A stretch of 64,000 nucleotides of DNA, from positions 1 to 64,000 of the forward strand of contig JAMCWO010000150.1 of the NCBI GenBank assembly GCA_023481165.1, written 5' to 3'. The notes beneath the pieces are model-generated. The model made no database searches and had not been told where the DNA came from. It worked only from the letters and a program-made list of their open reading frames with translations. The DNA is from Planctomycetota bacterium. GTDB taxonomy: Bacteria > Planctomycetota > Phycisphaerae > Sedimentisphaerales > Anaerobacaceae. A program made the translations under genes and the position numbers. Numbering within the stretch: the stretch's first letter is position 1; each line of letters begins with the position of its first letter. Positions 1 to 64,000 of the stretch are shown in pieces.

Positions 1-39
1 CTGGGCACCCTGGTCATGCTGTACCGGCATGTGCCCTAG
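1..39 (+). CDS. 3' end of an upstream CDS (..LGTLVMLYRHVP*), unidentified
   Basis: Open frame from base 1 to TAG at 37-39, directly before the next gene's ribosome binding site. Confidence 0.3.
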   Translation: MGTLVMLYRHVP

Positions 40-50
40 CGTTTCGAGGA

Positions 51-1412
51 GTGGTTGATGTGACTGGTGCGAGAAGATGGTGTGCGATGGGGGCGACGCT
101 GGCCCTGATTTTCACGGGTGCGGCGCGGGCCGTGGACAAGCCGACCACCACGCAAAAGACCTGCGTGACGGCGGAATGCCACGCGACCTACGCCAAGAAG
201 CCCTTTGTCCACGGACCGGTCAGTCTGGGAGACTGCAAGAGCTGTCATGAGGAGGTGGACGCCAAGGCCCACACGTACAAGTTGAGCCGGGAGGGCCGGG
301 ATCTCTGTGAATACTGCCATCTCGATCAAACCACGAAGAAGAACATCCATGAGCCGTTGAAGACCGGCAAGTGCACCGACTGCCACGACCCGCACAGCAG
401 CGACAGCAAAGCGCTGGTTCGCGGCAAGACCATCGCGGACCTCTGCGCGAAATGCCACGAGACCGTCAAGGACGTTCAGTTCCCGCACGGCCCGGTGGCG
501 GTCGGCGAGTGCACCATCTGCCATGCGTCCCACAGCTCGGACCGGCCCAAACTGCTCGTCGACGAGCCGACGAATCTGTGCTTCTCCTGCCACACGGTCA
601 CCAAGAGCGAGCTGTCGCAGTTTGAGTTCGTGCACGAGCCCGTACCTCTTCCCTGCATCGGCTGTCATAACCCGCACGGCGCCGCCAACCCGAAGATGCT
701 GAAGGCCGATGCGCCGGATCTGTGCTACGCGTGCCACAAAGACATTCAGAAGGTGGCCACGACCTCCAAGCACAAGCACGACGCCGTGACGGAGAAGGGC
801 GGCTGCCTGCATTGTCATACGCCGCACGCCTCCACGGTGCAGTTCATCCTGAAAGATGCCCCGATGACTCTGTGCGAAACGTGCCACAACGAGCCGGTGA
901 AGACAGAAGATGGTCAGCCGGTGCCATCGTTCACTGCGCAAATTAAGGACAAGAAGTCTCTGCACGGTCCTGTGGCGCAGAAGAACTGCACCGGCTGCCA
1001 CGCCACCCACGGCAGCGACCATTTCCGCCTGCTGGTAAAGGAATATCCGCAGGCGTTCTATGCCCCGTTCAGCACGGACAAGTATGCCTTGTGCTTCAGT
1101 TGCCACCCGGAGAGTCTGGTGCTGACGGCCCGAACCTCCGAGTTGACGGACTTCCGCAACGGGGACATGAACCTGCACTACGTCCACGTCAACAAGCAGC
1201 GGGGCCGGACCTGCCGCTCGTGCCACGCGACGCACGCGAGCGACCTGCCCAAGCACATCCGGGAGAGTGTTCCTTACGGCGTGTGGAACCTGCCGATCCA
1301 ATTCCAGAAGACGGATACCGGCGGCGGCTGCCGGCCCGGCTGTCATCAACCGTTCACCTACGATCGCAAGACGCCCGTCACGTACCCGGACGTGGCGGTC
1401 GTGCGGCGTTGA
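51..1412 (+). CDS. Multiheme c-type cytochrome (13 CXXCH plus one CX4CH and one CX3CH), secreted
   Basis: 13 CXXCH motifs counted in the 453 aa ORF, plus CVTAECH and CRPGCH; N-terminal hydrophobic signal; GTG start preceded by GAGGAG. Confidence 0.95.
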   Translation: MVDVTGARRWCAMGATLALIFTGAARAVDKPTTTQKTCVTAECHATYAKKPFVHGPVSLGDCKSCHEEVDAKAHTYKLSREGRDLCEYCHLDQTTKKNIHEPLKTGKCTDCHDPHSSDSKALVRGKTIADLCAKCHETVKDVQFPHGPVAVGECTICHASHSSDRPKLLVDEPTNLCFSCHTVTKSELSQFEFVHEPVPLPCIGCHNPHGAANPKMLKADAPDLCYACHKDIQKVATTSKHKHDAVTEKGGCLHCHTPHASTVQFILKDAPMTLCETCHNEPVKTEDGQPVPSFTAQIKDKKSLHGPVAQKNCTGCHATHGSDHFRLLVKEYPQAFYAPFSTDKYALCFSCHPESLVLTARTSELTDFRNGDMNLHYVHVNKQRGRTCRSCHATHASDLPKHIRESVPYGVWNLPIQFQKTDTGGGCRPGCHQPFTYDRKTPVTYPDVAVVRR

Positions 1413-1442
1413 AACGCCTGGCTGGCAGAAAGGGAATCTCCT

Positions 1443-2549
1443 ATGGTGAAACGAAGAGGCGTGCCCGCCGCCCCGCTGCGCGGCGGGGGAGAATGGCTGC
1501 TGGCCCTCGCCAGCGTGATCTGTCTCGTTTCGCCGGGCTGGGGTCAGGAAGGTCTGCGCCGCGTCCATGTCGGCGATACGATGCCCGAGTTCTCCCTGAC
1601 CGACGCCCGGGGAACCGTTTTCCGGTACGAGCATAAGCAGGCCCGTGTCCTCGGCATCCTCATCCTCCAAGCGGGACAGACCCATCTGCAGCGGCTGGTG
1701 ACGGACCTGGAGGTCCTCGTCCAGAAGCTCCGCGTGGAGACGCTCCCGACGCGCAGCCCGGACGCGCAGCGGCCCTCCGGGCCTGGGGCGGGGGCGTTCG
1801 ATTGTATCGGCGTGATGAGCGGCTCGGGGACGAGCGAGTTTCTGCGTTCCCGCGACCCTGACGCCGGCACGGCCTTGCCGATCGTGGCGGATCCAAATTT
1901 CGCGTTCTGGGGCAAGCTGGGAGTTATTGCCGCCCCGACCGCCATCGTCGTAGGGGCCGACCACAAGGTGCGCTGGATCAAGGCCGGCTTCGGGTATGAT
2001 TTCGTGGCCGGTTTCCACTCCCAGTTGAACGAGGCTCTCGGATTGGGCGGCAGCGCAAGTGCAACCGCCCACGTGCAGACGCTCGAGAATACCTCCGTCC
2101 AGTCACGCCGCGACCGGCACATCCAACTGGCGCGGGTGCTGGCGAAGAAGGCACGGTGGGAATCCGCCCTCGGTGAACTGGAGAAAGCACGCGCGCTCGA
2201 TCCGAATGCCGCCGATGTGGCGCTGGAGCTGGGCGAGATTCTGTGCCGGACCGGAAAGAACGAGGCGGCTCTGACAACGGTAGCCCAAGTCAAAGCCGAG
2301 TCGGCCGAGGACAAAGCGCATGTCCTGCTGGTCTCGGCATGGGCCAAACGGCAGATGGGCGATCTTGGCGCCGCCGAATCGCTTCTCACCAGGGCCCTGG
2401 AGATCTCCCCGGAATCCCCGCGGATTCTGTACGAATTGGGCAAGGTCCATCAAGCCAAAGGGGATGCCGCCAAGGCGCTGGCCTGTTATCGCCGGGCACT
2501 AGCCGAGGTCTTCGGGGACACGGAGCCGCCCACCTCTTCTCAAAAGTAG
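1443..2549 (+). CDS. Redoxin/thioredoxin-fold protein with C-terminal TPR repeats
   Basis: VHVGDTMPEFSLTDARG (AhpC/TlpA-like entry strand), PTAIVVGADHKVRWIKAG, followed by TPR helices (ALGELEKARALDPNAADVALELGEI..., YELGKVHQAKGDAAKALACYRRAL). Confidence 0.8.
   Translation: MVKRRGVPAAPLRGGGEWLLALASVICLVSPGWGQEGLRRVHVGDTMPEFSLTDARGTVFRYEHKQARVLGILILQAGQTHLQRLVTDLEVLVQKLRVETLPTRSPDAQRPSGPGAGAFDCIGVMSGSGTSEFLRSRDPDAGTALPIVADPNFAFWGKLGVIAAPTAIVVGADHKVRWIKAGFGYDFVAGFHSQLNEALGLGGSASATAHVQTLENTSVQSRRDRHIQLARVLAKKARWESALGELEKARALDPNAADVALELGEILCRTGKNEAALTTVAQVKAESAEDKAHVLLVSAWAKRQMGDLGAAESLLTRALEISPESPRILYELGKVHQAKGDAAKALACYRRALAEVFGDTEPPTSSQK
1745..1791. repeat. 47-bp in-CDS repeat (PTRSPDAQRPSGP type), copy 1
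   Basis: 45/47 identical to 5124-5170; translated in the same frame in both host genes. Confidence 0.9.
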
Positions 2550-2700
2550 GAGCCAATTTTCGCGACATTCTCACATGTGAGATGCAATGGGCGCAGCATG
2601 TCCTCGCGTCACGGGAGACATGGGAGCGGCCGAAAATGTAAGTCTTTGCTGTAGTGAAACTTACGGAAAGGCCATTTTGATCTTTGAGATCTGCGGTTGT

Positions 2701-2716
2701 TGGCATACGATTTGCG
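2701..2716 (+). promoter_or_regulatory. Candidate sigma54 (-24/-12) promoter
   Basis: TGGCATACGATTTGCG: GG-N10-GC spacing, matching TGGCAY-N5-TTGC; about 140 bp upstream of the tetraheme cytochrome start. Confidence 0.55.
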
Positions 2717-2858
2717 GAAAGCGGTAGGGGGCGCGGTCCGTATGCGCAGTGCTATCGCATGCGGCGCGAACGTGGTGAAACGGATGGTTCACCGGGGTAG
2801 GCAGGGGTAGAAGAATCTGCATCTGGTCGGTGCAGGGGTGTTGGAGGAGTTGAGAAAA

Positions 2859-3482
2859 ATGCACGTCAGCAAGTGGTTGGTAAGGCTCGGTTTTGGTGTC
2901 TTGGTGTCGGGGATGTGGATGGCGACGGGGGCGTGGGCGGCCACGGCCCACTCGGACCTGGTGGGTTGCGATGGCTGTCATGTGCCGCACAACGCGGACC
3001 GGTTGCCGGGCGTGCCGCTGTGGAACGGCAGTGAGACGGCCGTCACATTCACGATGTATTCCAGCAACACGTTCCAAGCTACCATTGATGGCCAGCCCAG
3101 CGGCGCCTCGAAGCTGTGTCTCAGTTGCCATGATGGCGCCAACCCGAACTTCCTGTGGATGTCGGACAACAAGAAGTTCAAGGCGGGCGACTTGGTCAAT
3201 AGTCATCCGATTTCCTTTGTATACGACTCCGCGTTGGCGGCGGCTGACGGGGCCTTGAAGGACCCGTCCCAGCCCAGCACGTTGGGCCGGACCATTGCCC
3301 AGGACCTGTTGGACGCCGAAAGCAAGATGCAATGCAACAGTTGCCACGATGTCCATACCTCCGGTGTGGGCAAGGCGCTGCGCGGCTACAGCTACGGCTA
3401 CGAGACGGTGACCAACGCGGACGGCTCGGAGTCGCAGGTCCATCACGGACCGGAGTTGTGCCGCATGTGCCATCTGAAGTAG
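2859..3482 (+). CDS. Small secreted tetraheme c-type cytochrome
   Basis: Four CXXCH (CDGCH, CLSCH, CNSCH, CRMCH); signal peptide; ATG at 2859 preceded by GGAGGAG (ORF track start 2838 is an upstream TTG). Confidence 0.9.
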   Translation: MHVSKWLVRLGFGVLVSGMWMATGAWAATAHSDLVGCDGCHVPHNADRLPGVPLWNGSETAVTFTMYSSNTFQATIDGQPSGASKLCLSCHDGANPNFLWMSDNKKFKAGDLVNSHPISFVYDSALAAADGALKDPSQPSTLGRTIAQDLLDAESKMQCNSCHDVHTSGVGKALRGYSYGYETVTNADGSESQVHHGPELCRMCHLK

Positions 3483-3511
3483 ACGCGGCCGCATCAATCC
3501 AGATGGGGGGA

Positions 3512-3584
3512 GGGGCCCCCAACGCTGTGCCCGCTTTCGCGGGAATGACGCCCCCGCGGAGGCGGGGGTCGCGTTGGGAACCCC
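3512..3584. repeat. 73-bp composite palindromic element, copy 1
   Basis: ggggcccccaacgc...gcgttgggaacccc outer arms with two inner hairpins; matches the reverse complement of 6640-6712 at 67/73 positions. Confidence 0.9.
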
Positions 3585-3610
3585 AGCACGATGACCGGCC
3601 CGGGACGGCA

Positions 3611-3647
3611 GGGCCTCCAAACGCGATTCATCGCGTTTGGGAAGGGC
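3611..3647. repeat. Short palindromic element (ccaaacgcgattcatcgcgtttgg core)
   Basis: Inverted repeat; same core as 6783-6818 and the inner part of 9296-9369. Confidence 0.8.
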
Positions 3648-3923
3648 TCTCACCGGCGATAAGAGGGCCGGTGGGGACCCGAACCCATGAAGGGCTCGGC
3701 GACGTGGAGGGTATGGACCCTTGTCGTTGCGACCCACAACATCCTGCTCCAGGGAGCGTGCGGTCGTGCCCACCGACGCGCGGCGGCGCTGCGGGGATGC
3801 CCGATAATGCCCGCTACCGTCGGGCTGACGCTCGGCAGCCGCGCGCCGGGGGAAAGGCCTCGCCGCAAGATCTGTCCTAGCCGCAGATTCGGCTAAAGGG
3901 GCCCCGTCGCCTTAGACGAAAAA

Positions 3924-5390
3924 GTGCTTATGTCGGTTGGTAATCCTTTTCTTTGCAGGAGTTTAGCTCTCATCGCGGGATGCGCGGTCCTGGGTCTCGT
4001 GGGCGGGTGCGGCACGGCCCAGAAACAGCCCAGCGCGGCCGCGCCGGTCTACTTTCCGTCCGCGCCGGAGAAGCCCCGCCTGCAATTCCTGACCTCGCTC
4101 TCCGGTCCCGCCGATCTGGGCGCGCCCGGTCCCAGCGGCTTTGAGAAATTCGTACTCGGCGAGGCGGAGCGGAAAGAGGGCATTGCCACCCCGTATGGTC
4201 TGGCCCTTCACGACGGCGTGCTGTACGTCTGTGACGTTGGCAAGAGGCGAATCGAGATGCTCGACTTGAGGAAGCGGTCGTTCGGCTACTTGACGGAAGA
4301 CCGGCGGCTGGCCAACCCCGTAAACATTTTCATCGAGCCGAACGGGACGAAATATGTGGCCGACCCGACCGCCGGGACGGTCTTCGTCTTCGATTCCGCC
4401 AATGCGTTGCAGGAGATTCTCGGCAAGGACCTGCGGATCAACCCCATTGATGTCGCGGTCCGGGGCGATCACTGCTACGTGACGGACTTCGCGAGCAATC
4501 AGATTATCGTGATGGACAAGACGACCGGCAGAGAGATTCGCCGCCTGGGCGAGGCCGGCGACGGCGACAAGCAGTTCAAGCTCATCAGCGATCTGACCTT
4601 CGGCCCGGACGGGGACCTCTACGCGACGGACAAACTCAAAGCCAAGATCTTCCAGTTCGACGCCGCGGGGAATTTCCAGCGGACCATCGGCCAGCGGGGC
4701 GACAACATCGACGAATTGGTGCGGCCCAAGGGCATCGCCGTCGACCGCGAGAACCGGATCTGGGTGATCTGCGCCGGCGTGTCCATCGGGGCCGCGGTGT
4801 GGTCCACGGAGGTGGCCAAGATCTACGACCAGAAGGGGCGGCTTTTACTGTTCTTCGGCCGGCCGGGCAACGAGCCGGGGAATATGAACATGCCTGCCAA
4901 GGTAATTCTGGACTACGATCACGTGGATTTGTTTCGGCCCTATGCCGTCAAGGGGGCCAAGATCGAGTTCCTCGTGTTCGTGTCGAACCAATACGGCCCG
5001 CACAAAGTCAACGTCTACGGGTTCGGCGAATTTCCGGTCGCCGGCAGACCCAGGGAGGCGGCGGGAACGCCCCTCACGGAGAACACCGCCGCGCCAAAAC
5101 CCGCCCCTGGCGCCGAGCCGCCCCCGACGCGCAGTCCGGACGCGCAGCGGCCCTCCGGGCCTGAGGCGGCGATGAACGATGCCGAACGGCTGCAGCGCAG
5201 CCGGGAGATCGGCGGCGTCTACAAGCAGAGCATGGAGGCGTATCGTGCCGGTCGTCTCGAAGAAGCACGCGCCGGCTTTGTGAAGGTCGTGGAAAGCGGG
5301 TTGATTCCACCTCCGATGGAGGACATGCTCCGAGGCTACATCCGGGATATCGACGCCCGGCTGACCCACAGTCCGGGTGGACCACGTTGA
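3924..5390 (+). CDS. NHL-repeat (beta-propeller) lipoprotein with C-terminal TPR-like helix pair
   Basis: Lipobox LVGGC; repeated blades such as YGLALHDGVLYVCDVGKRRIEMLD and VRPKGIAVDRENRIWV; C-terminal YRAGRLEEARAGF. Confidence 0.85.
   Translation: MLMSVGNPFLCRSLALIAGCAVLGLVGGCGTAQKQPSAAAPVYFPSAPEKPRLQFLTSLSGPADLGAPGPSGFEKFVLGEAERKEGIATPYGLALHDGVLYVCDVGKRRIEMLDLRKRSFGYLTEDRRLANPVNIFIEPNGTKYVADPTAGTVFVFDSANALQEILGKDLRINPIDVAVRGDHCYVTDFASNQIIVMDKTTGREIRRLGEAGDGDKQFKLISDLTFGPDGDLYATDKLKAKIFQFDAAGNFQRTIGQRGDNIDELVRPKGIAVDRENRIWVICAGVSIGAAVWSTEVAKIYDQKGRLLLFFGRPGNEPGNMNMPAKVILDYDHVDLFRPYAVKGAKIEFLVFVSNQYGPHKVNVYGFGEFPVAGRPREAAGTPLTENTAAPKPAPGAEPPPTRSPDAQRPSGPEAAMNDAERLQRSREIGGVYKQSMEAYRAGRLEEARAGFVKVVESGLIPPPMEDMLRGYIRDIDARLTHSPGGPR
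5124..5170. repeat. 47-bp in-CDS repeat (PTRSPDAQRPSGP type), copy 2
   Basis: 45/47 identical to 1745-1791. Confidence 0.9.
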
Positions 5391-6622
5391 TGGGGACTAT
5401 GCCCGAGCCCGCGCGTTACGGTGCGGGGTCCCGAACGCATAATTCTGCGTTGGGGGGCCCCTTGGCATCGCTTCGGATGCTGTCGGTCCCGGCAGGATCA
5501 GGGTTGATGGCGATGTTCCTGTTGCTGGCCAGTTGCGACGAGGTGGAACGCCACAAGACATTGACGTTCTTTTTCGATGGGGTTCCGCCCCTGCGGACGG
5601 AGGCGCCCGAGGCCCAGGCAGCAGGACTGATAGACAACCGGGCCGCCGACAAGGCTCCGGTGGGCCTGTGGCGCACCCATGCGCCGGTTAAGAATTGCAC
5701 CGTCTGCCATGGGGAGCAGCGCCGCGCCGGCGCCGCGCGGAAAGTGCAGTTGGTCGCCGAGGTACCACAGTTGTGCTACAATTGTCATAAAGAGTTTTCC
5801 GCGCTGCAAGCGTGGGTGCACGGACCGGTGGCCACCGGCAACTGCCTGCTCTGCCACGAGCCGCACAAGGCCAAGAATGAGTCTTTGCTCCGCAAGCCCG
5901 TGCCCGATCTGTGTTACCAGTGCCACGAGGAGCAGGCGATTCGCCAGATCAAGAACCACGCGGAAGCATCCTACGCGCGGTGCATCGATTGCCATGAGGG
6001 CCATGCCAGTGCCGCCCGGGGCCTGCTGCGGCAGACGTTCCTCGATCAGCCGGCGGGCCGGGAGTATCGGTCCGAGGCCTACCGCCGCAGCTACGAGGAG
6101 GCATTGCGGCGGGCGCGGAGCGATTTGACACAGGGCCAGGATTTCCTGGCGCTGTCCGGCACGGCGCTGGACTACCTGGAAAGAGGGCAGTGGTGGCCGG
6201 CCCGCGCTTATCTCGAAATCCTGCTCGGCAGCGACCTTCCTGCCGAGACGGAAAAGCTCGCCCTGACGGAGATCCTGCGGCAGGTTGAGGCCCTGCAAGC
6301 GGGAGAGCCGAATCAATCCCCGCCTGACGTCCCAACACAGACGGCGACGGATAGCGCCGTAGCGGCTGAAGGTCCGGCCGGCGCTCTCCGCGCGGTTCGG
6401 GAGCGCCGCAGCGAGCAGGCCAAAGACATCGCAGAACTCTACTATCGCAGCATCAAGTTGTATCACGCCGGACAAGTAGCAGAGGCCCGGGAAGGCTTCC
6501 GCCAAGTCCTGGCCGATCATTTTATCCCGGGGCCGATGAAGGAAACGGCCCGAACCTACCTCGAACAAATTGAGGGCAATCTGGCACCGCCAGGACAGCC
6601 CGACGAGGGTGCCATGAAATAG
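5390..6622 (+). CDS. Pentaheme c-type cytochrome lipoprotein with C-terminal TPR-like domain
   Basis: Five CXXCH (CTVCH, CYNCH, CLLCH, CYQCH, CIDCH); lipobox LLLASC; TGATG overlap with the upstream gene; internal ATG at 5507 is an alternative start directly before the signal sequence. Confidence 0.85.
   Translation: MGTMPEPARYGAGSRTHNSALGGPLASLRMLSVPAGSGLMAMFLLLASCDEVERHKTLTFFFDGVPPLRTEAPEAQAAGLIDNRAADKAPVGLWRTHAPVKNCTVCHGEQRRAGAARKVQLVAEVPQLCYNCHKEFSALQAWVHGPVATGNCLLCHEPHKAKNESLLRKPVPDLCYQCHEEQAIRQIKNHAEASYARCIDCHEGHASAARGLLRQTFLDQPAGREYRSEAYRRSYEEALRRARSDLTQGQDFLALSGTALDYLERGQWWPARAYLEILLGSDLPAETEKLALTEILRQVEALQAGEPNQSPPDVPTQTATDSAVAAEGPAGALRAVRERRSEQAKDIAELYYRSIKLYHAGQVAEAREGFRQVLADHFIPGPMKETARTYLEQIEGNLAPPGQPDEGAMK
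5425..5461. repeat. 37-bp palindromic element (THNSALG type), copy 1
   Basis: ggggtcccgaacgcataattctgcgttggggggcccc; 31/37 identical to 18758-18794. Confidence 0.85.
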
Positions 6623-6639
6623 TGCGTCAAGGTCGAGAA

Positions 6640-6712
6640 GGGGCCCCCAACGCGACCCCCGCCTCCGCGGGGGCGTCATTCCCGCGAAAGCGGGAACTGC
6701 GTCGGGGACCCC
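6640..6712. repeat. 73-bp composite palindromic element, copy 2 (opposite orientation to 3512-3584)
   Basis: 67/73 identical to the reverse complement of 3512-3584; inner attcccgcgaaagcgggaac resembles the dRS3-like ATTCCC-N8-GGGAAT form. Confidence 0.9.
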
Positions 6713-6751
6713 AATCAGGGAGGGTGCGATCGGGACGCGGAAATTGACAAC

Positions 6752-8824
6752 TTGTTGAATCGATCACGCAACACAGCAAGGAGGGCTCCCAAACGCGATG
6801 TATCGCGTTTGGGGACCCAGCGCAGCCCGGCATGGCTATGGCCCGCCCAGAGGGTCCTTGAAAGCGTGTTGTGTGGGGGCTTGAGTCTGATAATATTGGC
6901 CGGCTGCGGGGTAACGGTGCGGGATCAAAAACGGCCTTTGATCCGACATGACAAAATTCGCGGTGAAATTGAAGGCGTGGTCGAGCACCGCACCGATAAA
7001 CAGGAATCAGGTCCCGAAAAACGGGAGAGCAAAAGCAACGTGTTCGAGGAACGACTGAGGCTGGCGACCACGGGCGATGTGTATCATCCGGATTTTCTGA
7101 ACTATGACCTAATGGTGGGAGCCGGATTGGCGCAGCAGAACATCGAGTCGGACGACCTGTCGGGCTGGAGCACCGGGACGCTCAGCGAGTACCAGGTGTC
7201 CGCCCAGATCCTGCGCACCAAGCCCTACTCCGGCACGGTCAACGCCAGCAAGACGCAGGACCTGATCCCCCGGCAGTTTCTGTCGCCCCTGTGGGCCGAC
7301 AACCAAAGTGAATCCGCGACCGTTATTCTGAAGCCTGAAGCCTGGCCGATGATGTTCCAATACAGCGACAGCAAGATCGACCAGGAGGGTTTTCAGCACT
7401 TCGCGCCGGACTTTTTCTCCCGCGACGAACAGCAGTTCCGCTACTCCGTCGATCACGATTTCAGCAAGTTCTCACACATGCATTTCGACTTCGATCACAC
7501 CGACGCGACCCAGGAGACCGTGGGGGCCGTGCTGGACACGGATACGAACGCGTACAATTTCTCGCATGACTTTCTGTTCGGCCCGGACGAGCAGCACCGC
7601 CTCGACTCTCTCTTCAGCTACATCGACCAGGGGGGCTCCTTCGACTATCAGGATCTCCGGCTGCAGGAGCGCCTGAAGCTGCAGCACACTCCCAATTTCT
7701 TCAGCCGGTACGATCTGCAATACGACGACCTGGAGCGAGACACGCTGAGCAACCAGCAGCTCCGCGGCCAGGCAGGTATCGAGCACCACCTGTTCGAGAG
7801 TCTCGTGACGAACGCCGACGCCTTCGTCTCTCAGACGGAGCTGGGATCGGATGAGAATCTCTTCCAGTACGGCGGGATCTTCGGGCTCAACTACCGCAAG
7901 ACCAACCCCTGGGGCCTCTTGCTCAGCAACTACGACGCCAGTTACACCCGCAGCGATCAGACGGGAGGCGCCGGCAAAGGCGTGGTCGTCGGGGAAGCGC
8001 ACACGGCCACCGATGTGGTCCCGGTCGAGTTGAACCGCACGAACATCGACCTCTCGACCCTCCGGGTCAGAACGGCCAGCGGTCTGCTGTACCAGCCCGG
8101 CGACGACTACCTCATCTCCCAGCAGAACGGCCGGGTGTTCCTCACGACGTTCGTCGTCGGCGGCGCGATTCCCCCGAATTTCACCCGGGGGCAGGACTTC
8201 CTCGTCGATTACGAGTTCTTCGTGGACCCCGAGCGGCAGGAGGACACCTTCCGCCAGAACTTCACCATCCGCGAACGCTTCAAAAACGGAATCTCGGTGT
8301 ACTACGGATTGCGGCAGCAGCAGCAGGATATCACTTCGAACGTGGCCGAGGTGATTGCCGACGAATACCTGGCCCACACGGTCGGCATTGACTACACCAA
8401 CAACGGCCTGTTCCTGGTGGCGGAGTACTATATCGAAGACTCGACCCTGATCCCCACGATCAGCAAGAAACTGGAGGGCCGCTATCGCTGGATGATCGGA
8501 CCGGCGACCACGGCCAGCCTCGGGGTCGGCAATCAATGGCTGGATTTCAGCGAGCCGGATGCCCGGCAGGTGCAACTGTTCGAGACGACCGGCGAGATCT
8601 TCAGCCGGCTGACCGACAACTATAGCATCTCCAGCACCGTGAACTATCGCCATGAGCAAGACACGCGTTTCGGGACCACCAGAGGATTTCAGATCGACAA
8701 CAAGCTGGAGTACCAATACCGGCAGGTTACGGCCACGATCGGCGCGGAGTTGAATTTCCTGGAACGCCGCGACGATCGGATCGACGGCATCTTTCTGTAC
8801 ATCAGGGCCCTGCGGCGTTTCTGA
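6752..8824 (+). CDS. Outer-membrane beta-barrel protein (candidate porin of a porin-cytochrome conduit), possibly with a lipobox; true start may be downstream
   Basis: Alternating amphipathic strands throughout, C-terminal Phe (LYIRALRRF*), LSLIILAGCG signal; sits between multiheme cytochromes and NHL lipoproteins. Confidence 0.7.
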   Translation: MLNRSRNTARRAPKRDVSRLGTQRSPAWLWPAQRVLESVLCGGLSLIILAGCGVTVRDQKRPLIRHDKIRGEIEGVVEHRTDKQESGPEKRESKSNVFEERLRLATTGDVYHPDFLNYDLMVGAGLAQQNIESDDLSGWSTGTLSEYQVSAQILRTKPYSGTVNASKTQDLIPRQFLSPLWADNQSESATVILKPEAWPMMFQYSDSKIDQEGFQHFAPDFFSRDEQQFRYSVDHDFSKFSHMHFDFDHTDATQETVGAVLDTDTNAYNFSHDFLFGPDEQHRLDSLFSYIDQGGSFDYQDLRLQERLKLQHTPNFFSRYDLQYDDLERDTLSNQQLRGQAGIEHHLFESLVTNADAFVSQTELGSDENLFQYGGIFGLNYRKTNPWGLLLSNYDASYTRSDQTGGAGKGVVVGEAHTATDVVPVELNRTNIDLSTLRVRTASGLLYQPGDDYLISQQNGRVFLTTFVVGGAIPPNFTRGQDFLVDYEFFVDPERQEDTFRQNFTIRERFKNGISVYYGLRQQQQDITSNVAEVIADEYLAHTVGIDYTNNGLFLVAEYYIEDSTLIPTISKKLEGRYRWMIGPATTASLGVGNQWLDFSEPDARQVQLFETTGEIFSRLTDNYSISSTVNYRHEQDTRFGTTRGFQIDNKLEYQYRQVTATIGAELNFLERRDDRIDGIFLYIRALRRF
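6783..6818. repeat. Short palindromic element (PKRDVSRLG type)
   Basis: gggctcccaaacgcgatgtatcgcgtttggggaccc inverted repeat at the 5' end of the beta-barrel ORF. Confidence 0.8.
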
Positions 8825-8845
8825 CCGATAGGAAATTTGATGGGT

Positions 8846-8933
8846 GATTTTTGATGGTTGACTGAAATCATCAAAAAATCAAAAATCATAATAAGTATGA
8901 TCTGCCAATTTAAAAAATCAACCATCAAAAATC
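8846..8933. repeat. AT-rich inverted repeat with perfect 16-bp arms
   Basis: gatttttgatggttga (8846-8861) and tcaaccatcaaaaatc (8918-8933). Confidence 0.9.
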
Positions 8934-10036
8934 GCACTTCGACGGTCCTGTTCGTGCTGGCCCTGGCCGGCGCCGGCTGCGGCCCGCAGGAGTCCGAGCT
9001 CTTGAAATCGCCTGCGACACCCCTGGTGTGGCCCGAGCCGCCCGAGCAGCCCCGGATCACGTACTTGGGCGCCGTGTCCACCGAATCCGATATGGAGAAG
9101 CCCGGCTCGCTCTTCGATGGGCTGGGGGCGCTGCTGTTCGGCACCAAGCCGGTGGGCATTCTGGTTTCGCCCTACGCGGTGGCGGTCGATCCGACGGGGA
9201 TCATGTACGTGGCGGATACGGGCGGGGCGGTGGTTCATGCGTTCGATCTGCGCACCCGCGACTACAGACAGTTCTGTGATTTGAACAAAGAGCCCGGGCC
9301 CCCAACGCGCACTTGGGTTCCCAAACGCGACGCATCGCGTTTGGGGGACCCTTCTGCGTTGGGGACCCCGGGCAAGCTGCGCAGGCCGGTCGCGCTGGTG
9401 ACGTCCAGCGAGCGGGTTTACGTCGTGGACAGCGGCCTGCGCCAGGTCTGCGTCTTCAAGAGAAACGGCGAGTTTCTGTTCGCCTTCGGGCAGGATCGGC
9501 TGGCGCGGCCGGCCGGCATCGCGTGCCGCCATTCCCAAGGCACGATCTATGTGGCCGACGCGGGCCGCCACACCATCTGCGTGTTCGACCACGAGGGCAA
9601 GCCTCTCAAGGAGATAGGCATGCGCGGCACGGGCCCCGGCCAGTTCAATTTCCCCACCCATCTGTGGGTCGACGACGCGGGGCAGCTCTACGTGAGCGAC
9701 ACGCTTAACTTCCGGATCCAGGTGTTCGATCCCGGCGACCGGTTCGTACGGATGTTCGGGCAGCAGGGTGACCGGCCGGGCAATTTCGCCCATCCCTGCG
9801 GCATCGCCACCGATCCGTCCGGGAACATCTACGTGACCGACCGGCAATTCGAGAACGTGCAGATCTTCGATGCCCAGGGGCGTATCCTGATGGCCCTCGG
9901 GCAGGAAGGCAGCGGCCCCGGCGAATTCTGGCTGCCGGCCGGCCTTTTCATCGACGGGCACGGCAGACTCTACGTGGCCGATTCCTTCAATAAGCGAATC
10001 CAGATCTTCGAGCTTCTGAAGGAGACCGCGCCATGA
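8897..10036 (+). CDS. NHL-repeat lipoprotein (ORF track start 8858)
   Basis: Lipobox LAGAGC; NHL blades (LYVSDTLNFRIQVFD, IYVTDRQFENVQIFD, LYVADSFNKRIQIFE). Confidence 0.85.
   Translation: MICQFKKSTIKNRTSTVLFVLALAGAGCGPQESELLKSPATPLVWPEPPEQPRITYLGAVSTESDMEKPGSLFDGLGALLFGTKPVGILVSPYAVAVDPTGIMYVADTGGAVVHAFDLRTRDYRQFCDLNKEPGPPTRTWVPKRDASRLGDPSALGTPGKLRRPVALVTSSERVYVVDSGLRQVCVFKRNGEFLFAFGQDRLARPAGIACRHSQGTIYVADAGRHTICVFDHEGKPLKEIGMRGTGPGQFNFPTHLWVDDAGQLYVSDTLNFRIQVFDPGDRFVRMFGQQGDRPGNFAHPCGIATDPSGNIYVTDRQFENVQIFDAQGRILMALGQEGSGPGEFWLPAGLFIDGHGRLYVADSFNKRIQIFELLKETAP
9296..9369. repeat. 74-bp nested palindromic element inside the NHL CDS
   Basis: Outer gggcccccaacgc/gcgttggggacccc arms enclosing caaacgcgacgcatcgcgtttg; translated GPPTRTWVPKRDASRLGDPSALGTPG. 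Confidence 0.85.
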
Positions 10037-11685
10037 GGGCAGGGTCCACCACTGCGGCCTTGATTTGTCTGGCGGCCCTGGCGGGATCGAGCAGAGGGGC
10101 CGGCACAGGATCCATTCAGGGCACGCCTCACGATCTGTCCCCGGTCGCGGGCGGCGGATCGTGCAGTTTCTGCCATACGCCGCACGGCGCCCTGCCCGGG
10201 ACACCCCTGTGGAGCCACAAACTCTCCACCGCCGTCTACAAAATCTACGAGAGCTCTTCGCTCAAGGCGAAGGTCGGCCAGCCGACGGGCTCCAGCAAAC
10301 TCTGTCTGAGTTGCCACGACGGCACAGTGGCCTTGACCGAAACGATCACCGGCGCGGCCGGTGGGGCGTATATTTCTGCCGGTGGCTCCAACCTGGGGAC
10401 GGACCTGTCGGATGACCACCCGATCAGCTTTGTCTACTCCTCCGGCCTATCGGCCGAAGATCCGCAAATCCGGCCGCCCCTCGGCTTGTCGCCGTTATTG
10501 AAGCTGGATCGTTCCGGCGAGCTGCAATGCACAACTTGCCACGATGCCCACGACAACCGCCACGGCAAGTTTCTCGTGATGCCCAACGACAGGTCGCAGA
10601 TGTGCGTGAGCTGCCACAACATGAAGAGCTGGACCACGTCCGTGCATGAGAGCTCCGCGGTCCTGGTCGCCGCGTCCAGCGATCCTTACCTGCAGAGCGG
10701 CAACCGCGGCACGCTGGCGGAGGTCGGCTGTCTGGCCTGTCATCGGCCGCACGGCGCCGGCGGCCGCCAGCGACTCCTCCACTTCGCCCAACTGGAAGAG
10801 AATTGCCTGGACTGTCACAATGGACTCGTGGCGAACACGGATATCCGCGCCGACATGCTCAAGCTCAGCCGGCACAATGTCCTGCGCTACCGGGGGATTC
10901 ATGACCCCCGGGAGGTCCCCTCGGCGGCGCCCCTGCACGTCGAATGTGTGGATTGTCACAATCCTCACGCCACGCAGCGTGCTCCTGCGCAGGCGCCGGC
11001 GGTCCCCGGTGCCATGCAGGGCGCTTCGGGCGTTACCATCACCGGTGCGCCAACGGCCAATGTCCAATTCGGCTATGAGGTCTGCTTCAAGTGCCATGCC
11101 GACAACCCGGAGCGTCCCCAATCGCGCATCACCCGGCAGATTACCCGATGCCGCCGCCGATGCGAATTCGAGCCTTCCGGGCCCTCGTTCCACCCGGTCG
11201 CGGCGCCCGGGGTGAATCCGAACGTCCCGAGCCTGGTTCCGCCGATGACCGTGGCGACGCTCATTTATTGCACCGATTGCCACGGCTCCGACGGCGGCTC
11301 CGGGGCCAAAGGCCCGCACGGGTCCATCTATCCATACCTGCTGGCCGGTCGGTACGAGACCGCCGATTTCACGCCGGAAAGCAGCTCCTCCTACGAACTC
11401 TGCTATCGCTGCCACAGTAGAAATAGCATTCTGGGCGATCAGAGTTTTGCCGGCCACAGCCAACACCTGCAAAACGGAATCCCCTGCTCGGCGTGCCATG
11501 ATCCGCACGGCATCACCGCGTCCCAGGGATCGAGACTGAACAACAGTCACCTGATCAATTTCGACGTGGCTATCGTTCGGCCCGATCCCGTCACGGGCCG
11601 GCAGGCCTTTGAAGACCTGGGGGTCTTTCACGGACGCTGCTATCTGTCCTGTCATGGCCGCAGCCATTCTCCGAAGGAGTACTGA
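10033..11685 (+). CDS. Multiheme c-type cytochrome (11 CXXCH plus C-terminal CX3CH), secreted
   Basis: 11 CXXCH motifs plus CYLSCH; N-terminal module resembles the 2859 tetraheme protein; ATGA-type overlap with the upstream gene. Confidence 0.95.
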   Translation: MRAGSTTAALICLAALAGSSRGAGTGSIQGTPHDLSPVAGGGSCSFCHTPHGALPGTPLWSHKLSTAVYKIYESSSLKAKVGQPTGSSKLCLSCHDGTVALTETITGAAGGAYISAGGSNLGTDLSDDHPISFVYSSGLSAEDPQIRPPLGLSPLLKLDRSGELQCTTCHDAHDNRHGKFLVMPNDRSQMCVSCHNMKSWTTSVHESSAVLVAASSDPYLQSGNRGTLAEVGCLACHRPHGAGGRQRLLHFAQLEENCLDCHNGLVANTDIRADMLKLSRHNVLRYRGIHDPREVPSAAPLHVECVDCHNPHATQRAPAQAPAVPGAMQGASGVTITGAPTANVQFGYEVCFKCHADNPERPQSRITRQITRCRRRCEFEPSGPSFHPVAAPGVNPNVPSLVPPMTVATLIYCTDCHGSDGGSGAKGPHGSIYPYLLAGRYETADFTPESSSSYELCYRCHSRNSILGDQSFAGHSQHLQNGIPCSACHDPHGITASQGSRLNNSHLINFDVAIVRPDPVTGRQAFEDLGVFHGRCYLSCHGRSHSPKEY

Positions 11686-11688
11686 GAA

Positions 11689-12087
11689 GTGAACACAAAA
11701 ACCGTAGTCAAGCTCGGCATCGGCATCCTCGTCATCGGCGGCGGCATCGGGTACTTCATGTACCAGGCCATGCAGTCATCTTGGGCCTACTACTATTCCG
11801 TTGATGACTTCGCTACCGCCGGAACGGCGTCGCAAGGGCAGTCGTTCCGTTTGGCCGGCCGGGTCAAGGCCGGCAGCGTCGAGCGCGACCTGCAGAACAT
11901 GACACTGCGGTTCACACTGGCGGGGGCCCAGACCCAGTTGCCGGTGCTCTACAAAGGCGTGACGCCGGACAACTTCACGGAAGACAAAGAGGTGGTCGTG
12001 GAAGGGCGGTTGGCGGCCACCGGCGTGTTCCAAGCCGACACCCTCATGACTCGGTGCGAATCGAAATACCAGGCGAAAGTGAAATAG
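11689..12087 (+). CDS. ccmE: Cytochrome c-type biogenesis heme chaperone CcmE, CXXXY variant
   Basis: N-terminal TM anchor, OB-fold-like sequence (LPVLYKGVTPDNFTEDKEVVVEGRL), CESKY at the canonical His position; upstream of ccmF. Confidence 0.85.
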   Translation: MNTKTVVKLGIGILVIGGGIGYFMYQAMQSSWAYYYSVDDFATAGTASQGQSFRLAGRVKAGSVERDLQNMTLRFTLAGAQTQLPVLYKGVTPDNFTEDKEVVVEGRLAATGVFQADTLMTRCESKYQAKVK

Positions 12088-12089
12088 AC

Positions 12090-14021
12090 ATGCCGGAATT
12101 TGGACAATTCGCACTGCGGCTGGGACTATTACTGAGCGCGTACGCGATTCTGGTCGATCTCGTCGGCCGGCGATGGAACCGCCGCGAGCTGCTCGCCAGC
12201 GGACGCAATGCCACGATCGGCTGTCTGCTCTGCCTGACGGCGGCTTGCATCGCCCTGGAAATCCTGCTGGCGCGCAGCGATTTCTCCGTCCGGTACGTGG
12301 CCGAGAACACTGCGCGGGCACTGCCCTTCGTCTACAAACTTACGGCGCTGTGGGCGGGGGCAGCGGGGTCATTGCTGCTGTGGCTATGGCTTCAGACCGG
12401 CTTTGTCGTCCTGGCTTTCGCGAAGTTCGACCGGGATTCTGAGCGTTTTTGCGCTACAGCGCGGGCCGCGGCGAACCTCGTAGCGGTGTTCTTCTTCCTG
12501 GTCCTGATCTTCGACAAAGACCCGTTCGGGTTGTCGGTCACGATGCCCCGCGACGGCGCAGGTCTCAATCCGCTGCTTCAGCATCCGGCGATGGTCCTGC
12601 ATCCGCCGGCCTTATTTCTGGGCTACGCCGCGTTCGCCATCCCGTACGCTTGGGTATTCGCGGCGTTGCGGCGGGACGATACCAGCCAGCCGCCCATCCT
12701 CTTGTCCCTCGCCCGAAACAGTGCCTTGTTCGCCTGGATGTTTCTGACGGTCGGTATTGCCCTGGGAGCCTGGTGGGCCTATGAGGAGTTGGGCTGGGGC
12801 GGCTACTGGGCTTGGGACCCGGTGGAGAACGCGTCCCTGATCCCGTGGCTGACCGCGACGGCTCTCCTGCATTGCGCCCGTACCTTCCGGGCCGGCACGA
12901 AGACGGGGCTGTGGTTCATGGTTCTGGCCCTGGTTACTTTCAGCCTCTGCATCTTCGGGACATTCCTGACGCGATATGGCCTGGTCTCCAGCGTCCACGC
13001 CTTCCCCGAGCCGGGTCTGGGCATCCTGTTTCTCGTCCTGCTAATCGTGATTTGGGCGGTAGGCGGCCCCCTGATCGTGCGCGGGCACCTGCGGTCCAGT
13101 GCGACGGCCCAAACTCAGGGCCCCGGCATTCGTTTCGTGGTCTGGAACAACTGGCTGATGGTTCTGCTGGCCTTCGTGGTCCTGGTCGGAACGTTGTTCC
13201 CCTTCTTGAGCGGTTTGGTCAGCAGCCAAAAGATCACCCTCAAGAGTGATTATTTCACGAAGATCACGGCCCCCGGCGGTTTGGTTCTTCTGCTTTTGCT
13301 GGGCGTCTGTCCCCACCTGATGCGGCATGGCTTGAGCAAGAGCTGGCGTATCGTGGGGGCCGCAGTCACAGCGGTCGCTGCGGTACTGATCTGGATGCTG
13401 GCTCATGATTTGGCGATTGCGTATCTCGTGGCATGCGCGTTCGTCGGGATGAACCTGGTTGCGGATTTCATTCAGCGGTACACACGCCGCGGCGTACCCG
13501 GGGAGGCCACCCCGGTCGGTGCGAACTTGCGCTGGCATGGGGCCAGAGTCGTGCACATTGGTGTGCTGCTGGCTTTCGTGGGAATCGCGGGCTCCGGCGG
13601 GTTCGATCTCCAGAAACAGGTGGCCCTCAGGCCGGGTGAGCGGACGCAGGTCGGTGATTTCGAACTCGCGTATGACGGTCTGGATGCCCAGCACGGCGCG
13701 AACTTCACCGCGGTGAAAGCCAATGTATCGGTCTATCGGGGGCAAACCCGCATCGCCCAACTTGCGCCCGCTGTGGCCTTCTATAGTCGGTCGGAAAAAC
13801 GCACCAGCGAAGTGGATATTCGACGCACCTTGGCCGGCGATCTGTATCTGGCCTTGACCGAAGTGGACAGCGGCAGCAAACTGATCAACCTGACGATCTA
13901 CATCAAGCCCCTGATCAACTGGATCTGGATCGGCAGCGGCTTGATGGTGCTCGGAACGGCGCTCGTACTGGCGGCGGGTCTCGGACGCACACGGGGCGCC
14001 CCACAGGGGAATGGACAATGA
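12090..14021 (+). CDS. ccmF: Heme lyase CcmF (ORF track start 12054; ATG 12090 preferred)
   Basis: Polytopic; WWD motif region GWGGYWAWDPVENASLIPWL; NPLLQHPAMVLHPPALFLGY. Confidence 0.95.
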   Translation: MPEFGQFALRLGLLLSAYAILVDLVGRRWNRRELLASGRNATIGCLLCLTAACIALEILLARSDFSVRYVAENTARALPFVYKLTALWAGAAGSLLLWLWLQTGFVVLAFAKFDRDSERFCATARAAANLVAVFFFLVLIFDKDPFGLSVTMPRDGAGLNPLLQHPAMVLHPPALFLGYAAFAIPYAWVFAALRRDDTSQPPILLSLARNSALFAWMFLTVGIALGAWWAYEELGWGGYWAWDPVENASLIPWLTATALLHCARTFRAGTKTGLWFMVLALVTFSLCIFGTFLTRYGLVSSVHAFPEPGLGILFLVLLIVIWAVGGPLIVRGHLRSSATAQTQGPGIRFVVWNNWLMVLLAFVVLVGTLFPFLSGLVSSQKITLKSDYFTKITAPGGLVLLLLLGVCPHLMRHGLSKSWRIVGAAVTAVAAVLIWMLAHDLAIAYLVACAFVGMNLVADFIQRYTRRGVPGEATPVGANLRWHGARVVHIGVLLAFVGIAGSGGFDLQKQVALRPGERTQVGDFELAYDGLDAQHGANFTAVKANVSVYRGQTRIAQLAPAVAFYSRSEKRTSEVDIRRTLAGDLYLALTEVDSGSKLINLTIYIKPLINWIWIGSGLMVLGTALVLAAGLGRTRGAPQGNGQ

Positions 14022-14125
14022 TGGTTCTGAAGTGGGTCTTGTTGCTCGTATGTGTGGCCTTGGCGCTCTGGCCGCTGCTGGCCAGACACGAAAGCTCCAG
14101 CGGCAAAGAGGGGAAAGCGCCATGA
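14018..14125 (+). CDS. 35-aa single-TM protein MMVLKWVLLLVCVALALWPLLARHESSSGKEGKAP (not in ORF track)
   Basis: ATG overlaps the ccmF stop and its TGA overlaps the next ATG (ATGA); hydrophobic N-terminal helix. Confidence 0.6.
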   Translation: MMVLKWVLLLVCVALALWPLLARHESSSGKEGKAP

Positions 14126-15129
14126 GGTATTCGATTGCAACAGTTCTGATCGTTCTATTCCCGGTTTGGATGCCGACCGCCGCCTTCGCCCAAGCCCGGC
14201 TTACGGTCGAGGTCAAGAACCATACGGCCAACGGTGCCACGGTTGCGGGCGACGAAGTTGTGCTCGAGGTTTACCGAGGGCAGGAGCAGATCGAGTCTTT
14301 GCAGGCAAAGGTCGGTGCGGATGGCAAGGCGGTTTTTGAAAACATCCTGACCGGACCGAACATGGCCGCGGTGGCCACGGCCAAACACCAGAACATGGCC
14401 TTCCGCAGCGAGCCTGTCGCGCTGAACCCGGCCACAGGCGAATTCTCCGCCGGCGTGCAGGTGTTCGATGTCTCGACGGATACCGCGCAGCTATCCGTGG
14501 GCGTGCATCACATCCTGGTCGCGGTGCGCGGCGCAGCGCTCGAATTCACCGAGTACATGCAACTGAAGAATGTCTCCGACAGGGCGATCACCGGCGCCAA
14601 ACGCGATGACCAGAACCGGCCCTCTGTAATCGAGGTCAGGCTGCCGCAGGGCTTTCAGGATCTGTCGGCCTCCGGCTATCTCGAACCGGAGGCGCTCGTG
14701 GTCACCGCGGATGGGTTTTATGACACGATGGCCGTGCCGCCCGGCGAGCACCAGGTCACGTTCTCCTACAAGGTGGGAATCAACCGCCGCACCGTCAAGA
14801 TCGTCAAAGAGATTACCCTGCCCACGGCGGAGCTGATGCTCTTTTGGACGCACGGGCAGGGCAAGCTGGAGGGGCTGGGGGAGCCCAACGACCGGCTCGC
14901 CAATGCCGATGGGGCGCCGATGGAGTATTATCGGCGCAGCAATCTTAAGCCCGGAGATCGGCTTGCTTTTCAGTTCTCCGGCTTCAAGGCAAAATCCGGC
15001 GACTACAGTTGGATTGTGCTGGGCGTGGTGTTTGCCGCCCTGGTGGTAATTGCGCTTTGGCGGCTGCGTCGAAGCCCGCAGCGCCGCTGCGCGTCGGGGG
15101 CAGTCGAATCCGGACGAGAACGTGCGTAA
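14122..15129 (+). CDS. Uncharacterised ccm-operon protein: signal peptide, carboxypeptidase-regulatory-like domain, C-terminal TM
   Basis: ATG at 14122 (codon 38 of the track ORF); ARLTVEVKNHTANGATVAGDEVVLEVYRG; C-terminal SWIVLGVVFAALVVIALWRLRR. Confidence 0.7.
   Translation: MRYSIATVLIVLFPVWMPTAAFAQARLTVEVKNHTANGATVAGDEVVLEVYRGQEQIESLQAKVGADGKAVFENILTGPNMAAVATAKHQNMAFRSEPVALNPATGEFSAGVQVFDVSTDTAQLSVGVHHILVAVRGAALEFTEYMQLKNVSDRAITGAKRDDQNRPSVIEVRLPQGFQDLSASGYLEPEALVVTADGFYDTMAVPPGEHQVTFSYKVGINRRTVKIVKEITLPTAELMLFWTHGQGKLEGLGEPNDRLANADGAPMEYYRRSNLKPGDRLAFQFSGFKAKSGDYSWIVLGVVFAALVVIALWRLRRSPQRRCASGAVESGRERA
15074..15101. repeat. Short palindromic element in the C-terminal coding region
   Basis: gcccgcagcgccgctgcgcgtcgggggc; reverse complement shares gcccccgacgcgcag with the 5124 element. 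Confidence 0.5.
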
Positions 15130-15133
15130 GGCA

Positions 15134-15865
15134 ATGGCCCAAGATGAGCCGACGAGTGCGGCGTTGAGCGTCCGCGCCGTCAGCAAGACGTTCGTGACGA
15201 AGCCCGTGCTGCGGGGCATTGACCTGGTCGTGCCCGCCGGCGAGGCGGTCTGCCTGTGCGGGATCAACGGCGCGGGCAAGAGCACGCTGCTGCGAGTGAT
15301 CGCGGGCTTGCTGCGTCCCGACAGCGGTTCGATCGCGATCCAGGGATATGAGGTCCGCCGGGAGCCGGAGAAGAGCCGGCGGCAACTCGGCATGATCTCC
15401 CACGCGGGCATGGCCTACCCGGAACTGACTGTCAGCGAGAACCTCGCTTTCGCCGCGCGTCTGTACGGCGTGCCCCGTCGCGCGGAACGCATCGAAGAAC
15501 TGCTGGCTGGCACTGGGTTGACCTCGTACCGGTATGACCGGGCGGAAATTCTTTCCCGCGGGCTACAGCAACGTCTGGCGATTGCCCGGGCCCTCTTGCA
15601 TCGGCCCGCCGTACTGCTGGCGGATGAGCCGTTCACCGGCTTGGACGCCGCCGCCACGCAAGACGTGTGCACGATCTTCGACCGGTTCGCCCGGGACGGA
15701 GGCACGATCCTGATGACGACCCACGATCTGCGCCTGGGGCTGCAATGCTGCCGGCGCGTGGCCGTTCTGGACCAAGGCGTTCTGATTCTGGACGCGAGCA
15801 AGGATAGGATCGACACTCGGCGTTTTCTCGATGATTATCTCTCCTATGCGAGGACCATGAGTTGA
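15134..15865 (+). CDS. ccmA: Heme exporter ATP-binding protein CcmA
   Basis: Walker A GINGAGKSTLL, signature LSRGLQQRLAIARALL, Walker B AVLLADEP; operon position. Confidence 0.9.
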   Translation: MAQDEPTSAALSVRAVSKTFVTKPVLRGIDLVVPAGEAVCLCGINGAGKSTLLRVIAGLLRPDSGSIAIQGYEVRREPEKSRRQLGMISHAGMAYPELTVSENLAFAARLYGVPRRAERIEELLAGTGLTSYRYDRAEILSRGLQQRLAIARALLHRPAVLLADEPFTGLDAAATQDVCTIFDRFARDGGTILMTTHDLRLGLQCCRRVAVLDQGVLILDASKDRIDTRRFLDDYLSYARTMS

Positions 15866-16578
15866 AAGACATGTGGCTGGGTCTGCGGGCCATCCTCATC
15901 AAGGACATCGTCGTCGAGCTCAGAGCCCGGCAGGCTCTGCCGACGATGGTCGTCCTCGGCATGCTCATCGTCTTTATCCTGCGGATCGCCTCGGAATCCG
16001 CCGCGGCGGGCGGCGGCGCGCCGGTGATGGGAGCGGCGGCTCTGTGGATCGCGTTCCTTTTCTCCGGCCTCCTGGCCCAGGAGAGGTCTTTTGCCGCCGA
16101 GCAGCACAATGGGTGCATGGACGGCCTGCTGCTGGCCCCGCTCGACGCCGGGACGATCTACCTCGCCAAGCTGCTGGCCAACATCATCCTGCTGACGATC
16201 TTCGAAGCCGTGGTGGTTCCCCTGGTCTTGATAGCGTTCCATCTGCACGTGGCGGGCTGGGGGCGGCTGGTCACGGTTCTGCTGCTGGGCAATCTCGGTA
16301 TCTCCAGCGTAGGGACGTTGTTCTCGGCGGCGGTCCAACTGACGCGGACCCGCGGCGCGCTGCTGAGCATCGTGGTGCTGGTCCTGCTCATGCCCATGAT
16401 GATCCCCGCCTCCTTCGCGTTGCTGGTGCTGTTCGGGGCGTTGCCGGAGAGAATGGTCGGGTCCGGCTCGTTCGCCTTCGTCGGCAGCTTCCCGGCGGCG
16501 GTGGCGTATATGCTCGCTTTCGATGCCGTCTTCACCGTGGCGTCGTGGCTGCTTTTCGGCGTTGTAGTAGAGGAGTAA
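15862..16578 (+). CDS. ccmB: Heme exporter membrane subunit CcmB
   Basis: Six-TM-type hydrophobic protein, ERSFAAEQHNGCMDGLLLAPLD motif; between ccmA and ccmC. Confidence 0.9.
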   Translation: MKDMWLGLRAILIKDIVVELRARQALPTMVVLGMLIVFILRIASESAAAGGGAPVMGAAALWIAFLFSGLLAQERSFAAEQHNGCMDGLLLAPLDAGTIYLAKLLANIILLTIFEAVVVPLVLIAFHLHVAGWGRLVTVLLLGNLGISSVGTLFSAAVQLTRTRGALLSIVVLVLLMPMMIPASFALLVLFGALPERMVGSGSFAFVGSFPAAVAYMLAFDAVFTVASWLLFGVVVEE

Positions 16579-16582
16579 CAGA

Positions 16583-17218
16583 ATGAGACGATTGCTGCTG
16601 GCGCTGGCCTTCCTTCTATTGATCGCGTCAACCTTGATCGGGTTGACGCGCGGCCAGATCGATCCTCTGCAGCGCAATATCCTTTATGTCCATGTTCCCA
16701 ACTCGGTCTGTGCGCTGCTGTGCTTTGTTGTCGTGCTTGTCACGAGTGTTGGCTATCTGGCCACCGGCAAACAGACCTGGGACCTGGCGGCGACCGCCGC
16801 GGCGGAAGCAGGCTTCGTCTTCGCGACCATCCTGAATGCGACGGGCATGATCTTCTCGCGGGCGGAATGGAACGTCTGGTGGACGCCCAGCCCCCGGCTG
16901 GTGACCTCCGCGATTCTGTGGTTCCTGTATGCCGTGTATCTGATCCTGCGGGTCAGTCTGCCCGGCGCGCAGCGCCGCGCAGCGCGGCTTTGTGCCGTCT
17001 TCGGCATTGTCGCCTTTCTGGATGTCCCGCTGGTGTACATCAGCGCGCGGTTCATCCCGGACATCCACCGGCCGAATTTCAGTTTCGATTCGACTTGGCA
17101 GACGGCGGCCCTGATGCTCGGCATGGCCGGCACCATCCTCCTGGCCGCCGGCCTGATCTGGCTGCGCACAAGCCTCCTGCGCGACACGCTGAAACTGGAG
17201 CAAGAGCTTCTCCGTTAA
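16583..17218 (+). CDS. ccmC: Heme exporter/lyase subunit CcmC
   Basis: Polytopic; QRNILYVHVPNSVCA and WNVWWTPSPRLVTSAILW (WWD-type motif). Confidence 0.9.
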   Translation: MRRLLLALAFLLLIASTLIGLTRGQIDPLQRNILYVHVPNSVCALLCFVVVLVTSVGYLATGKQTWDLAATAAAEAGFVFATILNATGMIFSRAEWNVWWTPSPRLVTSAILWFLYAVYLILRVSLPGAQRRAARLCAVFGIVAFLDVPLVYISARFIPDIHRPNFSFDSTWQTAALMLGMAGTILLAAGLIWLRTSLLRDTLKLEQELLR

Positions 17219-17230
17219 GGAGTCTGGGAT

Positions 17231-17365
17231 ATGTTCTATCTCGTGCTGGGATTCTGCACCGTGTGGGTGTGCCATTTCGCCTATCTAGCCGTGCTCGACC
17301 GGCAGGCAACGCAACTGCGTCGCCGGCTGGAGGCCCGCGCCAACGCGACCCCGGATCGCACGTGA
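17231..17365 (+). CDS. ccmD: CcmD-like 44-aa membrane protein (not in ORF track)
   Basis: MFYLVLGFCTVWVCHFAYLAVLDRQATQLRRRLEARANATPDRT*; one TM helix plus basic tail, RBS AAGGAG, directly after ccmC. Confidence 0.65.
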   Translation: MFYLVLGFCTVWVCHFAYLAVLDRQATQLRRRLEARANATPDRT

Positions 17366-17393
17366 AGGCCTGTGGCGCCTAGGAGAACGACGG

Positions 17394-18923
17394 ATGCCGC
17401 CGCTGGATGTCAGCCTATTGTGCTATGATTTGCCCTCCCGACCGCGGCCGGAGATGGGCCGGATCCTGGTGACCGGCGCCACCGGCTACATCGGCGGGCG
17501 ACTCGTGCCGGAGTTGTTGGCCCGGGGGTATCGTGTACGAGTCATGGTGCGCGCGCCCGCGGAGGAGTACTGCAACCGCTGGCCCGGCGCGGAGATCGTG
17601 GTCGCCGATGCGCTGAAGGCGGACGGTCTGCGCGAGGCATTACAGGGGATTCACGCCGCCTATTACTTGATTCATTCGCTGCTGCTCGGGCAGGAGGAAT
17701 TCGAGTCCAAGGAGATCCAGGCCGCGGGGAACTTTCGCACGGCCGCCGAGAAGGAGGGGGTCGCCCATATCATCTACCTGGGGGCGCTGGGCGACATTCG
17801 CGTGCCGTTATCGCCGCACCTGAGGAGCCGGATGCACGTGGCGGAGGAGTTGGGGCGTGGACGCGTCGCGACCACCGTCCTGCGTGCGGCGATCATCATC
17901 GGCTCCGGCAGTGCCTCCTACGAGATCATCGAGCACCTGGTGCGGAATTTGCCCGTGTTCTTCGTGCCACGCTGGGCCCAGACCCGGTGCCAGCCGATCG
18001 CCGTTCGCGACGTCATCAAGTACCTGGTCGGCGTGCTGGAAACCCCCGAGGCTTGCGGGAGGTCTTTCGATATCGGCGGCCGGGATGTGCTGACGTACCG
18101 GCAAATGCTCGGCATCTTCGCGGACCTGCTCGGCAAAAAGAGGCTCTTCCTTCCGTGTCCATTCTGCCACATCGGGCTGTTCTCCTACCTCGCCAGCCTC
18201 GTCACGCCCGTGCCGGCAGCGATCACGCGGTGTCTCATGGAGGGAATCACCAGCGAGGTCGTTTGCCAGAGCCAGGACATCCGGCACCTACTGCCTTTCC
18301 AGCCCTTGGGGTACCGGGAAGCCCTCGTCCGGGCGCTGTCGCGCGAGGAGCAGGACCGCGTGCACACCCGCTGGTCCGACGCCTATCCGCCCGCGCACGA
18401 GCTGGCGATGAAGCTCCACGAGATCCCCAAGCCCGTGCGCTACACGAGTTCATACACGCTCCCGACGGAAAAGGACGCCCCTTCGCTCTTCCGTTCGGTC
18501 TGCCGGATTGGGGGCAAGGAAGGGTGGTTCTACAGCAATTGGCTGTGGCGGCTGCGCGGCATGATCGATCGGATCCTGCTGGGCGTCGGGTCATCCCGGG
18601 GCAGGAGGAGTTCCTCGAGCCTGAGAGCCGGGGACGTGATTGACTTCTGGCGCGTCGAAGACCTCAGGCCGGACGCCATGCTTCTCCTGCGGGCGGAGAT
18701 GAAGCTGCCAGGCATGGCGTGGCTTCAGTTCAACGTGGATCGGAAAGAGGGCGGTCAGGGGCCCCCAACGCATAATTCCGCGTTGGGGACCGCCAATCAG
18801 TTGTCTGTGAACGCCTATTATCAACCGTCCGGCTTGTTGGGAAAACTGTACTGGTACGCCTGTCTTCCCTTTCACTCCCTGATCTTCCACAATCTGATCA
18901 AGCAGATCGAGAAGAGGGCGTAA
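17394..18923 (+). CDS. NAD(P)-binding SDR-family protein with C-terminal DUF2867-like domain (alternative start 17454)
   Basis: GRILVTGATGYIGGRLVPELLARGYRVRVMVR Rossmann motif; C-terminal VIDFWRVEDLRPDAMLLLRAEMKLPGMAWLQF. Confidence 0.85.
   Translation: MPPLDVSLLCYDLPSRPRPEMGRILVTGATGYIGGRLVPELLARGYRVRVMVRAPAEEYCNRWPGAEIVVADALKADGLREALQGIHAAYYLIHSLLLGQEEFESKEIQAAGNFRTAAEKEGVAHIIYLGALGDIRVPLSPHLRSRMHVAEELGRGRVATTVLRAAIIIGSGSASYEIIEHLVRNLPVFFVPRWAQTRCQPIAVRDVIKYLVGVLETPEACGRSFDIGGRDVLTYRQMLGIFADLLGKKRLFLPCPFCHIGLFSYLASLVTPVPAAITRCLMEGITSEVVCQSQDIRHLLPFQPLGYREALVRALSREEQDRVHTRWSDAYPPAHELAMKLHEIPKPVRYTSSYTLPTEKDAPSLFRSVCRIGGKEGWFYSNWLWRLRGMIDRILLGVGSSRGRRSSSSLRAGDVIDFWRVEDLRPDAMLLLRAEMKLPGMAWLQFNVDRKEGGQGPPTHNSALGTANQLSVNAYYQPSGLLGKLYWYACLPFHSLIFHNLIKQIEKRA
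18758..18794. repeat. 37-bp palindromic element (THNSALG type), copy 2, inside the SDR CDS
   Basis: ggggcccccaacgcataattccgcgttggggaccgcc; in frame as GPPTHNSALGTA. Confidence 0.85.
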
Positions 18924-19153
18924 TTCCCGGGGACTGAACCATCCGGCTTCTCGCCGTCATGATCGGACCCGCTCCAAACCGCCCCCGGTCCTCCCATGAG
19001 CGCGCTGGCCGCCGCAAATCGGCAAATTCCTCACGTGTAGAGGGCTCGCCAGCCCGCGTACTTACTTTGGAGTAAGGCTTCGGGGTATATTGGAAGCCTA
19101 CGCGAAATCGCTGTAACGATGGGACCGGGTCAGATATGCGGAAAGGATAGAGT

Positions 19154-19336
19154 ATGGGACTGTTAGGCTGGGCCATTATATTCCTGATCGTTGCCCTCAT
19201 TGCTGCCGCCTTTGGATTTGGCGGCATCGCCTCAGCGGCAACGGGCGTGGCCAAAGTACTGTTCTTCATCTTCATCGTGGTTTTCATTGTGTTGTTGATC
19301 ACGGCTCTTTTAGGGGTGGGTGCCGCCACGGCTTGA
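19154..19336 (+). CDS. DUF1328-family small membrane protein
   Basis: [46 protein letters not shown] pattern. Confidence 0.8.
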
Positions 19337-19439
19337 ACGGGCAACCGGCCCGCTACGGCGCCCGTCTTGGGCGCGGCAGGGCGGTTGCTTACCGTAAACC
19401 GGTGCGGGTCCACGGACCAGCGATGGAGTGGATGTAACT

Positions 19440-19799
19440 ATGGAAACGAGCAAACCGAAAGTGAACGAGGACATTGAGATACTCAAGAGTGATGTCCGTA
19501 GATTGCGTGCTGATGTGGTGGGGATCGTTCATTCCGCCAAATCTCGCAGTAAGGATACGGTTATGGAAACGAGCGACAGAATTCGAGGAATGATGACGGA
19601 TTTGGGCGGCAAGGCAGCGGATATTGGGAGCAAGGCGAAGGAGCAGGTTCTTGATAGAACGGAGGCTCTGAAGGACCGCGGGTATGAGGTGGTCGAGAAC
19701 TGGCGCGGGGGCATTGAGCATCGGCCGGTGACTTCCCTCCTGGTGGCCTTCGCCGCGGGTCTGGTTTTCGCCATGTTCATCACGAGAAGACGATACTAA
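19440..19799 (+). CDS. DUF883/ElaB-YqjD-like membrane-anchored coiled protein
   Basis: Amphipathic helical N-terminus; C-terminal RPVTSLLVAFAAGLVFAMFITRRRY anchor. Confidence 0.65.
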   Translation: METSKPKVNEDIEILKSDVRRLRADVVGIVHSAKSRSKDTVMETSDRIRGMMTDLGGKAADIGSKAKEQVLDRTEALKDRGYEVVENWRGGIEHRPVTSLLVAFAAGLVFAMFITRRRY

Positions 19800-19961
19800 G
19801 CCCGCGCAGGTCCGCCTGGTCCGACTGACGAGCGATTATTTTGACTCTTGATTGCGCCTCCCGTGCAGCGCCGTTGCGCGTTGAGCTAAGTTGCGGGCAA
19901 CGGGCGGAGGCGTTTTTCTTTCCGGTCGGGGGCCCTACCTCGAGAAACCGCGAATTTTGTG

Positions 19962-19990
19962 TTGAAACGGTTGTTGGAATCCGGTATAAA
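19962..19990 (+). promoter_or_regulatory. Sigma70-type promoter
   Basis: TTGAAA-17 bp-TATAAA upstream of the 20103/20130 ORF. Confidence 0.55.
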
Positions 19991-20102
19991 GGACCCGTTT
20001 GGTGCCTGGCGCGGAGATGGTCTGTGGTAGGTAATCCGGGCTGGGAAAGGGACCGGGCTCCCCAGTGCGACTGTCAACTGGCAGACCCCGAGTCCAAATG
20101 GA

Positions 20103-21098
20103 TTGGTGGCCGCTACGGAGCTGTCGGCTATGAAGCGCTACACGGGACAGAAAGCGCTGTATGAGGCAATAAGCCGCTCTCGTGCTAAAGCTAAGCGCAG
20201 CAATATCTTAGAGCGATTTCTTCCGGAGGCGTCCCGGCAGGAAAAGCCGCCCGTCCCCGAAGGGTTGCCGCCGGCCGAGTTGACGGAAACTGTGCCCGAG
20301 CCGCCGGTCGTGGAAGAACCGCCGCGGCCCGTGCTGGAGAGACTGCGTGAAGCAGTGGCCGTTCGGGGGACTGCGACGCTGCGACGGCTGATGAAGCCGG
20401 AGAAAGCAGAAGTACCGCCGGGCATTGAGAACGCCGATCCGCCGGCGCCGGTGGGCCGTATTCCGATGCGGTGGCGGCTGAAGCCGCTACAGTTGAATGC
20501 GGGCCGGATCGAGATCTCGGTCTCGTACCACATTGCTGTTGCGGTCGCCCTGGTGGTGATTCTGGTGATTCTGGCCGGCTTTCGGCTGGGGCAGAAGTTT
20601 CCCGCCAAGGCCAAGATTGCCGCGCAGACGAACGCGCTTGCCGGTGCCGCACCGGAGAACGCCGCGACCGAAACGGTCGCTGGAAAGGCGGCGCCGGCGG
20701 GTACGCAGGGAACGGCGGACCCTGCCGGTGGGACGACGCAGGCAACGGGCGACAATTGGATCGTCTTGGCAAAACACAGGAACAGGGTGGACCTCGAACC
20801 GGTTAAGGAGCACTTTGCCAAGAACGGCATCGCCTTGGAAATCTGTGCGTTGGACGCGCTACGCCAATGGCTCGGCCAAAATGGACTGACGGCCGCCGGG
20901 TTACCGGATGGTGATGGGTTTCTGCTGGTGACCAGCGGCGCGTACCACAACCCGCAGAACCCGGATACAGATGGCTACAAGATGAAACAGAAGATTGCCG
21001 CGGTAGGCGCGACCTATAGGGCCCCGAAGGGCAGAGACCCGTTCACGCCGAGACTCTTCAGCGATGCATACGGGATGAAAATCAGCAGAGTAAAGTAA
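20103..21098 (+). CDS. Single-TM hypothetical protein, charged N-terminus and SPOR-like C-terminal region
   Basis: Open ORF, TM segment VAVALVVILVILAGFRLGQ; C-terminal NWIVLAKHRNRVDLEPVKEHFAKNGIALEI. Confidence 0.65.
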   Translation: MVAATELSAMKRYTGQKALYEAISRSRAKAKRSNILERFLPEASRQEKPPVPEGLPPAELTETVPEPPVVEEPPRPVLERLREAVAVRGTATLRRLMKPEKAEVPPGIENADPPAPVGRIPMRWRLKPLQLNAGRIEISVSYHIAVAVALVVILVILAGFRLGQKFPAKAKIAAQTNALAGAAPENAATETVAGKAAPAGTQGTADPAGGTTQATGDNWIVLAKHRNRVDLEPVKEHFAKNGIALEICALDALRQWLGQNGLTAAGLPDGDGFLLVTSGAYHNPQNPDTDGYKMKQKIAAVGATYRAPKGRDPFTPRLFSDAYGMKISRVK

Positions 21099-21113
21099 CA
21101 GGAGAGAAATTGG

Positions 21114-21458
21114 ATGTCGATCGATCGTTCATTGAAGCTGAAGGACGCACTGGTCCGGCACCGCAACGTGCTGACACGGGCCGAGCGTATTGATGTTTTG
21201 AAGGATGAGGAACGCTGGAACGAAGGGGATCCCGTGACGGGCCTGCCCAAAGTGGCGCACCGTAAGAGTGCGGCCGGCAAGAAGGCCAAGGCCGAGGCGG
21301 CGGCCGAAGTGGCCGCAGCGGCTGGAGCCGCAGCCCCTGGCGCTCCGGCGGAAACCCCGGCCGCAGCGCCGGCAGCCGGCGTCAAAGCGCCCGCTGGCGG
21401 TGCCAAGGCACCCGCCGGCGGCGGCAAGGCACCTGCCAAGGGAGCCGCGAAAGCATAA
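21114..21458 (+). CDS. TIGR04137-type small basic protein (PVC superphylum) with Ala/Pro/Gly/Lys-rich tail
   Basis: MSIDRSLKLKDALVRHRNVLTRAERIDVLKDEERW core; tail AAAPAAGVKAPAGGAKAPAGGGKAPAKGAAKA. Confidence 0.85.
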   Translation: MSIDRSLKLKDALVRHRNVLTRAERIDVLKDEERWNEGDPVTGLPKVAHRKSAAGKKAKAEAAAEVAAAAGAAAPGAPAETPAAAPAAGVKAPAGGAKAPAGGGKAPAKGAAKA

Positions 21459-21528
21459 GCGACCGCACGCGCGCCGTCCCGGCAACTATCGGGTCGGTGC
21501 GCCGTATGTCTTTTATTCAGGCAAGGAG

Positions 21529-21561
21529 CATGCCGAACGCAAGTTCGGCATGTTTTCTTTT
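21529..21561 (+). terminator. Rho-independent terminator
   Basis: catgccgaac-gcaa-gttcggcatg perfect 10-bp stem followed by ttttctttt. Confidence 0.85.
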
Positions 21562-21579
21562 GTTACGGAGGTGCCAGTC

Positions 21580-22776
21580 ATGGTCGAGGGACGATGGAGC
21601 GCCAGCCTGCCGGGTCTTTTGCTCCTCGTAGCATTCGGGGTCCCGACTCTGTCCGCGCAGGACAAAGGCAGATGGCCCGGGGCACCGTATGCCGCCAGTG
21701 AAGTCATTCAGAAAGTCGAATGGGCCCCGGCGGCTGCCATCGTCCGCAAGGCCGAAGGCAGCGACAACTGGCCGATCACCTGGGCGGACGACGGCAACTT
21801 GTACACCGCGTATGGGGATGGCCAGGGTTTCGAGCCAAAATTGGGCAAGAAGCTCAGCCTGGGCTTCGCGAAGGTTGGCGGCGGCCCGCAGGACTTCCGG
21901 GGGGTTAATATCCGCAGCAAGACCGGAGAATCGGCAGGGGAGGGGGCGGCCGGTCCCAAAGCCAGCGGCATGCTCTGCGTGGATGGCGTTTTGTACCTGC
22001 TGGTACGAAACGTCGGCAATTCCCAGATTGCCTGGTCGGAGGACCACGCGGTGACCTGGAACTGGTGCAAGTGGAAGTTCGAGACAAGCTTCGGCGCCCC
22101 GACATTCCTGAACTTCGGCGCCAATTATGCCGGCCGGCGCGATAACTTCGTCTATGTCTACTCCCACGACAACGAGAGCGCTTACCTGCCGGCGGACCGG
22201 ATGGTGATGGCCCGTGTCCCACTGGACCAGATCCGCGACCGCCAAGCCTACGAGTTCTTCAAAACCCTCGATCCGGTCGGCCGCCCGATTTGGACGAGAA
22301 ACATTCGCGAGCGGGGGGCCGTGTTTGTCAATCCCGAGCGATGCTGGCGCTCCGGCATCAGTTACAATGCCGGGCTGAGACGGTACCTCTGGTGCCAGAT
22401 TCTCCCCTTTAGCACGGACCCGCGCGGCCCGCGTTTCCAGGGCGGTTTCGGGATCTACGAGGCCCCTGAGCCCTGGGGCCCCTGGCACACGGTCTTCTAC
22501 ACCGAGAACTGGGACGTCGGCCCCGGCGAGACAAGCAGCTTGCCCACGAAGTGGATGAGCCCGGACGGCCGAACCTGCCACTTGGTCTTCTCCGGCGCGG
22601 ACTCTTTCTCGGTCCGCAAAGTGGAGCTAACGGTGCACAATGATTGGCTGCAACCGGTCTCAGGACATCGGCTCTGGGAAGGTGTCGGAGGAACCTGTTT
22701 GGTCGGGGCTGGAGTCGTTGCCGGCAGACGCGGCCGGCTCCCCGGCAACCTGGCTCCCCTCGGCTTGGGGGGTTGA
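21580..22776 (+). CDS. Secreted DUF4185-like beta-propeller protein
   Basis: ATG 21580 after a GGAG RBS; signal peptide PGLLLLVAFGVPTLSAQ; ADDGNLYTAYGDG and WGPWHTVFYTENW typical of this fold. Confidence 0.7.
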   Translation: MVEGRWSASLPGLLLLVAFGVPTLSAQDKGRWPGAPYAASEVIQKVEWAPAAAIVRKAEGSDNWPITWADDGNLYTAYGDGQGFEPKLGKKLSLGFAKVGGGPQDFRGVNIRSKTGESAGEGAAGPKASGMLCVDGVLYLLVRNVGNSQIAWSEDHAVTWNWCKWKFETSFGAPTFLNFGANYAGRRDNFVYVYSHDNESAYLPADRMVMARVPLDQIRDRQAYEFFKTLDPVGRPIWTRNIRERGAVFVNPERCWRSGISYNAGLRRYLWCQILPFSTDPRGPRFQGGFGIYEAPEPWGPWHTVFYTENWDVGPGETSSLPTKWMSPDGRTCHLVFSGADSFSVRKVELTVHNDWLQPVSGHRLWEGVGGTCLVGAGVVAGRRGRLPGNLAPLGLGG

Positions 22777-23076
22777 CTCGCCCGTAGGCTGGCTCTCGTA
22801 AGATTCCGGCGAACTCTCATACGTGGTCTGGGTCGCGTGCGTATCGGCCTCCGACATGGCATCGTTCGTGGCCTTGTTCAGGTCGCTGGCAACCTCCTCG
22901 GCGCTGTCCTGGAACTCGCGCATGCCCTTCTTGAATTCGTTGACACTCTTTCCCAAGCTGCGGGCGACCTCCGGCAGACGACGGCCGAAGATCAACAGGG
23001 CAATGACGAGGATGACCATCCACTCGGGGCCACCGATGTTCTGGATAAACGCGATAGTCTGCAGATGCCCGACCAT
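22660..23076 (-). CDS. tatA: Sec-independent translocase subunit TatA/TatB-like
   Basis: GGPEWMVILVIALLIFGRRLPEVARSLGKSVNEFKKGMREFQ. Confidence 0.9.
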   Translation of the reverse strand: MVGHLQTIAFIQNIGGPEWMVILVIALLIFGRRLPEVARSLGKSVNEFKKGMREFQDSAEEVASDLNKATNDAMSEADTHATQTTYESSPESYESQPTGESTPQAEGSQVAGEPAASAGNDSSPDQTGSSDTFPEPMS

Positions 23077-23321
23077 ATAGACTCCATCCAAATCTCGAGT
23101 CGAACCATAATGTAGGGAGCGTAACGGCCCGTTATACGCTCGGCCGGCAAAAATGTTTGGCCGCCCCGGGCCGCGCTCGCTTTATTATACTACCTGCCGA
23201 CAGAGTTGGGAAGCGGCAACGAAAAACGGTACCGGAGCGTTGACACGCATTGCCATCGGGTGTAATCAGCAGACGGATGGGGGCACGAGGGGAGAATTTT
23301 TGCCTGTCCGATGGGCCTCTG

Positions 23322-23350
23322 TTGTCAACCGTCCGGCAGGGGGGTAAAAT
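23322..23350 (+). promoter_or_regulatory. Sigma70-type promoter, -10 placed 6 nt before ATG (leaderless)
   Basis: TTGTCA-17 bp-TAAAAT, then CCGCCC and ATG at 23357. Confidence 0.6.
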
Positions 23351-23356
23351 CCGCCC

Positions 23357-24913
23357 ATGAAAAACATCTTTCGCACGGCCCTGATTCTGCTTTTGTGTTT
23401 GTCGGCACGGAGTTGGTGGGCCGCCGCGACGGAACCGAATGTGCCGCAGGCGCCGCGCGTAACCCGCCAGGCCAAGGCGGTCATCATTCCCTGCCAGGGC
23501 CTGATCGACGATTCGCTGTTTTACTCCATCAAGCGGCGCACGGAAACCGCGCTGCGGGGCGGGGCCAACTACCTCATTTACGAAATCAGCACGTATGGCG
23601 GCCTGGTCGATGCGGCCGATTCCATTGCGAAATACCTGATCCAGCAGGTCGCCCCCCGCGGGCACACGGTGGCCTATGTTGCGACGGAGGCCATCTCCGC
23701 CGGGGCCCTGATCAGCGTCTCCTGTCGGGATATCATCATGCAGGAGAACACCACGATCGGCGATGCGGCGCCGATCACGATGGGCGGCAAGCTGGAGGGT
23801 GTCGAGCGGGAGAAGGCCGAGAGCTTCATGCGGGCAGCCTTCCAGCGGGCGGCGGAGGCCAATGGTTATCCGCCGCTGTTGCTCAAAGCCATGGTGACGG
23901 CGCAGATCGAGGTCTTTCGCGTGCGGAACCTCCAGACCGGACAGTACGAACTCTTCGAGGGCGACCGCCTGCCCAAGGATCCGAACGTCTACGATGTGAA
24001 GGGGGCCGAGGAGATCGACGGTAAGGAGGAACTGCTGACCTTGACAGCCCCCAAGGCCCTGGAATACGGCATCGCGCGGGCGGTGGTCATGGACCGCGCG
24101 GGGGCGCTGGCCTTTCTGGCGAAGCGCGATGGCGTGACATTTGGGCCCCAACCGCAGGTGCTCGAACCGACTTGGTCGGAGCGGATGGTCAGTTGGGTCA
24201 ACTCGCCCGGCGTGATGGCGGTCCTGGTCATGCTGGCGCTGCTGGGAGTCTACGTCGAGTTCAGCACGCCGGGATTCGGCCTGGCCGGCATCGTGGCCTT
24301 GATCTGCTTCGCGACTATCGTGGGCAGCAAGTACCTGGTCGGCATGGCCAATTGGGTGGAGGTCCTCCTGCTGCTGGTCGGAATCCTGCTGCTGTTGGTG
24401 GAGATCTTCGTGCTGCCCGGGTTTGGGATCGCGGGAATCGTGGGAATCACGGGCATCCTGCTGGGGCTGTTCGGGATGCTGGTCCGCAACGCACCGGATG
24501 AATTGCCTTGGCCCCAGACGACGGGAGATTGGCAATCGCTGTCGTCCGGCGCTATCTCGCTGGCCGTGGGATTCACAGGTTTCATCGTTCTGGCCTGGAT
24601 GGCATCGCGGTATCTCCCCAAGCTGCGCTTCATGAGCGGGCTGGTCCTGGCGCCGAATCCGGCCCCGTCCGGTGGCGGCACGCCGATCAGCATGACAACC
24701 CCGCCGGAGAGTATCGCGCCCGGAGTAAGGGTCGGCGCCATCGGCGAAGTGGCTTCCAAGCTCCGCCCGGCCGGCAAAGCTCGCTTCGGCGATGCCCTGG
24801 TGGATGTGGTCGCCACGGGCGAATTTCTTGACAAGGGCGCGCGAATCGAGATAATCGCGATAAACGGTAGCCGCGTCGTCGTCAAAAGGGCCGCAGAGGG
24901 CGGGGCGGCCTAA
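23357..24913 (+). CDS. NfeD/ClpP-type membrane serine protease (long NfeD)
   Basis: ClpP-like EAISAGALISVSCRDIIMQENTTIGDAAPI; C-terminal NfeD OB domain GAIGEVASKLRPAGKARFGD. Confidence 0.9.
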   Translation: MKNIFRTALILLLCLSARSWWAAATEPNVPQAPRVTRQAKAVIIPCQGLIDDSLFYSIKRRTETALRGGANYLIYEISTYGGLVDAADSIAKYLIQQVAPRGHTVAYVATEAISAGALISVSCRDIIMQENTTIGDAAPITMGGKLEGVEREKAESFMRAAFQRAAEANGYPPLLLKAMVTAQIEVFRVRNLQTGQYELFEGDRLPKDPNVYDVKGAEEIDGKEELLTLTAPKALEYGIARAVVMDRAGALAFLAKRDGVTFGPQPQVLEPTWSERMVSWVNSPGVMAVLVMLALLGVYVEFSTPGFGLAGIVALICFATIVGSKYLVGMANWVEVLLLLVGILLLLVEIFVLPGFGIAGIVGITGILLGLFGMLVRNAPDELPWPQTTGDWQSLSSGAISLAVGFTGFIVLAWMASRYLPKLRFMSGLVLAPNPAPSGGGTPISMTTPPESIAPGVRVGAIGEVASKLRPAGKARFGDALVDVVATGEFLDKGARIEIIAINGSRVVVKRAAEGGAA

Positions 24914-24951
24914 CGGTTGGATGGCGTTGCCAAGGGTACAAGGAAGCACCT

Positions 24952-25446
24952 GTGGATTGGTGGTTGTTACTTGCCGTTTTCCTCTACGCAATTTGCGCGG
25001 CGTTGATCGCGGCGGAGGTGTTCATTCCGAGTGGAGGTCTGTTGGGCCTTGGGGCCGTAGCGTCCCTGTTGGCGGGCGTGGTGATCTTCTTTCACCACAG
25101 TGCCTTGGCGGGATGGATCGGGGTGGTCGTGGGTCTGGTTATGGTGCCATCCCTGCTGGTGGCAGCCTACAAGATTCTGCCGCGGACCCGCTTTGGCAGG
25201 CAGGTGATTCTGGCACCACCGGTGCGGCAGCGAGGCGATGCCATCGCCGACACGCCGGAACTGATCAAGCTGTTGGGCCGGACGGGCCGGGTCCTCACCA
25301 CATTGCGACCCGTCGGTATGTGCGGTTTTGACGGCCAACGCGTCGAATGTGTCGCCGAAAGCGGGTTCGTGCCCAAGGGCCGGATGGTCAAGGTCATTCA
25401 CATCGAGGGAACGCAGGTGACCGTGCGGGTCACCGAAGAGGCTTAG
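24952..25446 (+). CDS. Short NfeD-like membrane protein
   Basis: AEVFIPSGGLLGLGAVASLLAGVVIFF; LGRTGRVLTTLRPVGMCGFDGQRVECVAESGFVPKGRMVKVIHIEGTQVTVR. Confidence 0.85.
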   Translation: MDWWLLLAVFLYAICAALIAAEVFIPSGGLLGLGAVASLLAGVVIFFHHSALAGWIGVVVGLVMVPSLLVAAYKILPRTRFGRQVILAPPVRQRGDAIADTPELIKLLGRTGRVLTTLRPVGMCGFDGQRVECVAESGFVPKGRMVKVIHIEGTQVTVRVTEEA

Positions 25447-25461
25447 GGAAAGGATTGAACA

Positions 25462-26472
25462 ATGTGGCAGATGGGACAGATGTTGTTGCAGCTCGGCGAG
25501 CCGGCGCTTATCGGCGTCCTGATCATCATTCTCGTCGCGATCCTGGTGGTCGCGCTGCTGATGCTGAAGTTCGCGCGGCTGTGGCTGCAGGCGTATTTCT
25601 CCCGGGCCGATGTGCGGCTCACGGAGCTGATCGGCATGTGGCTCCGCAAGGTGGACATGCGCACCATCGTGCTCAGCAAGATCACGGCCGTGCAGGCAGG
25701 CCTGCAGTTGACGACGAGAGACCTTGAAAGCCATTATCTGGCGGGGGGGCGCGTGCCCAACGTTGTGCGGGCGTTGATCGCGGCCGACCGCGCCAATATC
25801 GATCTGTCGTTCAAGACGGCCACGGCCATCGATCTGGCGGGCCGCGACATCCTCGATGCGATTCAGACGAGCGTCAATCCGAAGGTGATCGACTGCCCGG
25901 ACCCCAAAAAAGGCAAGGAGACCATCGACGCCGTGGCCCAGGACGGCATTCAGCTCAAGGCCAAGGCACGCGTGACGGTCCGGACCAACATTCAGAGGCT
26001 GGTCGGCGGCGCCACGGAAGAGACGGTGATCGCCCGCGTCGGTGAAGGCATCGTCACGACCATCGGCAGCTCCATCACCTACAAGAACGTTCTGGAGAAT
26101 CCCGACCGGATCTCCAAGGCGGTGCTGGAGAAAGGCCTGGATGCGGGTACGGCGTTCGAGATTCTCTCGATCGATATTGCCGATGTGGACGTGGGCGAGA
26201 ACGTCGGCGCCCAACTTCAGGCGGCCCAGGCGGAGGCCGATATGCGTCGGGCCAAGGCCGAGGCCGAGAAGCGTCGGGCCATGGCCGTCGCCCGCGAGCA
26301 GGAAATGCGGGCCCTCGTGGTCGAGAACGAATCGAAGGTGCCGCTGGCGATTTCCGAAGCCTTCCGATCGGGCAATCTGGGCATCATGGATTATTACCGG
26401 CTCAAGAACATCGGCGCCGACACCCAGATGCGCGAATCGATTGCGAAACCCAAGAGACCCGATGCGGCGTGA
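25462..26472 (+). CDS. floA: Flotillin-like protein FloA (UPF0365)
   Basis: [82 protein letters not shown]. Confidence 0.95.
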
Positions 26473-26499
26473 TGCCGACCTGGTGGAGACAAGCCGCTC

Positions 26500-27216
26500 A
26501 TGGGACTTCCTGCACAATTCGGCCTGCTGGCCCAGGGCGATGACTGGGCGAATATCCTGTTCGTTGCGGTCATGGCGGTCCTGTGGCTGCTGGGAGCGCT
26601 GGTCAAAACCGTGAGTAAGAAGAGCGCGCCACCGGAGCGGGCGGACCCGGAAGATGCCCTCAAGGAGCGACGCCAGCCGCGTGAGACCTGGCAAGAACGC
26701 CTGAGGCGCAAGGTCGAGGAGATGCAGCGCCGCATCGAGGAAGAGGCCGGCCTGCGGGAACCGGGTAAACCGACTCGACCGGCGCATCCGGCCCCTCCGC
26801 GCGCCCCCCAAACCCCGGGCGGTAAAATCACGATTCGTTCGGACTCAAGAGGGGAGTCCATCATGGTCTACGAGCCGGCACCATCGCCGTCCTCGACGCA
26901 GCGAGAACATCAGGCCGCTCGTCAGCGCGAGGCGCAGCAAGCCGTGGCCGCCGCCGGACAATACGCCGCCAAACAGGAATCTCCGGTTGAAATGCCAATC
27001 GCGATGAATGTCCCCACGCTTGAGCCGGTGCTGGAGGGCCTGTCCAGCGTCACGGCGCAACCGCCCAAACCACTGGAGCCTGCCGGTTTCGAGGCGACCG
27101 CCGTTATTGACTACAGCGATCCGGATGCTCTGAAGAAGGCTCTCCTTCACTACGAGATTCTCGGCAGACCCTTGGGACTGCGCGACACGCCTGACCAGAC
27201 ATCCATCTTCTGGTAG
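26500..27216 (+). CDS. Hypothetical membrane-anchored protein of the floA operon
   Basis: One N-terminal TM, long charged linker, C-terminal DALKKALLHYEILGRPLGLR. Confidence 0.7.
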   Translation: MGLPAQFGLLAQGDDWANILFVAVMAVLWLLGALVKTVSKKSAPPERADPEDALKERRQPRETWQERLRRKVEEMQRRIEEEAGLREPGKPTRPAHPAPPRAPQTPGGKITIRSDSRGESIMVYEPAPSPSSTQREHQAARQREAQQAVAAAGQYAAKQESPVEMPIAMNVPTLEPVLEGLSSVTAQPPKPLEPAGFEATAVIDYSDPDALKKALLHYEILGRPLGLRDTPDQTSIFW

Positions 27217-27295
27217 CCGTCACCAGCCGCCCCGAAGACTCTTACCAGTCCGAACGCCCTGCCGGTGCATATTATCAGACCATCAACACCGAGCC

Positions 27296-27856
27296 TCATG
27301 CGTCCCGGTCCATATTCCTGCGCACGGCTTCCAGAAAGGCATCCGGCAGGTGCGGCGAGATCACCATTTTTGCCCCATTCGTCCTCGTGATAAGCACAAG
27401 ATCCCGCCGGTTCGTGGCGCAGGCCCGGAACTCCCCCAGGCGGCGGCTGCGAAACAGGCCAAACCAACCCAGGAAGCCTGCGGAGCCAAACACCCGCCAG
27501 GCAAAGCCGATTTCCTGGCGATGCGTACGCCGCACCTCGCGGATTCCCTCGTACGGTATCATCAGCGGCGACCCCAGCCGGCCGACCACAATGGCATCCC
27601 GCCGCACGATATAGTCCCAAGGTGCAAACCGCGCAATGCCAGCAAAGATGCCGACAGACAGCAACACCCCAAGGACAGCCACCGATTGGCCTGGTTGACC
27701 TCGCGACGAGGTGTATGCAGCTCGAACCAGCAGGACCTCCGCGACCGCAACCAGCAGCAGCACTCCGAGCGTGACACACCAGACCAAGCGCGACCATCGG
27801 GCCTCAAATCGCAACGAACCAACAGACATCAACGGCTCCCTATATGAATCTTCCAA
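27296..27856 (-). CDS. Two-TM PH-like domain membrane protein
   Basis: APWDYIVRRDAIVVGRLGSPLMIPYEGIREVRRTH bacterial PH-like pattern. Confidence 0.55.
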   Translation of the reverse strand: MEDSYREPLMSVGSLRFEARWSRLVWCVTLGVLLLVAVAEVLLVRAAYTSSRGQPGQSVAVLGVLLSVGIFAGIARFAPWDYIVRRDAIVVGRLGSPLMIPYEGIREVRRTHRQEIGFAWRVFGSAGFLGWFGLFRSRRLGEFRACATNRRDLVLITRTNGAKMVISPHLPDAFLEAVRRNMDRDA

Positions 27857-28023
27857 CCAGCACTTTGGCCGCCAGTATACCGCATACCCAGCCCCAAAGG
27901 CTACGGTGCGGGCGCAAAAAACGCCCGATCCGGAACGTCCTATAAGATATGTTATGTTTCATTCGGCTGATTTGCAGGGTCGCGCCCGGAATGACCGCTT
28001 GGGCCTTTCTGCGGCGAGTACGA

Positions 28024-29655
28024 TCACGCACTGGCCATGCTGGCGTGCGCGGCAGTCTGGCAAAGGTTCTCCCACATCAAGCCCGTGGTGTCGGACAGGC
28101 CGAGATTCTGGAGGACGATGGAGATGTTCGTGGCGGGATCGAGGCCGGAGGCACACTGCCGCGCTGCGGCCGCGTTGCCGCTGCCCGCCTCGATCTCGTG
28201 CTGGAGGTTGATCAGGGAGGAGGCGAACTTGACGCGGTTGCAGTACAACAGCGCGGTTCGGTAATAGAGATCGAGCGTGGTCGCGTCGTAGTCCTGCTGC
28301 GGCATGATCAAATCGAGGGCCTCCTCTTTGTGGCCAGTCTCGAACAGGCAGACGGCCAGCTTCATGGCGGCCCGGGAAAAAGTGGGATTGATCGCCAGGG
28401 CGGCCTTGAAACGTTCGGACGCCTGCGCCAGGCGGCTGCCATTCATGTGCAATAGTCCCAGCCGGTAATGCAGGTCCGGATTGTTCGGGCACTGGGCCAA
28501 GTGGTGCTGGTGGGCCGCCAGGACGCCTTGCTCGAAGAGTTGTCCATCCGGCGGCGCCGGCAGCAGGTTGGCTTCCAGGGCGGCCTTGAGGATCAACTTG
28601 GCCGTCTCGGTGAACAGAAAGGAAGTGTTCGGCTGAATCGCGGCGGCCAGCGAAAGGGTGTTGGCCGCTTCGGGGGACCGCCCGGCCAACCTCTGGGCGG
28701 CCGCCAGGCCCATATAGGCTTCCACGATCTTATCGTTGATCTCGATGGCCCGGTTGAACTGCTGGGCGGCAAGCTGATCGGCGTGCATCTTCAGGAAACA
28801 GGTCCCCAGCTTGATCGTCGCTTCCAGGAAATCCGGGCAGATGCGCAGGGCCTCTTGGTACCGGGCAATCGCGTCGCTGATGCCTCCCATCATGGCGAGA
28901 ACGTCGGCCTGCTTGGCGATCAGATCGGCCCGCTCGGGCTCATCGGTCAGACGTACATCGATCTGGTCGAGAGCTTCCTGAAGCTGCCCGGAATAGACCA
29001 GCTCATCCAGGGAATCATCGTGTATCACGAAGTTATCCGGATGAATCAGAATGGCGGTGTTGAAGGTCTCGACCGCGATGGGATATTGGCCGGTCGCGAT
29101 ATACAGGTGGCCCAGCGTCACCAAGGTCGAGATGTCATCGGGATACTGTTCCTTCAGCGGCTCGTACTGGGCGATGACCTCATCCAGGCGTTCCTCTTTG
29201 AAATAAATTGCCCCCAGGCGCTGGGCCGGCAGTTGCAGATAACTGTTGAATTTGATGCAGTCCTGGTAAAACTCGACGGCCTGAGCCTGATGGCCGAGAC
29301 GCTCCCAACAATGGCCGAGGAGATACAGTGCCAGCGTATTGCTGGGCTGACGCAGGTAGATGGAATTCAACTCCTCCAAGGCCTCCTTGAGATCGTTGTC
29401 CTGCAGCGCCAAGGCGGCGGCGGCCATCCGCCCGTCACAGCAGGACGGGTTCGCAAAGAGATACAGCCGCACCTGCTCTCTGGCCTCGGAGAATTTGCCC
29501 AGGCCCATCAGGTCGATGATATGACTCAAGCGAGGATTCTCTTGGGGCTGGTCGCCATTGGCCTGGGTCTCGCGCCGCTCGCTGAGCCAGTGCCAAATCA
29601 GCCCCGGCGTGTCGATCGTTATCGCCCTGCCCAGAATCTCCAGCAATCCACCCAT
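28024..29655 (-). CDS. TPR-repeat protein
   Basis: Many TPR units, e.g. NTLALYLLGHCWERLGHQAQAVEFYQDCIKFN. Confidence 0.85.
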   Translation of the reverse strand: MGGLLEILGRAITIDTPGLIWHWLSERRETQANGDQPQENPRLSHIIDLMGLGKFSEAREQVRLYLFANPSCCDGRMAAAALALQDNDLKEALEELNSIYLRQPSNTLALYLLGHCWERLGHQAQAVEFYQDCIKFNSYLQLPAQRLGAIYFKEERLDEVIAQYEPLKEQYPDDISTLVTLGHLYIATGQYPIAVETFNTAILIHPDNFVIHDDSLDELVYSGQLQEALDQIDVRLTDEPERADLIAKQADVLAMMGGISDAIARYQEALRICPDFLEATIKLGTCFLKMHADQLAAQQFNRAIEINDKIVEAYMGLAAAQRLAGRSPEAANTLSLAAAIQPNTSFLFTETAKLILKAALEANLLPAPPDGQLFEQGVLAAHQHHLAQCPNNPDLHYRLGLLHMNGSRLAQASERFKAALAINPTFSRAAMKLAVCLFETGHKEEALDLIMPQQDYDATTLDLYYRTALLYCNRVKFASSLINLQHEIEAGSGNAAAARQCASGLDPATNISIVLQNLGLSDTTGLMWENLCQTAAHASMASA

Positions 29656-29921
29656 CCCTCACTCCTATATCTATCCGGTCGTGTGATACCCAAAACCCGG
29701 TACTGTTGACGTATCGTCCAATTTCGCCGGGGTGTTAACTTCGGTCGCGACATCCGCGGGAGCCCCGGCGCACTTGGGCCGGTCGGGATGGCGCTTGTGT
29801 GTGCTGTAGGGTTTGTTTGGGCTGGGAAAGCGAAGTTATCGGTCGCGCCGAGGCGGGGACCGTGCGGCCAAGGCGTTAACGAAGGCGCCGGATTGCCACA
29901 CTCCCGACCGCGACGTCCGGG

Positions 29922-30452
29922 TCACTCAAGAGGCCTTGACCGCCGCTCCGCGGCGCCCGGCGGAGCGGCGGCGGCGGTTTGGGTCTGTTTCTCGACTTCG
30001 CTCAGATAGGCCATCGTGCGCTGCAGGCGGTCGGTCAGGTGCTTGAGTTTGAGCATCGTGCGAATGCGGGTCAGCAATTCGAGCTTGTTGATCGGTTTGC
30101 TGACGAAATCGTCGGTGCCGGAGTCGATGCCGCGCTCGATGTCGCCGAATTCGTTCAGGGCCGTCACCATGATGACGGGAATCGTGCTCGTGTCGGGAGC
30201 GCTCTTAAGCCGGCGACAGACCTCGAAGCCGCTCATCTTGGGCATCATGACGTCCAGGAGAATCAGATCAGGTTTCGCCGCGGCCACCAACTCGAGCGCT
30301 TCGATGCCGTCGCGGGCGGCGACCGTCTCGCACTCGATGTCCTCCAGGTAGGCCTGGACCAGCTCAAGATTCTGCTGATCGTCGTCCACGACGAGAATCG
30401 TGGGCCGTTTGTCCGCGTCCCTGTTGGGTTGATCCATTGGCGACTCCATCAT
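29922..30452 (-). CDS. Response regulator receiver-domain protein
   Basis: TILVVDDDQQNLELVQAYLEDIECE, DLILLDVMMPKMSGFEVCRRLK, VTALNEFGD, DFVSKPINKLELLTRI. Confidence 0.9.
   Translation of the reverse strand: MMESPMDQPNRDADKRPTILVVDDDQQNLELVQAYLEDIECETVAARDGIEALELVAAAKPDLILLDVMMPKMSGFEVCRRLKSAPDTSTIPVIMVTALNEFGDIERGIDSGTDDFVSKPINKLELLTRIRTMLKLKHLTDRLQRTMAYLSEVEKQTQTAAAAPPGAAERRSRPLE
29941..29970. repeat. Perfect 10-bp-arm palindrome in the 3' end of the response-regulator gene
   Basis: cgccgctccg-N10-cggagcggcg. Confidence 0.8.
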
Positions 30453-30706
30453 TCAGCATGATTTTCCAGAAAAAGACGCACTTCCGGACGCAGATAGATC
30501 GTCTCGATATCCACCAGCTTCAGAACGGCGTCGGCACACAGCGCCGCCACCTCGGCGCTGGTCGCCTCCGTATCGACGAAGAAAAGCCTCTCGCCCTTCA
30601 TGGCGGCCAGTCCGCCGCCCCGGCCGCCCAGCGGCTCGCGCCGGATCTTCACGTGCTGCGCCTCCAAGAGGGCCAGCAGCTCTTCCAGAATCCTTTGGTC
30701 ATTCAT
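30449..30706 (-). CDS. Small hypothetical protein coupled to the response regulator
   Basis: MNDQRILEELLALLEAQHVKIRREPLGGRGGGLAAMKGERLFFVDTEATSAEVAALCADAVLKL; overlaps the downstream gene. Confidence 0.6.
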   Translation of the reverse strand: MNDQRILEELLALLEAQHVKIRREPLGGRGGGLAAMKGERLFFVDTEATSAEVAALCADAVLKLVDIETIYLRPEVRLFLENHAE

Positions 30707-30728
30707 ACTTGCAAAGTAACCCGTTCCC

Positions 30729-31583
30729 GTGGATAATACCGGGGTATGGATACCCTGTGAAGGATTGTATGCAAGGAGTGGGCCGTTGGCAAGCATCATC
30801 GAAAGACGTCAGTCGTTGCATCATTGTCTCGCCCAGAAAGAGGAGGAGAACCGGGCGCTGAAGTCCCAGAATCTGCAACTGCAAGCCCTCGCCAATCTCG
30901 GCTCGGCCACGTGCATGATTGCCCACGAGATCAATAACCTGCTGACGCCGCTGGCGAACTATGCGGCCTTGGCGGCGCAGAATCCCGGCGACCAGAAGCT
31001 GGCAGAGAAGGCCCTGGACAAGACCGTGCGCAACTGTCAGCGGGCCGCGAAGATCATGCAGAGCATCCTGGCGCTGGCCAACGGTCAGAAACAGCAGCGC
31101 GAGACCGTCGCCGCGAAAGCCCTGATCGAGGAAGTATTCTCGTGCTTGTGCCGGGATTTCGGTAAAGACGGCATCCGGGTCGAGATCGATGTTGCCGACG
31201 CGTTGCAGGTGAGTTGTATTCCGGTGCAGATTCAGCAGGTGTTGATGAACCTGGTGCTCAACGCCCGGGACGCGATGCTGCCGGGCGGAGGCTGCCTCCG
31301 GGTGGCGGCGGCCGCGGATCACGAGCACATCGACCTGGTCGTCAGTGACACCGGCCGCGGCATCACGCCGGAGAATCTCAAGAACATCTTCCGCCCGTTC
31401 TTCACGACCAAAACCGGAAAGGACCGCCCCGCCGGCTCGGATTCCGGCTCGGGGGTCGGACTGGCGTTCTGCCGGCGGACCGTGGAGGCTCATGGCGGCG
31501 AGATCACGGTCCAATCGCAGCCCGGCCGGGGAAGCACCTTCACGATTCGCCTGCCGCGCGTGCCGCTGCCTGGCGTTCGATGA
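30729..31583 (+). CDS. Sensor histidine kinase (start uncertain; TTG 30786 possible)
   Basis: H-box MIAHEINNLLTPL; N/G boxes MNLVLNARDAM, VVSDTGRGITPENLKNIFRPFFTTKTG, GVGLAFCRRTVEAHGGEITVQSQPGRGSTFTIRLP. Confidence 0.9.
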   Translation: MDNTGVWIPCEGLYARSGPLASIIERRQSLHHCLAQKEEENRALKSQNLQLQALANLGSATCMIAHEINNLLTPLANYAALAAQNPGDQKLAEKALDKTVRNCQRAAKIMQSILALANGQKQQRETVAAKALIEEVFSCLCRDFGKDGIRVEIDVADALQVSCIPVQIQQVLMNLVLNARDAMLPGGGCLRVAAAADHEHIDLVVSDTGRGITPENLKNIFRPFFTTKTGKDRPAGSDSGSGVGLAFCRRTVEAHGGEITVQSQPGRGSTFTIRLPRVPLPGVR

Positions 31584-32845
31584 TCGCGCCGCTCTATCAA
31601 ACCCTGGGCAATGTCCTGTTGCTGCTCCTGCTGGTGGCATGTTCGGCGTTGTTCTCCGGATCGGAGACCGCCTTCTTCAACCTCACTCAGCGGCAGATCA
31701 AGCAGTTCGAGGCCTCCCCGGTCCGACTCCAGCGACTGACCGCTCATCTGCTGCACCGGCCGGGACACCTGCTGAACTGCCTGCTGTTCGGCAACATGAT
31801 CGTGAACGTCCTGTTCTATGCCGTCTCGAGCGTGCTGGTCTTGACCATCCGTCACGCCGGGGGGCTCGGCGCCGCGACCGTCGCGGCTTTCGCCACGTTC
31901 CTTTTCCTGGTGCTGTTCGGCGAGATTCTGCCGAAATCGCTGACGTACGCGAGCGCCCGGTCCCTGGCGGTGGCGGCGGCCTTGCCGACCTTTCTCGTCG
32001 TGCGGATTCTGGGGCCGATCACGTCGGTCTTTCGCCTCCTGTTCCTGGAGCCGGTTCTGCGGATCTTTTTCGGCTCCGCACGCCTGCCGCGGACAACCAC
32101 GCTGGCGGAGTTCCGCTCGCTCGTGGATCTGAGCCGCCGGCGCGGGCTAATCGGCGAGGATGAGAACCGGTTGCTCGGAGAGGTGGTCGAGTTGAGTCTG
32201 CTCAAGGTTCGACACGTGATGCAACCACGCGTGGACCTGATCGCGTGTGACATCGCCGAGCCTCCCGACGCGGCCCGCCGGCTCATGCAGGAACATCACT
32301 TGACGAAGATCCCCGTCTACGCGGGAAGCGTGGACAATATCGTCGGCGTGGTCGCTTTGCGGCAGTTATTCCTGAAGGCCGGCGCGCCCCTCGACCGTCT
32401 CGTGCAGCCGGTGCCATTTGTGCCGGAGCAGAAGACCGTGGAATCCCTGCTGGAGTTCTTTCGCAAGACCGAGACGGACATGGCCGTCGTGGTGGATGAA
32501 TACGGCGGCATCGCCGGCTCCGTGCGGCTGGAGGACATCGCGGAGGAGCTCTTCGGCCGGATCGAGACGCCGCCCAAGCTGGAGCCCATCAAGCTGGTGG
32601 GGCCCTTCCAATATCGGCTGGCGGGCGATCTGGCGATCCACGACTGGGCGGAAGTCCTCGGAGTTGATCTGGAAGAGACACGCGTGTCTACGATTGGCGG
32701 CCTGGTGACCGTCCTGCTGGGGAGAATCCCACGGAAAGGGGATACGGCCTATCTCGGGAATCTGAAGTTCACGGTCGAGCGGGTGCGCCGGCATCGGATC
32801 GAGACCATCATCCTGTCCCTGGAGCCTCTGGCCGGCCATGAGTAG
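31580..32845 (+). CDS. CNNM/CBS-pair/CorC-HlyC family membrane protein 1
   Basis: SALFSGSETAFFNLTQRQIKQFE; VMQPRVDLIACD; TDMAVVVDEYGGIAGSVRLEDIAEELFGRI. Confidence 0.9.
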   Translation: MIAPLYQTLGNVLLLLLLVACSALFSGSETAFFNLTQRQIKQFEASPVRLQRLTAHLLHRPGHLLNCLLFGNMIVNVLFYAVSSVLVLTIRHAGGLGAATVAAFATFLFLVLFGEILPKSLTYASARSLAVAAALPTFLVVRILGPITSVFRLLFLEPVLRIFFGSARLPRTTTLAEFRSLVDLSRRRGLIGEDENRLLGEVVELSLLKVRHVMQPRVDLIACDIAEPPDAARRLMQEHHLTKIPVYAGSVDNIVGVVALRQLFLKAGAPLDRLVQPVPFVPEQKTVESLLEFFRKTETDMAVVVDEYGGIAGSVRLEDIAEELFGRIETPPKLEPIKLVGPFQYRLAGDLAIHDWAEVLGVDLEETRVSTIGGLVTVLLGRIPRKGDTAYLGNLKFTVERVRRHRIETIILSLEPLAGHE

Positions 32846-33842
32846 CGCGGTTTCCATCCTGCTGATCGTCCTGATGATGCTGACGGCCGGTCTCTTTGCC
32901 GGCTGCGAGACCGGGATCTACCGGCTCAGCCGGCTGCGCCTGCGGCTGGGCGTCGAGAGAGGCAAGTGGCGGGTGATTCTGCTGGCCGACGTGATGCAGG
33001 ACAGCTCGGGCCTGCTCCTGTCGCTGCTGGTGGGGACCAACCTCGCGCATTACGTGGCGACCAGCCTCATCACCGGGCTGTTCCTCGGCCGCGTGGCGTC
33101 CGAGCGGGTGGCGGAGCTCGAGGCGATGGCCGTGGCGGCCCCCCTGCTCTTTGTCTTCTCCGAGCTGATTCCCAAGAATGTCTTTCTGCATCGAGCGAAT
33201 GTCCTGACCGCGCTCGTGGCGCCGCTGCTGTACGCGAGCCATAAGATCTTCACCTGGTGCGGGGCGGTGCCGCTGTTGCGGCTGCTGTCGCGTTTCTTCG
33301 TGCGGCGGCTCGGTTCGCCCGTCTCGCCCAAGACCCTGATCGCCTCCAGCCAGAGTCATCAGGTGCGGGCGATCCTGCGCGAGACCCAGGAGGAGGGGAT
33401 TCTCAGCGATGTGCAAACGCAGATGATCGACCGCATTGCCAATATCCCCGGCGTTCGCCTGAGCATGGTGATGGTCCCCTTGAACCTGGTTCAGGCCGTG
33501 CCGCTGCGCACCGATCGTGCGGCGCTACTGAAGGGATTGGAGAAGCACGCGTGGGCGCGGCTGCTGGTGTGGGACAATACCCCTTTCGAGATCGTCGGCT
33601 TCATCAACGTCTACGATGTCCTCGGCACGGGCGAGGAATTCACCGATCTGCGGAAATTCCTCTTGCCGCTGCGGAGCCTGGACGGCGATACTTCGATCAC
33701 GGAAGCCATCAACATCATGCGGCGCGAGCAGTTGCGCATCATCCTGGTCACGCGCCAGCGCGGCCGACGCGAGGTGCCGATGGGGATCGTCACAATGAAA
33801 GATCTGGTGGAGGAGCTCTTAGGTGAACTCGTCGAGTGGTAA
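32838..33842 (+). CDS. CNNM/CBS-pair family membrane protein 2
   Basis: AGLFAGCETGIYRLSRLRLRLGVERG; LIPKNVFLHRAN; C-terminal MGIVTMKDLVEELLGELVEW; 8-nt overlap with the previous gene. Confidence 0.9.
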   Translation: MSSAVSILLIVLMMLTAGLFAGCETGIYRLSRLRLRLGVERGKWRVILLADVMQDSSGLLLSLLVGTNLAHYVATSLITGLFLGRVASERVAELEAMAVAAPLLFVFSELIPKNVFLHRANVLTALVAPLLYASHKIFTWCGAVPLLRLLSRFFVRRLGSPVSPKTLIASSQSHQVRAILRETQEEGILSDVQTQMIDRIANIPGVRLSMVMVPLNLVQAVPLRTDRAALLKGLEKHAWARLLVWDNTPFEIVGFINVYDVLGTGEEFTDLRKFLLPLRSLDGDTSITEAINIMRREQLRIILVTRQRGRREVPMGIVTMKDLVEELLGELVEW

Positions 33843-35451
33843 ACCCCAGGGACGACGGATGACAGAGGACAGACGACGGCACGTGCCGGCGTCTCCAGCC
33901 GCCCAGCCTTCATCGTCCGTCGTCTGCCTTCTGTCCTCTGTCGTCGGGATCTCCGTGCTGGGGGCCGCCCTGCTGGCCAATAGCATGACGAAGGAAGTCA
34001 GCCGGGATGAGCAAATGTACTGTACGGCCGGCGTCCTGCTCGGGCAGGGTCAGATGATCTATCAGGACTTCTCCTATCCCTCGCAACTGCCCTACCACCC
34101 GCTCCTGTTGGCGGCCCTCTACCGTAGCCTCGGCACGACGCACTACCTGCTCGCTGGCCGGCTCGTCTCCGTCCTGTGCGATATCCTCGTCGTGATCCTC
34201 ATTCTCCTGATCTATCGATCCATCTTCGGCCCGGATCGGCGCGCCGGCCTACTGCCGGGCTTGGCGGCGGCCGTTCTGTACGTCTTCAATCCGCTCGTGG
34301 ATTATGCGGCGGGATACGCGTGGAATCACGATGTGGTGATCCTGGGCGTCGTTGCCTCCCTCTGGTTGTTCGTGACGACAGACTTCCAAAAGAGGTCTCG
34401 CTTCTGGCGCATGGGCCTTGTGGGGGCCCTGCTGACCCTCGCGACGTGCATGCGCGTCACCACTGTCCTGGTCGAACTACTGTTCCTTGGGGCCGTACTT
34501 GTCGTCGCCGGCGGGCCGGTGCGCAACCGGCTACGGACCGCCCTATCCTTCTGTGCGGCGGCATTAATCGTCGCACTCTGGCCCCTTTGGGTGATCGCGC
34601 AGGCGCCGCAGTCTTTCTGGCTCAATCTCGTCCACATTCCCACCCTCTACGGCCGGTGGTTGCACGAGATCGGCAAGACGTATGGCAAGGCCACCCTCAC
34701 CCTGGACGCCCTGACGCAGCCGGGATACCTCGCGCTGCTGGCTTTGGGCGTCTATCTCATCGTCCTCGGGTGGCGGCAAAGGTCCAAATTAGATCGGACG
34801 GAGAGACAGAAAGCCGTCCTGGTCGCCCTGCTGCCGCTTTTGTTCCTTGCGATCGCCTACATTCCGCCGACGATGTGGCATCAGTATCTGGCCGTGCCGG
34901 TGCCATTCCTGGCCATCGCCCTGGCGTATCCCTTGGCCGCGCTGCGGCGGCATACCGAGGAATCGAGAAACCCACGCTGGTACTGGCTGACGTGCGGCCT
35001 CGTGGGGGCCGCCGCGATGGTCGCAGTCTGGGCCGGTCCTCTCATATTGTATCGCTGCCTGTTTCTCGCCGTTCCGGAGAAGTGGACCCCCGTGGAGTTT
35101 CACAAGGCCTCGGTGAAGATCGGGGCCGGCTTCACCGAACCGGGGCCGGTCTTGACACTGGGCCCGCTCCACGCCCTGGAAGGCGGCCGGGATATTTATC
35201 CGGAGCTCTCCTGCGGCTCGGTCGTCTATCGCGTCGCGGATCGTATGTCCGCGCAGGAGCGGCAGATCACCCACACCATCGGCCCGGAATCGCTCCCGGA
35301 ACTGGTCCGTGCCCATCCTCCTGCCGGGATCATCGTGGGCGTCGAGCCGTCCTATTTCGCCTCTCTGGAAGAGCCCTTGCGAAAGCTCGTCCCGCCCGAC
35401 TGGCTGCGGGACACGTACGGCGATACTCTCCAAGTATATCGCCGTCGTTGA
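33823..35451 (+). CDS. GT39/ArnT-like polytopic glycosyltransferase
   Basis: SRDEQMYCTAGVLLGQGQMIYQDFSYPSQLPYHPLLLAALYRSLG; multiple TM helices. Confidence 0.75.
   Translation: MNSSSGKPQGRRMTEDRRRHVPASPAAQPSSSVVCLLSSVVGISVLGAALLANSMTKEVSRDEQMYCTAGVLLGQGQMIYQDFSYPSQLPYHPLLLAALYRSLGTTHYLLAGRLVSVLCDILVVILILLIYRSIFGPDRRAGLLPGLAAAVLYVFNPLVDYAAGYAWNHDVVILGVVASLWLFVTTDFQKRSRFWRMGLVGALLTLATCMRVTTVLVELLFLGAVLVVAGGPVRNRLRTALSFCAAALIVALWPLWVIAQAPQSFWLNLVHIPTLYGRWLHEIGKTYGKATLTLDALTQPGYLALLALGVYLIVLGWRQRSKLDRTERQKAVLVALLPLLFLAIAYIPPTMWHQYLAVPVPFLAIALAYPLAALRRHTEESRNPRWYWLTCGLVGAAAMVAVWAGPLILYRCLFLAVPEKWTPVEFHKASVKIGAGFTEPGPVLTLGPLHALEGGRDIYPELSCGSVVYRVADRMSAQERQITHTIGPESLPELVRAHPPAGIIVGVEPSYFASLEEPLRKLVPPDWLRDTYGDTLQVYRRR
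33851..33945. repeat. Imperfect long inverted repeat in the 5' end of the glycosyltransferase CDS
   Basis: gacgacggatgacagaggacagacgacgg (33851-33879) versus ccgtcgtctgccttctgtcctctgtcgtc (33917-33945); 25/29 complementary. Confidence 0.8.
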
Positions 35452-35501
35452 CGCGGGCGACACTCAGACCGTACGGATCAAGACTGATTCATGTGGCCTT
35501 T

Positions 35502-35600
35502 TGTCATCCTGAACGGAGCGTAGCGGAGTGAAGGATCTGGGTCGCGACGAAGAAAGATATCTATCTGATGGCCAGATCCTTCGCTACGCTCAGGATGACA
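35502..35600. repeat. 'CHPERSEGS'-type inverted repeat element, intergenic and convergent
   Basis: tgtcatcctgaacggagcgtagcggagtgaaggatctgg ... ccagatccttcgctacgctcaggatgaca. Confidence 0.85.
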
Positions 35601-35631
35601 AGCGCAGCACACGGATTGATCCGAATCCGTA

Positions 35632-37131
35632 TCACTTGGCGTTGGCGCCGTACTCGTCCATGACGGCTTTGGCGACGTTATTGATGGCGTCGCGACTAAG
35701 ACCCTTCGGGCCGTTTGAGAGAACGGAGAAGAGGTACGGGCCGGTGTTCGTGAGGCAGACGCCGGACAAGGCCCGCACGCCGCTGATGTAGCCGGTCTTG
35801 GCGTGGATCTTGCCCCGGTACTTAGGCTCATTGAAGTACTTGTCGATCGTGCCCTCTTCGCCTGCCACCGCCAGAGAGGCCTGGAAAAGACTCCAATTTT
35901 CGCCTCGGTACAAGTCGAGGAGGATCTTCGTAAGAGCGTCTGTGGTCAACCGGTTGCGGCGGCTCAGGCCGCTGCCGTCGTCGATGACGAACTCCTCCGC
36001 CGGAATGCCCAACTCGGTCAGGTACTTGCCGATCAACTCCCGCCCCCCCGTCCAGCCGCCGTTCTTGTGATCCGGTCTGCTGTAGGCGTCGATCGTTTTG
36101 AGCAGCGCTTCCGCCGCGAGGCCCAGACTGTCCGTATTGGCGCGGCGCACACAATCGATCAGCGGCGTCGCGAATTCGACGAGCGGCTTGAAACCGGCCT
36201 CCACGTTGACCGCCTTCTCCAAGAGCTTGCCCTTTGGCGTGATGCCCGCCCGGGCCAGGTTCTCCGCCAGACAAAAGCCGAAGAACGCCCCCGGTTGCTC
36301 GATGGCCACGCGGAAGGGACCTTCCCGGGTCTTGCATTTCCCGAAGAGGGTAATCTTGTTCGGCTGCTGGGTACGGTTGGCGCCGATGGCGCTGTCGCCG
36401 CTGGTCACCGGCTCCGCCTCGTTGATGATTTGCACGAAGGAGGTGCGCGGCTGGATACTGATGGCCACGTGGTCCCCCTGATTGCTGGCGGTGACCTCGA
36501 TGCAGTTGTCGTTGTAGTTCAGGCCGCAGATCTCGCAGGCGTACCACTTGTTGTAGTCCCGGGCCGGCCAGCTTGGATGCACCCGCTGGTCGTCGAACAC
36601 CGTGGTGTCGACGACAATGTCGTTGACCTCGGTGATGCCCTGCTCGCGCAAGGCCTGCACGATTTTTTCGAAGATCCAACCGGCCGGCCGGCTGTACCGA
36701 TCATCCGTGTTCTGATCGCCCAGGAGCGGGTCGCCGCTGCCGATCACGATGAGCGTGCCGTTCTGCCAGCCGACCTTCGTCCGGTACTCGAAATCCGGCC
36801 CGAGATACTTCAACGCGGCCGCCGTGGTCACGACCTTCATGTTGGAGGCCGGCATCAGCGGCGTATGGGCGTTGTGACTGTAGACCACGGTCCCGGAATT
36901 GGGCTCGACAACCTGGATGGAATAGGCGTTGGCGTCCTGCTGCGACCCGAGCGCCTTGACCAGCCGCTGGGTTAGTCCGCCGCGACTAACGCTGCAGAAA
37001 CACACGGTCAGCAAGGCAATCGTGGGTGTGAAGCAGGAAAGGGGAAGTGTGATTTTCGATTTCTGATTCTTGATTTGGGCCAATCGCTTCGTACTTCCAA
37101 CTTCCAACATCAAGCTTCTCACTTCAAACAT
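35632..37131 (-). CDS. dacB: D-alanyl-D-alanine carboxypeptidase/endopeptidase (PBP4, S13 family); N-terminus uncertain
   Basis: PASNMKVVTTAAALKYLGPDFEY (SxxK), DDGSGLSRRNRLT, IHAKTGYISGVRALSG (KTG). Confidence 0.9.
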   Translation of the reverse strand: MFEVRSLMLEVGSTKRLAQIKNQKSKITLPLSCFTPTIALLTVCFCSVSRGGLTQRLVKALGSQQDANAYSIQVVEPNSGTVVYSHNAHTPLMPASNMKVVTTAAALKYLGPDFEYRTKVGWQNGTLIVIGSGDPLLGDQNTDDRYSRPAGWIFEKIVQALREQGITEVNDIVVDTTVFDDQRVHPSWPARDYNKWYACEICGLNYNDNCIEVTASNQGDHVAISIQPRTSFVQIINEAEPVTSGDSAIGANRTQQPNKITLFGKCKTREGPFRVAIEQPGAFFGFCLAENLARAGITPKGKLLEKAVNVEAGFKPLVEFATPLIDCVRRANTDSLGLAAEALLKTIDAYSRPDHKNGGWTGGRELIGKYLTELGIPAEEFVIDDGSGLSRRNRLTTDALTKILLDLYRGENWSLFQASLAVAGEEGTIDKYFNEPKYRGKIHAKTGYISGVRALSGVCLTNTGPYLFSVLSNGPKGLSRDAINNVAKAVMDEYGANAK

Positions 37132-37132
37132 C

Positions 37133-38356
37133 CTACTTCAATGCCGCCTTGATCTGCGCGATGGTCACCCCGAGCGTTGCCTTGGCGATGGGATCGAGTT
37201 GAGCCTCGCTACCGGCAAAATGGTACGTGCGATGGGTGTGGAGAATACTCGCGCCGGGCGCCAGAGCGGCCGCGGGCGAGGACGTCTCCAACTCATAGAA
37301 CGGGCCGAGCGGTTTGCCGCCGGGCGGGGTCGGCCCATCATTGTAGGAGTTGACGACGTCGCCGCGATAGGGCTGGTCCTGAATCTTCCACATCGAGTTG
37401 ACGTAATCCACCACGCCTTCGGGCTTGTTGTACTGGACGATCGTGAGCACTCCGTGGACGGCATCGTAGCTGCCCAGCATCGTCTTGGCTCGTTGGGGCG
37501 ACAAACCGATCTTGCTGCGGTACTTGCCGTCGCCGCTGAAGAACAGGACACCGTCTTTGACGACCAGGCGCCCCACCGGCACTTTTCCGAAGTAGGTGTC
37601 GTTGACGATGGGTCCGAGTTGATCCTCCGGGCCGGGCATGAAGGGAACTACGATCGTGATCTCGGGCGAGGGGTTGAACATGCCCAGAATCCAGATCGAC
37701 AGCAGGCCGGTCTCCTTCTTCCAGGGCTCCCGGCCGGTATTCGTGACTTTGTTGTCCGATTCATAGGCCACCATCTTGACGTCCGAGCCGGCCGTCACAC
37801 CCAGCCGCTGCAAAGCGGCGGTCCGCTCCAGGACGCGCACCTCGCGGTCCGCCCGCAGATCGAAGACCGTGCCGGAGTAGTTCGTCACCTGCATCGTCTT
37901 GCGCAGGGAAGCGGAATGCGCGGTCTTGCCGACCAGTTCCCAGGCTTCCGTATCGACCGGGGCCGGCGTGAACCAGTGGTCCATATCAAAGGCGACCCCT
38001 TTGGCAAAGAAGATGGAGAATTGCCCGCCCTCGGGCCCCAGCCAGAAGCGGTCCTCGCCGCCATAGGCATTCATGTGCTCGACGGGCTTGCCTGCTACCA
38101 GCTCGCGATTGATCCAGCCGAAGCTGTAACCGTTGGGTCCGGCCGCGGTGCTGGTCATCACCCGCCCCTGCATCTTCGGCAGCACCGCCACGCGCCCCTG
38201 CTCGGATTGGTCCGTCAGGACCACGACATCCGTGTGCTGTTGCAGAAATGCCACGTCATTGTGGAAACCCTGTTTCTCCGTGGCCTGCGGGCCGGCCGTC
38301 GTGCAGCCGGCCAGCGCTGTCACGATCACCCCAAGTGCAATGGTCCTCAAACCCAT
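37133..38356 (-). CDS. Lipoprotein with aldose-epimerase-like/DUF6786-like domain
   Basis: Lipobox VTALAGC; YGGEDRFWLGPEGGQFSIFFAKG; ATG 38356 preceded by TAAGGAGA. Confidence 0.6.
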   Translation of the reverse strand: MGLRTIALGVIVTALAGCTTAGPQATEKQGFHNDVAFLQQHTDVVVLTDQSEQGRVAVLPKMQGRVMTSTAAGPNGYSFGWINRELVAGKPVEHMNAYGGEDRFWLGPEGGQFSIFFAKGVAFDMDHWFTPAPVDTEAWELVGKTAHSASLRKTMQVTNYSGTVFDLRADREVRVLERTAALQRLGVTAGSDVKMVAYESDNKVTNTGREPWKKETGLLSIWILGMFNPSPEITIVVPFMPGPEDQLGPIVNDTYFGKVPVGRLVVKDGVLFFSGDGKYRSKIGLSPQRAKTMLGSYDAVHGVLTIVQYNKPEGVVDYVNSMWKIQDQPYRGDVVNSYNDGPTPPGGKPLGPFYELETSSPAAALAPGASILHTHRTYHFAGSEAQLDPIAKATLGVTIAQIKAALK

Positions 38357-38611
38357 TCCCGGTCTCCTTACGGTCGTAAGCTGTTGGTCTGGCCCCGAAC
38401 GTGGCCACCTCGCGTCCGGGAAGGCCTCCGACAGGCCATATTTCGCCTGTGCGGACCCGAACCCGGTCGCTAATCCTGGGCTCCTGACAGTCACCGGCTA
38501 ACATAGTCCATCGCTGGTCCGTTGGCAAGCCTCTCTGTCACCGATTTCAGGATCCACGCAAAGCTGCCCGCCGGAGAGCACATTCATGTCATTGCGAGGC
38601 ATGTCTTTTTC

Positions 38612-38657
38612 GCTGGTCTGCCATGTCTGCGCAAAGCCGCAGACATGGCAGACCAGC
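38612..38657. repeat. Perfect 20-bp inverted repeat with 6-nt loop
   Basis: gctggtctgccatgtctgcg-caaagc-cgcagacatggcagaccagc. Confidence 0.95.
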
Positions 38658-38810
38658 AGTGAGTCTCCCCGGAGTCTCGCCCGGCGGATGGCGCAATCCA
38701 TACAAAGCCAATCTCTGCGCGTCCGGCGGACCCGATGGATCTGCAACCCGCCACTGTATGCCGTCCACACCCCCCCTGCTGTCCCCTGCCCTGTTTCGTC
38801 TGGTTTGTGC

Positions 38811-38839
38811 TTGACCTTGGCCCTCCGGTCGTTTATTAA
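38811..38839 (+). promoter_or_regulatory. Sigma70-type promoter for hom
   Basis: TTGACC-17 bp-TATTAA; expected start site about 20 nt before GTG 38868. Confidence 0.5.
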
Positions 38840-38867
38840 GACGGGTTTATTTTGGGAAGGTGACCTT

Positions 38868-40193
38868 GTGAACGAGCAACGTGTACGGGTGGGATTGGTT
38901 GGATTCGGCACCGTCGGGACCGGCGTCGCCAAGCTGATCTGCGAAGACGGGGACGCCATCGCATCCAAGACGGGGGTGCGGCTGGAATTGGCCTGCGTGG
39001 TGGACGTAGATACGCAGAGGCCGCGGCCCGTGCCGTTGCCCGAAGGCGTGCTGACCAGCGATTTGAACCGGCTTCTGGGAGATCCCAGTATCACAGTAGG
39101 GATTGAGCTGGTCGGCGGCACGAGCATCGCCAAGGAGATCCAGCTCAAGATGCTGCGGGCGGGCAAGGACGTGGTCACGGCCAACAAAGCCCTGCTGGCG
39201 GTCCACGGGGGCGAACTGTACCGGGTCGCCCATGAGAGCGGCCGATGCATCGCGTTCGAGGCCAGTTGCGCCGGCGGGATTCCCATCATCGGGGCCATCC
39301 GCACGGGGCTGGCCGCCAACACGCTGACGGGTATGTTCGGCATCGTCAATGGCACGTGCAACTACATCCTCTCCAACATGAGCATGAAGGATGAGGCGTT
39401 TTCCGCCGCCTTGGCCAAGGCCCAGAAACGCGGCTATGCCGAGGCGGACCCAACCCTGGATATCTCCGGGGGCGACAGCGCCCACAAGTTGGCGATCCTG
39501 GCCTCTATCGCTTTCGGCTACGAGATTCACCTAGAGGACATCTATGTCCAGGGGCTGGACGGGATCGCGCGGGAGGATATCCGTTACGGGCGCGAGATGG
39601 GTTACTGCCTCAAGCTGTTGGCCATCGGCCTGAGGAACCCGCAGGGCAAGATTTCGTTGCGGGTCCACCCATCGTTCATCGCGGCTGATTCCTGGCTGGC
39701 GCGCGTGGACGGCTCCTTCAATGCCATCAGCGTCTTCGGCAACGCCGTGGGCGAGACCTTCTACTATGGGCGCGGCGCCGGCATGATGCCCACGGCCAGC
39801 GCCGTAGTGGCGGACCTGATCGACGTAGCCTTGGGCAACTCCCGGAAGACCTTCGAGAGTCTGCGGCTGCGGCCGCGGGACGAGGTCCTACCGCTGCTGG
39901 AAAAGATCGATGATATCGTAAGTCGCTTCTACGTGCGCGTGATGGCCAAGGATAAGCCGGGTGTGGTGGCCCGCTACGGCAAGGTCCTGGGCGACCATGA
40001 GATCAGCATCTCGGGCGTCCTCCAGCACGAGGGGTCGGGCCCCTCCAACACGGTGCCCGTGGTGATCACGACGCACAAGACACAGGAGAAGAACATGCGG
40101 GAGGCCCTGGCGGAATTGCTGCGCACCGATGTCATCAGCGGCAAGCCGGTGTGCATACGCATTGTGGATATTCCGCAGGATAAGGACACTTGA
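38868..40193 (+). CDS. hom: Homoserine dehydrogenase (ACT-containing)
   Basis: RVGLVGFGTVGTGVAKLI, VTANKALLAVHGGEL, GIVNGTCNYILSNM, GRGAGMMPTASAVVADL; GTG start after GGGAAGG. Confidence 0.95.
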   Translation: MNEQRVRVGLVGFGTVGTGVAKLICEDGDAIASKTGVRLELACVVDVDTQRPRPVPLPEGVLTSDLNRLLGDPSITVGIELVGGTSIAKEIQLKMLRAGKDVVTANKALLAVHGGELYRVAHESGRCIAFEASCAGGIPIIGAIRTGLAANTLTGMFGIVNGTCNYILSNMSMKDEAFSAALAKAQKRGYAEADPTLDISGGDSAHKLAILASIAFGYEIHLEDIYVQGLDGIAREDIRYGREMGYCLKLLAIGLRNPQGKISLRVHPSFIAADSWLARVDGSFNAISVFGNAVGETFYYGRGAGMMPTASAVVADLIDVALGNSRKTFESLRLRPRDEVLPLLEKIDDIVSRFYVRVMAKDKPGVVARYGKVLGDHEISISGVLQHEGSGPSNTVPVVITTHKTQEKNMREALAELLRTDVISGKPVCIRIVDIPQDKDT

Positions 40194-40276
40194 TTGATTG
40201 CGGATTTCGGATTACGAATGAGCGTGGCGAGTCCAATCCGCAGGCCGCTTTGGAACGATTTGAGACTCGGGTCGGA

Positions 40277-41464
40277 ATGACAAAATACGTTGTGGTAATT
40301 CCGGATGGTGCGGCGGACGAGCCGCTGGACGAACTCGGGGGCAAGACGCCCCTTGCGGCGGCGCAGACTCCCAACCTGGACCGGATCAGCACGGAGGGCC
40401 GCCTGGGCCTCGTGCGCACGGTGCCGGAGGGCTTCGAGCCGGGCAGCGATGTCGCCCAGATGAGCCTTCTGGGGTATGATCCCGCGCGTTATTACAGCGG
40501 CCGGGCACCCATCGAGGCCGCGGCCCGCGGCATCCGGCTGGGGATGGAGGACTGGGTCTTCCGCTGCAACCTGGTGACCATCGCGGACGGCTTGATGGTC
40601 GATCACAGCGCCGGGCACATCTCCACGGAGGAAGCGAGCACCCTCGTGGAGGAGTTGCAGTCGCACCTCACGGATGAGCGTGTCTCCCTGTACCCCGGCG
40701 TCAGCTATCGGCACCTGCTGGTGTTCCGCGGCATGGAGTTCGAGGTCCGCACGTATCCGCCCCACGACCACATCGGCAAAGCCGTCGAGAAGATCCTGCC
40801 GCGCGGCAAGGGCGCGGACGTGCTGATCCAATTGATGAACCAGTCGCAGCAACTGTTCGCCGGACACGATATCAACCGGGTCCGGCAGGACCTCGGAGAG
40901 AATCAGGTCAGCTCCATCTGGCTCTGGGGCCAGGGCAAGCAGGCGCGTCTGGACAGCTTCCGCAAACGCTATGGCCTCCGCGGTGCGGCCATCACGGCGG
41001 TGGATCTGGTCCGAGGTCTGGCCAAGCTGGTGGGATTCGACCTGATCGAGGTGCCCGGGGCCACCGGCTTTATCGACACGAATTACGAAGGCAAGGGGCA
41101 GGCCGCGATCGAGGCGATGGAGAAGTACGATCTGGTTTTCGTCCATATCGAAGCCCCGGACGAGGCCGGCCATGAGGGCAACGCCGCGGCCAAGACCAAG
41201 GCCATCGAACAGGTGGACCGATACATCGTAGGCCCTGTATTGCACGCCCTCGAACGATGCGAGAGCTGGCGGATCCTGGTATTGCCGGACCACCCGACGC
41301 CGGTCCACGGCGGCGCCCATTCGGCCGCGCCGGTGCCGTTTGCGATGGCCGGAACGCAAGTGTCCGGGGCTTCGATATGGACGAAAAGCGAAGCGAACGC
41401 CGCCCAAACGGGGCTGCGCATCGAAAAGGGATGCGAGTTGATGGAGTATTTCCTGAAGAGTTGA
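40277..41464 (+). CDS. ApgM-like protein (COG3635), proposed homoserine kinase type (TIGR02535-like)
   Basis: MTKYVVVIPDGAADEPLDELGGKTPLAAAQTPNLD; FVHIEAPDEAGHEGN; between hom and lysC. Confidence 0.85.
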   Translation: MTKYVVVIPDGAADEPLDELGGKTPLAAAQTPNLDRISTEGRLGLVRTVPEGFEPGSDVAQMSLLGYDPARYYSGRAPIEAAARGIRLGMEDWVFRCNLVTIADGLMVDHSAGHISTEEASTLVEELQSHLTDERVSLYPGVSYRHLLVFRGMEFEVRTYPPHDHIGKAVEKILPRGKGADVLIQLMNQSQQLFAGHDINRVRQDLGENQVSSIWLWGQGKQARLDSFRKRYGLRGAAITAVDLVRGLAKLVGFDLIEVPGATGFIDTNYEGKGQAAIEAMEKYDLVFVHIEAPDEAGHEGNAAAKTKAIEQVDRYIVGPVLHALERCESWRILVLPDHPTPVHGGAHSAAPVPFAMAGTQVSGASIWTKSEANAAQTGLRIEKGCELMEYFLKS

Positions 41465-41469
41465 GATAG

Positions 41470-41560
41470 AAGTTTCAAGTGTGAAGTCTTGGGTGCCACG
41501 CGCAAAGAGACAAGCGTCAGCTTCTCGGACTTCAAACTCCAAACTTGACACTTCAGACTT
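41470..41560. repeat. Imperfect inverted repeat in the apgM-lysC spacer
   Basis: aagtttcaagtgtgaagtcttgg (41470-41492) pairs with ccaaacttgacacttcagactt (41539-41560). Confidence 0.65.
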
Positions 41561-41588
41561 TGAGCTTTTTGAGGGCGACAAGACGATT

Positions 41589-42827
41589 ATGGCAATTGTT
41601 GTGCAGAAATTCGGCGGCACCTCGGTGGCGGACGCGGAAAAGATCCGCCGGGCCGCCCGACGGGTCATTGAGAGAAAGCAGGCGGGCTACCAGGTGGTCG
41701 TGGTCGCCTCCGCCCGGGGACAGCAGACCGATGAGCTGGTCCGGGATGCGCTGGAGCTCAATCCCAACCCACCCCAGCGGGAGATGGACCAGTTGCTCAG
41801 TACCGGCGAGCAGCAGACCGTGTCGCTGTTTGCCATGGCGCTCGAGGCGATGGGCTACAAGGCCATCAGCTTCACCGGCGGGCAGATTCGCATGATGACC
41901 GACGGCGTCTATTCGAAGGCCCAGATCAAGAGCATTGACGCCGATTTCGTTCGGCGCGAGCTGAACCAGGACCAGGTGGTGATTGTCGCCGGCTTCCAGG
42001 GCATCGACGAATTCGGCAATATCACGACGCTGGGCCGGGGCGGCTCGGACACGAGCGCCGTAGCCCTGGCGGCGGCCTTGAAAGCCGAGGAGTGCGAGAT
42101 CTTCACCGATGTGGACGGCGTATACACCACGGACCCGCGCCTCTTCCCGAACGCTGTAATGCTCGACGAGATCAGCTACGATGAGATGCTGGAAATGGCC
42201 AGCCTGGGGGCGGGCGTGATGCACATTCGCTCCGTGGCGTTCGGCAAGCGCTACAACGTCAAGATTCGTGTGAGAAACAGCGGAAACGACAATCCGGGAA
42301 CGGTCATAACTCATGAGGTGCCGCAGATGGAAGGCGTGCTGGTATCCGGTGCGACCATACAGAAAGACATGGCGAAAATCAGCTTGATCGGGGTCCCCAA
42401 TGTGCCGGGGATGGCCGCCCAGGTGTTCACGCGCCTGGCGGAAGCCAAGGTGGTGGTGAACGATATCATTCAGACGGAAATCAGCCCCGAGAAGGCGAAC
42501 ATAGCGTTCCTGGTGGGCACGTCCGACCTGCCGACGGCCCGACAGGTGGCGGACGACCTGCAGAAGGAGTTGCACTGCGAGAACGTGTTTGTGCGGGACG
42601 ACATCGCTTTGGTCTCCGTGATCGGGGTAGGCATGCGGTCCCACTACGGCGTGGCCGAAAAGACGTTCGGCGCTTTGGCCAAGGCGAAGGTCAACATCGA
42701 CTCGATCACCACCAGCGAGATTCGCATCAGTTGTGCCGTGGGGAAAGACGAAGTGGAACGCGCGCTGGAGGCGGTCTGTCTGGCGTTCGAGCTGGATAAG
42801 CCCGCCCGGCAGCGCAAGCCCGTCTGA
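41589..42827 (+). CDS. lysC: Aspartate kinase
   Basis: MAIVVQKFGGTSVADAEKIRRAA; GRGGSDTSAVALAAAL; two ACT domains. ATG 41589 preferred over track start 41481. Confidence 0.95.
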   Translation: MAIVVQKFGGTSVADAEKIRRAARRVIERKQAGYQVVVVASARGQQTDELVRDALELNPNPPQREMDQLLSTGEQQTVSLFAMALEAMGYKAISFTGGQIRMMTDGVYSKAQIKSIDADFVRRELNQDQVVIVAGFQGIDEFGNITTLGRGGSDTSAVALAAALKAEECEIFTDVDGVYTTDPRLFPNAVMLDEISYDEMLEMASLGAGVMHIRSVAFGKRYNVKIRVRNSGNDNPGTVITHEVPQMEGVLVSGATIQKDMAKISLIGVPNVPGMAAQVFTRLAEAKVVVNDIIQTEISPEKANIAFLVGTSDLPTARQVADDLQKELHCENVFVRDDIALVSVIGVGMRSHYGVAEKTFGALAKAKVNIDSITTSEIRISCAVGKDEVERALEAVCLAFELDKPARQRKPV

Positions 42828-42847
42828 CGGGCAAGGAGCCCTCGTCC

Positions 42848-43705
42848 GTGGCGCGCAGGCGAAGGAGCAACCAGGCGCTCAGCAGGCGGCAACGAGCCAT
42901 CCTGACCGCCCTTGGCCTGATCGTGACGGCCCTTCTTGTCTGGCTCGACCGCAATGTCGTTTCACGGCCCGGGTCGGGACCCTCCTCGCCGCGGCAGCAG
43001 ACGCTCGCGACGGACAGGGCCCGTTATCACGGCCAACGCTTCGAAGTCGTCCGAGTCGTCGACGGCGACACGCTGCATCTGGGCGTGCCGGACCTCGGCG
43101 GCGACTCGACCAAGGTCCGGCTGCTGGGCATCGATGCGCCGGAAATGGGAACCAACAGGAGCGAGAGAATGTACTACGCGGAGGAAGCCACGGCGTTTGC
43201 CCGGCGCCTGGCTCTCCATCAGGAGGTGCGTGTCTACCTGGACGAGCGGGCGGGCAGCCGGGATCGCTACCAACGACTGCTGGCGTACATCGAGCTGCCG
43301 GATGGGAAGTTCCTCAATGAAGAGCTGCTTTCGCAAGGCTACGCCTACGCCGACCGGCGGTTCCGGCACAGCTACTACCAGAAGTACCTGCAACTGGAGG
43401 CCAGCGCGCGCGCGCTGGGACAAGGACTGTGGAAGAATGTGACGCCGGAGCAGATGCCGCCCTGGCTCCAGAAACGTCTCGAAAAGCAGTCCACTATGGC
43501 CCCCGATCAACGCCTACAGGTTGTACTCGCGGATCTTACGGTAGAGCGTCCGCTCGCCGATTCCCAGAATCTTGGCGGCTTTCTCGCGATTGCCCTGCGT
43601 GCGGGCCAGGGTGTCGGCGATCGCCTTCTTCTCCAATTCGTTCAGGGAGACGCCAGCCAGACTTGCCGGAGAGGCCGTGGTTCCCGGCAGTTGCCGGCGG
43701 GGTGA
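42848..43705 (+). CDS. Thermonuclease/SNase-family nuclease, membrane-anchored
   Basis: VVRVVDGDTLHLG, VRLLGIDAPEM, LLSQGYAYADRRF; N-terminal TM; 3' end reads into antisense of the next gene. Confidence 0.85.
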   Translation: MARRRRSNQALSRRQRAILTALGLIVTALLVWLDRNVVSRPGSGPSSPRQQTLATDRARYHGQRFEVVRVVDGDTLHLGVPDLGGDSTKVRLLGIDAPEMGTNRSERMYYAEEATAFARRLALHQEVRVYLDERAGSRDRYQRLLAYIELPDGKFLNEELLSQGYAYADRRFRHSYYQKYLQLEASARALGQGLWKNVTPEQMPPWLQKRLEKQSTMAPDQRLQVVLADLTVERPLADSQNLGGFLAIALRAGQGVGDRLLLQFVQGDASQTCRRGRGSRQLPAG

Positions 43706-44872
43706 GATCTCCGGCGGGAGATCCGGGACATCGATCTGGAGCCGGTCGCACATCACGACCATCGTGCGGATCGCGTTCTTGAGCTGGCGAATGTTGCCCG
43801 GCCATTCGTAGGCGACGAGAATGCTCATGGCAGCCTCGGTGATACCCGTCACCTTGGATCCGGTATCCTCGACCGCCTCGCGCAGGAAGTGCGCGGCGAG
43901 GATCGGGATATCCTCGGGCCTGTCCCGCAGGGCCGGCAGCACCAGGTTCACGCCGCGGATACGGAAGTACAGGTCCTGCCGGAACGTGTTGCGCTCGATG
44001 AGCTTTGTCAGGTTGTGATTCGTGGCACTGATGACGCGGACATCCACGACGGTCGCCTTGTTGGAGCCGACCGGCGTGACGACGCCGTCCTCCAGCACGC
44101 GGAGCAACTTCGCCTGCATCGTCAGCGGCATGTCACCGATCTCATCGAGAAAGAGCGTGCCTTTGTCGGCGATCTCAAACAGGCCTTTGCGGTCCGTGTT
44201 GGCCCCGGTGAATGCGCCCTTGACATGTCCGAACAGTTCGCTCTCCAGCAGCGTCTCGGTCAGCCCGGCGCAGTTGACCGGCTTGAAAGGCTTGTCGCGC
44301 CGCAGGGAGTTGTTATGAATCGCCCGCGCCAACAGCTCTTTGCCGGTGCCGGAAGGACCTTCGATGAGAACGGAGATGCCCGTGGGGGCGATGCGGCGGA
44401 TGACCTCGAAGATGCCCTGCATCACCGGACTGACGCCCTTGATGCCCTCGAACACCAGGGATTCCTGCTCCTGGTCGGTGCGGGCGTGGCGGGAGCAGGC
44501 CGCTTCGACCAGCGTCCGCAGTTGATCGATGTCGAGTGGCTTGACAAGGTAATCGAACGCCCCCTGCCGCAGAGCCTCCTTGCAGTTGTCGATGGTGGCG
44601 TAGGCGGTGATCAGGATCACTTCTGTGCCGTTGCCGCTGCGTTTCGCTTCGCGGAGCACTTCCAGTCCATCCACCTGTCCCTCCAGTTTCAGGTCCGTGA
44701 CCACCACGTGGACGCGCTGACTGCGCAGCACCTCAAGGGCATGCTCGCCCGTATAGACGGCGAGCGCCTCCACGGGCAGCTTGCCCAAGGCTTCTACCAT
44801 GCCATCGGCGTGGTCCCGCTCGTCGTCCACCACGAGGACGACCGGCTTCTGCTCTGTCCAACGATTGTTCAA
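43514..44872 (-). CDS. Sigma54-dependent response regulator (NtrC family)
   Basis: Receiver [15 protein letters not shown]+ [23 protein letters not shown] ([16 protein letters not shown]); Fis-type [28 protein letters not shown]. Confidence 0.95.
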
Positions 44873-45019
44873 AGCCCCACCCAGGTATCCTGTTCCAGAT
44901 CACGCCTGCGGACCAGAGAAACTCGCTCTGTTGGCCGTACCCCAGCGCCGCGGCCGATACTCCCTTCTCCGACCATGCGTTCCGTGCGCAGCCCATTCTA
45001 CGCCGGAGGTCCGCGTGCA

Positions 45020-46432
45020 TCAAGAGTTCTTTACAGGTTCGCCGTCTGCCGTGTTCGGCGGCAGGACCGATTGGCGTATGTCGGAGATGGCTTGGAGATA
45101 GCGCCGCGCGGTGGGCTCGTCCTTGGCCTCCACGATCACTCGCATCACGGGCTCGGTATTGCTCGTGCGCAGGTGGATCCAGCCGTCGGGGAAATCGAGC
45201 CGCAGGCCGTCGGCGATGTTCACCGTGGCCTCGTCGAACTTGGCCAGCGCCAATTCCTGGATCTGCCTGGCCTGCTGCGCATCGGCGGCGAACTTATCTT
45301 TGTGCATGGAATAGCCGCCGATCTCCTGCACCAACCGGCTGATGCTCTTACCCGTCTCGGCCATCAATTGCAGAATCAGACCGATTCCGACGAGGCTATC
45401 CCGGATCGGGCCCACCCGCAGGTCGATCACACCGCCGTTGCCTTCGCCGCCGATGATGCAGTGGTGCTCGATCATGGCGTTGGCCACGTTGGCCTCGCCC
45501 ACCGGCGTGCGGATGACGCTGCCGCCCGCGCGCCGGGCCACATCATCGATCATCCGCGAGGTGGACAGGTTCGCCGCCGCCGGGCCGGTGCGCTGGGAGA
45601 AGACCTGCAGCGCCGCCAGAGCGAGAGTGTACTCTTCCCCGATATAGTCGCCCTTCTCATCGACAATCGCCAACCGGTCGGCATCCGGATCTTGGGCGAA
45701 CCCGAGGTCCGCGTGCTCCTGCTTCACCCGCCAGCACAGACCCGTCAGATTCGCCGCCGTGGGCTCCGGCTCGTGCGCAAAGAGCCCCGTGGGTTCATCG
45801 TTGACCGCCACCACGTCGCAGCCCAACTCAGCCAGCAGGATCTTCGTAATCCCCGCACCGGCGCCGTTGACGCTGTCGAGAACGATCCGGTACCGTTTCG
45901 CAGCGATCCGTGGGGCCTCCACGATGCCCAGGACCTTCTCCACGTGCACGCGATGGGTTTCCGTGTTGTAAGTCAGTTTGCCGCAGCGTTCGGAGCTGAC
46001 AAAGTGAAAGTGCCGGTCCCAGAAGGTGCGCCGGATCTCGTGGGCCGTGGCTACCGGCGGGGCCATCCCATTGCTCAGCAGCAGCTTGATGCCGTTGTAG
46101 GGAATCGGGTTGTGGGAGGCCGTGATGATGATGCCTCCTTCGCAGCGCAGCCGGCGCACCATGATTCCCACGCTCGGCGTCGGAACGATCCCCAGGTCGA
46201 TCACATCGATCCCGACCGCACACAGGCCGGCTGTGATCGCCGCCATCAGCATGGGGCCGCTGACACGGGAATCCCGTCCGAGGCAGACCGTGAACGGCCG
46301 ACCGCCCGTATCGACGCTGCTGCGCAGGAAGGTCCCGAAGGCAGCGCCGTACTCGGCCGCCACCAGTGGGGTGAGGTTTTCACCCACCACACCCCGCATA
46401 CCGCTGACGCTGATGATGAGGTCTTCCGCCAT
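45020..46432 (-). CDS. glmM: Phosphoglucosamine mutase/phosphohexomutase
   Basis: VSGMRGVVGENLTP; GIIITASHNPIPYNGIKLL; DPDADRLAIVDEKG; RTSNTEPVMRVIVEA. Confidence 0.85.
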   Translation of the reverse strand: MAEDLIISVSGMRGVVGENLTPLVAAEYGAAFGTFLRSSVDTGGRPFTVCLGRDSRVSGPMLMAAITAGLCAVGIDVIDLGIVPTPSVGIMVRRLRCEGGIIITASHNPIPYNGIKLLLSNGMAPPVATAHEIRRTFWDRHFHFVSSERCGKLTYNTETHRVHVEKVLGIVEAPRIAAKRYRIVLDSVNGAGAGITKILLAELGCDVVAVNDEPTGLFAHEPEPTAANLTGLCWRVKQEHADLGFAQDPDADRLAIVDEKGDYIGEEYTLALAALQVFSQRTGPAAANLSTSRMIDDVARRAGGSVIRTPVGEANVANAMIEHHCIIGGEGNGGVIDLRVGPIRDSLVGIGLILQLMAETGKSISRLVQEIGGYSMHKDKFAADAQQARQIQELALAKFDEATVNIADGLRLDFPDGWIHLRTSNTEPVMRVIVEAKDEPTARRYLQAISDIRQSVLPPNTADGEPVKNS

Positions 46433-46433
46433 G

Positions 46434-48023
46434 TCAATCCAGCCCGCAGACGTAGAGCTGGTTGACGAAATCGAGCTTGCGCAGGTCCTCGATGGTGGCC
46501 GCATCCGGCTCCTTGTCGAGGCTGACGGCCAAGACCGCCTTCTGCATCTCCAGCTTCTGGCCGACACCCATCGTGCCGATGTTGATGCCGTGCTTGGCCA
46601 ACAGCGTGCCGACGGCGCCGATGACGCCGGGTCGGTCATCATTGAAGATCACCAACACAGTGCCCTGGGGCGTCATTTCGATGTGGAAGCCGTCGACTTC
46701 GATAATCCGCAGCAGAGTCTCGCCGAAAACCGAGCCCCGGACCGTCCGGGTAGCCTGATTCGTGGTAACCGTGGCGCTGAAGCTGGAAGCCACATCGCGG
46801 GCCTCGGTATTCTTCGTTTCGTCGATGCTGATGCCGCGTTCCTTGGCCAGGACCGGCGTATTGACCATGTTCAACGGCATGTCGAAGTGCTTTTGCAGCA
46901 GGCCGATGGCAAAGTTCAGGGTAACGGGCTCGACGCTCATGCCGGCGATGCCCCCGCGATACTGGACTTGGACTTCCTTGATGCTGCCGGGCACGATCAT
47001 GCTGAGCAGCTTGCCCACCCGCCGGGCGAGATCGGCGTACTTGCGCACCACCGGCGGCATCGCTCCCGCCGTCGAAGGCGCGTTGACCGCATTGCGAATC
47101 GGGCCGCCGTTGACGGCATCGAGCAGGATCTGAGCGGCCTCGACGGCCACCTCCACCTGGGCCTCCTCGGTGCTGGCGCCCAGATGCGGGGTCACGATGC
47201 AGTTGTCGAGCTTCGCGAATTGCAGATTCTTCGGCGGCTCCTCCGAGAACACGTCCAAGGCGGCTCCGGCGATCTTCTTCCTGGCCAGAGCATCATACAG
47301 AGCGTCCTCATTGATGATGCCGCCTCGGGCGCAATTGACCAGGCGGACTGTCGGCTTCATCATGGCGATCTGATCGGCGCCGACCATATTCAATGTCGTC
47401 GGATTGCGCGGCACGTGCACCGTGATGAAATCCGCTTCCCGGAAGATGCGCTCGACGCTATCCGTCACCTGGATGCCCAACTGCTCGGCATTCTTGGGCG
47501 CGGCCAGCGGATCGTAGCCGACAACTTTCATGTTGAAGCCGCGAGCCATGTGCGCCACGGCCATCCCGATGCGCCCGAGGCCGATCACGCCCAGGACCTT
47601 GTTGTTGAGCTGGTTGCCCATGTACTTCTTGCGGTCCCAGGCGCCGGATTTGAGGCTATTGCAGGCCTGGACCACGTTGCGGCTCATGGCCAGCATCAGG
47701 GCCATGGTGTGCTCCGCCGCACTGAGCGTATTGCCGCCCGGCGTGTTCATCACGAGGATGCCCTTGCGGGTGGCGGCCGGCACGTCGATGTTGTCGACAC
47801 CTACACCCGCCCGCGCCACACCTTTCAGCCGGCCGGGATTGGTCAGCACCCTGGCCGTCACCTTCGTCTCGCTACGCACAATCAGACCATCGTAGTCGCG
47901 GATGATATTTGCCAGCTCATCTTCACTGATTCCGATCTTAATCACGGCCTCCGCACCCGGCGTGGCGTTGATCAGATCGATTCCTTCCTGCGCGAGTTTG
48001 TCGGTGATGAGCACTTTAGCCAT
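46434..48023 (-). CDS. serA: D-3-phosphoglycerate dehydrogenase
   Basis: GVDNIDVPAATRKGILVMNTPGGNTLSAAEHTMALMLAM; GLGRIGMAVAHMARGFNMKVVGYDP; C-terminal ACT. Confidence 0.95.
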   Translation of the reverse strand: MAKVLITDKLAQEGIDLINATPGAEAVIKIGISEDELANIIRDYDGLIVRSETKVTARVLTNPGRLKGVARAGVGVDNIDVPAATRKGILVMNTPGGNTLSAAEHTMALMLAMSRNVVQACNSLKSGAWDRKKYMGNQLNNKVLGVIGLGRIGMAVAHMARGFNMKVVGYDPLAAPKNAEQLGIQVTDSVERIFREADFITVHVPRNPTTLNMVGADQIAMMKPTVRLVNCARGGIINEDALYDALARKKIAGAALDVFSEEPPKNLQFAKLDNCIVTPHLGASTEEAQVEVAVEAAQILLDAVNGGPIRNAVNAPSTAGAMPPVVRKYADLARRVGKLLSMIVPGSIKEVQVQYRGGIAGMSVEPVTLNFAIGLLQKHFDMPLNMVNTPVLAKERGISIDETKNTEARDVASSFSATVTTNQATRTVRGSVFGETLLRIIEVDGFHIEMTPQGTVLVIFNDDRPGVIGAVGTLLAKHGINIGTMGVGQKLEMQKAVLAVSLDKEPDAATIEDLRKLDFVNQLYVCGLD

Positions 48024-48056
48024 AGCATTCTCCCAGAAGCCCTACCCATCTTGCGC

Positions 48057-48524
48057 TCAGGTCTGAGCCGCCACGGCCCGGGCAAGGGTCACGGCCCATC
48101 CGGCGGCCAAGATCACGAGCAGACCTGCAACCACATATTTGACTTTGAGTTCGGCCCACAGCCGATCAAAGAAGTGGAAATATACGCCAAAGACAGCCGT
48201 CAGAAAAGCGAAAAATGCCGCGACGATCAAGAGCGAACAGACGAGCGCTCCCGCCGGTTGGACATAGAAGGCCGTCAGCACCTCGCCCCGGGCGAAGGCC
48301 AGCACGCACGTAGTCATCCCGCAGGTCGGACAGGGCAAACCTGTCCTCTGCTTCATGCCACAGGGGCCGAAGAGCAACCCGAAATCGAACCCCGCTCGCT
48401 GCAGGAGCCACAGGCCGCCAAAGAGAGCCACAACGCCGGCGGCAAGAAGAGCTGCCGTCCTGCGCCCTCGGGCAGACGCCCGTCGCACATACTTGCTGCC
48501 GTTAACCTGTTGGCGTTTCTCCAT
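48057..48524 (-). CDS. DUF2752-family membrane protein
   Basis: GMKQRTGLPCPTCGMTTCVLAFARGEVLTAFYVQP. Confidence 0.85.
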   Translation of the reverse strand: MEKRQQVNGSKYVRRASARGRRTAALLAAGVVALFGGLWLLQRAGFDFGLLFGPCGMKQRTGLPCPTCGMTTCVLAFARGEVLTAFYVQPAGALVCSLLIVAAFFAFLTAVFGVYFHFFDRLWAELKVKYVVAGLLVILAAGWAVTLARAVAAQT

Positions 48525-48538
48525 ATACCCTGTAGAAT
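48510..48538 (+). promoter_or_regulatory. Sigma70-type promoter
   Basis: TTGGCG-17 bp-TAGAAT upstream of ATG 48582. Confidence 0.45.
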
Positions 48539-48581
48539 ATGCCCTGCTTACGACAATGTCAACCAAGGTGGCAGGAGCCCT

Positions 48582-49433
48582 ATGTCCTTAGAACAAAAAG
48601 ACTTAAGTGAGATGCTCGAAACGGCCATCGTGGCGGCGCGGCTCGCCGGACAACATGCGATGGAGGAGATGAATTACGTCAAGGCCGTCAGAAAGAGCGA
48701 GGTCGAATTGGTCACCCAAGCCGACGCCCAGTGCCAGAAGATCATCATCCAGAGAATCCGCGAGACCTATCCCGATCATGGCTTCATCGCCGAAGAAGGC
48801 GAGAGGGGCAAGTTGTTCAAGCGCGCGCCCCTCGCCGAGCCGGCCATCTGGTGGGCGATAGATCCGATCGATGGAACGAACAACTTTGCCCATGGTATCC
48901 CGGTGTTCGCGGTCAGCGTCGCCGCCTTGTCCGGGGGTGAGCCGGTGGTCGGCGTGATCTTCCAGCCTGCGAGCGAGTCCATGTTCACGGCCGTCAAAGG
49001 TGAAGAAGCCCAGTTGGACGGCCGGCGCATCTGGACCGGCGAAGAGGAGATCGGGCCACTGACGAGCGTCGGCTTGGACAGCCATTTTAACGATACCCTG
49101 CCGCCCTGGGTTTGCGATCTGATCCGCCGGTCGCGGTTCCGGAATTTCGGCACGACCGCCCTGCATCTGGCCTACGTCGCCCGGGGCGGGTTGGTGGCCG
49201 CTCTGATGTGCACGCCGAAGCTATGGGATATCGCCGCCGGCGTCGTGATCGCCGAGGCTGCCGGAGCGATCGTGACCGACTGGAACGGAGAGAGGATTTT
49301 TCCCATCGACCTCGACAGTTATGAGGGGCAGACCTTCCGCGTGGCCGCGGCAAACAGGAAAACGCACCCCGGCCTTCTGCAAGCCATCCAAGGTGATGCC
49401 TCCGCAAGACAGACCCGGCACGAGAATCGATAG
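48582..49433 (+). CDS. Inositol monophosphatase-family protein
   Basis: GFIAEEGERG, WAIDPIDGTNNFAHGIPVFAVSVA, WDIAAGVVIAEAAGAIVTDWNG. Confidence 0.95.
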   Translation: MSLEQKDLSEMLETAIVAARLAGQHAMEEMNYVKAVRKSEVELVTQADAQCQKIIIQRIRETYPDHGFIAEEGERGKLFKRAPLAEPAIWWAIDPIDGTNNFAHGIPVFAVSVAALSGGEPVVGVIFQPASESMFTAVKGEEAQLDGRRIWTGEEEIGPLTSVGLDSHFNDTLPPWVCDLIRRSRFRNFGTTALHLAYVARGGLVAALMCTPKLWDIAAGVVIAEAAGAIVTDWNGERIFPIDLDSYEGQTFRVAAANRKTHPGLLQAIQGDASARQTRHENR

Positions 49434-52058
49434 CTACCTGGGGTCAGGCACGGGATATAACGCGACGATGCGGACCTTGTCGCGGGCCGAATTCACCCGG
49501 CTCCGGTCGAGAATCGCCAGGACCCGTCGCTGCGGCCCATTCGTCCCGATCCGGGTCAGAATATAGGTCGTGAACACATCGCTCTGCACGGTCACCAGGT
49601 TACTGATCCGCGTGAAGATCAGGTCGCGCTCCTCAAAGTCGTCGCGCGCCGTATCGGGCGTCATGTCGGGTCCGCGGGGCGCATCGGTGTGCTGATTGTC
49701 CTTGCCGTCGAAGCCTGGGGCACACAGGGCATCAACCTGCATTAGGTCGCCGATGCTCCAGTAAGGGCCGTGGCTGTCTCGATAGTCGACGATGGCCCGC
49801 GCTTTCTGGAGTGCCGCCGTGTCATCGTATTGCATCCACGGCAGTTGCGCGAGGACGAACGCCGGCGCCGTGTTGACGTTGATCCGCCCCATGATGCGCG
49901 TTTCCTCGGCGCTCAGGTCCGGATGCTGGGACGGATCGATTACAGTAAGGTAATTGAAGAGCCTTCGGTAGATGGGATTCCGCAGATCGATCAGACAATC
50001 GGCCGGCATCGCCCCTTCCGGGACACTGTAAGCGCTGCGGGCCAGGATCAGGCCCAATTCACCGATGTTAGTCAGCGGCTTGTTGGCCGGATGGGCCTGG
50101 ATCAGCATCTCGGGCTGCTGAGGGTCCACATAGTTGCCCATGGCATTGCCGAGCCCCGGTGTCGAGGCGTCGGATGCCCAGAGCCGCCGAATACACTTGT
50201 ACGGCGAAACATCCCGCTGCAGGCTGCGGGCGACGCCATCCGCCACAATCCACGCGTCGGGCACTCTCTTGGAATCCACGATCAGCCACTTCCCCGCCGA
50301 CTGGACCCGGCGCTGCAGGGAGATCGTGGCGCCCGACTCAAACATTGCCTGGCCCAGGTCCTGCACCGCCTTCTTGTACGTGTTGCGGTCGTACCCGAAG
50401 CGGGGCATCGTGTCGACCGGCTCCTGAGGGTCGGAGAATACGACATAGTCTTTCGCCAAGGGAGCCGCCGAGTCCTCGGCCAGCAGGACGTGGAACCGCC
50501 TCGATCCCGACCACACCACATCCAGCTCCACATCGGCGGCGGAGGGATTATCGATCACGATCTTCCAGTCGCCGGGCCGCGGATCGTTATCTTCAAAGTA
50601 GGGCCGGTAGAGCTCGATGGCGTACGACGTGTGCAACTGGCCGGTAGTTGGGTCCTTCACCTGCCGGTAGGCCAACTCGGAGAGGTACACGCAAGGGCGC
50701 TCAAAGCCATAGTATGGGGAGGAAAGGCCCTGGACCACGGTGATCTCATCATCATCGTCAATGTAATCCATCAAGTTGGCCGTGATCTGAATTGCCTTCT
50801 CCGTGATCCCGATCGTATTGGGGTCCGCTTCCGACAACGCGGCGGCGACGGCCGCGCGAATAGTCAGTTCGTCCGCCGTATTGACGTTCACCATTTTGCG
50901 GAACTTCGCCCCGGTGTCGGTTGTCACCGGGTGCGGCGTGAGGATCCGATCCACGTTGTACGTGGTCGCGAGGGGGCGATACGAGTAACTGGGATCCAGC
51001 GCCCCGCTCGCGTCGTGCACGCGCAGGAACCAGGCAGCGAGCAGGTCCTTTTCCGCATCCTGCGGTTTCTTGTTGGTCCGCGCCAGCTCGTCGGCGGACG
51101 GCAGCGCCACGGGCGTGGTCAGCGTGCTGGCCCGGAAAGAGCCCCAGTTCTCCAAACGGGTATCGACCGCCGTCTGATTCAGGAGGAAACGATAGCGAAG
51201 CTCCAGCTCATCCGAAAGATCGAAGGGCGTATAAGGAGACAAGCCGTTCGCGCTCTGGGCCACATAGGCCGCCGGGTCCGGGTATTGCCAGAGGACCTGC
51301 TGCTCGTAGGCGGTCAGGTTCAACGCGGCGGGATTCGCCGTGTTGTTCACGCGGGCGCCGAGCAAAGCCGCTTCGTTCGATAGGGCGACCGCCTGGCCCG
51401 GGGCGCTCGCCAGCGCCAGGACATTCACCTGGAGCTGGCTGCGGCCGTCCACGCGGGCCGTGTTCGCGTCGCCGGGATCGAACTTGTAGCCGGTATTCAC
51501 GTTGAGCATGCTGCTGTTATCGAGAATCCGCACGGCGGCATAGATCGGCCGGCCCTTGCTCGACATCACGCCGGGCACCGAGAACCATCGCGCATCTCCC
51601 ACCCCATCCCCATCAGCATCGGCGTTCGTTTCGGCCCCGTTCGGATCCTTGATGGGCTCGCGCTCCACCACCAGGCGGATACGGACGTTCCTGGTGTCGG
51701 TGGCCGGCAGACCGGCCACATTGCTGATCTGCCGCCAGGAATAGTTGCCTCCGGACTCGTACGGCTCGGCCTCCGCCAGCCACGCGTTATTCGCATCCGG
51801 ATAGTCGTAAGATCCCGCCGTGCTCCCGGCGCCGGGAACATCCGCGGCTAGTGTCTCGCTGATCTCGGCCAGAACGGTATCGACGGCCAAGCCCAACTCC
51901 CGACTGTCCGCCGTGGCGGAGGTGGCCATCTTGTCGATCCGGGTCGCCATCACAAACAGCACGCCGATGACAGCCAGCAGACTCGTCAGGACTACCGCCA
52001 GGATCAGGGCCGAGCCCCGACGAAAGACGACCGTTGTTGGTTCAATCCGCTCCATCAT
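49434..52058 (-). CDS. GspK-like minor pseudopilin, very large
   Basis: N-terminal RRGSALILAVVLTSLLAVIGVLF; helix-hairpin-helix GRINVNTAPAFVLAQLPWM; cluster position. Start ATG 52058. Confidence 0.85.
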   Translation of the reverse strand: MMERIEPTTVVFRRGSALILAVVLTSLLAVIGVLFVMATRIDKMATSATADSRELGLAVDTVLAEISETLAADVPGAGSTAGSYDYPDANNAWLAEAEPYESGGNYSWRQISNVAGLPATDTRNVRIRLVVEREPIKDPNGAETNADADGDGVGDARWFSVPGVMSSKGRPIYAAVRILDNSSMLNVNTGYKFDPGDANTARVDGRSQLQVNVLALASAPGQAVALSNEAALLGARVNNTANPAALNLTAYEQQVLWQYPDPAAYVAQSANGLSPYTPFDLSDELELRYRFLLNQTAVDTRLENWGSFRASTLTTPVALPSADELARTNKKPQDAEKDLLAAWFLRVHDASGALDPSYSYRPLATTYNVDRILTPHPVTTDTGAKFRKMVNVNTADELTIRAAVAAALSEADPNTIGITEKAIQITANLMDYIDDDDEITVVQGLSSPYYGFERPCVYLSELAYRQVKDPTTGQLHTSYAIELYRPYFEDNDPRPGDWKIVIDNPSAADVELDVVWSGSRRFHVLLAEDSAAPLAKDYVVFSDPQEPVDTMPRFGYDRNTYKKAVQDLGQAMFESGATISLQRRVQSAGKWLIVDSKRVPDAWIVADGVARSLQRDVSPYKCIRRLWASDASTPGLGNAMGNYVDPQQPEMLIQAHPANKPLTNIGELGLILARSAYSVPEGAMPADCLIDLRNPIYRRLFNYLTVIDPSQHPDLSAEETRIMGRINVNTAPAFVLAQLPWMQYDDTAALQKARAIVDYRDSHGPYWSIGDLMQVDALCAPGFDGKDNQHTDAPRGPDMTPDTARDDFEERDLIFTRISNLVTVQSDVFTTYILTRIGTNGPQRRVLAILDRSRVNSARDKVRIVALYPVPDPR

Positions 52059-52068
52059 TGCCGTACCG

Positions 52069-53193
52069 TCAGTTGTCCAAATAGACGATGTGAGTGAACA
52101 TCCGGCCGCCCTTGATGAGGCCGCGCGAGTCATACAGAGTGAACGTGAACTTCAGAGCGCGACCCAGGCCGGGAACTGTGTTGAAATCTCTATGCAACGG
52201 GTTGAGCGCGGTACTCCCAATGATCGCCGGTCCTCGGGGATACCATACCCCCGGGATGCTTCGTGGGTCCAGATCCGATCCCTCGTGGGGATTCCACTGG
52301 CCGGAGACGTCCGGCGGACGCACCTTGTCTCCTTCCAGGACAAAATCGGAGTCGTCTTTCAGGCTCGCGTCTCCGTTCGGGTTGACTTGCGGAATCCAGC
52401 GGTGTTCGGCGTCGCTCCAGCCCTGGACCTTGAATTGGCCGACCCCGCGGCACATAAAGGCGTGAAGCGAGTCCGGCTTGTTCGGGTCGAGCGTCACGCC
52501 GCCGATCGTGACGTTCTTCTTGCTCGTGTTCTGCTCGCCCAGCCCGACCTCGACGTCCCCAATGACCGACAGAATATCCATCTTCTTCGCCAGAGGGATC
52601 AACTCCCACCCGCGCAGGGAGATGGAATCGGACTCGGCGCTGCTGAGCCAGTCGCGCCACTGGCTGTCCGTGAATTTGCCGGTGCCGAGCGGGTCACAGG
52701 GGTCCGTTGCGGCGGACGGCGCCACGAGAATGTGCTCCGTGCGCGCCAGGATGCGTCGTTCGGGCTTCTGCGACTGGGGCCGGTTCGGCTCGGCGGGATT
52801 GGCCGACGGGCCGCTCGCCAACGCGTAGGAGATCCGCGCCAGGTTGCCGCGCACCGCCGGGTTGGCCCGGTAGGTCTGGAAGTCCCCGTCGGCGAAGAAC
52901 ATGATCCGATCGAACCGGTCAAAGGCTTCTTCCGCGTTGCGGTTGGTGCCGTTGTAGTTCGCCTTGCGCTGGGCCCGCCAGAAGACGAGGACCTCTCCAT
53001 CCTTGCGCAGCCCGCGGAAGTCCGAGTCCAACTGCTCCGTGAGCGCGCGGAGCTTCTGCATGATCTCGGCATTGGCCAGCGCCAGCCGGTGCGAATCGGT
53101 GCTCACCTGGAAGATGACGCCGGCGAAGGACATCACCAGCGCCATAATTCCCAAGGCGACCACCAACTCCATCAATGTGAACGCTCTGCGCAT
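52069..53193 (-). CDS. GspJ-like pseudopilin
   Basis: MRRAFTLMELVVALGIMALVMSFAGVIFQVS prepilin signal. Confidence 0.8.
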   Translation of the reverse strand: MRRAFTLMELVVALGIMALVMSFAGVIFQVSTDSHRLALANAEIMQKLRALTEQLDSDFRGLRKDGEVLVFWRAQRKANYNGTNRNAEEAFDRFDRIMFFADGDFQTYRANPAVRGNLARISYALASGPSANPAEPNRPQSQKPERRILARTEHILVAPSAATDPCDPLGTGKFTDSQWRDWLSSAESDSISLRGWELIPLAKKMDILSVIGDVEVGLGEQNTSKKNVTIGGVTLDPNKPDSLHAFMCRGVGQFKVQGWSDAEHRWIPQVNPNGDASLKDDSDFVLEGDKVRPPDVSGQWNPHEGSDLDPRSIPGVWYPRGPAIIGSTALNPLHRDFNTVPGLGRALKFTFTLYDSRGLIKGGRMFTHIVYLDN

Positions 53194-53194
53194 G

Positions 53195-53992
53195 TTACGA
53201 TCCCGGGAACCGAACCACATCCTGGTAGACAGCGACCACCGGATTTCTGCCGCCGGAAGCCGCCGGGGGGACCACCCACGCCCAGCCGCCGGCCGGGGCG
53301 CTCAGGGCGCCGCCGGTCCAGGGCCGATCCAACCTGATCTTGTCCGGCGGGCCGGCATATCGCTCCAGCACCTGGTAGATCTGCCCCGTCTTGTCATCCA
53401 CAAGGAAACAGCCATCGTTGACGAAGGCCAACTCATCGATCCCGTCATCGGGGACGGCATCCTTCAGCCCAACGTCGGTCGTATTGGTCGAATTGGCATC
53501 TGCCACCAGATTGACGCGTACCGGCCGCGGCAGATCGGGATCCGGAGTCCCGAGCTGCAGCCCATTCCCCTCGGTCTTGCGTGTCCAGTACGTCGCCCCG
53601 GCGGTCTGGCGGCTGATGAAGACGGTGCACTGAACGAGCCGGCTGCCGGCGCTCATCCGCCGGCACAGCGCCGCCCAGGAGTACTGCCGGGTCGATTCCT
53701 CGCGCGTGGACGGGTACAGGTACTCCTCCCCCGGAATTGTCATCAGTTGCTCGTAGGGCACGAGGCCATCGTCTTTCAGGTTCGCATTGTTCGGGTCCAG
53801 ACCGTAGATCCGCATTTTGGCCAAGGCCTCATCCGCTGCCACCGCGCCGATGGTCCGTTCCGTCGACGTGGTCGAGAAATACACCCCCGTCAGGAACGTA
53901 CCGGCGATGAACATCAGGCCGATGGCCAGCGTCCCGACGGCCAGCAACGTCTCCGTCAACGAGAATCCAGCTTGTCGCCTGTTCTTAGCCAT
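53195..53992 (-). CDS. GspI/PilV-like pseudopilin
   Basis: MAKNRRQAGFSLTETLLAVGTLAIGLMFIAGTFLTG prepilin signal. Confidence 0.8.
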   Translation of the reverse strand: MAKNRRQAGFSLTETLLAVGTLAIGLMFIAGTFLTGVYFSTTSTERTIGAVAADEALAKMRIYGLDPNNANLKDDGLVPYEQLMTIPGEEYLYPSTREESTRQYSWAALCRRMSAGSRLVQCTVFISRQTAGATYWTRKTEGNGLQLGTPDPDLPRPVRVNLVADANSTNTTDVGLKDAVPDDGIDELAFVNDGCFLVDDKTGQIYQVLERYAGPPDKIRLDRPWTGGALSAPAGGWAWVVPPAASGGRNPVVAVYQDVVRFPGS

Positions 53993-54001
53993 AGCGGTCC
54001 A

Positions 54002-54991
54002 TCAATGCGACGAAATCAGGTTTCCTGCGTAGGGGCTTACGTACAGTGTTTCGTTCGTCAATTTGCCCAGATACGTGGACCAGGGCGTCCGGGCCCCGTA
54101 GGCCGCCCGCAACAGCGGCAGTTCGTAAATCACGAGACTCGTGCGGCTGTCCTCCTTGCCCAGCCCGAACTCCACATTGTCCGTGCTGTTGCGCCGGGAA
54201 TAGTCGTCCTGGAGGAACATGCCTTGCTTATACCGGCAGATATTGTCCACCGAGTTGAATATATCATCGGTGGAGGTCTGGGTGGAACCGGCCGTATTGT
54301 TGGGCCGGTAGACGCCATTGCGATTGCGCACGCGAACTTCGTGCACCGCCAGCTTGCCCGAGGGCGCAAAGACAACGGAGAAGGTCGTGGCGTCGCTCAG
54401 CTCGGACAACTCGTCGATGGCCGCATCGCTGGTGATCCCCGTCAGATCGATCACACCCATCGTGTCGGGCAGCTTCATCGGCTCCAGTCCTTCGACCGCC
54501 CGGAACCCGTTGGCCAGGCCGCCCATATTCTTCGGCTCATCATGCACGATGAAGATCATGTACTGCGGGGCGTCCAGCACGGTCTTAAGGGGATCGAGCG
54601 GGTCCTCCGAGGTGCACAGCTTCTGGAAACGGACGCCCACGTACTTCTGCTGACTCATCGCCATGGCGCGGGCGGAGCTCAACGCCGCGTCGATCATGCT
54701 CCGCACGCCGTTTTCTGTTTGGAACGACTTCATCAGCGAGCGGACCACCGGCACCGCGAAGCCCATCAGCAGCGCCATGGTCCCGATGACCAGGGTCATC
54801 TCGATCAGCGTCAAACCCGCCGTCCTGCGTGCCCGCCCACACGCGCTTGTCATCCTGAGCGCAGCGAAGGATCTGGGCCGCGAACGAGATTCCCCGTCCG
54901 GGCTCGCCGCGCAGTTCCGTTCGCTGGCCAGATGCTTTGCTGCGCTCCGCATGACAATTTCAGTATCTGGTTGGCGAAATACGTTCTTCAT
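54002..54991 (-). CDS. GspH-like pseudopilin with repeat-encoded N-terminal extension
   Basis: RRTAGLTLIEMTLVIGTMALLMGFAVPVVRSLMKSF prepilin signal starting about 60 aa after the annotated Met. Confidence 0.75.
   Translation of the reverse strand: MKNVFRQPDTEIVMRSAAKHLASERNCAASPDGESRSRPRSFAALRMTSACGRARRTAGLTLIEMTLVIGTMALLMGFAVPVVRSLMKSFQTENGVRSMIDAALSSARAMAMSQQKYVGVRFQKLCTSEDPLDPLKTVLDAPQYMIFIVHDEPKNMGGLANGFRAVEGLEPMKLPDTMGVIDLTGITSDAAIDELSELSDATTFSVVFAPSGKLAVHEVRVRNRNGVYRPNNTAGSTQTSTDDIFNSVDNICRYKQGMFLQDDYSRRNSTDNVEFGLGKEDSRTSLVIYELPLLRAAYGARTPWSTYLGKLTNETLYVSPYAGNLISSH
54848..54956. repeat. 'CHPERSEGS'-type element, copy 2, within the GspH ORF
   Basis: tgtcatcctgagcgcagcgaaggatctgg ... 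ccagatgctttgctgcgctccgcatgaca. Confidence 0.85.
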
Positions 54992-55470
54992 CGCACGCCT
55001 TTGTTGCTAAGGTCGTCGCCGGTGCCGAATTGCCGGTCCGGCCCGGCCGAGATCAGTTCGGGAAAGGTGCTATCCGGCAGACAAACGTAGTCCATCACGG
55101 TTCCCCAGGGGTCGCGCATCGACCGCAGATCCGCGCTGCCCCCTTCCCCTTTGACCACGCCGGGAGCGAGCCTGTCCAACACTTGCCGCGACGCCGGCAC
55201 CAAACGAAGCTCCTGGCACATTGACTCGATATGCGCCAGGGCGTTGGCGGGATTCCGCTCCGCCTGCGGCGGGAACTGACCCTTGGCCTCGTAGTACTCG
55301 CGCAGGGCGCTGCCGACGAGGGCGAAGGCGTTGCGCAGCGCGTTCTCCTTCGATTGCGTGTCGACGCGCAGCGTCACCGTGACCACGATGCCGGCCAGGA
55401 CCACGATGATGCCCAGCACGACCAGCATCTCCACGAGCGTCACGCCGCTATGGTATCGCGAGTTGGCCAT
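54988..55470 (-). CDS. GspG-like pseudopilin 1
   Basis: HSGVTLVEMLVVLGIIVVLAGIVVTVTLR; C-terminal ISAGPDRQFGTGDDLSN. Confidence 0.85.
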   Translation of the reverse strand: MANSRYHSGVTLVEMLVVLGIIVVLAGIVVTVTLRVDTQSKENALRNAFALVGSALREYYEAKGQFPPQAERNPANALAHIESMCQELRLVPASRQVLDRLAPGVVKGEGGSADLRSMRDPWGTVMDYVCLPDSTFPELISAGPDRQFGTGDDLSNKGVR

Positions 55471-55497
55471 ATGCCGCCCCCGCCCGATCCTTCGAGA

Positions 55498-56445
55498 CTA
55501 CTGTCCGAAATTGCGAATGTCGTCGTTCGTGCCGTAGATGCCGTCCGCGCCGGCGGAGATCAGCAGATAGGAATCCGGCCGATACGGGTAAGGCCGCGCC
55601 TGCACCCGGGGATCGCGGATGTACTCGTAAAAGTAGTTGGCGTCCTCCAGCGGATGCTGCCGGCGCGCCGCGAGCGGCTTGAGGCCATCGGCCAGCAATC
55701 TCAGGCTGACCAGCGGCCAATTGTCCCTGACATTGTAGATCCGCGTCTCGGGGTCGCCCGTGTCGAGCACTTTGCTGGCCGGATTCGCCTTGTAGTACAG
55801 AATCGGCGTGCCCGGGGACACCATCTTGGCGGCTACCCCCGGTACCGCAAGAGTGCCGGGGTCCTCCAGAACCTTGCACTCTCTCACCGTGAACACATCG
55901 CACAAGACGTACGTGCGCGCGGCCAGCGGCTGCGGGTTGCCCGAGCTGTTGGACGTATCCGGGAACAGTCCGTCCCTCAATCCCACCGCGCTGTCCCCGA
56001 GCCGGAAGGCGTTGGCGTGCTCCAGTTCTATGTAACGCCCCTTCCGCTTGTCCAGCGTCTGCGCGGCCGGATTGACCTTCAACGGATCATACGTCGTCGG
56101 CCCGCCGTTGCGGTCCAAGCCGTCCCCGCGCCAGGCGGAATCCGGATGAAAGCCCAGCAGGTCCCAGCCCAGCAGGGCCTCCGCCAGCTTCTGCGCGCCG
56201 CAGTAGTCCGTCCGGCCGCCCGGCAGGTTCGGGTTCGTCCAACTCGACGGCGGGTAATCCCCGTAATCGCTCTTGAAGGCCGCCAGCCCCAGCTCGATCG
56301 ACGTGAACTGGGCCTTCTGCTTCGTCTCCTTGGCCATCTTCTGCACCGTATGCACCGCCGGCAGCAGCAGCCCGACGAGCAACGCAATAATGCTGACCAC
56401 GACCAGGATCTCAATGATGGTCAGGCCTGACGTTCTCGTTCTCAT
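55498..56445 (-). CDS. GspG-like pseudopilin 2
   Basis: TSGLTIIEILVVVSIIALLVGLLLPAV; C-terminal ISAGADGIYGTNDDIRNFGQ. Confidence 0.85.
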   Translation of the reverse strand: MRTRTSGLTIIEILVVVSIIALLVGLLLPAVHTVQKMAKETKQKAQFTSIELGLAAFKSDYGDYPPSSWTNPNLPGGRTDYCGAQKLAEALLGWDLLGFHPDSAWRGDGLDRNGGPTTYDPLKVNPAAQTLDKRKGRYIELEHANAFRLGDSAVGLRDGLFPDTSNSSGNPQPLAARTYVLCDVFTVRECKVLEDPGTLAVPGVAAKMVSPGTPILYYKANPASKVLDTGDPETRIYNVRDNWPLVSLRLLADGLKPLAARRQHPLEDANYFYEYIRDPRVQARPYPYRPDSYLLISAGADGIYGTNDDIRNFGQ

Positions 56446-56579
56446 GGTATTCCTCTTTCAGTAGCGAGGGTTCTCACCATAAAGCGCTCCTTCACCCTCC
56501 TCGACTGCTCGATCCAAGAGCGACATCCCGTGCGTCGCCCCACATTCAAATTGGCAACGCGCTTCGCGAAGACCGGCCG

Positions 56580-57521
56580 CTACTCATTGTACCGCCAGTC
56601 GAAGTTGCAGATGTCGTCGGCGGTGCCGTACTCGCCGTCCCAACCGGCGGAAATCAGGATGAAGGTATCCGCCCGGAAGGGACGCATGGTGGTTTTGACC
56701 TGCGTGCTCCGCGTATTCCTGTAGAAGCGCACCGGATCGGCCATTTTGTGAGTTGCGGCGGCTGCCCCGCCCGAGGTCCCCGCCGTCTGCCACGGCTTGC
56801 CAAGCTGAACGAGGGCGTGATTGTCCCAGTAGTTGAAGATATTCCCCCGGCTGTCCGCCGGTGTCATCGCTTGGACAAAATTAGGGTCGTGGTAACTGTT
56901 GGCCGTGTCCGCCTTGTAGTAGAGGATCGGCATCCCGGTCTTTTCTGCGGACTGCATCGGGCGCTCGTAGACGTCGCACAGGACAAAGGTCGTACCAAGA
57001 TACGGACCGACGTTGGTGCCGTAGATATCCTGCATCCGCCAGGCTTTGGCGTTCTCCACCTGCAGGAATGGGCCTTTGCGAGCCTTGAGGTTGTTGTCCC
57101 GCAGAGCCGGCGGCATCGCGTCGATGTTCGGCGGATACAGGAGGAGCTTCCCGGCGGCATCCAACCCATCGCGCCGGAAAACCGAACTCGTGTGAAATCC
57201 GAGCAGGTCCTGGCCCATAAGAGCTTCACAGAGCTTCATCGCGCCACAGTAGGGCTGGTTCATGGAGTCCACGGCCGTGGAGGGCGGATAGCCGTCGAAT
57301 TCATTGTTGAAGAGCTCGACGGCCGCATTGATGGCATTGAACTGGGCCTTCTGCTGCACGTCGCGCGCGTAGCGTCGGACCTTGTTGAGCGCGGGCACCA
57401 TCAGCCCGATGAGGATCACGATGATGCTCATCACGGTCAGCAACTCGATGATGGTGAAAGCTCTGGGCTTTCTGGCTTGGGTCACGGTCGGTTTCATGGT
57501 CTTCTCCTTTTTCAGATGCAC
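56580..57521 (-). CDS. GspG-like pseudopilin 3
   Basis: PRAFTIIELLTVMSIIVILIGLMVPALNKVRR; C-terminal ISAGWDGEYGTADDICNFDWRYNE. Confidence 0.85.
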   Translation of the reverse strand: MHLKKEKTMKPTVTQARKPRAFTIIELLTVMSIIVILIGLMVPALNKVRRYARDVQQKAQFNAINAAVELFNNEFDGYPPSTAVDSMNQPYCGAMKLCEALMGQDLLGFHTSSVFRRDGLDAAGKLLLYPPNIDAMPPALRDNNLKARKGPFLQVENAKAWRMQDIYGTNVGPYLGTTFVLCDVYERPMQSAEKTGMPILYYKADTANSYHDPNFVQAMTPADSRGNIFNYWDNHALVQLGKPWQTAGTSGGAAAATHKMADPVRFYRNTRSTQVKTTMRPFRADTFILISAGWDGEYGTADDICNFDWRYNE

Positions 57522-57554
57522 ACTCTTGGATCTTCGATCTTGCGGAAGTTTCGA

Positions 57555-58808
57555 TTAACCGGCAGCACTGAGGCTGGTAATCACCTGAATCATGGGCAGG
57601 AACACCGCCAGCACGATGACCATCACCGTGCTGCCGAGCACGAGAATGATCATCGGCTCGAGCATGGACATCAGACTACCGACGAGCACGTCCACCTGCT
57701 CATCATATTGATCGGCCACTTTCAGCAGCATCTTGTCCAGATCGCCCGTTTCCTCGCCGACGGCCACCATGTTGCTGACCAGCAGGTCCACGGTCTTGGA
57801 GGCCCGCAGCGGGCCCGCGAACGTATCGCCCTGGCGAATGGAGTTGTGGACGTTGGCCAGCATTTTCGCGTAGACTTCGTTGCCGGCGGTCTCGCGGGTC
57901 ACGTTGATGGCGTCGAGAATCGGCACGCCGGCGCTGATCAGGGTGCCCAGCGTTCTCGTCCACCGCGTGATCGAGATTTTGCTCGACAACTGCCCGATGA
58001 CCGGCAGTCTCAAAGTGACGGTATCCAGCACAAACCGGCCCGGCTGGGTCTTACGCACGAGCCGCAACAGGAGGACAATCCCGAAGGGAATCCCGATCAG
58101 CACCGCCCACCCGTAGCGATGAGCAATCCAGTCGCTGATCCCGAGCACGGTCATCGTCACCGGATTCAGCTTGCCGCCGACCATTTCCTGCAGCACGCCC
58201 TGGAAGGTGGGGATCACGAACGTCATCAGGCCCAGCACGATGCCGAACGCCGCCGTCATGACGACGACCGGGTAGATCATGGCCCCTTTGACGCGTCCCT
58301 TGAGGCGGATGGCCTTTTCCTTGAAGTCGGCGATACGGGCCAGGATCAGATCGAGCACGCCGCCCGCCTCCCCCGCCGCCACCATGTTGATGAACAGCCG
58401 GTCAAAGGCCCGGGGGTACTTGGCAAAGGCCTCGGAAAGGGTCGAGCCGCCCTCGATGTCGTCGGCCACGTACCCGATGATGCGTTTGAAGTTCCCCGCC
58501 TTCTGCTGCTCTTCGAGAATGCGCAGCGACCGCAGGATCGGCAGACCGGCGTCCTGGAGCGTCGAGAGCTGCCGGGCGAACTGCGTGACATTCTTGACCT
58601 TGACGCGGGCCCCGGCCCCCCGCCGCCTCTTCGGTTTGGCGCCTGCCTTGCCCGCGCCGGCCTTGGAAGCCGACTTGGGACGGACCTTCGTGGGGAAGTA
58701 CCCCATGGTGCGGATCTTGCTGATCGCTTCCTTCTCGCTAAGGGCCTCGATCTCGTCCTTGATCTCCACACCCTGGGAGTCCAGCGCTACGTACTGAAAG
58801 ACAGGCAT
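57555..58808 (-). CDS. gspF: Type II secretion/type IV pilus inner-membrane protein GspF/PilC
   Basis: FARQLSTLQDAGLPILRSLRIL, EALAKYPRAF-like FAKYPRAFDRLFINMVAAGEAGGVLD, repeated domain. Confidence 0.95.
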   Translation of the reverse strand: MPVFQYVALDSQGVEIKDEIEALSEKEAISKIRTMGYFPTKVRPKSASKAGAGKAGAKPKRRRGAGARVKVKNVTQFARQLSTLQDAGLPILRSLRILEEQQKAGNFKRIIGYVADDIEGGSTLSEAFAKYPRAFDRLFINMVAAGEAGGVLDLILARIADFKEKAIRLKGRVKGAMIYPVVVMTAAFGIVLGLMTFVIPTFQGVLQEMVGGKLNPVTMTVLGISDWIAHRYGWAVLIGIPFGIVLLLRLVRKTQPGRFVLDTVTLRLPVIGQLSSKISITRWTRTLGTLISAGVPILDAINVTRETAGNEVYAKMLANVHNSIRQGDTFAGPLRASKTVDLLVSNMVAVGEETGDLDKMLLKVADQYDEQVDVLVGSLMSMLEPMIILVLGSTVMVIVLAVFLPMIQVITSLSAAG

Positions 58809-58869
58809 CTTCCTACCTCACTTTTCACGCTATCCGTTCCCACTCACCTGGCTGGGGCTCTTGACCCCG

Positions 58870-60633
<1,764 letters not shown>

Positions 60634-60851
60634 CGCGATACACCCTCAAAGACCCTACAACCCTTATACGACCGAATTGTAGCAAAGTAAACAATGATGG
60701 TAAAGAAAATTACGAATTGGACACCTGGTTAACGAGACGCCGCCAAGTGCCCGAAAACCACCGATAACTTTTGGAGTATCATTTCCGAGATGACACGGCC
60801 CCCTTGTCCCCCGCCCCTGCGCCCGACTGATACGCCGTCGAATTCCAACCG

Positions 60852-62006
60852 TCACGTCTTGAGAATCGGCCCGAGGTCTTCGAGCTCCTTGGCCGCCTCT
60901 TCGGCCTTTTTCTTCATCTTGGCGCCCTTGGCACCATTGATCTTATTGAGTGCTTTTTGCTGCAGAGCGCCCGGCTGGCGTCCTTTTTCCAGCATACTCT
61001 CGAGGGTAATCTTGCCGGCGTCGTAGAGGCTCCAGAGGTGCTCATCCAGCAGTTGCATGCCCAGCTTCTTACCCGTCTGGATGCTCGAATCAATACGGTA
61101 GGTCTTGTTCTCGCGAATCAAGTTGGCGATAGCGGGGGTCACGACCATGAACTCGTAGGCCGCGCACCGGCCGCGTCCCGTCGCCAACGGGCAAAGCTCC
61201 TGGCTCAACACGGCGATCAGGTTACCGCCGAGCTGGGTTCGAATCTGCTCCTGCTGCTCGACCGGGAACACGTCGATGATACGGTTCACCGTCCCTGCCG
61301 CACTGGTGGTGTGCACGGTGCTGAAGACCAAGTGGCCGGTTTCGGCCGCACGGATGGCGTTGCTGATCGTCTCCAAGTCGCGCAATTCACCGACGAGGAT
61401 CACATCCGGGTCCATACGCAGCACACGCCGAAGGGCCTCGCCAAAGCTCGGCACATCGACCCCAACTTCACGCTGATTCAGAATGGACTTCTTATGGGGG
61501 TGATAGTATTCGATGGGGTCCTCGACCGTGACAATATGCCGGTCAAAGTTCTCGTTGATGTAGTTGATCATGGTGGCCAGCGTAGTAGTCTTGCCACTGC
61601 CGGTTGGTCCGGTAACCAGGAACAACCCACGGGGTCGCCGGCACAGCGCGGCGCAGATCTTCGGCAGACCGATCTCCTCAAAGGTCAGGATCTTATAGGG
61701 AATCTGCCGCAACACCATCGAGACGCAGCCTTTCTGCTTGAAGACGGAGACGCGGAACCGAGCCGACTCGCCAAAGGCAAAACCAAAGTCGGTTCCCCCT
61801 TCCTCCTGGAGTTCCTGCTGGCATCGATCCGGCGTGATGCTCTTCATCAGGGCGACACTATCCTCCGGCTCGAGCACCTTTGTCTCCAGTGACCGCAGAT
61901 GACCGTCGATCCGCAGGACCGGCGGCCGGCCCACGCTGATATGAATGTCCGATGCCCCCTGCGAGACACACGCATGGAGCAGCCGATCCATGTTCAAACT
62001 TCCCAT
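60852..62006 (-). CDS. pilT: Twitching motility/retraction ATPase PilT
   Basis: GASDIHISVGRPPVLRIDG, TGPTGSGKTTTLATMINYINE, RVLRMDPDVILVGELRDLETISNAIRAAETGHLVFSTVHT. Confidence 0.95.
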   Translation of the reverse strand: MGSLNMDRLLHACVSQGASDIHISVGRPPVLRIDGHLRSLETKVLEPEDSVALMKSITPDRCQQELQEEGGTDFGFAFGESARFRVSVFKQKGCVSMVLRQIPYKILTFEEIGLPKICAALCRRPRGLFLVTGPTGSGKTTTLATMINYINENFDRHIVTVEDPIEYYHPHKKSILNQREVGVDVPSFGEALRRVLRMDPDVILVGELRDLETISNAIRAAETGHLVFSTVHTTSAAGTVNRIIDVFPVEQQEQIRTQLGGNLIAVLSQELCPLATGRGRCAAYEFMVVTPAIANLIRENKTYRIDSSIQTGKKLGMQLLDEHLWSLYDAGKITLESMLEKGRQPGALQQKALNKINGAKGAKMKKKAEEAAKELEDLGPILKT

Positions 62007-62023
62007 CTCAACGTCCCCTAAGT

Positions 62024-63763
62024 CTATTCTTCCACGACGCCCTCGACCTGCGCGTTCCGCGAGATTTCTTCGGGCGTGCTGATTCCCTTGAAAACCTTGA
62101 GCACCCCATCCTCTGCGAGCGTTCGCATGCCGCTGGCCTTGGCCGCGATCCTCAATTCACTGGTCGGAGCTCTCTTGTAAGCCAATTCCCGCAGCTCGTT
62201 GTTCATTTCGATCATTTCGAAGATACCCAGCCGGCCCTTGTAGCCCGTGTTGTGACAGGCGGCACAACCGGCCCCCTTGTATACCGGCCGCTTCTTGGTC
62301 TCCGCCGGATCGATTCCCAGAAGCCGCAGATGCAGCGGGTTCGGGTTCTCATCCACCACCTTGCATTTCTTGCAGATGACGCGGATCAGCCGCTGGGCCA
62401 TGATGGCCTGAATCGAGCTGGCAACCAGGAAGGGCTTGACCCCCATATCGATCAGACGGGTGATCGCGCTGCACGCATCGTTCGTGTGCAGTGTACTGAA
62501 CACCAGGTGTCCAGTCAGAGCGGCTTGGATGGCGATATCCGCCACTTCACCATCGCGGATTTCACCCACGAGGATGATATTGGGCGCCTGACGCAGCATG
62601 GCGCGGAGGATCTTATCGAAGGTCAGGCCGATTTCCTCCTTAACCTGGCACTGGTTCATGCCGGCGAACATATACTCCACCGGGTCCTCGGCCGTAATGA
62701 TTTTCTTGTCCGGCTTATTCAGTTCCTGCAAGGCCGCGTACAGCGTCGTCGTCTTGCCACTACCGGTCGGCCCGGTCACGAGGAAGATGCCATTGGGCCG
62801 CTTGATAATGCCCTGGAACTGCTCGTAGTTATCCTGCTCGAATCCCAGCGACTCAATGCCGATATTGACGGCATCCGGCCGCAGAATACGCAGCACCACG
62901 CTGGGACCGTGAACCCCCGGCAGGGAGGAAACACGGAAGTCGATGTCGCTGCCGGCGATGTTCCGCTTGATACGACCGTCCTGCGGCAGGCGCTTCTCGG
63001 CAATATCCATGCCCGACAGAATCTTGAAACGCGCCACCAGCGGGGCCTGCATGTTCTTGGGGATATTGTCCTTCTCCAGGCACACGCCATCGACGCGGTA
63101 CCGGATGCGCACGCGATCGGCCATTGGTTCGATGTGAATATCGCTGGCCCGCATGTGGTAGGCGGTGTCGATGATCAGGTTCACCAGCCGAATGACGGGG
63201 CCTTCGTCGTCGCCCCCCGCCGCCTGGATGCGCAGGGCCTCCGCCTGGAGCTCGTGACCCGCTTCGGCCAGTTCCGCCGCCGTGGCATCGATACTGTGCT
63301 TGAGCCGGTCATCCTCCGGCGCGACAACCTTGTCTGCCAGGGAGTTTTCGATGTAATCCCGGATCTTCTTCGGATTGGCGACATGACAGTCCAGCTCCTT
63401 GTTGAGCCGAAGCCGGACCGAATCCATCATGTCCAAGTCCATCGGATCGCTGATAATCAGCCGCAGGCGGCCGTCGTTGACGCCCAGGGGCAGGATATTG
63501 TGCCGCTTGATGAGATCTTCCGGGATGATTTTGACGGCATCGTGGGGGATCGTGACCTCGTCGAGGTCCACGTACTTGAGGCCGAACTGCTTGGCGATGG
63601 CCTTGGCCAGCGTATCCTCGTTGATCAGACCCAGTTCCAGCAGAACCTGCCCCAGCCGCTTGTTGCTCGACTTGGCCGTCTTGATAGCGTTGATCAAAGC
63701 CTGCTTCTCAACCAAGCCTGCCTTGAAGAGGATTTCCCCTAGATGCATCCGTTGTTTGGCCAT
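62024..63763 (-). CDS. pilB: Type IV pilus/T2SS assembly ATPase PilB/GspE family
   Basis: TGPTGSGKTTTLYAALQELNKPDKKIITAEDPVEYMFAGMNQ, ILVGEIRDGEVADIAIQAALTGHLVFSTLHTNDA, CKKC/CAAC zinc motif. Confidence 0.95.
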   Translation of the reverse strand: MAKQRMHLGEILFKAGLVEKQALINAIKTAKSSNKRLGQVLLELGLINEDTLAKAIAKQFGLKYVDLDEVTIPHDAVKIIPEDLIKRHNILPLGVNDGRLRLIISDPMDLDMMDSVRLRLNKELDCHVANPKKIRDYIENSLADKVVAPEDDRLKHSIDATAAELAEAGHELQAEALRIQAAGGDDEGPVIRLVNLIIDTAYHMRASDIHIEPMADRVRIRYRVDGVCLEKDNIPKNMQAPLVARFKILSGMDIAEKRLPQDGRIKRNIAGSDIDFRVSSLPGVHGPSVVLRILRPDAVNIGIESLGFEQDNYEQFQGIIKRPNGIFLVTGPTGSGKTTTLYAALQELNKPDKKIITAEDPVEYMFAGMNQCQVKEEIGLTFDKILRAMLRQAPNIILVGEIRDGEVADIAIQAALTGHLVFSTLHTNDACSAITRLIDMGVKPFLVASSIQAIMAQRLIRVICKKCKVVDENPNPLHLRLLGIDPAETKKRPVYKGAGCAACHNTGYKGRLGIFEMIEMNNELRELAYKRAPTSELRIAAKASGMRTLAEDGVLKVFKGISTPEEISRNAQVEGVVEE

Positions 63764-63798
63764 ACGAACCTCATGTGCTGCCGCCGCAGGTCCTTGTC

Positions 63799-63828
63799 AT
63801 TATATCAGATGGGCACGGGACCTGTCAA
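63799..63828 (-). promoter_or_regulatory. Consensus sigma70 promoter
   Basis: Minus strand TTGACA-18 bp-TATAAT, both hexamers perfect; about 29 nt leader to the ATG at 63763. Confidence 0.75.
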
Positions 63829-64000
63829 ATTCAGCTTCAAACGCAGGGTGTTCAACGCTGTCTGGGCCGCACGCAAACGCACGGAGCTTCGATCAAACGA
63901 GAAAATATATCGCGACGTGTCCGTACCGTCTCGGTTGTCCACCGCAATATATACCAGTCCGACCGGCTTTTGTTCGCTGCCGCCACCCGGTCCGGCTATG
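63805..64000 (-). CDS. cinA: 3' part of CinA-family C-terminal (nicotinamide-nucleotide amidase) domain protein, truncated by window end
   Basis: Minus-strand open frame ..IAGPGGGSEQKPVGLVYIAVDNRDGTDTSRYIFSFDRSSVRLRAAQTALNTLRLKLNLTGPVPI*; not in ORF track. Confidence 0.8.
   Translation of the reverse strand, partial: IAGPGGGSEQKPVGLVYIAVDNRDGTDTSRYIFSFDRSSVRLRAAQTALNTLRLKLNLTGPVPI

Follow-up and report, generated by a model that had tools for sequence, protein, structure and literature searches.

Why do two closely similar 73-bp elements follow the tetraheme and pentaheme cytochrome genes of a Planctomycetota bacterium in opposite orientation: do they serve these genes, or are they mobile DNA? 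The window analysed here, a 64,000-nt stretch of contig JAMCWO010000150.1 (assembly GCA_023481165.1), had been the subject of an earlier note, which saw in the pair either mRNA 3'-end hairpins setting cytochrome stoichiometry or the borders of an invertible segment. The pair itself is as described there: the copies (Table 1) are equally long and, in inverted orientation, identical at 67 of 73 positions, with copy 1 lying 29 nt past the tetraheme ORF (which ends at 3482) and copy 2 lying 17 nt past the pentaheme ORF (which ends at 6622); the translations contain four and five CXXCH motifs, respectively. A BLAST search against the whole genome returns the second copy with E = 1e-23 and, slightly extended, the pair forms the longest inverted repeat in the window (80 nt, 89%).

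Architecture and copy number of the 73-bp elements

Each element has outer arms of the form GGGG-nn-CCCAACGC...GCGTTGGG-nn-CCCC around two inner units, CCCGCTTTCGCGGG and CCCCCGCGGAGGCGGGGG. Both inner hairpins of the earlier description are present, albeit not as separately folding units in both copies: the best fold of copy 1 is one long rod (z = -6.0), that of copy 2 two hairpins (z = -4.0), because the inner hairpins are nearly complementary to each other. An Rfam search gave no match above the gathering score, only a chance match (E = 0.59).

Table 1. Palindromic elements in the window
Feature	Position	Strand	Remark
73-bp composite, copy 1: 36-bp-palindrome arms with head-to-head CGTC-1 REP pair in the loop	3512..3584	+	
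73-bp composite, copy 2	6640..6712	-	
Inner REP pair, copy 1 (CCCGCTTTCGCGGG + CCCCCGCGGAGGCGGGGG)	3530..3568	+	class per PMC3733652
Inner REP pair, copy 2	6656..6694	-	
36-bp palindrome, AAACGC type	6783..6818	+	perfect consensus
36-bp palindrome, AACGC type	5425..5460	+	immediately ahead of the probable start of the pentaheme gene
Compound: ACCGGC-type element inserted in the right end of an AAACGC-type 36-mer	3611..3686	+	
Palindrome in ORF 17394-18920	18759..18792	+	34-nt core; 36 nt = 18758-18793 with flanking bases
Nested pair in NHL ORF 8858-10033: AACGC-type palindrome with an AAACGC-type one in its loop	9296..9368	+	inner palindrome 9315-9351

A DNA search of the genome revealed three more near-complete 73-bp copies and several partial ones, and a covariance model found six full composites in its 6.05 Mb: besides the pair in the window, contigs C282, C41, C218 and C93 carry one apiece. 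The model was trained on these same six copies; therefore, what it adds is that there are no further composites of that quality in the assembly, which is fragmented and 87% complete. The same model found no full composite in eight genomes of the same genus. The 73-bp elements are thus dispersed, with six full copies, rather than a private pair, and the condition under which the earlier note would have counted as refuted, no copies genome-wide other than these two, does not apply. At one locus (L013, about 10216-10323), an AGCCGC-type palindrome interrupts the right end of a composite, such that three repeats are nested.

A REP pair within the loop of a palindrome

The resemblance of the core to dRS3, suspected beforehand, was borne out: by head, stem and loop, the inner units belong to the CGTC-1 class of REPs, which includes both Neisseria dRS3 and Rickettsia RPE-6 and is defined by a stem of 8-9 bp, a loop of 4-5 nt and a terminal CGTC (or variant) head (Di Nocera et al. 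2013, PMC3733652). One unit reads CGTCATTCCCGC-GAAA-GCGGGAA (copy 2, + strand from 6674) and the other CGCCCCCGC-GGAG-GCGGGGG. Elsewhere in the genome, CGTC-1 units are found singly or paired, either tail to tail or, in other palindromes (C230, C242 and C71), head to head; the single units carry a CCA tail (GGATTCCC.../...GGGTCCAGG), which is replaced by the palindrome arm inside the composites.

The proposed nesting also holds, as an imperfect palindrome of 36 bp (hereafter the 36-mer) supplies the outer arms and carries the REP pair in its loop: in all six composites, two head-to-head CGTC-1 REP hairpins, making a loop of ~44-45 nt, replace the 8-nt loop of the 36-mer. All six share a truncated head-to-head junction, whereas REP pairs elsewhere have TGACGTCA/TGACATCA junctions; the presence of the shortened junction in all composites and its absence from other REP pairs suggests that one composite was copied. 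The alternative, that the composites arose separately through a REP pair, moved by a RAYT, inserting into different 36-mer loops, is a variant rather than a competitor of this scheme, and it draws on the differences in arms between composites (AACGC, AAACGC, GCAACGC and AGACG), on the REP pairs in the other palindromes and on the presence of RAYT-like genes. Nevertheless, the common junction and loop length, together with the lack of any RAYT here flanked by composites, make it rather unlikely, if still worth serious consideration.

The 36-bp palindrome is a mobile element

The 36-mer has a constant plan. A variable 8-nt loop separates two complementary 9-bp arms, and on either side two free bases join the arm to the terminal triplet, GGG on the left and CCC on the right. 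The arm is usually CCCAAACGC or CCCCAACGC, and the rarer arm types (ACCGGC, AGCCGC, AATCGC and AGACGC) leave the plan unchanged. A single pattern covering both common arm types gave 194 copies at up to two mismatches, and the AAACGC pattern gave 198 at up to three, with no match to the reversed-pattern control in either case; the two arm-type patterns give overlapping counts (85 and 198) because one element can match both, and the total is about 200. Congeners also carry it (AACGC pattern: 71 copies in G002, 67 in G008 and 43 in G007), and there were none in the 391 other genomes of the phylum (392 sampled, the congeners not among them). Among 60 copies, the arms covary, with 33 doubly changed cells against 8.7 after shuffling and 99% of cells forming standard pairs. 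The 36-mer also has the terminal inverted repeats typical of a MITE, here of 12 pairs. One might ask whether such elements are chance GC-rich palindromes or artefacts of assembly, given a GC content of 62% and a fragmented, metagenome-like assembly; there is practically no likelihood of this, as the reversed patterns matched 0-1 times against 47, 29, 85 and 198 for the true ones, and the family recurs in independent congeneric assemblies.

Evidence for transposition comes from the flanks. Across 61 copies with distinct flanks, the left and right flanking positions match in 59, 49 and 61% of cases, compared with 24-25% expected (z = 9.4), and the match is confined to these three positions, with none beyond. 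Moreover, filled and empty sites coexist in the same genome: GGGAA-{36-mer}-GAACCC is matched by GGGAACCC, and GTCAAA-{36}-ATACAAG by GTCAAACAAG. Perfect duplications include GAA/GAA at a filled/empty site and AAG/AAG in a putative glycogen phosphorylase gene. The 36-mer is, then, a mobile element, with a 3-bp target duplication, covarying arms, filled and empty sites and precise in-frame insertions of 39 nt; it has spread to ~200 sites in the genome, each insertion comprising 36 bp plus the 3-bp duplication. No such duplication is recognisable around the 73-bp composites, so that the case for their transposition is built on copy number and on the inner sequence they have in common.

Palindromes of this type have also inserted into one another. 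In the compound at 3611..3686, GAA flanks are found at 3641-3643 and 3681-3683, and the same compound recurs repeatedly elsewhere. Two more hairpin repeat families, GCACGGTCAAAC-AA-GTTTGGCCGTGC and CATGGGCTnnnAGCCCATG, repeatedly act as hosts for 36-mers (L107 808, L047 9247, L052 18140 and L056 17289; L047 7507 and L054 9584). The idea that hairpin loops in general are targeted was rejected, as 60 copies whose flanks are distinct show no excess of flank complementarity (z = -0.1); an early positive result across all copies was dropped because duplicated compounds had been counted.

Insertions inside genes

In 0.9 Mb of sampled contigs, which were picked for containing repeats and for which our own gene calls covered 80% of the sequence, 40 of 121 36-mers lie inside genes. 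As 36 bp and a 3-bp duplication amount to 39 bp, the reading frame survives, and a frame-preserving insertion fits with the toleration of many genic copies. The encoded peptides include GxPNAExRVGxP, GxPTxNSALGxP and VPKRDASRLGxP. A gene on contig C63, which from its translation we take to encode glycogen phosphorylase, contains two 36-mers, neither of which is present in five congeneric orthologues; the length differs by exactly 39 nt in each case, and one insertion has AAG on both sides. Within the window, the palindrome in ORF 17394-18920 encodes GQGPPTHNSALGT, an insert of 13 residues that is absent from all 10 homologues. The nested pair in the NHL ORF, whose loop reads GCAC-TT-[37]-TT-CT, contributes ~26 extra residues, absent from the homologues L082, L083 and L084. 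The last of these (on contig C12 of G008) has its own in-frame insert elsewhere in the gene, ~30 residues long and including the hairpin GTCGTGC-GGGGAC-GCACGAC; a similar hairpin is found in the present genome (L070).

What emerges is a very small mobile DNA, each insertion of which adds 13 residues to a gene that looks intact, and congeners have the precise empty sites. This makes two questions testable: which enzyme moves such short hairpins, and how often the inserts are tolerated or used.

The elements and the cytochrome genes

A contig of the congener G008 (C12; L100) is colinear with positions 131-14621 of the window, with the same gene order and orientation and without the 73-bp elements. 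Its tetraheme-NHL spacer is 113 nt, compared with 473 nt in the window, and contains neither a composite nor a 36-mer; likewise, the spacer corresponding to the region of 5425..5460 is shorter and lacks the 36-bp palindrome. Around copy 2, the divergence of the 3' part of the pentaheme gene prevents an exact empty site from being discerned. For one gene, the closest relatives with a name share at most 64% identity and bear mixed labels, with two Omnitrophota records among the best.

Were the elements kept as mRNA 3'-end hairpins, stabilizing or terminating the cytochrome messages and thereby setting protein ratios, the short distances from copies 1 and 2 to the preceding stops, in a run of genes on the same strand, would be readily explained, as would their very stable folds; GC-rich stems could, furthermore, block 3' exonucleases. 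Yet the other four composites are away from gene 3' ends, lying 72-746 nt past the closest gene boundary upstream, and one precedes a start by 53 nt. No U-tract follows either copy (the sequences are AGCACG and AATCAG), nor is there a position bias of the kind expected for Rho-independent terminators: in the sampled contigs, 14 36-mers lie in divergent spacers and two in convergent ones. Since the congener also maintains the same gene order without them, we regard this explanation as improbable, and a cytochrome-specific role in stoichiometry finds no support, four of the six composites being elsewhere than at 3' ends. The other suggestion, that the inverted pair lets the 3.1-kb segment (3.05 kb; 3585-6639) flip, switching the orientation of the NHL and pentaheme genes, has in its favour that inverted repeats of 92% identity bracket the segment. 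It finds no support and is considerably less probable still: the repeats, at 73 bp, are short for general recombination, the congener has the same order and orientation without them, all neighbouring genes point in one direction, the translated neighbouring ORFs of 1-20000 include no evident recombinase gene, and elements of the same kind occur elsewhere as single copies.

All of this indicates that the hairpins at the cytochrome genes of the window are dispersed repeats rather than evolved regulators. The 73-bp elements may have a secondary effect on mRNA, and an influence on the ends of the cytochrome messages would be a side effect. The elements are probably composite mobile palindromes of a non-autonomous kind, with 36-mer arms around a REP pair. 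A REP pair would have landed in the loop of a 36-bp-type palindrome, and the composite would then have multiplied, with one or more local copying events producing the pair in the cytochrome cluster. The elements may be moved by a transposase acting in trans with 3-nt staggered cuts, which might recognise either the GGGnnCCC-arm hairpin or both arms as terminal repeats.

Search for the mobilising enzyme

None of the five Y1_Tnp and three DDE_Tnp_1 genes in the genome has 36-mer arms as its ends. Nor is any of the five Y1_Tnp genes flanked by 36-mers or composites, or by a shared repeat in the manner of a RAYT gene; a lone CGTC-like hairpin lies about 700 nt from just one of them. An autonomous parent with 36-mer ends was found neither around the eight transposase genes nor, as a convincing pair of lone arms, in 1.06 Mb of sampled sequence. 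A RAYT-like gene on contig C195 (L098) sits between inverted repeats of TCCGGGGACACC/GGAATTCC type, which are unrelated to the 36-mer.

Relation to known elements

Elhai et al. (2008; cited in PMC4390886) are said to have described very short, dispersed 'very small mobile repeats' (SDR) from cyanobacteria, which insert into other repeats. Their sequence is not known to be related to that of the 36-mer, the features of which are a palindrome with variable loop, a 3-bp duplication and in-frame coding copies. Palindromic inserts in frame are already known from Rickettsia, where the palindromic elements (RPE), of about 150 bp, lie in frame in unrelated protein genes (PMC10969869). The 36-mer is likewise a palindromic mobile repeat found in frame in unrelated protein genes; it differs, by description, in being only 36 bp long (12 codons, or 13 with the duplication) and restricted to the genus, and in being common both within and between genes. 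With bacterial MITEs it shares its shortness, its non-coding nature, its inverted terminal arms and the target duplication, but it consists of little besides a 14-bp end on each side of 8 bp. Among the papers covered by our literature search there was no described 36-bp element of this kind, and the 36-bp element with 3-bp duplication is a new form within the known kind of the Rickettsia palindromes and MITEs.

The composite, by comparison, is a new example of an arrangement already known, since REP pairs inside larger palindromes have been described: the CGTC-1 dimers of Halothiobacillus all lie within 41-bp palindromes and the GTAG-15 dimers of Anabaena within long ones (PMC3733652). The inner units here agree with CGTC-1 REPs in their 8-bp-type stem, 4-nt loop, CGTC-like head and head-to-head pairing; what sets them apart from those dimers is an enclosing palindrome that is found on its own as well, at ~200 sites with an 8-nt loop, and whose 3-bp target duplication can be measured. 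Tentatively, and with rather more doubt than confidence, the 36-mer might be seen as a class of mobile hairpin in its own right: one of the shortest stretches of DNA to transpose with a regular target duplication, inserting 39 bp without loss of frame, served by an undescribed enzyme, and with a loop able to carry other repeats.

Other repeats in the window

A further GC-rich repeat, of CCCGACGCGCAGCGGC type and with inverted matches, occurs at 1757-1782, 3770-3795, 5136-5160 and 15074-15100; two of its copies, in ORFs 1443-2549 and 3924-5390, encode a common peptide, TRSPDAQRPSGP, within a 71-nt repeat. Additionally, the 34-nt repeat GCGCTTGTCATCCTGAGCGnAGCGAAGGATCTGG forms an inverted pair at 35572-35605 and 54843-54876, which is 97% complementary.
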